IMG/VR virus record: IMGVR_UViG_3300027833_001866
Location: 1-31,297 of that record
Strand: one strand, 5' to 3'
Source: a virus
Length of the DNA: 31,297 nucleotides
Part shown: in pieces, positions 1 to 31,297 of the stretch
Position numbering within the stretch: the stretch's first letter is position 1
Layout of the letters: each line of letters starts with the position of its first letter
Notes under the pieces: model-generated
What the model saw: the letters and a program-made list of their open reading frames with translations, nothing else
Database searches by the model: none
Told to the model about the DNA's origin: nothing
Position numbers and translations under genes: made by a program

Positions 1-378
1 TTTAATAATGCATTTGTGTTTAACAACGCAGGAATTGCAGTAACAAACAATCCAGTAACTGGCGATCAGATTAACTTTATTCTAGAAGGCAGTCGTCGTC
101 ACGAATGTACACTAACAAGAGTACACTCGGATGCATATAATGATGATACTGGTGAAAAATTTGAATTTGACTTTGCTAGAAAAATATATATAAGATCAGA
201 TGACTACCTTGGCTCAGACACCGGCATAGTTGATCACCAATGGGCAATGCCCGTACCAGATGGTATGGGGCCAGGTTTATATAGAGTAAGCCTATACAGT
301 GAGTTTGATTGTGTATACTTACTTTTCAAAAAAACTAAAATCCAGATGTTTGATAACATCGCACTCATCATAGAGTAA
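1..378 (+). CDS. C-terminal part of an unknown phage protein (5' end outside window)
   Basis: The reading frame is open from base 1 (Phe-Asn-Asn-Ala-Phe) to the TAA at 376-378, so the gene very likely begins upstream. A GTG at 16 could serve as a start but has no clear Shine-Dalgarno sequence. The visible 126 residues are acidic and rich in aromatic residues and beta-branched stretches, with no signal peptide or membrane segment. I do not recognise the family. The next gene on the same strand begins 8 bases downstream, so both are probably cotranscribed. Function is unknown. Confidence 0.6.
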   Translation, partial: FNNAFVFNNAGIAVTNNPVTGDQINFILEGSRRHECTLTRVHSDAYNDDTGEKFEFDFARKIYIRSDDYLGSDTGIVDHQWAMPVPDGMGPGLYRVSLYSEFDCVYLLFKKTKIQMFDNIALIIE

Positions 379-386
379 ATACTTGT

Positions 387-971
387 ATGTATGTATTTGG
401 TAATGGTGAAAGTCGCACCTCTATAAACATTGATAACTTGGACGGCCCGAAGGTTGGATGCAACGCTGTCTATCGAGATTATAAAATGGACCATTTAATC
501 TGTGTTGATAGAAAGATGGTAAGAGAAGTTATATCTAGCGATCAGGCACAAATAATTTATACTCGCAAGGACTGGTATAACGAATTTAGTAGCTATCCGC
601 ACTTAAAAGAAGTGCCTGAGTTGCCCTATCACGGCACTGAACGACACGACGAACCCTTCCAATGGGGGAGTGGACCATATGCAGTATTACTAGCAAGTAT
701 ATTAGCAAGTTATTGGGCAGAAGATATAAAGTTAATTGGATTTGATTTATATAGTCCTACTGATAGAATTAATAATATATACAAAGACACTCCTAATTAT
801 AACAACAGCACACATCATTCAATTGACCCACGATATTGGATACACCAAATAGGAAAAGTTTTTGAATTCTTTCCACATCACAATTATATATTGTACACTG
901 ACACTGATTGGGAGTTACCGTCAGCCTGGAATACTCCTAACATAACGGTTGACAAGATAAGTAATTTATAA
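387..971 (+). CDS. Putative nucleotide-sugar/MptE-like (DUF115-type) protein
   Basis: This 194-residue protein starts with a short strand and a small-residue turn (MYVFGNGESR), then GCNAVYRDY at about residues 24-32 and a strand ending in Asp (LICVD) near residue 40. That pattern resembles the Rossmann-like start of MptE/DUF115 and phage sialyltransferase-like proteins, which often sit in glycan or surface-modification loci. A second strand, IKLIGFDLYS, near residues 113-122 carries another Asp. The glycosyltransferase at 1498 supports a sugar-related role. The family call is from motif memory only. The ATG at 387 has no strong ribosome-binding site, and a TAAATA string just upstream overlaps the previous stop. 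Confidence 0.55.
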   Translation: MYVFGNGESRTSINIDNLDGPKVGCNAVYRDYKMDHLICVDRKMVREVISSDQAQIIYTRKDWYNEFSSYPHLKEVPELPYHGTERHDEPFQWGSGPYAVLLASILASYWAEDIKLIGFDLYSPTDRINNIYKDTPNYNNSTHHSIDPRYWIHQIGKVFEFFPHHNYILYTDTDWELPSAWNTPNITVDKISNL

Positions 972-983
972 TATACTATATGT

Positions 984-1010
984 AAGGACTTAGCGTCACC
1001 CCTTCTAACT
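984..1010 (+). promoter_or_regulatory. Candidate structured leader upstream of the QueD-like gene, loosely preQ1-I-like
   Basis: The 72-base gap before the QueD-like gene contains a GC-richer patch. AAGG (984-987) can pair with CCTT (1001-1004), enclosing a 13-base loop ACTTAGCGTCACC that resembles the preQ1-I aptamer loop (UUCUAGCUACAC). CTAA (1005-1008) can pair with TTAG (990-993) of that loop, as a pseudoknot would. Against it, the A-rich third loop expected between the stem and the pseudoknot strand is missing. An alternative pairing of AGCG (992-995) with CGCT (1015-1018) leaves a longer linker. The ribosome-binding site AGGAG lies at 1033-1037. A riboswitch is a hypothesis only. Confidence 0.25.
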
Positions 1011-1043
1011 CTGCCGCTCATTTGTTAATTACAGGAGATTATA

Positions 1044-1493
1044 ATGGCTTATTATAGCACAAAACATTACGGACACAACATTGGACTGTCAGCAGTCTTT
1101 AGGCAACCTAATGCAGATCATTCACACTGTCATCTATTACATGGATACAGTCTAGCATTTACATTTAAGTTTGGATGTGATAAACTAGATGATAAAAACT
1201 GGGCAGTAGACTTTGGTGGATTAAAGCCACTCAAGGCATGGCTAGAAGATATGTTCGATCACAAAACAGCAATTGATCGTGACGATCCATTCTTATATAA
1301 GTTTTCAGAACTTGAAAACATGGGATTATGCGAAGTTAGAGTAATGGACGGTGTAGGTGCAGAGAAGTTTGCAGAACATGCTTGGCGCTTTGCTGATGAA
1401 CTTATTCGCAGAAAAACTAATAATCGTTGCTGGTGCGTGAGTGCAGAATGTGCAGAACATGGAGCAAACTCAGCGATTTACGAGGCTGACTAA
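1044..1493 (+). CDS. QueD-like 6-carboxytetrahydropterin synthase homologue (divergent)
   Basis: The 149-residue protein has the tetrahydropterin-synthase-fold signature: a Cys plus HGx motif (HCHLLHGYS, 28-36), DFGGLK (56-61), FDH (71-73) and a C-terminal EHGANSAIYE (138-147). Family members act on 7,8-dihydroneopterin triphosphate, giving CPH4 for queuosine/7-deazaguanine synthesis or pyruvoyl-tetrahydropterin. The canonical zinc ligands are altered: the usual AAH reads AVF (17-19) and HGH reads HGY (33-35), while extra His residues occur at 26, 28 and 30. Metal binding, and so the reaction, may differ. No other queuosine gene is in the window. AGGAG lies 6 bases before the ATG. Fold family is fairly sure, activity is not. 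Confidence 0.78.
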   Translation: MAYYSTKHYGHNIGLSAVFRQPNADHSHCHLLHGYSLAFTFKFGCDKLDDKNWAVDFGGLKPLKAWLEDMFDHKTAIDRDDPFLYKFSELENMGLCEVRVMDGVGAEKFAEHAWRFADELIRRKTNNRCWCVSAECAEHGANSAIYEAD

Positions 1494-1497
1494 TTAA

Positions 1498-2463
1498 ATG
1501 GTTAAAAAGTACTATCCAAACGAAACAAAGGCCGCTCGCAAAGCACGTAAGACAGCTGAGAAAGCAGGCAAGCCGCAAATACGGCCAAGTGGCAAAAAGT
1601 CAGTTGACAATGCTCCTACGCCTGTTCCGGCGGAAACAGTAGTACCAGCAGTACGTAATCCTAGGCCTCAGGCAGTTACGTCAACTAAGCCTGTACCTAT
1701 GCCTACACCTAAGAAGCCTATGCCGTTAAGAGAATATGCTGAAGGGTTTGGACTTGATCATAACAGGTATATTGTTTGCTTAAAACACGGAACAAAGTAT
1801 AGTGCAGAGTATGTAAACGTATTAAAAAGAATGGTAACCCGCAATATGACATTGCCGTTTAAGTTTGTATGCTTTACTGAAGACGTAAACGGATTAGACT
1901 CGGACATACAAACTATGCCGTTACCACAAAGGCATGACATTGCCGGATGGTGGTGGAAGCCGTATTTCTTTAGTACCGACTTACCGCTAGACGGCACAAT
2001 TTTGTTTATGGACTTAGATGTTATTGTATTTGAAAATATTGATAAATTATTTACATACGAACCAGGCAGGTTTTGTATCATCCGAGATTTTAATAGGATG
2101 AACGCACTTGGATGGAATCGAATGAACAGTAGTGTGTTTAGATTAGAAACAGGTCAGCACAGTCATGTTTACAGTAATTTAATAGCCGACCCAATTAATA
2201 TTCGAAAACGACTACACGGTGACCAAGATTGGTTATTTGAACAAATAAAAAGTAACTTTGAATTCTTTCCTGATGAATGGTTACAAAGTTATAAATGGGA
2301 AATGAGAGGCAAGCCGCCGATGACTAGAGATAAGAATGGGATTAGAAACTTTATGGAACCTGGAGAGCCAAACATACTGCCTGAAACATCAGTAGCAGTA
2401 TTTCACGGAGAACCTAACCCACCACAAAGTGTTGACCTGTGGTGTAAGGAGAATTGGAAATGA
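1498..2463 (+). CDS. Glycosyltransferase, GT8-like, with a basic/proline-rich N-terminal tail
   Basis: Residues 1-78 are a low-complexity Lys/Ala/Pro-rich tail, probably disordered. Residues 88-321 look like a GT-A fold sugar transferase: an initial strand RYIVCLKHG, the CFTED segment (125-129), a WWWKPYFF segment (151-158) and a DLD metal/nucleotide-binding motif at 172-174 in LFMDLDVIVFENID. A late HGEPNPP resembles the terminal His motif of GT8 enzymes. Such enzymes move a sugar from a nucleotide donor; in phages the target can be DNA, virion protein or host glycan, and nothing here decides which. It starts 4 bases after the QueD-like stop and overlaps the next gene by ATGA, suggesting translational coupling. 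Confidence 0.72.
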   Translation: MVKKYYPNETKAARKARKTAEKAGKPQIRPSGKKSVDNAPTPVPAETVVPAVRNPRPQAVTSTKPVPMPTPKKPMPLREYAEGFGLDHNRYIVCLKHGTKYSAEYVNVLKRMVTRNMTLPFKFVCFTEDVNGLDSDIQTMPLPQRHDIAGWWWKPYFFSTDLPLDGTILFMDLDVIVFENIDKLFTYEPGRFCIIRDFNRMNALGWNRMNSSVFRLETGQHSHVYSNLIADPINIRKRLHGDQDWLFEQIKSNFEFFPDEWLQSYKWEMRGKPPMTRDKNGIRNFMEPGEPNILPETSVAVFHGEPNPPQSVDLWCKENWK

Positions 2464-3071
2464 GTAAAAAGATTATTGATCTGTTCCCAACACCTGTGTT
2501 TAAAACTAACTTAATTGATACTGAACAATATGACGAACTGGCATTGTCAGAGTTAGCCAAATATTTAATGTCAGATGGCGCACCAGCAAATCCTGAACTT
2601 CAAATAGGAGAAGGGGATATGAAAACATGTTACATGGAAGATTGGAAAACCACTAGTTATGTAATTGATGACGATGATGAATTATGTGACGCAATAAATG
2701 CGTCACTATCACAATTTGCACACGCCCAAGGTACTGAGTATGTAAAACTTGCTGATAGTTGGTATACTGTAATGAACAAAGGTTCGCGTATACATCGACA
2801 CAGGCACGAAAGTAATGTAATTTGCGGAACCTTGTTTGTAAGTATGCCAGAAGGCAGTCACGGACTTGCATTTGTTAATCCAACTACTGTTGCTAAGATG
2901 GAAGACCGTGTTAATACTTCAACAAAGTACTCAGAAGCCGCGCACTTAATGGAAGTTAAGAACGGTGATCTGTTAATATATCCAAGTTGGTTAGAACATT
3001 TTGTTCCACCAGTCGAATGTGACGGTCGTGTTACAATTAGTTTTAATGCAGATTATTCGAGGTTTAGATAA
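2460..3071 (+). CDS. 2-oxoglutarate/Fe(II)-dependent oxygenase, TIGR02466-like
   Basis: The 203-residue protein fits the putative 2OG-Fe(II) oxygenase family typified by TIGR02466. Iron ligands are HxH at His114/His116 in the run HRHRHE and the distal His180 in YPSWLEHFVPP. The 2-oxoglutarate-binding Arg is Arg190 in RVTISFN. It starts at the ATG overlapping the previous stop (ATGA), with AAGGAG at 2446-2451 eight bases upstream; the TTG at 2454 is too close to that site. The substrate is unknown. It lies between a glycosyltransferase and a second oxygenase of the same family, consistent with a modification pathway or a duplicated gene. Family call is firm, role open. Confidence 0.8.
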   Translation: MSKKIIDLFPTPVFKTNLIDTEQYDELALSELAKYLMSDGAPANPELQIGEGDMKTCYMEDWKTTSYVIDDDDELCDAINASLSQFAHAQGTEYVKLADSWYTVMNKGSRIHRHRHESNVICGTLFVSMPEGSHGLAFVNPTTVAKMEDRVNTSTKYSEAAHLMEVKNGDLLIYPSWLEHFVPPVECDGRVTISFNADYSRFR

Positions 3072-3658
3072 TGGACGGAGTACACGTAACAGGACAATAT
3101 GGATTGTTTCCAACCTTAGTCGCAACGTACAATTTATTAGACCATCCTGCTTACTCAAAAATTGTTACTGAAGTTAACAAAACAGTAACATCACAGCACT
3201 CAATAATGAAAGACAGTGAATCTACATATGATGAATCAGCTGGCAATAATTGGTTAGACAAAAGTTACTTGTCCGACTTTAGACAGCAGATACAAGACTG
3301 TGTTGATCATTATGCATCTGAATATAAATTGAAGCAATGCTTTATTAAAAATAGCTGGATGAATCGAGTAGGCAAAGGAGGCAGTGTAAGAGCTCATCGA
3401 CACGAAGGCAGTGTAATTAGTGGTGCCTTTTATCCGGTTGCTGATGAAGGCAGTTGCCCGTTAGTGTTTAAGTCACCTATATCTATGTATCGAATGAGTG
3501 AAATATTATTAACTGAAGATTTATATAATTGCTATAACCAAGAAATTCCGTGTGAACAAGGACAACTTATATTGTTTCCAAGTTGGTTAGAACATTATAC
3601 AGATGATAATAAAACTGACAATCGTATTACTATTAGCTTTAACACATTCTATCAATAA
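3071..3658 (+). CDS. Second 2-oxoglutarate/Fe(II)-dependent oxygenase, TIGR02466-like
   Basis: This 195-residue protein has the same plan as its upstream neighbour: FPTLVATYNL near the N-terminus, HxH at His109/His111 (AHRHEGS), a distal His175 in FPSWLEHY and Arg185 in RITISFN. All expected catalytic residues are present. The ATG overlaps the upstream stop (TAATG), so the two are translationally coupled. The neighbour relationship and shared motifs point to tandem duplication, with divergence in the first 90 residues that could shift substrate choice. Substrate and partner are unknown. Confidence 0.8.
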   Translation: MDGVHVTGQYGLFPTLVATYNLLDHPAYSKIVTEVNKTVTSQHSIMKDSESTYDESAGNNWLDKSYLSDFRQQIQDCVDHYASEYKLKQCFIKNSWMNRVGKGGSVRAHRHEGSVISGAFYPVADEGSCPLVFKSPISMYRMSEILLTEDLYNCYNQEIPCEQGQLILFPSWLEHYTDDNKTDNRITISFNTFYQ

Positions 3659-3864
3659 TGAACACAACTACTAACATCTATATTGTACATACCTTTAATA
3701 AACTGCAATCTGCTGGAAATCGTTTCCACGGTGTATACAGTAGTAAAGAGCTTGCTGACAAAGCAGGCAAAGATTATTGCGAAACATGGGGTGAAGAAGA
3801 TTCGTTACATTACCATGTAACAATAAAAGCACTAGATGACATCATAAACGGAGTACAATATTAA
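3658..3864 (+). CDS. Small conserved-looking hypothetical protein
   Basis: This 68-residue protein starts with a TAATG overlap with the preceding oxygenase. It reads as a small alpha/beta protein (strand NIYIVHTF, helix KELADKAGKDYCETW, strand YHVTIKAL), similar in pattern to short phage proteins with a 'VY.S...A' motif of no known function. No membrane segment or metal motif is visible beyond one Cys. The coupling and the compositional match with neighbours argue that it is real. Confidence 0.55.
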   Translation: MNTTTNIYIVHTFNKLQSAGNRFHGVYSSKELADKAGKDYCETWGEEDSLHYHVTIKALDDIINGVQY

Positions 3865-4017
3865 ATGTTGACACGTATTAAGAAACGTGTTATACTATAT
3901 AAACAATGGTACAAACAACTCAGGCAACATCCTCACTATGCATGGTACAACTGTGTAGCATGGGCAATACATAATTCAGGCACACACGAACTCGACGGGA
4001 GTTATAGAAAATGGTAA
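3865..4017 (+). CDS. Small basic Trp/Tyr-rich protein, 50 residues
   Basis: The ATG follows the previous TAA directly and the frame runs to TAA at 4015-4017. The product (MLTRIKKRVILYKQW...) is basic and rich in Trp, Tyr and His, with HPHYAWYNCVAWAIHNS in the middle, a composition unlikely for random sequence in a 38-ish percent GC genome. It overlaps the start of the UV endonuclease gene by 7 bases. A consensus sigma70 promoter lies inside the first third of this frame, so the gene and the promoter share the DNA. Function is unknown. Confidence 0.5.
   Translation: MLTRIKKRVILYKQWYKQLRQHPHYAWYNCVAWAIHNSGTHELDGSYRKW
3868..3896 (+). promoter_or_regulatory. Sigma70-type promoter, TTGACA-N17-TATACT
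   Basis: TTGACA at 3868-3873 and TATACT at 3891-3896 are separated by exactly 17 bases. Transcription would start near 3903, about 110 bases before the UV endonuclease ATG. The spacer holds an inverted repeat, ACACGT (3871-3876) and ACGTGT (3885-3890), placed where a repressor could compete with RNA polymerase. The match is by eye. Confidence 0.55.
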
Positions 4018-5114
4018 CACAACGCATAGGCTTTGCATGCAAATACATGCACCCAGATCAAACACAGAAGAAAAAAGTACTAGAAGAAATTCAGCGTCCA
4101 CTAAATACTCGTAGCACAACAGTACAGTGGCTTAACAGGCAAACTGTTGATGTAGCCGAGCAACGCTTGTGGGACATTATGGTCCATAACATTGCCGCAT
4201 ACAAAAAGTTGATTGAATATGTTGGAAGCCTTCCTCCAGAACTTAGAATGGTACGATTGGGTAGCGATGTATTACCTGTTTATACTCAGCGTGATTGGGC
4301 TTATTATTGGCAGCAACCGGATGTGGTCGACTACTGCGAACGAGAGTTTGCCAAAGTCGGAGACACAGCAAGATTACTCGATGTTAGGTTATCCATGCAC
4401 CCGGGGCAATTCACTGTGTTGGCCAGTGATAATCCGGAAATTGTAGATAGGAGCATAGAAGAATTTGAATATCACACCGATGTCATCCGCTATATGGGTT
4501 ACGGCAGACATTTCCAAGACTTTAAGTGCAACGTACACATATCAGGCCGCAATGGTCCAGCAGGTATCAAAGCCTCCCTCAAGCGGTTATCGCAAGAAGC
4601 GCGAAACGTTATCACAATCGAGAATGACGAAAACAAGTGGGGCATCGAACACAGCCTCGAACTTGCAGACGACCTCGCACTTGTCCTCGACGTACACCAT
4701 CACTGGTGCCGTGAAGGAGAATACATACAACCCACCGACGATAGATATAAGCGCATAGTTGATAGCTGGCGCGGTGTGCGTCCTGCAATGCATTACAGCT
4801 ACAGCAGAGACACAGCATTGCCAGAAGGCTTTGCACACGACAGTATGCTACACTTTCCAGACTTGCTAGAAGCAGGACACAAGAAAGGCAAACTACGAGC
4901 GCACAGTGACTACTATCCTAATCAGCTTGTAAATGACTGGGCACTTAGCTTTTTACCTTACACAGATATTATGTGCGAAAGCAAATGCAAGAACCTTGCG
5001 AGCATTGACCTATGGGAACGTCATATAAATACAGTATGCATGCAAGAGAGTGTAATTACAAAGACCAGTCCGACATCAATCAACCTGGCGAAGGCTCCGT
5101 TGATGTTAGCATAG
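4011..5114 (+). CDS. uvsE: UV-damage endonuclease UvdE/UvsE
   Basis: This 367-residue protein has the features of UV-damage endonucleases (TIM barrel, AP-endonuclease-2-like): RIGFACKY at the N-terminus, LRMVRLGSDVLP (about 77-88), RLSMHPGQFTVLAS (about 127-140), YHTDVIRYMG, NVHISG, ITIENDE (about 202-208), LVLDVHHHWC (about 226-235) and a late RAHSDYY. The His, Glu and Asp clusters are those that bind the metal ions. The enzyme nicks DNA 5' of UV photoproducts, starting repair independently of light. In a sunlit-ocean phage this would protect incoming or replicating DNA. Length matches bacterial UvdE. It begins inside the small gene upstream and has its own likely promoter. Confidence 0.92.
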   Translation: MVTQRIGFACKYMHPDQTQKKKVLEEIQRPLNTRSTTVQWLNRQTVDVAEQRLWDIMVHNIAAYKKLIEYVGSLPPELRMVRLGSDVLPVYTQRDWAYYWQQPDVVDYCEREFAKVGDTARLLDVRLSMHPGQFTVLASDNPEIVDRSIEEFEYHTDVIRYMGYGRHFQDFKCNVHISGRNGPAGIKASLKRLSQEARNVITIENDENKWGIEHSLELADDLALVLDVHHHWCREGEYIQPTDDRYKRIVDSWRGVRPAMHYSYSRDTALPEGFAHDSMLHFPDLLEAGHKKGKLRAHSDYYPNQLVNDWALSFLPYTDIMCESKCKNLASIDLWERHINTVCMQESVITKTSPTSINLAKAPLMLA

Positions 5115-5379
5115 TTTAATAATTTGGGAAGCTACTTAGTGACTGGGAGTAGGAAGTTAGTGCGTATCTTATAGAGAGCAAGATCTTTTTCCTGGAGCCA
5201 TGTAATTATAGGTTTACTTTTAATTTGTATAACGTATTAACTTGAAGGAACCAACTGATGGACAAGGTTGGCGTAGAATCCTAAAACTGCCTACGAGACA
5301 AGTTAGTAACTGTTGTTTTTATCGAAGGTTCCCTGATAACAACCGTTATATAAATTGGAGTAAGCCCTTGCTGTTGTAG
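5115..5379 (+). ncRNA. Candidate structured non-coding RNA
   Basis: All frames are broken by stops, yet the stretch is dense in complementary arms. 5' part: CTACT (5132-5136) with AGTAG (5148-5152); ATCTT (5166-5170) with AAGAT (5180-5184), followed by CTTTTT, which is terminator-like. 3' part, closed by GGAA(CC) (5247-5252) with (GG)TTCC (5327-5332): CCAAC (5251-5255) with GTTGG (5267-5271), CGTAG (5272-5276) with CTACG (5291-5295), and ACAAGTT (5298-5304) with AAC/TTGT (5308-5316, two-base bulge), giving a cloverleaf-like plan. ATAAC (5336-5340) with GTTAT (5345-5349) follows. It does not fit a tRNA, tmRNA or RNase P pattern I know. Strand is assumed from the neighbours. Identity is unknown; part of it could instead end the upstream transcript. 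Confidence 0.42.
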
Positions 5380-5667
5380 TTATAACTTATTAATAGGCGT
5401 AGTACTAGAAGCAGACATATTCCAAACCTGCTTCTTTTCTACGCCTTTCTTTTGAGCAAAAACCTTACTATCACAGTTCTTGCATACGTGAAAGTAGTTA
5501 TTGCTTAGGCGTTTAGGATCCATACTACCTCTTGTGCGATCAAACTCTACATCACAATTATCACATCTAAATACACAATGCGTAACTTCACGCTTATAGG
5601 TATGTTCCTTGCCTGTTTTGCTTTTACGCACATGCCGGGTTTGCTTTTTAAATTCTTTTATAAACAT
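5380..5667 (-). CDS. Small double-CxxC (zinc-ribbon-like) protein
   Basis: This is the only minus-strand gene in the window. I start it at the ATG at 5667 (MFIKEFKKQ), giving 95 residues; a TTG 17 codons earlier is also in frame but reads through AT-rich intergenic DNA. The N-terminal 30 residues are strongly basic. Two CxxC pairs (Cys35/Cys38 and Cys62/Cys65) flank a basic segment with RLSNNYFHVC, consistent with one zinc site. Such folds bind nucleic acid or act as small regulators. There is no strong Shine-Dalgarno sequence. Its 3' end faces the candidate non-coding RNA, so the two transcripts would converge. Exact function is unknown. Confidence 0.7.
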   Translation of the reverse strand: MFIKEFKKQTRHVRKSKTGKEHTYKREVTHCVFRCDNCDVEFDRTRGSMDPKRLSNNYFHVCKNCDSKVFAQKKGVEKKQVWNMSASSTTPINKL

Positions 5668-5700
5668 AACTATATTTACATTAAGATTATAAAAACTATC

Positions 5701-5708
5701 GATAAATA
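5701..5708 (+). promoter_or_regulatory. T4-type late promoter box (GATAAATA)
   Basis: GATAAATA differs at the first base from the T4 late consensus TATAAATA and lies 20 bases before the ATG of the IscA-like gene, with AAGGAG at 5717-5722 between. The box sits in the divergent gap between the minus-strand gene and the structural block, where a late promoter would be expected. Confidence 0.45.
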
Positions 5709-5727
5709 TACTTAACAAGGAGTTCAG

Positions 5728-6108
5728 ATGGACATTTGCGTACTAACAGACACTGCAAAAGAACATATTAATACAATATGTAAAGAGAATAACTGCTATG
5801 CAGTTAGTTTAAACCTTAAAGGTGGAGGCTGTGCTGGGTTTGAATACGACTGGGGGATGGTTGACACAAAGGATGACTTACAAGCAGGTGACATAATTAT
5901 AAGCGCCGGCGAGGGCAACTTTAGTGTCGGTACAACGGCAGTAATGTACCTGATAGGAACAGAGATTAATTATAAAAAAGATATAATGGGTGCAATGTTT
6001 GAAGTTAATAACCCTAACGCACAATCAGCATGTGGTTGTGGAATAAGTGTAAATTTTGATGTAGACAAATTATCTACATCAAACAGTAATCTAGCACACG
6101 CTATATAA
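5728..6108 (+). CDS. IscA/HesB-like iron-sulfur cluster carrier
   Basis: This 126-residue protein matches A-type iron-sulfur carriers: LNLKGGGCAGFEY (28-40) with Cys35, and CGCG at 102-105 with Cys102 and Cys104, the three family Cys residues. A-type proteins hold and pass on Fe-S clusters to apo-proteins. Related genes are known in T4-like cyanophages, often near structural genes. Here it precedes the first giant fibre gene by 12 bases, under a late-type promoter box, so it may act in virion assembly or be packaged rather than serve metabolism. The C-terminal 15 residues extend beyond the usual end. Confidence 0.85.
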   Translation: MDICVLTDTAKEHINTICKENNCYAVSLNLKGGGCAGFEYDWGMVDTKDDLQAGDIIISAGEGNFSVGTTAVMYLIGTEINYKKDIMGAMFEVNNPNAQSACGCGISVNFDVDKLSTSNSNLAHAI

Positions 6109-6120
6109 TCGGAGTAAGAA

Positions 6121-9100
6121 ATGGCAAGAGAAATTGTAGATATTGGTGTACAAGGTAATGATGGTACAGGTGATGCTATTCGTGAAGCGTTCCGTAAAAC
6201 CAACGAGAACTTTCAAGAACTATATGCAGTATTTGGTATTGGTGGACAGATAAACTTTACTAACTTAGGCGACACTCCAAGTAGTTATGTGGGTTTAGCA
6301 AGTAGACTAATGGGCGTTAAGACTACAGAAGATGGAATAGAAGCATTAGAGCTTGCATCTGATGGCGCACTAACAGGTGATGCACAAGATGATACAATTT
6401 CTTACAACTATACAGTTGCAGGGAAGTTAATTGTTACAGCAGGCAACAGTAAAGTATCGCAGGACATTAGTCCAAAACTAAGCGGTCCGTTAAACTCGCA
6501 AAACTTTGCTATTGGTAATGTTGCAGTAACAGATAATGCGGCGACAGCATTTGTAAACAAATATGGCGGTTCATTTACTATTGATGATTTAGTTATCGAT
6601 AAACAATATGCTGATCAAAGATATACCAAAGGTGGTGTACCTAATAAACAGGGCGGCGTAAGGCCAGAGCCATCTGACGCTACAGAATATACATTAACTA
6701 TTGGAAACTACAATAGTAGTGGTAATTTAGTAATTGCTGATCACGGATATGATAGAGCGGCAAACGGTGTTGCTGTAACTTATAACTCTACAGCTAGTGC
6801 GGCAACTAACCTTACTAACGCAACTACATTTTATATGGCAGTTATTGATAAGGATACACTTTCTTTACACCCAACATCAGCTAATGCAATCGACGGAACA
6901 AACAGAATATCAGCAAGTGGCGGCAGTGGTACACAAACTATTGTTGATCAAACATACTTATCAACGCTAACAGGCTTTTATACTAGCGAAGAAGTATTAC
7001 CTAGAAATGCAGTAACACGCAGACAGGGTGATACAATGACAGGGCCGTTGTACTTAAATGATCACCCTGGCGACTTAGCTGGACAGAATCAAACTGAAAC
7101 TGGGTTACAGGCAGCTACTAAATATTATGTTGATCAATCAAGTCATCAGTCATCTACTAACTTCTTTGTTAGTACAAAAGGTGATGATAGACAAACTAAT
7201 ACACCTGCAGGCAAAGAAGGTCGTAGTTTAAGTTTTGCGTTTAAAACAATTGGTGCGGCATGTCGTAAAGTAGAAGAACTGATGATTGCTTCGAAAGAAG
7301 AATTAGGTCCGTACAAACAAACTATTGTATACGGCTCGACACTGACTGCAACAACAACGCAGAGTGTAGGTATTCAAAGTATTGTATCAGGTAGACTTCC
7401 TGTACGTACACTAGTTGATGCTAACATTGATTTCATTAAGGCTGAAGTTATTGCATATCTTAATGCAACATACCCTGATTTAAAATATGATGCTGACTTA
7501 TGTGCCAGAGATATTGGATTAATAGTTAACAGTGCAGTACTTGATACATTATCAGGTAACAATGCAAACTACTTGAGTAGGACAGCAGGTCTTAGATACT
7601 TTGCAAACTCGAGTGCTAAAATTGCAATTACTACACAAAAAACAGAAACATTAGCCGGTATTGCTAAAGCAAAAGCATTAGTTAATGATATTATGCAAAA
7701 CAACACAGTAACAGCATTACAAACAATTTACTCACAAACAATTGATAGTGGTCAAGTTGTTGACTCTACTGGTCTTTCAAGTGTAAATGCAAAATTTGAT
7801 ATTGTTACTAGTATTATCGGTAGTGGAGTATTTGATGCACCGGCAATAGTTGATGGTAGTGTGTTTGAACTTAACATTGCTAACGGTGGCAACGGATTTG
7901 TTAAACAAGGTGATCCAACTAACACAGATATTCTTCCTGGTAAGAGTGTTAAAGGTAAGACTAGTGGTGCAATAGGTAAAATTGTATCATATTATTATGA
8001 AGACGATTCTAACAGTGTTACGCCTTCAAACCAAGACAGAATTGAAGTACAGCTACTTGAACCACTCGAATTTATTGCTGGCGAACAATTAGAATACGCT
8101 AACACAGTTAAGTTCCAAGAAGCAACAGTATTTGTTGAATCAGGTAGATATTTTGAAGACTTTCCAATTAAAGTTCCTGCAAACACATCTATTAAAGGTG
8201 ACGAATTTAGACGTTGTATTGTTTCTCCAAATGACAGATCTTCACAAAGTCCTTGGGCAAATACATATTACTACAGAGATTATTCATTCGATAACTTAAC
8301 CGGTAGTGCAGATAGTAACATTACTGGATTTGGGGACACAAATATTCCAGTTAGTGGTGGCGGCTATGTTGATCCGCTAACAGGCAATGTGGTAGGTTAT
8401 TTTGGACAACACTATTTGGTAGATAACACTACTGATGTTAACTATGGCAACAGTGCTATTACAAACCCAGGCGGGTTTTTGCAGTCAGCCAAATTAATTA
8501 CAAAAAACAAAGCGTTTATTATTGAAGAAGTTATACAGTATATTGATGCAACTTATCCAAGTTTATCTTATACTGAAGCAAAGTGCAGACGTGACACTGG
8601 ATATATCATTGACGGGTTTATAAAAGATCTTGTTACTGGTGGTAGATCAGAATCTTTAAAGAACCAAGGTGCATACTATACAGGAGCAGTTGCTGGACAA
8701 GAAACAGAAACTGTTGCGGCTATTAACTATCTTAAAACAATTACTGCCGCTGTACTAGCAAATAGTGCTTGGGGTTCAAAATTAGGATCAGTAACACAAA
8801 TAATTGACTCTAGTTTAACTGCTGAAGCAAATACACAAACTAATTTAAACGCATTAGTTGACGTAATAACATTCTTTAACAACGCTAGTTACAATCCTGC
8901 AAAGAACAACAAACTACTTGACGTGTTTATGATGAACGATGCAACTATTATTAGAAACATCAGTGTTCAAGGACATGGCGGATTTATGATGGTACTTGAC
9001 CCTGATGGACAAGTACTAACCAAGTCTCCATATTGCCAAACAGGTTCAAGTTTTTCACAAAGTTTAAATAGACAAGCATTTAGAGGCGGTATGTTTGTTG

Positions 9101-12100
9101 ATGCTTATACTGGTAACGTACCAATGGAAGTTGTTGCTAAAAATAGCATATACAATGTTGATGTTAGATCAAGTGCAGGCACAGGTTTATTTATTAAGAA
9201 GCCGCAAACGCCGTCACCGTTTTATATTGATGGACAACGTTTTCAAGTTAACGCAGTTAGAGATTGGGATCCTGCACTAGGAACTGCTACACTTATCCTT
9301 GATAGATCAAGTAATAACTTTGCTGGTTGGACAGGAACATTAGCAGACTCGTTTAACTTAGATACAGTTAGTGGGGCAAGTCCAATTGAGATCACTGTAC
9401 AAACTGCTGGTAACAGAAGTATGTTAGGTAATGACTTTACACAAGTTAACGATTTAGGCTATGGACTTATTGTTACTAACGGTGCGCTATCTGAAATGGT
9501 GTCGCAGTTTACTTACTATTGTCATACTGCATACTATGCAAACAAAGGTGGTGAGATTAGATCACTTAACGGATCTAACGCATATGGTAACTATGGCTTA
9601 GTTGCTAACGGTAGTGATCCAAACGAAATTCCAGACTCAGTTACAATACGTGATACTATGGTAATGCCTGGTAAGACAGCAGAGGCAAACATTACACTTA
9701 CATTTGCTGACGTGCTTACACTAAGCTCTAGAGGCAACACAGTAACACAGGCTGTTACGGGTGCTACCGGTACAATTGTGTTTACAACTAAAGGTAAAAA
9801 ACTTTACTTAAAAGATACATCAGGTACATTTAACACAACTAATGATATTACATTATCAGCAGGTAGTGTAAACTTAGGAGCACCGACACTAGTAGTTACA
9901 GGCGGCTATACATTATCAGCTGAACAGTTAAGCCTGTATGTATACGACTTTGACCACTTACCGCAAAACAGAGGTGAGATTGATATTTTACATGCTAGCG
10001 GAACACTAGTTAGGCACGAAGTTAGTAGTGTTAGTAAAGTATTAGATTTTGTAGTAGATGGACATCAAGATGTTGCATACACACTTAACAATGCAGGTGG
10101 CTCAGGTGCAAAGTTTAATATTAATAAAAGTACTGTTAACAACTATGAAGTTGTAATTAATGCGGCCGGTACTGGATATAGTGTTAGTGATACATTTACT
10201 GTATTAGGTACAAAGTTAGACGGTGCAACTACTACTAACGATGCTACAATTACAGTAACATCAATAAGTGCTGGTGGATCAATTACTGGTGCAACTATTG
10301 CAGGCACAATGGCAACAACTGCACATACACCAAAACATAATGGTCAAGTTTACAAACTGTCATTCACAACTTCAAATAGCGGATTTGATAACGACGGTCT
10401 TATTGAGAACACAGATGAAGATACAATAGTAAGTTACAGACAGAATCAATCGTTTGTACTTAATGGAGTAGCAAGTCCTTCAACACTTACATCAAGACCA
10501 AGTACAGCTATACAGTTTGACGAAGCTCCAAAACAAACATATAGAACAGTGGCTTTTACAGTAACAGAATCAACAGGTGAAGAACTAGCTAATAATAGTG
10601 TGTTAACAAACTTTGACTCAACATTTGATTATGTTAGAATTATTGTTGATAAGACAAACGCGGCATTGTCAACATACTCCGGAGGCGGTGGTGCGACAAT
10701 GGGCGCTACAGCAGGTGATGATATCATTGCGATTGAAGAACTAACAGCATTAAGTGATAGAGAACGTATTGCCAACGGCGATATGGTGCTTGCCTGGGCA
10801 GGTAAGCTACACACAGTTAGTAACTATATCGATCGCGGGCCATATTCAACTGTACAACTTGCAGAAGTAGCAAATAGTGACTTGAATAAGGCATCAAATC
10901 AAACTGGTATACACACTTCAATGGTATTGTCTGGTTCACAGACTACTACATTGCGATGTGGTTTACCTGCCGGTGCTCCGGGCGATGTTACAATTAGTAT
11001 TTCAACTTGTAGAGCAACAGGACACGACTTCTTAGACATTGGTACTGGCGGATTTAACACTAGTAACTATCCAAACGTTCTATTAGGTGATCCGCAGCCA
11101 CCAGTACAAGCTAACGAAACTAATGAGCGAGATAAAGGACGTTGTTTCTTTGTAAGTACAGACCAAGATGGATTCTTCCGTGTAGGTAAATTCTTTACAG
11201 TTGACCAAGGTACTGGTACAGTTACGTTTGCAGGTAGTATTGCGTTAAGTAACTTAGACGGTATTGGATTTAAACGTGGTGTTGTTGTTGCTGAATTTAG
11301 TACAGACAACGGTATGACAGCAAACGGATCAGATATTGTTCCGACTCAAAGTGCAGTACGTGGATATGTTAACAGACGTTTAGGGTGGGATCATAATGGA
11401 CTAGCGGCTAATAACATTATTGGTTCGGGTGCAATGGCATTAGATGGCACTACTGCATTTACTGGTAATGTAAATATGGGATCCAATCAGATCACTAATC
11501 TACAAGCACCTAGTGCAAACTCACATGCGGCTACTAAAGCATATGTAGACGGTGTTGTTGATAACTTTGATAGTTTAGAAGAACTAAGAAACACAGAGTT
11601 TAATAGTCCAGCGGCAAACCAGTTAATTGTATTTACAGGTAAGAAAAGACTTATCATTGATGCTGATACTATAGGCGGAACTGGAACATGGGCCGCGGCA
11701 CAAACTTTTGCACAAGCTAGTAGCAGTGCAACAGGTACAGTAGTTGATGTAGAAACAACAACAGATCCAATACTTGGTAACATACAAATTATTACTTACA
11801 CAGCTACAGCAAACGTAGTAGCAAAAGGTGGTGATAAGATAATTGTTACTAGTGGACCAACAGCAGATATACTTGACGGACCGTTTGATGAGATTGCTAA
11901 CGCAGTTGCAGATGGAGCAAGTGCAATGGCTGTTACTGTTACTAGAGCGGCAGGTTCAACTACAGCATTGTATAGTTTTGCGGCAGGCAGTATTGATAAT
12001 GCGGCAGTTTCAGCAACAGCGGCGATTGTACAAAGCAAATTAAACATGAATGCGGCAAGTACTAGAGCAAACGCTACTGGTATTGCACAAAGTAATTTAG

Positions 12101-13197
12101 GACTTGCTAGTTTTGACGCAGGTGACTTTACTGTAACAGATGGTTGGGTAACATTAAAAGCCGGGGGTGTTGACTTTGCTGACATGCCAAGTATGGCAGA
12201 TTTAAGAGTAATAGGTAATATAAGTGGTGGAGCATCAACTCCGACAGAAGTTCCTATTACAACTATTAGTGCAAATGATAGTTTGGTAATGACTAAGTCA
12301 ACTGGCGAAGTTAGAGTTAGTAAACTTGTTGTTGGTGCCGATGACGGATATGTAATTTTACAACCAAAAACAGCCGCGGCAACAACAATTCAAATGCTTA
12401 CACCAGGTGGCGGAGTAATACTTGAAGGCGTCGGTACTGATGCTACAATGACTACTGAATTTCCAGGAAGTATTGATATCGGCAATAGTGGAGCAAATAC
12501 AGAAGGCTCACTACAAGCTAACAGTAACTTTGCTGGGGAGTCAAGACTATCATCAGATTGGGTTTATACACAATTTATTGAAGCGGCAAATGAAAAAGGC
12601 ACTGGAACAACTGGTATAGCTTTAGGTGCTAATACTGGTAAAACAGTAGCAGGCGAAATTGCATTAATTGTTAAAGACGGTTCTGCATCAAAAGTGCCAT
12701 TTAAGTTTAGTGCAACAGGTGTTATTCCAGATGCAACAAATACTTACAACATTGGTAGTTCGTCATTAGTATATAATACTGTATATGCAACTACGTTTAG
12801 TGGTACTGCTACATCAGCAAAATACGCTGACTTGGCAGAAAACTACTTAGCTGACGTTCAATACGAGCCAGGTACAGTTGTAATGTTTGGCGGGACACAC
12901 GAAGTTACACAAGCAATGTCAAAAGGTACTACTAAAATAGCTGGAGTTGTTTCAACTAACCCAGCTTACTTAATGAACTCAGATTTAGAAAACGGTGTTG
13001 CAATAGCACTAACAGGTAGAGTTCCATGTAAAGTAATTGGTAAAGTAGAAAAAGGCGACATGCTAGTAGCAAGTAATGTAGCCGGCTATGCTATGGTAGA
13101 TAACAATCCAGGCGTAGGAGCAGTACTAGGTAAAGCAGTTGGATCTAAACAGGGCGCCGAGCAAGGTGTTGTTGAAATTGTAGTAGGAAGAGTGTAA
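6121..13197 (+). CDS. Giant tail-fibre/adhesin-like virion protein, 2358 residues
   Basis: Residues 1-38 carry the shared anchor module (I-x-I-G-x4-N-x-G-x-G-D...R-x-AF-x-K-x-N-x-NF). Around 345-375 a STKGDD...AFKTIGAA pattern resembles the start of pectate-lyase-type right-handed beta-helices, and beta-helix-like repeats with many Gly/Asn/Ser turns follow. An alpha-helical module occurs twice (about 430-500 and 790-870), each with ATYP-x-L-x-Y-x4-C-x-RD. The last ~150 residues (YADLAENY...VGRV) resemble conserved C-termini of marine phage fibres and perhaps Peptidase_G2-type chaperone domains. It probably forms a trimeric fibre binding the host surface. The following gene overlaps its stop (TAATG). 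Virion role is inferred from repeats and context. Confidence 0.78.
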   Translation: MAREIVDIGVQGNDGTGDAIREAFRKTNENFQELYAVFGIGGQINFTNLGDTPSSYVGLASRLMGVKTTEDGIEALELASDGALTGDAQDDTISYNYTVAGKLIVTAGNSKVSQDISPKLSGPLNSQNFAIGNVAVTDNAATAFVNKYGGSFTIDDLVIDKQYADQRYTKGGVPNKQGGVRPEPSDATEYTLTIGNYNSSGNLVIADHGYDRAANGVAVTYNSTASAATNLTNATTFYMAVIDKDTLSLHPTSANAIDGTNRISASGGSGTQTIVDQTYLSTLTGFYTSEEVLPRNAVTRRQGDTMTGPLYLNDHPGDLAGQNQTETGLQAATKYYVDQSSHQSSTNFFVSTKGDDRQTNTPAGKEGRSLSFAFKTIGAACRKVEELMIASKEELGPYKQTIVYGSTLTATTTQSVGIQSIVSGRLPVRTLVDANIDFIKAEVIAYLNATYPDLKYDADLCARDIGLIVNSAVLDTLSGNNANYLSRTAGLRYFANSSAKIAITTQKTETLAGIAKAKALVNDIMQNNTVTALQTIYSQTIDSGQVVDSTGLSSVNAKFDIVTSIIGSGVFDAPAIVDGSVFELNIANGGNGFVKQGDPTNTDILPGKSVKGKTSGAIGKIVSYYYEDDSNSVTPSNQDRIEVQLLEPLEFIAGEQLEYANTVKFQEATVFVESGRYFEDFPIKVPANTSIKGDEFRRCIVSPNDRSSQSPWANTYYYRDYSFDNLTGSADSNITGFGDTNIPVSGGGYVDPLTGNVVGYFGQHYLVDNTTDVNYGNSAITNPGGFLQSAKLITKNKAFIIEEVIQYIDATYPSLSYTEAKCRRDTGYIIDGFIKDLVTGGRSESLKNQGAYYTGAVAGQETETVAAINYLKTITAAVLANSAWGSKLGSVTQIIDSSLTAEANTQTNLNALVDVITFFNNASYNPAKNNKLLDVFMMNDATIIRNISVQGHGGFMMVLDPDGQVLTKSPYCQTGSSFSQSLNRQAFRGGMFVDAYTGNVPMEVVAKNSIYNVDVRSSAGTGLFIKKPQTPSPFYIDGQRFQVNAVRDWDPALGTATLILDRSSNNFAGWTGTLADSFNLDTVSGASPIEITVQTAGNRSMLGNDFTQVNDLGYGLIVTNGALSEMVSQFTYYCHTAYYANKGGEIRSLNGSNAYGNYGLVANGSDPNEIPDSVTIRDTMVMPGKTAEANITLTFADVLTLSSRGNTVTQAVTGATGTIVFTTKGKKLYLKDTSGTFNTTNDITLSAGSVNLGAPTLVVTGGYTLSAEQLSLYVYDFDHLPQNRGEIDILHASGTLVRHEVSSVSKVLDFVVDGHQDVAYTLNNAGGSGAKFNINKSTVNNYEVVINAAGTGYSVSDTFTVLGTKLDGATTTNDATITVTSISAGGSITGATIAGTMATTAHTPKHNGQVYKLSFTTSNSGFDNDGLIENTDEDTIVSYRQNQSFVLNGVASPSTLTSRPSTAIQFDEAPKQTYRTVAFTVTESTGEELANNSVLTNFDSTFDYVRIIVDKTNAALSTYSGGGGATMGATAGDDIIAIEELTALSDRERIANGDMVLAWAGKLHTVSNYIDRGPYSTVQLAEVANSDLNKASNQTGIHTSMVLSGSQTTTLRCGLPAGAPGDVTISISTCRATGHDFLDIGTGGFNTSNYPNVLLGDPQPPVQANETNERDKGRCFFVSTDQDGFFRVGKFFTVDQGTGTVTFAGSIALSNLDGIGFKRGVVVAEFSTDNGMTANGSDIVPTQSAVRGYVNRRLGWDHNGLAANNIIGSGAMALDGTTAFTGNVNMGSNQITNLQAPSANSHAATKAYVDGVVDNFDSLEELRNTEFNSPAANQLIVFTGKKRLIIDADTIGGTGTWAAAQTFAQASSSATGTVVDVETTTDPILGNIQIITYTATANVVAKGGDKIIVTSGPTADILDGPFDEIANAVADGASAMAVTVTRAAGSTTALYSFAAGSIDNAAVSATAAIVQSKLNMNAASTRANATGIAQSNLGLASFDAGDFTVTDGWVTLKAGGVDFADMPSMADLRVIGNISGGASTPTEVPITTISANDSLVMTKSTGEVRVSKLVVGADDGYVILQPKTAAATTIQMLTPGGGVILEGVGTDATMTTEFPGSIDIGNSGANTEGSLQANSNFAGESRLSSDWVYTQFIEAANEKGTGTTGIALGANTGKTVAGEIALIVKDGSASKVPFKFSATGVIPDATNTYNIGSSSLVYNTVYATTFSGTATSAKYADLAENYLADVQYEPGTVVMFGGTHEVTQAMSKGTTKIAGVVSTNPAYLMNSDLENGVAIALTGRVPCKVIGKVEKGDMLVASNVAGYAMVDNNPGVGAVLGKAVGSKQGAEQGVVEIVVGRV

Positions 13198-13835
13198 TGT
13201 CAAAACAAATAGTAAATATTGGGACAAGTGCAAATAAAGGTGACGGTGATCCTTTAAGAAACGCATTTGATAAAATCAATGATAACTTTAACGAAATATA
13301 TCCTAAGGTGGAAGCACTAGAGGGGTTACATAATACACAGGGTAACACTGTGGAGCAAGATATAATTGGTAGTGTGTTTGCCGCTGATAGTACAATGTTA
13401 GTCGATGGGTTAAATGGTCAACTAACCGGTCCTATTACAGGTGAGACTTGGACAAATAGCACAGACGATATTGCTATTACTGTTGATGCAGGTACATTAA
13501 AACTACAGGCAACAGCAGGTAATACTAATTTTATTAAGATTGCTACTGCTACCGGAGTAAACGTTTATTCACAGCAAGCAATTACATTAGAGACAAATGG
13601 ACAGGGCATAAATATTGGTGTAAACGTTGCATCGGGCGATTTACAAGTAGGACATAGTACAAGTAATACTACAGTTAATGGTACGCTTAATGCAACCCTT
13701 AATAAACTAGTAGCAAAAAGTTGGACTACAACTGAACGTAATGGGTTGTCGGCAGCAAATGGCGAGATTATATATAACCAAACATCGGGCAAAATGGAAG
13801 CATATGCAAACGGTGCTTGGGTAGAATTACACTAA
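13197..13835 (+). CDS. Short fibre-like virion protein with shared N-terminal anchor
   Basis: This 212-residue protein overlaps the giant fibre gene by TAATG. Residues 1-36 repeat the anchor module (IVNIGTSANKGDGDPLRNAF, then NDNFNEIY). The middle is beta-rich and Gly/Thr/Asn-rich. The end (GEIIYNQTSGKMEAYANG..) is the common short C-terminal motif of phage fibres that follows collagen-like or beta-prism shafts. It looks like a short fibre or decoration using the same dock as its larger neighbour, without any recognisable receptor domain. Confidence 0.7.
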   Translation: MSKQIVNIGTSANKGDGDPLRNAFDKINDNFNEIYPKVEALEGLHNTQGNTVEQDIIGSVFAADSTMLVDGLNGQLTGPITGETWTNSTDDIAITVDAGTLKLQATAGNTNFIKIATATGVNVYSQQAITLETNGQGINIGVNVASGDLQVGHSTSNTTVNGTLNATLNKLVAKSWTTTERNGLSAANGEIIYNQTSGKMEAYANGAWVELH

Positions 13836-13854
13836 TACCAAGGAGTGACATTTA

Positions 13855-16800
13855 ATGTCTGAACAAGAATATATCGTTAGCCTTAACCGTGATGTCGACT
13901 TTACTGCATTTAATCAAGAAATGATAAGTTTGACCGGTGCGGGATTTATTCCAAATAGAACAGTTGAAATAGCAAATGCAAGACCAGGATCACAACGAAA
14001 TACACATTACTTTTTAACAACACAAGAAGTAGACATTCTAAAACAAGACAACCGAGTATATGGAGTTGAGTTACGTCCTGATCTTAGAGACGATATTCAA
14101 ATTGGATTAACAGCAACACAAAATAGTAACTTTAATAAGAATATTGCAACCACCGGAGATTATGTCAACTGGGGGTTACGTAGAATGATTAGTGCGACTA
14201 ATCCATATGTTGGCGTTCTTGTTACAGGAGGCTTTGGGCATACACTATCAGGTGCAGGGGTTGACATTGTAATTCAAGACAGCGGAATACAAGCAGATCA
14301 TCCAGAATTTTTAGACGGATTAAATACAAACAGAGTACAGCAAATTGATTGGTATCAATCACAAAGTGTTGTATCCGGAACAATGCCTAGCAATCATTAT
14401 ACTGACTATGACGGGCACGGTACACACGTTGCAGGCATTGCCGCTGGTAAAACATACGGTTGGGGGAAGAACTCAAGAATCTATGCTGTAAAAGTAGCAG
14501 GATTAGAAGGTACCGCAGACCCAGGAACAGGAATACCTATATCAGATTGCTTTGATGTAATTAAAGAATGGCATAAAGCCAAACCTATTGACCCTACAAC
14601 TGGAGTAAAGCGTCCTACTGTAGTTAATATGAGTTGGGGATATTCTTTAAGATATGCAGGCATAACTGGTGGTAGTTACCAAGGCATTCCGTGGACTGGT
14701 AATCAAAGAGACACTTTAAAAGGTATGACTGGTTCTTATGACGGATTTGGTTATAGACACAATGTACGAGTAGCATCAGTTGATACTGATGTTCAAGAAC
14801 TAATCGATGCAGGTGTACACGTATGTATTGCCGCAGGTAACAGTACTAACAAAATTGATATTGCTACAGGCAACGATTATAATAACTATTATACTAATTC
14901 CAATGGCAATTATTATTATCACAGAGGATCTAGTCCGTATGATACAAGCGCACATATTGTAGGAAGTATTGACTCGGCATATGCACCTGATGGTTCTGAG
15001 AAGGTTTCGGCATTTTCATGTAGAGGCCCGGGCGTTAGTATTAATGCTCCGGGATCGTATATTACAAGTACTACAAGTAATACTAATAAGTTTACTTCTG
15101 GTACGTATCCTCAGAATACAGATTATAAAACTGCAAACATTAGCGGCACAAGTATGGCAAGTCCGCAAATTGCTGGAATACTTTCTACTTACTTAGAACT
15201 TAACCCGGGACTTACTACTGCACAAGGATTAGCTTGGATTAATGATAATGCTAAAACAGGAATAATATATGACCCTGTTTCTGACATTAATAATTACACT
15301 AGCAACTATTCACTATTTGGCGGGGAAAATCGCTTTGCTTTCCAATCATATAGCGATCCAAACGTACTAGCAATAGCCGGATCAGTTAGTAGTGAAGAAG
15401 GAGCAGAGGCTGCAACACCAACATATGTACTTACTTCTTCGGCAAGCGGAGTCGACGAGGGAGGGACATTTACAATAACACTAACAACTGCTAACCTTGT
15501 TAATGGTAGTATTATTCCATATACAATTACAGGCGTAAGTGCAACTGATATCGGAGGGGCTTCGTTAACTGGGAACTTTATTGTCGGCGTAGTAAACTCA
15601 ATTACAATACAGGTCACTGAAGACAATACGTTTGATGATGGTACAGAAACATTTGTATTGACACTTGACAGCATAGCTGACACATTTATTAGTGTAACAA
15701 TTGCTGATACTAGTAGACCTAATCCTACGTACTTCTTAGGAACTAATTTGGCTACTGTAGATGAAGGTGGAACAATAATATTTACATTAACTACAAGTAA
15801 TGTAGCGGCTGGGACTTCGTTAGCATATACCATTACAGGTGTTAGTAGTGCAGACATTGGCGGAGAATCGTTAAACGGTACATTTGTAGTTGGCACAACT
15901 GATTCACTAACAGTTACAGCAACCGCTGACGAAACATCAGAAGGTCAAGAAACTATGACGCTGGCACTAGATAATAGTCTAGCTACAGCAAGTGTTGTAA
16001 TTAATGATACTAGTACTGTGGCGGCATCGTATACATTATCCTGTGATCAAACTAATATTAACGAAGGTGGGCAATTTACTGTATCACTAGCCTACGAAAA
16101 CGGAGTAACCGGAGTACAAATTCCTTGGACAATTACAGGTGTAAGTGCATCTGATGTTGTTGGTAACGTGCTAACGGGTAACTTTATAGTTGGTAGTACA
16201 GAAACTGCAACAATTGAGATTGCAAATGATCTTACAACTGATGGAGAAGAAACTCTTCAATTTACTTTAAACAATTATCCAACTACATTTATCCAAGTTG
16301 TAATAGCTGATACTAGTCTTGATATTGTATCAGGAACAACTCAATTTACTACAGCTGGTTCTGGTACATTTGTTGTACCAGCAGGCGTTACTAACATAGG
16401 TTTTATGGGGATCGGTGGAGGTGGTGCAGGTCCTGGATCAGCACCTGGATCTTTTTCATCAGGAGGCGGCGGCGGTGCTATTGGATTTAAAAACAATATA
16501 ACAGTAACACCAGGTGATGTTATATCATTCTCCGTTGGTGCTGGCGGATCAGGTAGTAGCGGTAATGGTAGTAACACCTCAATAACAGTTAACAGTATAA
16601 CTTACACAGCAGGAGGCGGCATAGCGGGTGCCTCGGGTACACTTAATGGAACTACTGCTGGAACTTTACTTCAAACAGGATCAACAAGTTCCGGCGGAAA
16701 CGTATCAGGTGCTTGGGATGGATCAAGCAGGGGTGGAGACGGCGGCTTATCTTACCGAATGGCATCACCTAATACTGAAAAAGCCGCAGTTGGCGGTGGT

Positions 16801-19800
16801 GGTGGTGCCGGTGGTATGGGCGAAGTTGGCGGCAAAGGCTCGCCACAAACTGTATTATCTGAAGCATTAGGACAAGCCGCTCCTGCAGAAGCAGTAGTTG
16901 ATGGTGGCATTGGTGCTGGATCAGGCGGCGGACACGGATGGACACAGGACTGGACTAGTGGTACAGGTTCGGTATCAGGCGGACGTGGAGGTGGCGTTAC
17001 AGTTACTTTAGGTAGAAGCGGCTTGGGCGGACTAAAACCAACTACAGTGATACCACAAACTATTACTGGTGCGGGCATTGCTAATAACGGCTCAGGCGGT
17101 AATCCAGGCAACGTAGTCGGCACAGCATTGAATTCAGGAGCAGGCGGTGGTGGCACAATGACACACGCACTTGCTAGTATCGATACCGGGGCCAATAGTG
17201 GCATTACTGGAGCTGTAATGTTTACTTGGCCTGGCAATATTGCGGCATACCAATTCCAGGCTCCAAATTATACATTGACTTCTAACAAATCAGAAGTGTT
17301 TGAAGGCACTAGCTTTACTACAACATTAACAAGTAATTTAACAGTTACGAATACATTAGTGCCGTATACTATCACAGGTGTTAGTAGTGCAGATTTAGGA
17401 AACGAATCTTTAACAGGAACATTAACACCAACTACTAATACTAAAACATTTAATGTAACTGCTGACGATACAGTAGATGGCGAAGAAACATTTGTGATGG
17501 CAACTGATAACGGAGCAACAAGTGTTAGTGTAGTAGTTAATGACTCTTCAACTGGCTTAGAAAATCAATATTCTTCATCAGTAGTTTCGGCAGGGACGGC
17601 GGCATATTCCTTTACATCAGGTACAGATCGTAATGGATCGTTTACTGGCAATAATCCTTACATAGTACTAAACACCAACGACACAATGACATTTAATGTT
17701 AATGCTTCAGGACATCCGTTTTACATAAAAACTGCTCCGGGCACTGGTACAGGTAATTTAGTACCAGATGTTCCTGGCAACGGAACACAAGTAGGCGCAG
17801 TAACATATACACCAAGAACAGCAGGTAAGACATATTATCAATGTTCTATACATTCATTAATGAACGGAACAATATATACAAACAGTGGTTTCTGGGCTAG
17901 TTCGACTGATTACACTTTATCAATAGAAACTGTTGTAAAAGTTGCACAAGATAGTTTAGACAATACTATTGCTATATCATATGCGTTATCTAACGGAGGA
18001 GTGTACACATACTCTATCTACAAGTTAAATATGTTTGGTGATCTAGTATGGCGTAAAACTATGCCGGTTGATGGATGGTTAACGTCATTTGTAATTGACC
18101 AGACTGATAGTAATGTTATTTACGCAGTAGGCGGCGTAGGTCCTAACTGGAAAGACGGCGATGCTCCTACATATACATCAGGAATGGTATATAGTAAAGG
18201 TATTGCATTAAAAATAGATGCAACTGGTGCCACGCAATGGATTAATAGTTATGCAGTTACTAACGGTGACGTACATACGTATTTTACAGATATTAACTTA
18301 ACAACAATTCCAGCAGGCGCTTGGGCTGACACAGTTATATTAGATGTTATTGGTGTAAATCTAGATGCAGTAAACGGCCCAAGTGTAATTGACCAACGTG
18401 GATCGTCTTGGCATAGACTTAATCCTACAAACGGACAAGATGATATATTTGACGGCGCGGCAATATCTGCTAATGATGTAAACTTTCCAGCAGTAATACC
18501 AACTAACCAATTTGGCATACGATTTGAACATATTGAATATAAATCATTTAGTGCGCCAAACGCAGGTAACTTTTATTATATAGCAGGTACACACTTAGGT
18601 AGATCACCTCAACAAGTTAGCGGGCTGTGGGTACAGCAAAAAGATAAAATCTTTGTAAGAATATACGAAATGGGGTCAGATGGTATACCGGTTGAATATA
18701 AAGAAGTTACATTTGAAAATAAAGATGAAACAACTGATATAGTACTTGCAGGAATGGATGTTGCAGACGAATACACTGTTCAAGAAGAAGTTGAAGGTGT
18801 AATGACTGATGTAATAAAGTCACCGGGAATAGTTATAGCACTAAACGATACATCATCTGGCAAGGGTGAAATATTTAGAATACAGCATCAAGCCAACAGT
18901 ATAACTCAACGTATTGGAGTATACGATTCAAGTGTTGATATCCAAAAGAATGTATTAACAGATATTAAAATTGATGGTACAAAGATTTATATTTCAGGAC
19001 AGCAAAAAGAAGATAATACAAGTAACGACTTTACTCCGTATACAGGAGCACTTAACGCATTTTATGCCACAATAGATATAGACGATCTAACTACTGCTGA
19101 CAGTAGATTATTACTATCATCTAGTAATACTTTTATGAATAGTATTTGGGTAGATAAAACAGCTTCAAGTGTAACAAAAGCAGTTGTAGGCGGTCAAGCT
19201 AATCCATCAGCTAAGTTAGGTATAGGTAATGGCGCACAGTATGTTGCTGTTCTGCCAATAGGATCAAAAGATCATTACGGAACTGGACAAGGTAATCAAA
19301 GTACAACAGTATCACAAACATACGAAGATTGGGCAATTGCTAAAACAGGATTTGTTGAAGCAAGAACTGCTGAAGAAAGTAATTTTTCAGCAGTAATTTA
19401 TAATAGCTGGGCTGATGCCGAATCTACTTTAAGGGTTCCAACAGGCATTGTAGCTTCAAGTAATTATAGAACACACACAACTACTTCATTGCCAGCATTA
19501 AGTACTGCATCTTCAGCAACTACTTACAAAATGGCATTAGAACCATATAGCCTTGCAGTTGTAGGTGATCCGACATATGTACTAACTAGTAATGCTACTA
19601 TAGTTAACGAAGGTTCAGCAGTAACGTTTACTTTAACAACAACTAACGTAACAGATACAACAAATATACCGTATACTATAACAGGTATTAGTACTAATGA
19701 CATAGGCGGTACTTCGTTAACTGGAAACTTTACAGTGTCAGGCAATACTGCATCGTTAACATTAACATTAACAGCAGATGCGGCAGCAGAAGGCGAAGAA

Positions 19801-20829
19801 ACATTAACAGTTACACTTGATGGTTTAAGTGTATCTAGGACAATTACAATTAACGATTCTAGTTCATCAGTAAGCGGTTCGCAAACTTATTATAGTCCAG
19901 GAACTAATACGTTTACTGTACCTGATGGTGTTACAACAATTGACATTGTAGCAGTAGGTGGTGGCGGTGGCGGTGCAACAGGGCGCTCGTCAGCAGGTAG
20001 TGCTAGTGGTGCCGGTGGCGGAGGTTTAGCTTATGTTAATAACTTATCAGTATCGCCCGGCGATGCTGTAACTGTTATTGTTGGCTCAGCAGGTGTAAAT
20101 GGTAGTATAACAGTTGACAGTCCGCTTAAATTTGTAGATGTTGATATTAATGCAAACGTCAGTTATACTCCAGCCGCAAGTACAATAACTGACGCAACTA
20201 ACGGTGGTGCTAGTATAATTAGAATTGGTGCAGACGTAGTAATTACAGCTAATGGCGGAACAGCTTCTACACTCTCTGCAGGCGCAGGTGGCACATTTAC
20301 TACTAACAGTAGTTACGGTACTACAAGAGGCGGAGCTGTCGGTAGTGCAGGAGTAACAGCAACAGAATCAGGAGCATCTAAAGCAGGAGGAGGCGGCGGC
20401 GCTGCCGGATATGACACTACTGCAAGTGCTGGTGGCGGCGGACTGGGCGGGTTGGGCCTTAGTGAGTTTTATAGATCAACTGGGGCATATCCAGCAGACT
20501 ATTACAAAGCAGGTGCTGGCGGACGTGGAGGCGGTGTAGAACTACACGGCAAAGGTACTAATGGAACTAACGGCACAGCGGCACCTGGACTAGTAGCGTC
20601 AACAAGCCCATTGAGTTTCAATTATAGTGGCGGTACAAATGGTACTAGAGGAAGTAATAGTGCTGACGCAACTATATCAGTAGGCGGCGGTGCAGGCGGC
20701 GGTGCAGGCGGCAGAATTAGGTATCAACAACTTAGTGGTTCATATTATAAATGGTTTTTAAATGGGACCGGTACATCGGCACAAGCAGGCGGAGTTAGAA
20801 TACAATGGGGATTGGGCGATTATCCGTAA
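13855..20829 (+). CDS. Subtilisin-like protease fused to multidomain adhesin, 2324 residues
   Basis: N-terminal ~80 residues resemble an I9-type propeptide. A peptidase S8 domain follows (about 105-500): Asp142 in IQDSG, His188 in DGHGTHVAG, oxyanion Asn329 in AAGN and Ser433 in GTSMASP, so the catalytic set is complete. Then come three Calx-beta-like repeats (about 523-823), a glycine-rich domain (825-1130), a fourth repeat (1138-1235), a cupredoxin-like domain (about 1240-1342; His1287, Cys1330, His1333, Met1336), a propeller-like region with LDATGxxxW-type strands (1345-1890), a fifth repeat (1906-2003) and a second glycine-rich domain to the end. No signal peptide. Position between fibre genes implies a virion component that may cut host surface protein or mature other fibres. 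AAGGAG at 13840-13845 supports the start. Confidence 0.85.
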   Translation: MSEQEYIVSLNRDVDFTAFNQEMISLTGAGFIPNRTVEIANARPGSQRNTHYFLTTQEVDILKQDNRVYGVELRPDLRDDIQIGLTATQNSNFNKNIATTGDYVNWGLRRMISATNPYVGVLVTGGFGHTLSGAGVDIVIQDSGIQADHPEFLDGLNTNRVQQIDWYQSQSVVSGTMPSNHYTDYDGHGTHVAGIAAGKTYGWGKNSRIYAVKVAGLEGTADPGTGIPISDCFDVIKEWHKAKPIDPTTGVKRPTVVNMSWGYSLRYAGITGGSYQGIPWTGNQRDTLKGMTGSYDGFGYRHNVRVASVDTDVQELIDAGVHVCIAAGNSTNKIDIATGNDYNNYYTNSNGNYYYHRGSSPYDTSAHIVGSIDSAYAPDGSEKVSAFSCRGPGVSINAPGSYITSTTSNTNKFTSGTYPQNTDYKTANISGTSMASPQIAGILSTYLELNPGLTTAQGLAWINDNAKTGIIYDPVSDINNYTSNYSLFGGENRFAFQSYSDPNVLAIAGSVSSEEGAEAATPTYVLTSSASGVDEGGTFTITLTTANLVNGSIIPYTITGVSATDIGGASLTGNFIVGVVNSITIQVTEDNTFDDGTETFVLTLDSIADTFISVTIADTSRPNPTYFLGTNLATVDEGGTIIFTLTTSNVAAGTSLAYTITGVSSADIGGESLNGTFVVGTTDSLTVTATADETSEGQETMTLALDNSLATASVVINDTSTVAASYTLSCDQTNINEGGQFTVSLAYENGVTGVQIPWTITGVSASDVVGNVLTGNFIVGSTETATIEIANDLTTDGEETLQFTLNNYPTTFIQVVIADTSLDIVSGTTQFTTAGSGTFVVPAGVTNIGFMGIGGGGAGPGSAPGSFSSGGGGGAIGFKNNITVTPGDVISFSVGAGGSGSSGNGSNTSITVNSITYTAGGGIAGASGTLNGTTAGTLLQTGSTSSGGNVSGAWDGSSRGGDGGLSYRMASPNTEKAAVGGGGGAGGMGEVGGKGSPQTVLSEALGQAAPAEAVVDGGIGAGSGGGHGWTQDWTSGTGSVSGGRGGGVTVTLGRSGLGGLKPTTVIPQTITGAGIANNGSGGNPGNVVGTALNSGAGGGGTMTHALASIDTGANSGITGAVMFTWPGNIAAYQFQAPNYTLTSNKSEVFEGTSFTTTLTSNLTVTNTLVPYTITGVSSADLGNESLTGTLTPTTNTKTFNVTADDTVDGEETFVMATDNGATSVSVVVNDSSTGLENQYSSSVVSAGTAAYSFTSGTDRNGSFTGNNPYIVLNTNDTMTFNVNASGHPFYIKTAPGTGTGNLVPDVPGNGTQVGAVTYTPRTAGKTYYQCSIHSLMNGTIYTNSGFWASSTDYTLSIETVVKVAQDSLDNTIAISYALSNGGVYTYSIYKLNMFGDLVWRKTMPVDGWLTSFVIDQTDSNVIYAVGGVGPNWKDGDAPTYTSGMVYSKGIALKIDATGATQWINSYAVTNGDVHTYFTDINLTTIPAGAWADTVILDVIGVNLDAVNGPSVIDQRGSSWHRLNPTNGQDDIFDGAAISANDVNFPAVIPTNQFGIRFEHIEYKSFSAPNAGNFYYIAGTHLGRSPQQVSGLWVQQKDKIFVRIYEMGSDGIPVEYKEVTFENKDETTDIVLAGMDVADEYTVQEEVEGVMTDVIKSPGIVIALNDTSSGKGEIFRIQHQANSITQRIGVYDSSVDIQKNVLTDIKIDGTKIYISGQQKEDNTSNDFTPYTGALNAFYATIDIDDLTTADSRLLLSSSNTFMNSIWVDKTASSVTKAVVGGQANPSAKLGIGNGAQYVAVLPIGSKDHYGTGQGNQSTTVSQTYEDWAIAKTGFVEARTAEESNFSAVIYNSWADAESTLRVPTGIVASSNYRTHTTTSLPALSTASSATTYKMALEPYSLAVVGDPTYVLTSNATIVNEGSAVTFTLTTTNVTDTTNIPYTITGISTNDIGGTSLTGNFTVSGNTASLTLTLTADAAAEGEETLTVTLDGLSVSRTITINDSSSSVSGSQTYYSPGTNTFTVPDGVTTIDIVAVGGGGGGATGRSSAGSASGAGGGGLAYVNNLSVSPGDAVTVIVGSAGVNGSITVDSPLKFVDVDINANVSYTPAASTITDATNGGASIIRIGADVVITANGGTASTLSAGAGGTFTTNSSYGTTRGGAVGSAGVTATESGASKAGGGGGAAGYDTTASAGGGGLGGLGLSEFYRSTGAYPADYYKAGAGGRGGGVELHGKGTNGTNGTAAPGLVASTSPLSFNYSGGTNGTRGSNSADATISVGGGAGGGAGGRIRYQQLSGSYYKWFLNGTGTSAQAGGVRIQWGLGDYP
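15421..16320 (+). repeat. Three tandem ~300-base Calx-beta-like repeats in the protease-adhesin
   Basis: Units start near 15421, 15721 and 16024 and code for about 100 residues each, with the pattern YxLT...V(D/N)EGG...F-x-x-x-L...(P/A)(Y/W)TITGVS-x-x-D...G-x-(L)-x-G-x-F-x-VG...(T)-x-x-D...E(E/Q)-T and a final (A/N)DTS. Two further copies lie at about 17266-17560 and 19570-19863 in the same gene. Calx-beta folds in adhesins often bind calcium. The copies are protein-level similar rather than DNA-identical, so the array is not recent. Confidence 0.8.
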
Positions 20830-20832
20830 GCG

Positions 20833-20840
20833 AATAAATA
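20833..20840 (+). promoter_or_regulatory. T4-type late promoter box (AATAAATA)
   Basis: This box lies just after the stop of the protease-adhesin gene and 19 bases before the next ATG, with a weak AAGGA ribosome-binding site at 20848-20852 between. It matches the TATAAATA late consensus except for the first base. Confidence 0.4.
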
Positions 20841-20859
20841 GTAGTATAAGGAAAATATA

Positions 20860-21405
20860 ATGACAATACAAACAATTAATATTGGCACTTTAGCAAATGA
20901 CGGTACTGGAGATGATCTAAGGGCCGCATTTCTTAAAGTTAATTCTAACTTCGATGAACTTGACTTGCGCAATGACGAAGCGACTACAGGTACAAATGTA
21001 GGAGTAGGCGGTCACGCTGTATTCAAACAAAAGACAGGATACGACTTAGAGTTTAGGAAAATTATTCAAGGTGATAGGATCTCCGTTACAACTAATGGCG
21101 ATTTAATTACTATTGCCGCAGACTTAAATGGACACACTTTTGTTAGTGACAGTGGTAGTCATGCTCTGTCAGACGGTGGCGTGTTTAACATTACTGGCGG
21201 CGTAGGTATTTCTACAAGTATACTTGGCAACGAAGTTACAATTAACAGTGACTCATTTAACCTCGGCTTTGATGAAAATTTTGACTTTGGAGAAATTACA
21301 CAGTCTATAACAAGTCATAGAGATTTTTTACAATTTGTTACAGATGTAGACTATGGAACTGTTACAGCACCTGTTAGTTTTAATACTAATCTTGGAACTA
21401 TATAA
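20860..21405 (+). CDS. Virion protein with shared N-terminal anchor module
   Basis: This 181-residue protein has the anchor in residues 1-35 (INIGTLANDGTGDDLRAAF, then NSNFDEL). The remainder is beta-rich with GHTFVSDSGSHALSDGG and a VGISTSILGN-type turn region, and no motif I recognise. It lies 3 bases before the next gene, so the pair is probably cotranslated. It is likely a short fibre, plug or adaptor on the same docking site as the neighbouring fibres. Confidence 0.68.
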   Translation: MTIQTINIGTLANDGTGDDLRAAFLKVNSNFDELDLRNDEATTGTNVGVGGHAVFKQKTGYDLEFRKIIQGDRISVTTNGDLITIAADLNGHTFVSDSGSHALSDGGVFNITGGVGISTSILGNEVTINSDSFNLGFDENFDFGEITQSITSHRDFLQFVTDVDYGTVTAPVSFNTNLGTI

Positions 21406-21408
21406 AAA

Positions 21409-24400
21409 ATGAGCAATTATTGGACTAAACTTACAGGGACTAAGTTAACGACCTTACAGGAAAGTATTACGACTATCGTAAACTTACCGATTAGTTCAGA
21501 TTACACTGTAACAACTGCATTAATATCAGGCAAATTGCCTGAAGGGATGCGTCTAAAAAATAATCAAATTGTCGGAACACCGACAGATGTGCCCAGAGCT
21601 ATAACTAGTACCTTTGTCATTAGAGCTACTGGTGATCATATAGAAGACAGAACATTTAAAATAGAAGTCCAGGGCGCCGATGATCCTGAGTGGATAACTC
21701 CCACAGGTAACTTATCAGTTGGTGCAGAAAACAAACGTTATTTTGTACTTGATAACGAAATTATACATTTTCAATTACAAGCAACTGATTTAGATTTACC
21801 GGCAGGCCAGACATTAGAATACTATATTGACAAGGGAGACGGAGAACTTCCATCAGGCATCACTATGGATAGTAATGGGTTAATATCAGGCGTAGTAGAT
21901 CCGTTGCTGGCTCTTGATGTTGCGGCAAACAAGGGTGCATACGATACAAACAAATATGACGGATACGCATTTGACTTTACTAGTGTTAGTTCTTATTACT
22001 ACAATGGAGAATACTTTCCAGATGCAGTATTTAAAGCACCTAAAAAACTTAATAGATTTTATCAATTCACAGTAAGTGCAAATGATGGCGACACTGTTGT
22101 TAAAAGAGCTTTTACAATTTATGTAGTAGGTGACGACTTCTTAAGAGCAGATAACGTATTAATGCAAGTAGGCACAGGTGTGTTTACGTCTGATAACACA
22201 TATCTTAGAACTCCGGTATGGTTAACAAATAGTGATATAGGTTATAGACGAGCTGACAATTATATTACTATATTCCTTGATGTGTTAAAAAACAACTTAC
22301 AACAAGGTGTTACACAATTTGTACTAAAAGCAACTAACCCAGATGACAGTGCAAGTACATTGCCGCCTGGTATGACATTAGATGTATCAACAGGCGAAGT
22401 GGCAGGACGCATACCATACCAACCGTCGATAACTAAAGAATACAAATTTACAGTTACAGCTAATTTAGTTGATGCGGCAGAAATTAAATCATTTAAAGAC
22501 AGAACGTTTACAGTAAAGATACTAGGGGCAGTTGATTCAACTATTAAGTTTACTAGTAAAAATTTACTAGGAACAATTGACGCAAACTTTACAAGTGTAT
22601 TTAGAGTAGAAGCTATTAGTAGTGTTACTGATGCTCCGTTAATTTATACTAAAACAGCAGGTAGATTGCCCCCTGGGCTATCATTACAGTTTGATGGAGA
22701 AATTACAGGCAAAGTACAACAATTTGGTAACACAAATGTAAGTGGTCTAACTATATTTGATAACGGATTGCTTTTATTAGACGGGGCTGATACTACTGTT
22801 GACAGAGCATACACCTTTACTGTAGAAGCTAAAGATAGATTTGGATATAGTGCAGTAACTAAGAAATTTACAATTAACATTCTAGACGAAAACGATTTAT
22901 TATATAGTAATATATTTATGAAGCCGTTTATGGATAATACTATACGGTCGTCTTATAGAGGATTAATAAGCAATCCAAATATATTTCCAGCAAATGTATT
23001 ATATCGTCCAAACGATTCAGACTTTGGATTACAAAAAGAAGTTAAGATACTAGCATATGCTGGATTAGAAACAAAGTCACTAGCTACATACTTTGCAAGT
23101 AGTCAAAAATACCATAAGAAAAGACGGTACAAAGTAGGTAATGTTAAAACAGCTCTTGCAAAGACACCTGGTTCATCTAATATAGTGTACGAAGTTGTAT
23201 ATGCAGAAGTAATTGATCCAGCTGAACCAACTGTTGGAAAGACTAAAAAGAATTTTACAATTAAAGGTAGTGATACTGTAACTGTAGATCGAGTCGGAGT
23301 GTACGATATAAACAATCGTAATCATACTAACGATGGCATTCCTGTATTAAAAGGAGGCGACGAGGTCTTTAATAAAGATCCGTTACTAACAACTAGTAGA
23401 TATGCACCGTATGACAGATTTTTAGATGTGTTTGGGATTAAGTTAGTTGGTACTCCCCTAATAGGCGGAGCTAGACCAAACAGCGACGAATTCATTAAAA
23501 AAGTGGCAAAGACTGTAACTTTACTTTTAAATAATACCTATGGCGGTAACACTAATCCTACTACACAAATGGCTGTTGTTAATAATATGAAGCAATTAAA
23601 AACAGCACAAAAGATTGGCGTTCACAGCCCAAGCGCATATACTCCGAGTATTGTTGCAGACAATGCAGGTGACAGTTACCCAGGGTTAACTAAGTTTCAA
23701 TATAACTTCCAAAGTGTAGATCATATTTGGGAACAGCCTAGTGAGAGTCTTAATGGAGACGCTCAGGCACTTGAAGTATTAGAGCACTTAATACATACTA
23801 TTACTGTATACGGGCTATCAGTAGTACCTCAACTTGCACAAGATAATCAAACTAATGAGCTATACCTTGCAATGGTAGAAGCAATAGATAATAATAGATT
23901 TGATACATCTAGCTACAGCGGTACATTCCCTGGAACTGATCCAGACTTTAGAGCATTATTAATGCGTGAATACCTTTGGTTGCTAGTGTTAGGTGAATGG
24001 AACTATGTTACTGAGTTTGTAGCGGGCGGATCACTATCACCAGAATGGCATGATAATATGCGTACTCCAGAAGGTATTGCTGCCGCTGGCAATAATCCAT
24101 TAGGCCATGCATTATACACAACATACATTGAACCAATTCTTACAAAGCCTGCAAGTGCTAATTTAAGAACAATATACAAAGATGATGCGCAAGGAGTATC
24201 AGGATATACACCTAACTACATAACAACTGGTACTGACGAAAGCAATGATCAATATTATTTTCCTACTAGTAAAACTTATTTAGAAGTAGGTGATACGGTA
24301 GTAAGTAAAGACAATAGCAGTATACTATCTGTAATATCCGAAACTGATAGTCAAAACTTTAATCAAGGTGAAATGAAAAACATTCCGCTTGCAGACAGTG

Positions 24401-24741
24401 ATGCTATTAAAGTATCAGGCGGCGATGAAGTAAGACACATTGCTAACATTACTAACATGCGTGAAAGTTTAGAAGCAATTGGTACAACAGCATACGGATT
24501 TTTACCACTATGGATGCGTACTCCACAAAGTGTAGGAACACAAGAATCAGGCTTTACATTAGCAATACCATTATGTTATTGTAAACCTGGCAAAAGTGCA
24601 GAAGTATTAACTAACATTCAAAATAGTAATTTTGATTTTCAATCATTAGACGTAACAATCGATCGTTATGTTGTAGATAGTACTACAGGCGACAGTAATG
24701 AACAATATATACTATTCGCAAATTACGACTACAATGCATAA
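21409..24741 (+). CDS. He_PIG/Ig-repeat virion protein with C-terminal helical domain
   Basis: This 1110-residue protein has at least four putative-Ig (He_PIG) repeats marked by LP-x-G-(I/L/M) followed by a G-x-(I/V)-x-G turn: LPEGMRL (residue 42), LPSGITM (147), LPPGMTL (318) and LPPGLSL (419). Similar repeats occur in T4-like cyanophage structural proteins. Residues about 500-1000 differ: a mixed region, then a helical domain with VLEHLIHTITVYG near 787-800, a Trp-rich segment (REYLWLLVLGEWNYV) and a predicted surface loop. No signal peptide. Ig repeats suggest weak sugar binding at the tail or fibre. The helical domain has no assigned function. Confidence 0.75.
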   Translation: MSNYWTKLTGTKLTTLQESITTIVNLPISSDYTVTTALISGKLPEGMRLKNNQIVGTPTDVPRAITSTFVIRATGDHIEDRTFKIEVQGADDPEWITPTGNLSVGAENKRYFVLDNEIIHFQLQATDLDLPAGQTLEYYIDKGDGELPSGITMDSNGLISGVVDPLLALDVAANKGAYDTNKYDGYAFDFTSVSSYYYNGEYFPDAVFKAPKKLNRFYQFTVSANDGDTVVKRAFTIYVVGDDFLRADNVLMQVGTGVFTSDNTYLRTPVWLTNSDIGYRRADNYITIFLDVLKNNLQQGVTQFVLKATNPDDSASTLPPGMTLDVSTGEVAGRIPYQPSITKEYKFTVTANLVDAAEIKSFKDRTFTVKILGAVDSTIKFTSKNLLGTIDANFTSVFRVEAISSVTDAPLIYTKTAGRLPPGLSLQFDGEITGKVQQFGNTNVSGLTIFDNGLLLLDGADTTVDRAYTFTVEAKDRFGYSAVTKKFTINILDENDLLYSNIFMKPFMDNTIRSSYRGLISNPNIFPANVLYRPNDSDFGLQKEVKILAYAGLETKSLATYFASSQKYHKKRRYKVGNVKTALAKTPGSSNIVYEVVYAEVIDPAEPTVGKTKKNFTIKGSDTVTVDRVGVYDINNRNHTNDGIPVLKGGDEVFNKDPLLTTSRYAPYDRFLDVFGIKLVGTPLIGGARPNSDEFIKKVAKTVTLLLNNTYGGNTNPTTQMAVVNNMKQLKTAQKIGVHSPSAYTPSIVADNAGDSYPGLTKFQYNFQSVDHIWEQPSESLNGDAQALEVLEHLIHTITVYGLSVVPQLAQDNQTNELYLAMVEAIDNNRFDTSSYSGTFPGTDPDFRALLMREYLWLLVLGEWNYVTEFVAGGSLSPEWHDNMRTPEGIAAAGNNPLGHALYTTYIEPILTKPASANLRTIYKDDAQGVSGYTPNYITTGTDESNDQYYFPTSKTYLEVGDTVVSKDNSSILSVISETDSQNFNQGEMKNIPLADSDAIKVSGGDEVRHIANITNMRESLEAIGTTAYGFLPLWMRTPQSVGTQESGFTLAIPLCYCKPGKSAEVLTNIQNSNFDFQSLDVTIDRYVVDSTTGDSNEQYILFANYDYNA

Positions 24742-24745
24742 CAAC

Positions 24746-24753
24746 GATAAATA
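24746..24753 (+). promoter_or_regulatory. T4-type late promoter box (GATAAATA)
   Basis: GATAAATA lies 4 bases after the preceding stop and 19 bases before the next ATG, with GAGGAA at 24762-24767 as the ribosome-binding site. It is identical to the box at 5701-5708. Confidence 0.5.
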
Positions 24754-24772
24754 AAACAGTAGAGGAATTAAC

Positions 24773-25339
24773 ATGGCAAGCACAATTATATCAGCAACAA
24801 TTGACGGAACATACCCAGTAGCCGGGCAAGACAATGACAGTCAAGGGTTTAGAGATAATTTTACAATTATTAAAACAGGATTAGCAACTGCTAATACTGA
24901 AATAACTGCATTACAAACATCTAGTGCAGTACTTGATGCGGCAAATAACTTTTCCGGCAATAGTCAACAAGCAGGAAACATACTTCAACAAACTGAAGCG
25001 TTTTATAATGGTAGTACACTATCAGGAAATACTAACGTAAGTTTTTCAAATGGACACTATCAAGCATTTACAATTGGGGCTAATGTTACACTAACATTAA
25101 CCGATTGGCCAACTAGTGGCAAACTTGCAAAAATGACTGTACACCTTGTAGGCAGCGGCGGCGGACATGCTGTTACATTTACATCATTAGGTAGTACATT
25201 TAGAGTGCCAGCAGGATTTACAAATCCAACTACAGTTGACAGTGCTACACAACCTTACATATTTGATTTTTGGTCATACGATGCCGGTGCTAGTATATAC
25301 GGCGAGTACAAAGGCCAGTTTATAACAGATATATTATAA
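24773..25339 (+). CDS. Small virion protein with a degenerate anchor module
   Basis: This 188-residue protein begins with a shortened version of the anchor (GQDNDSQGFRDNF near 18-30), followed by a helix (IIKTGLATANTEITALQTS). The rest is beta-rich: a strand region near 90-110 (TLTDWPTSG) and HAVTFTSLGSTFRVP. It looks like a small trimeric decoration or fibre tip. It is preceded by a late-type box and followed after 3 bases by a small coiled-coil gene. Confidence 0.6.
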   Translation: MASTIISATIDGTYPVAGQDNDSQGFRDNFTIIKTGLATANTEITALQTSSAVLDAANNFSGNSQQAGNILQQTEAFYNGSTLSGNTNVSFSNGHYQAFTIGANVTLTLTDWPTSGKLAKMTVHLVGSGGGHAVTFTSLGSTFRVPAGFTNPTTVDSATQPYIFDFWSYDAGASIYGEYKGQFITDIL

Positions 25340-25342
25340 TAA

Positions 25343-25576
25343 ATGTTTAATCCATTAGTCGACAGCTTTGACAATTTATCAACTCAGCAATTGGAGGCAA
25401 AGATTGCTGAGTTGCAACAAAAGTACTTTATGACTTCTAATCCACAAGTACACCAACAAATAACTGCTATACTTGATATGTATATTGCAGAAGCACAAGG
25501 CAGACGTGCTGTGTCTATGCAAAAAGAAATGGATAATTCTAATTCAGGACTTGACAAACTCATCAATGTAAGTTAA
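25343..25576 (+). CDS. Small helical, coiled-coil-like protein
   Basis: This 77-residue protein lacks Cys and has heptad-like spacing in LSTQQLEAKIAELQQKYFM and in ILDMYIAEAQGRRAV, so it is probably a short helical oligomer. The acidic/polar tail ends in DKLINVS. Similar small proteins occur beside structural genes in marine myoviruses, with no function known to me. It starts 3 bases after the preceding stop. Confidence 0.6.
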   Translation: MFNPLVDSFDNLSTQQLEAKIAELQQKYFMTSNPQVHQQITAILDMYIAEAQGRRAVSMQKEMDNSNSGLDKLINVS

Positions 25577-25585
25577 AATAAGTGT

Positions 25586-26107
25586 ATGCTTATGAAAACA
25601 GACGACCTCGGTATCCCGCGATTTACAAACAAAGACCTAATTGATATGATCTATAGTGGTCATGTCGACAAATGTCATGTTGTATTATGTGATCCTAGTG
25701 ATGACATAGACAAGTTTAATGAAGCAATGCGTGAACAATACCTACCAGAACTTAAACAATATATTCCATTAGATGTAGATCAAAAGACATTTGACGGTGC
25801 ATTACAAAGTGAATGGTTTATGCCTGATGAATATAAAGAGCTTGATGTAGTACGTTTTTTAAACAATAGAGAACTTACTTACGAACAACGAGACCGAGTT
25901 CGAGAAGAACTACAAGCATTTACTGAACGTGGTATGATACCACTGTTGCGTTATATGTGCTATCTTGTAGACTTTATGCGTGAGAATAACATTGTTTGGG
26001 GTGTAGGTAGAGGATCAAGTGTAGCAAGTTATGTGTTATACTTAATAGGCGTACACAGAATTGATTCAATCCAGTATGACCTGGACTGGACCGAGTTCCT
26101 GAGATAA
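25586..26107 (+). CDS. DnaE-palm-like fragment protein (catalytically incomplete)
   Basis: Residues about 127-173 match the bacterial DNA polymerase III alpha (C-family) segment before the catalytic aspartates: VDFMRENNIVWGVGRGSS at 128-145, then VLYLIGVHRIDSIQYDLDW and FLR. In DnaE this is followed by MPD-x-D-x-D bearing the catalytic Asp residues; here the protein stops immediately after FLR. The first 120 residues do not look like a PHP domain. So it holds the nucleotide-triphosphate-loop part of the palm but cannot polymerise alone. The ATG at 25592 (MKTDD) is an alternative start; neither has a strong Shine-Dalgarno sequence. The family match is from remembered motifs. Confidence 0.65.
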   Translation: MLMKTDDLGIPRFTNKDLIDMIYSGHVDKCHVVLCDPSDDIDKFNEAMREQYLPELKQYIPLDVDQKTFDGALQSEWFMPDEYKELDVVRFLNNRELTYEQRDRVREELQAFTERGMIPLLRYMCYLVDFMRENNIVWGVGRGSSVASYVLYLIGVHRIDSIQYDLDWTEFLR

Positions 26108-26114
26108 GTAAATA
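26107..26114 (+). promoter_or_regulatory. T4-type late promoter box (AGTAAATA)
   Basis: AGTAAATA, a weaker variant of TATAAATA, overlaps the preceding stop by one base. AAGGAG at 26119-26124 lies between it and the ATG at 26131. Confidence 0.3.
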
Positions 26115-26130
26115 TAACAAGGAGAACACA

Positions 26131-26523
26131 ATGGCGATGAAACAAAAAGGTCAAAAGACCTATAGAAGTATGCAAGGTAAAAATGTAGACATGGATATGT
26201 TGCGTCAACGCAATGAATTAACTGTCGCAGTTGGCAATGCTAGAGTAAATGCACGTGGCGACGAACTAGGTCCAGGTGGCAAAATTATTCGTAAAAAAGA
26301 AGAACTAGATAGAGAATACTATGCTGACAATCCAACTGGAATGCCAGATGAAGTAGCAGTAGTTGCACCTACTGTAGAAGTATCAGAAGAAGCTCCTGTA
26401 GTATCTGCAACAGTTGCACCGACACGTACTTCGCGTACTAGAGCACAGCAAAAAGTAGAAAAAGACCTAACAGATGATTGGGTCGAAGATGATGACGGCA
26501 ATTTTGTACAAAAAGGTGACTAA
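26131..26523 (+). CDS. Acidic/basic bipartite hypothetical phage protein
   Basis: This 130-residue protein has a basic, conserved-looking N-terminal half (YRSMQGKNVDMDMLRQRN, then GNARVNARGDELGPGG) and an Ala/Val/Pro/Glu-rich linker, ending in DDWVEDDDGNFV. Related proteins occur next to structural and chaperone genes of T4-like marine phages, but I cannot name a function. No catalytic motif is seen. It precedes GroES by 3 bases. Confidence 0.6.
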   Translation: MAMKQKGQKTYRSMQGKNVDMDMLRQRNELTVAVGNARVNARGDELGPGGKIIRKKEELDREYYADNPTGMPDEVAVVAPTVEVSEEAPVVSATVAPTRTSRTRAQQKVEKDLTDDWVEDDDGNFVQKGD

Positions 26524-26526
26524 CAA

Positions 26527-26973
26527 ATGGCGCAAAACTTAAAAGCAATTCAAGGAACACTAACTCCTATTAAAGACAGAGTACTAGTTACTGACATGGA
26601 TTTTGGAGATCAAAAGACAGCAGGCGGCATAATTATTGCTGCCGATGACGGTAACGTGCGAGGCGTGTACCCGCGATGGGGCAAAGTATTTGCTAAAGGT
26701 CCTGATAACAAAGATGAGTTTAAAGTAGGACAATGGATACTTGTTGAACACGGACGTTGGACTCGCGGCATGAAAATGCAAGAAAACGAAGACAGCGAAG
26801 AGTATACAATCCGGATGGTGGATGCAGAGTGTATTTTAGGATATGCTGACGAAAAACCAAATGATGTTAGATATAGTGAATCAAGTTCAGGTGATTGGAA
26901 CCCAGATACTATTGATCCAGGATCATTTGTAGGTACAGCAATGAACGCAAAAGCAGAGAGTAAAATTTACTAA
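26527..26973 (+). CDS. GroES-like cochaperonin (T4 gp31 analogue)
   Basis: This 148-residue protein has the GroES core: LTPIKDRVLVTDMD (12-25), a mobile loop with KTAGGIIIAADDG (31-43; GGIII takes the place of the GroEL-contacting GGIVL), GKVFAKGP and VGQWILVEHGRW. Bacterial GroES is about 95 residues, so the C-terminal ~45 residues (DVRYSESSSG onward) are extra. Gp31-type proteins replace host GroES so that host GroEL can fold the phage capsid protein. No GroEL gene is in the window, so the host chaperonin is the partner. It overlaps the next gene by TAATG. Confidence 0.88.
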   Translation: MAQNLKAIQGTLTPIKDRVLVTDMDFGDQKTAGGIIIAADDGNVRGVYPRWGKVFAKGPDNKDEFKVGQWILVEHGRWTRGMKMQENEDSEEYTIRMVDAECILGYADEKPNDVRYSESSSGDWNPDTIDPGSFVGTAMNAKAESKIY

Positions 26974-27326
26974 TGACAAACGTATTTAAAGACGTAAACA
27001 AATTTGGCACAGCATGTGACCAACCAGCAAGTGAAGCAAACTACAAAATGTATCTTGACTTAATCCGTGAAGAAACAGATGAACTGGAAGAAGCTATCCA
27101 AGACAACGACAAAGTAGAACAGCTAGACGCACTAGTAGACATTCTAGTTGTTACTGTAGGCGCTATTCGTGCCGCAGGTTGGGATGGTGAAGCGGCTTGG
27201 AAAGAAGTGATGAACACTAACTTTGCAAAGATTGATGCAGAAACAGGTAAAGTACGCAAACGTGAAGATGGCAAAGTGCTAAAGCCGGAAGGCTGGAAGG
27301 CTCCTGAGCTTGCACAGTTTATTTGA
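26973..27326 (+). CDS. MazG-like nucleotide pyrophosphohydrolase
   Basis: This 117-residue all-alpha protein has the family metal-binding pattern: EETDE at 33-37, then E49-Q-L-D52 and D56 in VEQLDALVDILVV. The C-terminal GKVRKREDGKVLKPEGWK is typical of PRA-PH/MazG-type phage proteins. The reaction would be (d)NTP or ppGpp-like nucleotide to monophosphate plus pyrophosphate. In cyanophages MazG is thought to alter host nucleotide signals. It overlaps GroES upstream and a small membrane protein downstream. Confidence 0.85.
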   Translation: MTNVFKDVNKFGTACDQPASEANYKMYLDLIREETDELEEAIQDNDKVEQLDALVDILVVTVGAIRAAGWDGEAAWKEVMNTNFAKIDAETGKVRKREDGKVLKPEGWKAPELAQFI

Positions 27327-27486
27327 GAACTTTGAATGGTACGATTTTGTAGTAATAGCAGTATTCACTAAAGTTTTACAAGTTTTAGTTATTATTACAT
27401 TAATGGGAGGTGGCATTGTGACTGCCACCTTTATAGCAATTATTTGGCAACTTTGGTTAGCTTACGAAAAATTTAGATCAAAATAA
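27310..27486 (+). CDS. Small membrane protein, 58 residues
   Basis: A TTG start at 27310 gives MHSLFENFEWYDFVVIAV and runs to TAA at 27484-27486, overlapping the MazG-like 3' end by 17 bases. Two hydrophobic segments (about 13-35 and 36-52) and a charged tail YEKFRSK suggest one long or two short membrane helices. An internal ATG at codon 32 could give a 27-residue single-helix form. Size and topology would suit a holin or membrane regulator, but nothing identifies it. Confidence 0.45.
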   Translation: MHSLFENFEWYDFVVIAVFTKVLQVLVIITLMGGGIVTATFIAIIWQLWLAYEKFRSK

Positions 27487-27489
27487 CAC

Positions 27490-27518
27490 TTGACTCCTTA
27501 GAGGTTATACGTTATAAT
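27490..27518 (+). promoter_or_regulatory. Sigma70-type promoter, TTGACT-N17-TATAAT
   Basis: TTGACT (27490-27495) and a perfect TATAAT (27513-27518) are 17 bases apart. The start of transcription would fall near 27525, just before the dexA ribosome-binding site. The promoter lies inside a long inverted repeat described separately. Confidence 0.65.
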
Positions 27519-27538
27519 ATGTATAACAACTAAGGAGT
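27493..27538 (+). promoter_or_regulatory. Long hairpin hiding the dexA ribosome-binding site
   Basis: ACTCCTTAG (27493-27501) pairs with CTAAGGAGT (27530-27538), then two mismatches, then GTTATAC (27504-27510) pairs with GTATAAC (27521-27527), with a 10-base loop. The right arm contains AAGGAG (27532-27537), the ribosome-binding site for the TTG at 27545. Read-through RNA would mask it; RNA from the internal promoter would start within the right half and lack the left arm. Confidence 0.6.
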
Positions 27539-27544
27539 TTTATT

Positions 27545-28081
27545 TTGACCATTCACGCAAGTATTGACCTTGAAACTATTGACACACAACCTAGTGCAAC
27601 TGTACTAAGTTTAGGTGCAGTTAAATTCAATCCGCTAAATGATTCAGAACCACATAGCGAAATGTATTTTAAAATTAATATTGACGAACAAGATGCATTA
27701 GGGCGTACAGCAAGTGATGATACTATTGCATGGTGGGCTACACAAGATCCAAAGATTATGGAAGAAGCATTTGACCAAACTGGTGCTATTAGTGTAGAAG
27801 AAGCATTAATACGTATTAGGAAATTTGTTGGTAGTGTAGATACACTATGGGGACAAGGATATGGATTTGACTATACTATTATAGAAAACATGTTTCGGAG
27901 CAAGGAAATGCCAATTCCTTATAACTTTTGGCAAGTTAAGGATTCGCGTACATTATTTGGTTGTTGTGAAAGTGATCCCCGTAAGAAGATTCAAAACTCA
28001 TTACACAATGCATTAGCAGATGCATACTATCAATCAAAAGCTATCCAAATGGCATACAAGGAACTAGGCATTAAACGATGA
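27545..28081 (+). CDS. dexA: DexA-like 3'-5' exonuclease (DEDDh)
   Basis: This 178-residue protein has the DEDDh exonuclease pattern: Asp8 and Glu10 (IDLETI), Asp109 (GYGFDYTI), His154 and Asp159 (HNALADA). Overall form fits T4 exonuclease A (DexA) and Rv2179c-like enzymes (RNase-T-like superfamily). It would degrade DNA or RNA from the 3' end, probably in nucleotide salvage or end processing. The TTG start is chosen because AAGGAG lies 7 bases upstream and residues MTIHASIDLE contain the essential first Asp. It overlaps the HAD gene by ATGA. Confidence 0.85.
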   Translation: MTIHASIDLETIDTQPSATVLSLGAVKFNPLNDSEPHSEMYFKINIDEQDALGRTASDDTIAWWATQDPKIMEEAFDQTGAISVEEALIRIRKFVGSVDTLWGQGYGFDYTIIENMFRSKEMPIPYNFWQVKDSRTLFGCCESDPRKKIQNSLHNALADAYYQSKAIQMAYKELGIKR

Positions 28082-28656
28082 ATGAAAAATTAATTTTAAC
28101 AGATATTGATGGAGTATTCCTAAGGTGGGATACTGCATTTACTAAGTGGATGGATCAACAAGGTTATCAAGAACAACCTGGCGCAAACTACGAGTACGAT
28201 ATTTCTAAAAAGTTTAGCTTAGATTCTAAGAATCAAGGACATAAACTAGTTAGACAGTTCAATGAAAGTGCTTGGATGGGCTATTTGACACCTATGGAAG
28301 GTGCTATTGAGTACGCAACTAAGTTAAGGAAAGAAGGATATCATTTTGCTGGACTTACATCTATGAGCACTGATGAATATGCCGGCAAAGCAAGGCGTTT
28401 AAATTTATTAGAACATTTTGAAACTGCATTTACAAGTTGTCAATGTATTGAAACAGGTGCAGATAAAGACGAGTACTTAACACAATGGGAACCAGGGCAT
28501 TGGTGGATTGAAGATAAACCCGAAAATGCAGTAGCTGGCATTAAGGCCGGACACAAGTCTATTCTTATTACACATCCGTACAACAAAGACTTTGAGTATC
28601 CAGGACTTATTCGAGCAAACGATTGGAAAGAAATATATGAAATTATCACAGGTTGA
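28078..28656 (+). CDS. HAD-superfamily phosphatase
   Basis: This 192-residue protein has HAD motifs: Asp9 and Asp11 in LTDIDGV, the Thr/Ser of LTS (93-95), a Lys at about 130 and Glu145-Asp146 in WWIEDKPENA. The cap region (20-80) is a short helical insertion as in 5'(3')-deoxyribonucleotidases and related phage phosphatases. The expected reaction is removal of phosphate from a small phosphorylated compound, perhaps a deoxynucleotide. It is coupled to the exonuclease by ATGA, suggesting that exonuclease products are further dephosphorylated. Confidence 0.75.
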   Translation: MNEKLILTDIDGVFLRWDTAFTKWMDQQGYQEQPGANYEYDISKKFSLDSKNQGHKLVRQFNESAWMGYLTPMEGAIEYATKLRKEGYHFAGLTSMSTDEYAGKARRLNLLEHFETAFTSCQCIETGADKDEYLTQWEPGHWWIEDKPENAVAGIKAGHKSILITHPYNKDFEYPGLIRANDWKEIYEIITG

Positions 28657-28792
28657 AAAAGAAGGTACTAAGATTGCAAAAATACTTGCTCCTGCACTTC
28701 CAAAAAAAGTAATAGTAGATCCGGTAGTAAAAGAGCTACGAGAGATTAAGAAATTGCTCAAAGACATAGTAAAGCACCTTGACAAGGATTGA
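28637..28792 (+). CDS. Small basic helical protein, 51 residues
   Basis: I choose the ATG at 28637 (MKLSQVEKEGTKIAKIL), which has a GGAAAGAA-type weak ribosome-binding site and overlaps the phosphatase by 20 bases. A TTG at 28592 would give 15 more residues without a visible ribosome-binding site. The protein is Lys-rich with a likely amphipathic helix (KELREIKKLLKDIVKHL) and no Cys. No family recognised. The next promoter's -35 box lies in its last codons. Confidence 0.5.
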   Translation: MKLSQVEKEGTKIAKILAPALPKKVIVDPVVKELREIKKLLKDIVKHLDKD

Positions 28793-28807
28793 TAACGATG
28801 CTACAAT
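28779..28807 (+). promoter_or_regulatory. Sigma70-type promoter, TTGACA-N17-TACAAT
   Basis: TTGACA (28779-28784) and TACAAT (28802-28807) are 17 bases apart. The -35 box lies in a short palindrome, CCTTG-A-CAAGG (28777-28787), that could be an operator. Transcription would start near 28814, just before the next ribosome-binding site AGGAG (28818-28822). Confidence 0.6.
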
Positions 28808-28828
28808 ATAAAGCTACAGGAGACTAAT

Positions 28829-28993
28829 ATGAAATTCCCCGAACAAAAAAATACAGGTGTAGGCACAGCAGGACTTGCTGGAATTGCACTTATGATATTA
28901 CACATTACAAGTTACTTAACAGGATGGGCATGGCCTGTTCTGTATATCTTTTTAATCCTTATTGGAATGGGCATGGAGAACAGCAAACGATGA
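28829..28993 (+). CDS. Small two-helix membrane protein, 54 residues
   Basis: ATG at 28829 with AGGAG six bases upstream leads to MKFPEQKNTGVGTAGLAG and two hydrophobic segments (about 12-30 and 33-48), then MENSKR and TGA at 28991-28993. The stop overlaps the ATG of the clamp-loader gene (ATGA), which fixes that gene's start. The good ribosome-binding site, promoter and coupling support it as real. Function is unknown. It is placed first behind its promoter. Confidence 0.65.
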   Translation: MKFPEQKNTGVGTAGLAGIALMILHITSYLTGWAWPVLYIFLILIGMGMENSKR

Positions 28994-29904
28994 AAGAACT
29001 ATGGGTAGAGAAGTATCGTCCTAATACAGTAAATGGTTATGTATTTAAGGATGACGCACAACGTAACCAGGTAAACACTTGGATTAAAGAAAAGACTATT
29101 CCGCATTTGTTGTTTAGCGGCAATGCAGGCATTGGTAAAACAACGCTTGCTAAATTGCTGTTTAATGAACTTGAAATTCAAGACTTAGATATTTTAGAAA
29201 TTAACGCAAGTCGTACAAACTCAGTAGATGATGTACGTGACAAGATTGTAAACTTTGTACAAATGATTCCGTTTGGTGACTTTAAAGTTGTACTACTAGA
29301 TGAGGCTGATTACTTGTCGCCGAACGCACAGGCAGCACTACGTGGTGTAATGGAAGAGTATCATACAACAGCACGTTTCATTCTAACGTGTAACTATCCT
29401 AACAGAGTTATTCCAGCTATCCACAGTAGATGTCAAGGCTTTCATATTGCTAAGATTGACCAAACTGAGTTTACAGCAAGAGTTGCAGAGATTCTTATTA
29501 CAGAAGGTGTAACTCCGGATTTAGATACACTTGACACTTATGTAAAAGCAACATATCCTGACTTGCGTAAGTGCATCAACACAGTACAAATGAATGTACA
29601 AGACGGTAGCTTGCTGAAACCTAATGAAGGCGATACAGGCCAAGCTGATTGGAAACTTGATATGGTCGAACTGTTTAAAGCAGGTAAGATCACAGAAGCA
29701 CGTAAATTACTTTGCGGAACAGTACGTTCAGAAGAGATGGAAGAAGTATATCGTTGGTTGTATGACAACATTGAATTGTTTGGCGATGCCGCACAACAAG
29801 ATACTGCGGTATTAACTATTAAACAAGGACTAGTTGATCATACATTAGTTGCAGACCCGGAGATTAATTTGGCGGCAACGCTAATAAGATTGGCAAGAAT
29901 TTAA
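28990..29904 (+). CDS. Sliding-clamp loader large subunit (T4 gp44-like)
   Basis: The product of 304 residues starts at the ATG overlapping the small membrane gene; MKELWVEKYRP is the usual clamp-loader N-terminus, so the longer frame from 28924 is not needed. AAA+ features: Walker A GNAGIGKT (44-51), Walker B LLDEAD (102-107), sensor 1 TCNYPN (133-138) and the SRC motif (146-148). With gp62 it would load the gp45 clamp onto DNA; neither partner is in this window. T4 gp44 is 319 residues, so the length fits. Confidence 0.93.
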   Translation: MKELWVEKYRPNTVNGYVFKDDAQRNQVNTWIKEKTIPHLLFSGNAGIGKTTLAKLLFNELEIQDLDILEINASRTNSVDDVRDKIVNFVQMIPFGDFKVVLLDEADYLSPNAQAALRGVMEEYHTTARFILTCNYPNRVIPAIHSRCQGFHIAKIDQTEFTARVAEILITEGVTPDLDTLDTYVKATYPDLRKCINTVQMNVQDGSLLKPNEGDTGQADWKLDMVELFKAGKITEARKLLCGTVRSEEMEEVYRWLYDNIELFGDAAQQDTAVLTIKQGLVDHTLVADPEINLAATLIRLARI

Positions 29905-30509
29905 TGGCAGAGTTAAACATCACAGCCGAAATGGACGGCTTCATAGGAATTTTTGATAATGTATTTGAAGACGAATATCTTGATGAGCTTATTAAGTATT
30001 TTAATTCAAAAGACGGTATGCAATTTGTAGAACCAACAACTGATCGTATTCCTAGTACTGATAGAGATATGGACGAACTACATTTAGCAGACCCGTTAAC
30101 TATACAAAAAGTTCCTCCCATGTTTACTGACCATTTCTTTAAACGGTTGTGGGAGCATATATACCCTGCATACAAGAAAGAGTTTGCTGTACTGCAAACA
30201 ATGAAAATGCAAGGCGAAGGCTTAAAGATGAAGCGTATCAAGCCTGGTAAAGGATTTCATTCTTGGCATTTTGAATCATTCGGGGGAACAGATTCAAGGA
30301 AGATTGTAGCACAACTATATATGAATGATATTGACGATGCAGGAGAAACAGAATTCTTGTATCAAAATAAACGCATTGCGCCAAAAAGAAATAGACTTCT
30401 TCTTTGGCCCGCAGATTGGACGCATACACATCGTGGCAATCCTCCTATAGGAAAGACTGATAAGTATATTTTAACAACGTGGTTGGAAGAAACAACTAAA
30501 GGAAACTAA
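29904..30509 (+). CDS. 2-oxoglutarate/Fe(II)-dependent oxygenase, P4H-like
   Basis: This 201-residue protein belongs to the prolyl-4-hydroxylase-like branch common in T4-like marine phages. First iron ligands are His122 and Glu124 (SWHFES; Glu replaces the usual Asp). The distal His is His174 or His176 in WTHTHRG, and Lys187 (DKYILTTW) would hold 2-oxoglutarate. It differs from the two upstream oxygenases at 2460 and 3071 in motif spacing. Substrate unknown. It overlaps the clamp-loader gene by TAATG and is followed by a ferredoxin gene. Confidence 0.83.
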
Positions 30510-30510
30510 T

Positions 30511-30864
30511 ATGACGTATTTAGTAGGTGATAATTGTATTAAGTGTAAGCATATGGATTGCGTAGAAGTGTGTCCGGTAGATTGTTTTTACGAAGGTGAA
30601 AACATGTTAGTTATTAACCCAGATGAATGTATTGATTGTGGCGTTTGTGAACCTGAATGTCCTGCTGACGCAATTTTTGCAGATAATACAATAGAAGGTG
30701 CAGAGCTAGATAAATGGATGACTATTAATCAAAAGTACTCTGAAATATGGCCTGTAATTACTGAGATGCGTCCTGACGATGTTCCTCTAGATGCGTTAGA
30801 ATGGAACGGAGTTCCTAATAAGTACGAAGAGTACTTCAGTGAAACACCCGGAAAGGGAAACTAA
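30511..30864 (+). CDS. Seven-iron (3Fe-4S/4Fe-4S) ferredoxin, FdxA-like
   Basis: This 117-residue protein closely follows Azotobacter ferredoxin I: Cys9, Cys12, Cys17, Cys21 and Cys25 in the first cluster region ([17 protein letters not shown]), and Cys40, Cys43, Cys46 and Cys50 in the second ([11 protein letters not shown]). The tail (KYSEIWPVI and onward) also matches that family. Such ferredoxins carry electrons at low potential. Phage ferredoxins reported in cyanophages are plant-type 2Fe-2S, so this class is unusual. Partner is unknown; the neighbouring 2OG oxygenase does not need one in its standard cycle. Confidence 0.88.
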
Positions 30865-31297
30865 ATGATTAAAGCAATATTAGCGTGTGACGATTACGGC
30901 GGCGTAAGTAAAAAAGGCACACTGCCGTGGCCTAACAATAGCACAGACCTTAAATGGTTTAAAGAAAATACAGCAGGACATATTGTTGTAATGGGATCTA
31001 CTACTTGGGAAGATCCTAACATGCCGCGGCCGTTGCCTAAGCGTACAAATGTACTTGTAACCACACGCAAGGACGACTATCCAGGTGCCGATGTGTATCT
31101 TACAGGTGATTTGAATAACGAATTAAAACATCTTGAATATGCTAATGAAGGTGTTATTACTTGGGTTATTGGTGGTCCTAATATTATCGAACAAACACTA
31201 GGTGTTATTGACGAATTTTATATTAGTCGTATTCCAGGGGCTTATGCATGTGACACATTCTTACCATTGCGTAAGATTGAAAGTTTATTTGAACTCA
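30865..31297 (+). CDS. Dihydrofolate reductase (3' end outside window)
   Basis: The ATG at 30865 follows the ferredoxin stop directly and the frame stays open to the window edge (144 codons). Residues show the DHFR signature: MIKAILACDDYGGVSKKGTL, then LPWP (20-23), the acidic Asp28 of the active site, MGSTTW (44-49), VLVTTRK and VIGGPNI (near 107-113). It reduces dihydrofolate with NADPH and supports thymidylate synthesis. T4 carries the analogous frd gene. Later sequence, including any thymidylate synthase, lies beyond the window. Confidence 0.9.
   Translation, partial: MIKAILACDDYGGVSKKGTLPWPNNSTDLKWFKENTAGHIVVMGSTTWEDPNMPRPLPKRTNVLVTTRKDDYPGADVYLTGDLNNELKHLEYANEGVITWVIGGPNIIEQTLGVIDEFYISRIPGAYACDTFLPLRKIESLFEL

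Follow-up and report, generated by a model that had tools for sequence, protein, structure and literature searches.

The uvdE locus and its noncoding interval

The window, as we call the whole stretch of DNA analysed, is a 31,297-base IMG/VR virus fragment from an uncultured, apparently marine phage of large size, whose tail and replication genes are T4-like. It encodes a T4 gp9/10-like N-terminus (weak score), a baseplate-connector-like protein and a clamp loader whose best identity, 54%, is to jumbo Pseudomonas phages. The window UvdE is less than 60% identical to that of any cultured phage, the nearest being carried by Phage NCTB. Elsewhere in the window, positions 13855-20829 encode a 2324-aa virion-type protein adjoining tail fibre-like genes; its residues 133-467 form a subtilisin-like protease domain (Pfam Peptidase_S8, E 5e-27). 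A 173-aa ORF at 25586-26107 matches only part of the DNA polymerase III alpha subunit (PF07733; phrog_11127) and reads as a polymerase gene that has been split or truncated. Host-like metabolic genes (QueD-like, 2OG-Fe(II) oxygenases, an Fe-S biogenesis protein, ferredoxin-like and dihydrofolate reductase) are densely set at 1044-1493, 3071-3658, 5728-6108 and 29904-31296.

The uvdE gene is followed by a convergent gene (Table 1), whose product belongs to no known family and has no match among cultured phages. The interval separating them is noncoding. No ORF of at least 50 aa is present between the usual uvdE end and the convergent gene, so the original prediction was right that no reading frame survives in 5115-5379, and six-frame translations of the interval matched no protein of the related loci. 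A homologous copy on another viral contig, L099, is likewise without an ORF; substitutions between the two copies show no codon phase (44/112, 35/110, 35/110), and their internal indels are of 1, 2 or 6 nt. The ORF-free length is 361 nt in the window and 386 nt in L099, and the longest such stretch in the other related intervals is 103 nt (77 distinct uvdE-Zn intervals, L099 aside).

L099 is the sole homologue found, at the same site after uvdE. The two copies align over 336 columns with 68% identity, from 5037 to about 5355, and the conserved unit spans about 5037-5368, so the boundaries first drawn (5115-5379) were wrong. The gap between the UV endonuclease and the convergent gene is indeed noncoding, as originally described, but the unit does not start there: its first 78 bases lie within the annotated 3' end of uvdE. 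Residues 337-367 of UvdE (5019-5114) are a 31-residue C-terminal read-through across the predicted promoter into the beginning of the RNA, and most UvdE relatives match residues 1-336 only, ending about 31 codons earlier. Alignment past residue 336 is also seen in a few relatives (L088, L089 and L096). An RNA gene can thus be masked in ORF-based annotation where it lies within what is called as the 3' end of a protein-coding gene.

Table 1. Features at the uvdE locus, with positions in the window
Feature	Position	Strand	Remarks
UvdE UV-damage endonuclease ORF	4011-5114	+	Pfam PF03851, E 8.5e-38
Predicted T4-type late promoter TATAAATA	5024-5031	+	Single occurrence in the window
Conserved structured RNA, two domains	5037-5368	+	68% identity to L099:1690-2030; consensus fold z -6.18
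Domain 1	5051-5210	+	Closed by P1 (5051-5060/5201-5210)
P2	5065-5070/5141-5146	+	Domain 1
P2a	5072-5080/5099-5107	+	Domain 1
P2b	5112-5117/5129-5134	+	Domain 1
P3	5152-5156/5188-5192	+	Domain 1
P3a	5161-5163/5178-5180	+	Domain 1
P3b	5167-5170/5174-5177	+	Domain 1
Candidate pseudoknot, 5' arm GGCUCC	5093-5098	+	In P2a loop; pairs with 5194-5199
Candidate pseudoknot, 3' arm GGAGCC	5194-5199	+	Pairs with 5093-5098
Domain 2	5211-5366	+	Closed by long stem P4 (5211-5219/5358-5366 and 5226-5234/5344-5352)
P5	5235-5244/5299-5308	+	Domain 2
P5a	5251-5256/5266-5271	+	Domain 2
P5b	5272-5276/5291-5295	+	Domain 2; conserved loop
P6	5312-5317/5338-5343	+	Domain 2
Candidate terminator: hairpin, then TTCTTTT	5395-5446	+	-24.4 kcal/mol, z -7.15, 0/200 shuffles
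Convergent small Cys-rich protein gene	5380-5718	-	112 aa; Zn-ribbon-like by eye

Conservation and fold of the RNA

Between the window and L099, identity at four-fold sites of the flanking genes is 56-72%, so the overall 68% is not in itself proof of constraint. The comparison indicates that constraint is visible in the distribution of conservation instead: identity reaches 85% in 20-nt bins at 5076, 5276, 5316 and 5336, and falls to 30% at 5116-5155 (P2b arm), where most of the sequence has been exchanged without loss of pairing. On this evidence, the shape of the RNA is more preserved than its sequence in the second virus.

Folding energy by itself was weak evidence for structure and not decisive, with single-sequence z values of -1.16 for 5115-5379 and -2.25 for 5036-5375; on the - strand it was no better than chance. 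RNAalifold, run on a plain MAFFT alignment of the window and L099, returned a consensus fold of -52.25 kcal/mol, in which 11 pairs have changes on both sides. The two-sequence consensus fold reached z -6.18 on the + strand, where none of 500 column shuffles, which kept the identity and gap classes of the columns, attained the observed value; on the - strand z was -1.65 and the shuffles were not all beaten. By part, z was -4.72 for domain 1, -6.08 for domain 2 and -4.15 for the segment 5115-5379. Column shuffles do not preserve dinucleotides, and the fairer comparison is therefore with coding sequence: ten aligned coding windows from the two contigs, used as controls, gave z from +0.69 to -3.08.

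A stricter test, in which single-sequence folds were mapped through the plain alignment, gave a modest excess of kept pairs, partly because this alignment is 1-2 bases out of register in P2, P2b and P5. The observed number of kept pairs was reached by 25/5000 and 1/5000 re-placements for the two folds, and by 1659/5000 and 675/5000 when changed columns were held fixed. The separate minimum-energy folds of the two copies agree on P1, P2a, P4, P5b and most of P6, and share the layout of domain 1 and domain 2.

Taken together, the two copies indicate that the + strand carries a conserved two-domain fold with compensatory changes, the covariation coming from one comparison because there are only two copies. 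Compensatory changes in a homologue had been named beforehand as the test of the original prediction; run on L099, this test was passed on the + strand, and the proposal of a new structured RNA is well supported. The complementary arms that it described are also extensively present in the sequence. Among the 66 pairs of the helices written out by hand, 41 are unchanged, 10 are changed on one side, 15 on both sides and none is broken, a count that was fitted to the structure, leans towards it and serves as an illustration and not as a test. From the window to L099, P2 changes from CCAGUC/GACUGG to UUAGUA/UGCUAA, P2b from UAGUUU/AAGCUA to CCUGCU/GGCAGG, and P3 from GGAAG/UUUCC to GGGUU/AACUC, with further double changes in P4 and P5. 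In L099 the candidate pseudoknot still pairs, as GGCUCC/GGAGUC; the single difference turns a G-C pair into G-U and affects one side of that pair only, so that the pseudoknot is backed by conservation and pairing, not by covariation.

The cloverleaf originally proposed at 5247-5332 had to be rejected. Its closing arms, GGAACC (5247-5252) and GGTTCC (5327-5332), correspond to GGCACT and GGTTCA in L099, where two of the six pairs break, and the region is occupied by P5, P5a, P5b and P6 instead. A hairpin inside the proposed domain, 5272-5276/5291-5295, is conserved. The prediction had overlooked the putative late promoter and the candidate pseudoknot, and also that the unit begins inside the annotated 3' end of uvdE.

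Putative transcription signals, distribution and searches

The promoter-like TATAAATA occurs once in the window against 4.3 occurrences expected, and ends 5 nt upstream of the conserved unit. The T4 late promoter spans -13 to -6; with this spacing, transcription would start near 5037, the first conserved base. For T4-like cyanophages, NATAAATA has been published as the late motif (PMC2984593), and the window has it upstream of the putative transcribed unit, as in T4-like late units, in the exact form TATAAATA. In the related loci, 134 of the 190 distinct NATAAATA sites are followed at 24-30 nt by the ATG of an ORF of at least 45 aa; control motifs gave 1-28, and the counts are inflated by related contigs. 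At three NATAAATA sites in the window (5701, 20833 and 24746) the distance to the following ATG is exactly 27 nt, and no ATG is found 24-30 nt after TATAAATA at 5024. The late motif thus appears to work well as a landmark in this phage group; in pelagimyophages, late-promoter prediction was attempted without success (PMC7029224). At the aligned place, L099 has GCTAAATA, a weaker match to the motif; CTAAATA sites in relatives have an ATG at 24-30 nt in 19/163 cases. The candidate terminator reaches into the 3' end of the convergent gene, and a weaker hairpin stands at its place in L099 (z -2.55).

Relatives were collected as 80 loci per flanking protein, giving 77 distinct uvdE-Zn intervals, which are filled with small genes in all but one (L099). 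A protein of about 96 aa is typical, a membrane protein of about 54 aa is often present, and a minus-strand Lys-rich protein sometimes. Across the relatives L081-L160, the interval ranges from 187 nt to 2.6 kb, with small genes in changing combinations; the 96-aa protein belongs to no known family. By its contents, the interval is a cassette-exchange site, and the same site in relatives can hold a protein-coding or an RNA cassette. No trace of a decayed 96-aa gene was seen in the window interval. L099 ranks 47th of 63 in nearness to the window in the UvdE tree and 31st of 52 in the convergent-gene tree, and the window's nearest UvdE relatives (L081, L082 and L083) are without the RNA. Since the two carriers stand apart in both trees, either many losses of the RNA or its exchange as a cassette must explain its distribution.

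Searches for known families agreed with the original statement that the element is not a tRNA, tmRNA, RNase P or group I intron. At the gathering score, Rfam (cmscan) matched neither the window nor L099; a cutoff relaxed to E 10 gave only chance-level animal-RNA and CRISPR-repeat models for the window and nothing for L099. ARAGORN and Rfam found no tRNA or tmRNA in the 31-kb window or L099, and neither copy matched the group I intron and RNase P covariance models, nor those of GOLLD, ROOL, OLE, HEARO and raiA (gathering score or E up to 10). The suggested Rfam check of manA, wcaG and IMES was run, and all were excluded, no model matching.

As for further copies, six element-derived pattern scans of 2.9 million viral contigs yielded no copy other than the contig of L099, two pattern scans of 84,980 genomes no third copy, and BLASTN against cultured phages and plasmids no further copy; the covariance models of both domains, run against 50 related phage records, hit the contig of L099 alone. 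Two copies is a lower bound, because exact patterns miss diverged copies. Several candidates were set aside. BLASTN matches in cultured phages (P-HM1 and others) were short, with E 0.3 or worse, and were treated as chance. Apart from L099's own contig, none of the 36 viral contigs with GTGCGTA..GCAAGA fitted the models or the profile, nor did the four contigs with the P2a-loop pattern and the extra pattern matches. A match in L200 (20 bits, E 0.001) consists of one 36-nt hairpin, retrieved because it carries the search pattern, and was taken as chance, and Phage NCTB has unannotated gaps after uvdE that do not match the models. No matching marine-phage RNA came up in a search of the literature. 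Bases 5037-5368 are probably a previously undescribed RNA gene.

Interpretation and comparison with known phage RNAs

Overall, the reading that we favour, and consider fairly likely, is that bases about 5037-5368 are a late, trans-acting phage RNA gene. Transcription late in infection would run from TATAAATA to the hairpin at 5395-5446, and the transcript would measure about 330-420 nt; judged from these two signals, this step is highly probable. The RNA would act in trans as a stable structured RNA and not as a leader. This seems likely, since no same-strand gene follows it in its unit in the window: the convergent gene comes next, and the gene beyond has its own NATAAATA 27 nt before the ATG. 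No copy of the small membrane protein was found in the window, and the fold is intact there, which also favours action in trans. Late timing and the elaborate fold hint that the RNA might work as a scaffold or RNP during virion production or lysis, as proposed for GOLLD and ROOL, a role that we suggest tentatively. It is also possible, but doubtful, that a new family is represented here, of late-made, trans-acting, pseudoknotted phage RNAs carried as a fixed-site cassette among uncultured marine large phages, with a role in assembly, packaging or lysis.

Two layouts in the relatives keep a cis-acting leader as a live, if unlikely, rival, in which the RNA would be the 5' UTR of a late mRNA controlling the downstream gene (as a riboswitch or by protein binding) and the window copy a remnant after gene loss. 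In L099 the RNA stands, leader-like, directly before a ribosome-binding site (AAGGAG) and a 53-aa ORF for the membrane protein of about 54 aa, which begin about 15-20 nt after it; in L083, NATAAATA at the same place drives the membrane-protein gene directly, so that the RNA may have been inserted into the leader of that gene. However, the window copy is followed by no same-strand gene and still keeps its fold and candidate pseudoknot, and in L099 nothing resembling a terminator/anti-terminator switch was seen between the RNA and the gene. Insertion of a catalytic or mobile RNA, either divergent and self-splicing intron-like or belonging to an absent mobile element, would suit the patchy presence in two viruses that are not sisters in either flanking-gene tree, and the multi-domain pseudoknotted fold at one site; yet we hold it quite improbable, given that no group I/II intron, ribozyme or HEARO Rfam model matched even at E up to 10 and that the element has no endonuclease, transposase or reverse transcriptase ORF. 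Lying between genes, it also has no exon to rejoin. Lastly, a decayed gene or neutral spacer, structured by chance, would fit an overall identity close to that of the flanking four-fold sites, but it is made very improbable by the consensus-fold z of -6.2, the sharp conservation blocks, the lack of any remnant of the 96-aa gene that fills the site in most relatives, and the 103-nt limit of ORF-free stretches outside L099 (77 distinct related intervals).

To our knowledge, few phage RNAs of such complexity are known. The phi29 packaging RNA (pRNA), about 174 nt long, has a role in virion production. The late-made RNA favoured here would resemble it as a phage RNA of virion production, which late timing would fit; it differs in showing no match, and pRNA is shorter and from a phage group unrelated to that of the window. 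The manA and wcaG motifs (RF01745 and RF01761) of T4-like cyanophages lie in potential 5' UTRs of metabolic genes (PMC2864571). They too are structured RNAs carried by marine T4-like phages, but the present RNA matches neither model and has no downstream gene in the window.

GOLLD is a large structured phage and prophage RNA of more than 800 nt, whose expression rises during phage lysis and whose function is not known; ROOL is phage- or prophage-encoded, structured, with multiple pseudoknots, of unknown function and often near tRNA islands (PMC12286853). The RNA described here shares with them a phage origin, noncoding status and an extensive, covarying fold with a candidate pseudoknot, the latter seen by pairing and conservation; its predicted late promoter parallels the lysis-time rise of GOLLD. 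Unlike them, it has no tRNA gene or tRNA island nearby, in the 31-kb window or L099, and there is no covariance match to either, nor sequence match to GOLLD; at about 330 nt, it is about half the length of ROOL and well below that of GOLLD. By analogy, it is best read as GOLLD/ROOL-like in kind, and not as a member of either. Its small size (about 330 nt) and its clear, if putative, late promoter and terminator would make it an easier system than GOLLD for asking what role such RNAs have in infection.

Follow-up and report, generated by a model that had tools for sequence, protein, structure and literature searches.

A predicted proteinase-K-like protease of phage tail gene clusters and its conserved prodomain

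Results

A subtilase opens the tail-cluster protein

The ORF at 13855-20829 of the window (the whole stretch of viral DNA analyzed here, 31,297 bases) begins with what is almost certainly a genuine, active-type subtilase, judging by its sequence and modeled structure. The same protease family recurs widely among the tail genes of large T4-related phages, most of them aquatic. The module itself is already annotated in GenBank; what is new here is the conservation pattern of its prodomain. The features of the locus are collected in Table 1.

Table 1. Coordinates of the S8 protease-adhesin ORF, its domains, and the neighboring genes in the window.
Feature	Position	Strand	Basis
S8 protease-adhesin fusion ORF, 2324 aa	13855..20829	+	full-length homologs L006 (2319 aa), L007 (2323 aa)
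Prodomain, residues 1-75, I9-type beta-alpha-beta-beta-alpha-beta	13855..14079	+	AF2 secondary structure, hhalign
Linker, residues 76-103, expected autoprocessing zone	14080..14163	+	low pLDDT, lower conservation, mature N-termini
Proteinase-K-like catalytic domain, residues 105-475	14167..15279	+	PF00082 at 133-467, profile and structure matches
Catalytic Asp142	14278..14280	+	invariant in 67/67 distinct homologs
Catalytic His188	14416..14418	+	invariant in 67/67 distinct homologs
Oxyanion-hole Asn329	14839..14841	+	invariant in 67/67 distinct homologs
Catalytic Ser433	15151..15153	+	invariant in 67/67 distinct homologs
Three ~97-aa beta-type repeats, residues 524-822	15424..16320	+	repeat comparison
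Glycine-rich region 1, residues ~840-1135	16372..17259	+	Gly composition
Fourth ~97-aa repeat, residues 1139-1233	17269..17553	+	repeat comparison
Cupredoxin-like domain, residues 1235-1349	17557..17901	+	H1287, C1330, H1333, M1336
Beta-propeller-like region, residues ~1345-1810	17887..19284	+	fold match, low-pLDDT model
Fifth ~97-aa repeat, residues 1908-2004	19576..19866	+	repeat comparison
C-terminal glycine-rich domain	19867..20826	+	PF21722 at 2015-2173; phrog_4474, E 9e-31
2358-aa tail fibre protein, T4 gp9/10-like N-terminus	6121..13197	+	profile matches
212-aa gp9/10-like connector	13197..13835	+	phrog_677 baseplate wedge tail fiber connector, E 8e-8
181-aa protein, gp9/10-like N-terminal motif	20860..21405	+	motif comparison
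1110-aa He_PIG / baseplate wedge-type protein	21409..24741	+	PF05345; Syn33 homolog
188-aa tail-cluster protein	24773..25339	+	conserved in many S8 loci

An earlier, sequence-only reading of this DNA had described a 2324-residue ORF without a signal peptide that carries all four S8 elements; the length was confirmed, and Asp142 (in DSG), His188 (in HGTH), Asn329 (in AGN), and Ser433 (in GTSMA) were found at exactly the positions it gave, invariant across the distinct homologs. The catalytic set was also complete in six named phages, S-SCSM1_228 and Atu_ph07 gp329 among the proteins concerned. The HMM search proposed in that reading matched PF00082 to residues 133-467 above the Pfam cut-off (E 4.8e-27, 95.5 bits against 21.8), and the structure prediction it had likewise called for returned the fold of active subtilases. 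For residues 1-514, the AF2 model (pLDDT 88.6) superimposed on aqualysin I (4dzt) with Z 37.3 and rmsd 1.8 over 271 residues and on proteinase K with Z 35.5, the rmsd values for both enzymes lying between 1.8 and 2.1. The top 17 structure matches were all proteinase-K-like chains (Z 34.5-37.3, the next group following at Z 31.6), and proteinase-K-like enzymes were likewise the best among subtilases in the sequence profile search. Because the modeled fold matches and the residues are invariant, loss of the triad geometry is unlikely. No signal peptide was detected, the highest 15-residue Kyte-Doolittle mean within the first 60 residues being 0.74.

Prodomain and catalytic domain are similarly conserved in the phage family

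The first ~80 residues, earlier called propeptide-like, do resemble the I9 domains of cellular subtilases. In the AF2 model, residues 1-73 are arranged as beta-alpha-beta-beta-alpha-beta, the I9 arrangement, and hhalign comparison of the prodomain with the I9 regions of 21 cellular I9-S8 sequences gave a probability of 93.5 (E 2e-7). Pfam I9 itself gave no match above threshold (best E 0.27, in one of 44 sequences), and a PDB search with the prodomain alone as query returned no credible match. No free-standing inhibitor or docking copy of the prodomain was found nearby: 8121 ORFs were searched and all 89 matches lay within S8 ORFs. The following linker is less conserved (45%) than both of its flanks, drops below pLDDT 50 at residues 81-84, and contains the model positions (83-100) at which the mature N-termini of solved proteinase-K-like enzymes fall. 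Given this flexible linker and these mature starts, the cleavage after residue ~80-100 guessed in the sequence-only reading is a reasonable prediction.

Identity within the phage family was 55% in both the prodomain and the catalytic domain, compared with 24% and 52%, respectively, in a small set of 21 cellular I9-S8 controls given the same treatment, which come mostly from one bacterial phylum. When pairs were compared, prodomain identities of 0.41, 0.55, and 0.61 corresponded to catalytic identities of 0.37, 0.55, and 0.65 in the phages, against 0.21, 0.24, and 0.37 at 0.39, 0.52, and 0.65 in the cellular proteins; the pairs are non-independent, and distant prodomains could be aligned only with uncertainty. 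Since disposable prodomains diverge and the phage prodomain does not, the pattern suggests, as a lead rather than as proof, that the phage prodomain is retained with a lasting role as a latch or in docking.

Repeats and further modules in the remaining chain

Five repeats of ~97 residues, each ~50% identical to the first, are distributed along the chain. The repeats reported earlier are thus real, while their Calx-beta name is unproven: none of the five matched Pfam Calx-beta (PF03160) at E <= 5, in a search whose sensitivity is limited by single short repeats and HMMER filters. The glycine-rich domains of the same description were recovered, with 26% Gly over residues 836-1180 in the first region (Pfam Gly_rich_2 weak, E 0.4) and 24% Gly in the second, where PF21722 scored above its cut-off. 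For the cupredoxin-like domain, the His-Cys-His-Met ligand set was borne out and is conserved in 29 of 32 distinct matches; the domain had no Pfam match, and the model is of middling confidence there. The propeller-like region also found support in its predicted fold, which matched YncE with Z 27.7 and rmsd 3.3 over 305 residues and CylK with Z ~27, from a poor model (pLDDT 52).

The C-x2-H-x2-M cupredoxin-like domain recurs in marine phages and in cyanophage tail proteins, in some cases as a fusion to the S8 protease and in others as part of the gene just upstream (loci L005, L006-L011, L013, L017, L020, L023, L026-L035, L043, L045, L068, L069, L075, and L082-L086). It is possible that it forms a copper site on phage tails.

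The gene lies in a baseplate and tail-fibre cluster

Most of the sampled S8 loci are baseplate/tail-fibre gene clusters in which some of the window's neighbors are kept. Short genes resembling the 212-aa connector adjoin S8 in many relatives, and in Syn33 the homolog of the He_PIG protein, annotated as a baseplate wedge subunit, is located between gp9 and gp8. By eye, the C-terminus of the Atu_ph07 S8 protein resembles the window's separate He_PIG/baseplate protein in its LPLWMR-type segments, so that, on this sequence resemblance, separate neighbors in one phage correspond to a single fused protein in another; tblastn of the window He_PIG protein also matched two Agrobacterium phage records. 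Three cluster genes have a similar gp9/10-like start (6121-6240, 13197-13300, and 20860-20960; for example IVNIGTSANKGDGDPLRNAFDKINDNF), which is likely a shared baseplate docking tag. The protease ORF lacks this motif.

The window also encodes a UvdE-type UV endonuclease (4011-5114; PF03851, E 8.5e-38). Around the tail cluster lies an auxiliary gene set: a PTPS-like pterin synthase (1044-1493), a HesB/IscA-like Fe-S protein (5728-6108), a GroES-like Cpn10 (26527-26973), a MazG-like protein (26973-27326), and a ferredoxin (30511-30864).

Two homologs are probable virion proteins

The sequence-only reading had called the product a virion-type protein; the tail-cluster setting agrees with this, and two homologs from other phages point the same way. 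S-SCSM1_228 (SSCSM1_228), a 1411-aa protein with N-terminal S8, bears the record tag "virion protein", one of 48 such tags counted in that genome. For S-SCSM1, 45 proteins were detected by MS, and three non-structural ones are named (PMC9602691). All three carry the tag, whereas TerL, one short tail fibre protein, and several genes of the baseplate lack it. Because the two counts are close, non-structural proteins are tagged, and several structural genes are untagged, the tag very probably denotes detection by MS. For Atu_ph07, MS defined the virion cluster as CDS 284-329 (PMC6102473). Counting genes from gp293 (DnaJ) places the tail fibre protein on gp327, as in that source, and the S8 protein on gp329, the last member of the cluster. 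From record tags and gene numbering, both homologs thus appear to be virion proteins, and by analogy the window protein is probably virion-borne as well.

The family is common and changes fusion partners

Relatives were found on at least 391 IMG/VR contigs in one viral-contig scan, and also in annotated cyanophages and Agrobacterium phage Atu_ph07; 80 of the IMG/VR relatives were kept for analysis, and 67 distinct sequences were compared. ORF sizes ranged from stand-alone forms of ~500-530 aa (typically ~515) to fusions of up to 2374 aa, and homologs down to ~30% identity retained all four catalytic residues. Taking ORFs of >= 600 aa as fused, a limit near which a few are debatable, 36 distinct sequences were stand-alone and 31 fused. 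The giant protease-adhesin had earlier been presented as something special. It is less special than that, and the idea of a unique or giant-only feature was rejected, for the family is common and stand-alone forms slightly outnumber fusions.

The nearest relatives, L006 and L007, are full-length and share the window protein's architecture. Across the tree, the fused or stand-alone state changed at least five times (10 by parsimony, with none of 500 shuffles as low), and fusion partners differ: the repeats, cupredoxin, and propeller in the window, a ConA-like region in S-SCSM1, a cupredoxin in S-CAM4, and He_PIG plus a baseplate-type C-terminus in Atu_ph07. Occurrence is patchy, the protease matching 65 phage records against 1738 for the clamp loader. 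GenBank already labels members as subtilisin-like protease (cyanophages) or serine proteinase precursor (Atu_ph07). A literature search found no description of an S8 protease on phage tails and no functional study of the module; the S8 peptidase of P-HM1/P-HM2 is listed only (PMC3037559).

Carriers are T4-related phages

T4-type gp23 was present in two of the five module-bearing records searched, the other three being fragments, and the gp23 of a 165-kb record shares 70% identity with its counterpart in a 349-kb Vibrio phage. On these sequences, module-bearing phages are T4-related and at least partly jumbo. A cyanophage origin of the window was unsupported: its clamp loader ATPase (28924-29904) has its closest relatives in PA5oct-like Pseudomonas jumbo phages (54%) and not in cyanophages. 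No photosystem reaction-centre gene was found in the records of 12 relatives, which are mostly fragments.

A recently captured host gene was also considered and rejected, a profile scan of genomes having given only eight loci. The best were on a 335-kb gp23-bearing phage contig (47%) and a 3-kb fragment (48%); the others reached 25-35% identity over parts. The 335-kb sequence L086 (PBPT01000016.1) was submitted as part of a Marinimicrobia MAG and has T4 gp23 and an S8 tail cluster; by its gene content, it is a jumbo phage contig that ended up in a bacterial bin.

Discussion

The sequence-only reading offered three roles, namely surface clearing, receptor cleavage, and maturation of fibres. The reading that we prefer, to which we give about an even chance, is a latent tail-carried protease that becomes active after prodomain release and acts most likely on host surface protein. 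A proteinase-K-type subtilase zymogen would form the N-terminus of a tail or baseplate adhesin and would fold in the host cytosol while the I9-type prodomain is still attached and inhibits it. Self-cleavage in the 76-103 linker would leave the prodomain bound as an inhibitor, and the virion would then carry a latent protease, positioned by the remaining chain. On reaching the host surface, the enzyme would lose the prodomain and cut surface protein, so that the adhesin meets a cleared or loosened barrier. That the protease is latent with a retained prodomain could go either way, and a host-surface target is, taken separately, similarly balanced. Counted in favor of a latent protease on the tail are the invariant catalytic set, the fold, the tail synteny, the varied fusions, the two homologs that appear to be virion proteins, the prodomain conservation, and the missing signal peptide; against tail mounting stand the 36 stand-alone forms, which have no adhesin part. 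The enzyme could equally be a late-made cytosolic protease acting on phage proteins instead.

The main rival, which we regard as possible though rather unlikely, is a morphogenetic protease that, while the particle is being assembled, trims either its own chain or neighboring proteins of the fibre or baseplate. Prohead proteases trim head proteins in this way. The S8 gene usually adjoins genes for long fibre proteins, its product would be made in the cytosol for want of a signal peptide, and maturation of jumbo-phage virions by group-specific structural peptidases has been proposed (PMC7824862). However, its occurrence is patchy although phages without it build similar fibres, and freely changing fusion partners do not suggest one fixed substrate; on these two points, a host-directed, outward-facing role seems likelier.

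Two further explanations concern the protease domain itself. It is improbable that the protease releases itself from the adhesin, once assembly is complete or during adsorption, with S8 then working as a diffusible enzyme or as a trigger; fused and stand-alone forms do share a boundary at ~515 residues and are often interchanged, but that boundary may be a mere domain edge. A non-proteolytic use, in which the subtilase fold is inactive, or inhibited for good, and serves as a structural or binding domain, seems more improbable still, since four catalytic residues invariant in 67 relatives are unexpected for a dead enzyme. The caveat is PCSK9, a subtilase that works with its prodomain permanently bound and keeps its catalytic residues for autoprocessing. 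PCSK9 was among the structural neighbors of the 1-514 model, and the high conservation of the phage prodomain fits permanent retention.

Compared with proteinase K and aqualysin I, the window protease has the same catalytic residues, the same fold (Z 35-37), and an I9-type prodomain ahead of the catalytic domain. It differs in lacking a signal peptide, in being fused to phage tail modules, in its large inserts (~414 alignment columns against ~280-residue targets), and in a prodomain that evolves as slowly as the catalytic domain. The cyanophage "subtilisin-like serine protease" proteins S-CREM1_165, SfFR1_192, PSSM2_297, and S-CAM4_190 share the homologous module, the tail cluster, and the catalytic set, but they are 559-682 aa long, stand-alone or with a short C-terminal part, and only 29-37% identical. 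Atu_ph07 gp329, an "extracellular serine proteinase precursor" of a T4-related jumbo phage, similarly joins N-terminal S8 to tail/baseplate-type sequence; its partner is instead a He_PIG/baseplate-type C-terminus, and the similarity is weak (27%). S-SCSM1_228, labeled "baseplate wedge subunit (virion protein)", has a fused N-terminal S8 with all catalytic residues, whereas its C-terminus reads as ConA-like in sequence, with no such repeats or propeller recognized there.

Enzymes built into tail adhesins are familiar from tail-spike depolymerases and S74 chaperone proteases. Unlike the window protease, these target polysaccharide or self-cleave once, and their folds are unrelated.

Many genes of the family are labeled "hypothetical" or "baseplate wedge subunit" and are therefore easily overlooked, and phrog_9158, currently without a function label, can receive one. 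Members are present in the cultured phages S-SCSM1, S-CREM1, and P-SSM2. As a generalization, it is doubtful that a widespread class of aquatic T4-related phages carries proteinase-K-type tail zymogens with a permanent, environment-sensitive prodomain latch that opens only at the host surface, the protease being activated on contact and stripping surface protein. If the latch reading is true, tails would remove surface protein in the way that tail spikes remove polysaccharide. The phage tail enzymes known for breaching host surfaces mainly target polysaccharide and peptidoglycan. If T4-related aquatic phages do share a common family of tail-borne proteases, surface layers made of protein would join the barriers that phages attack.
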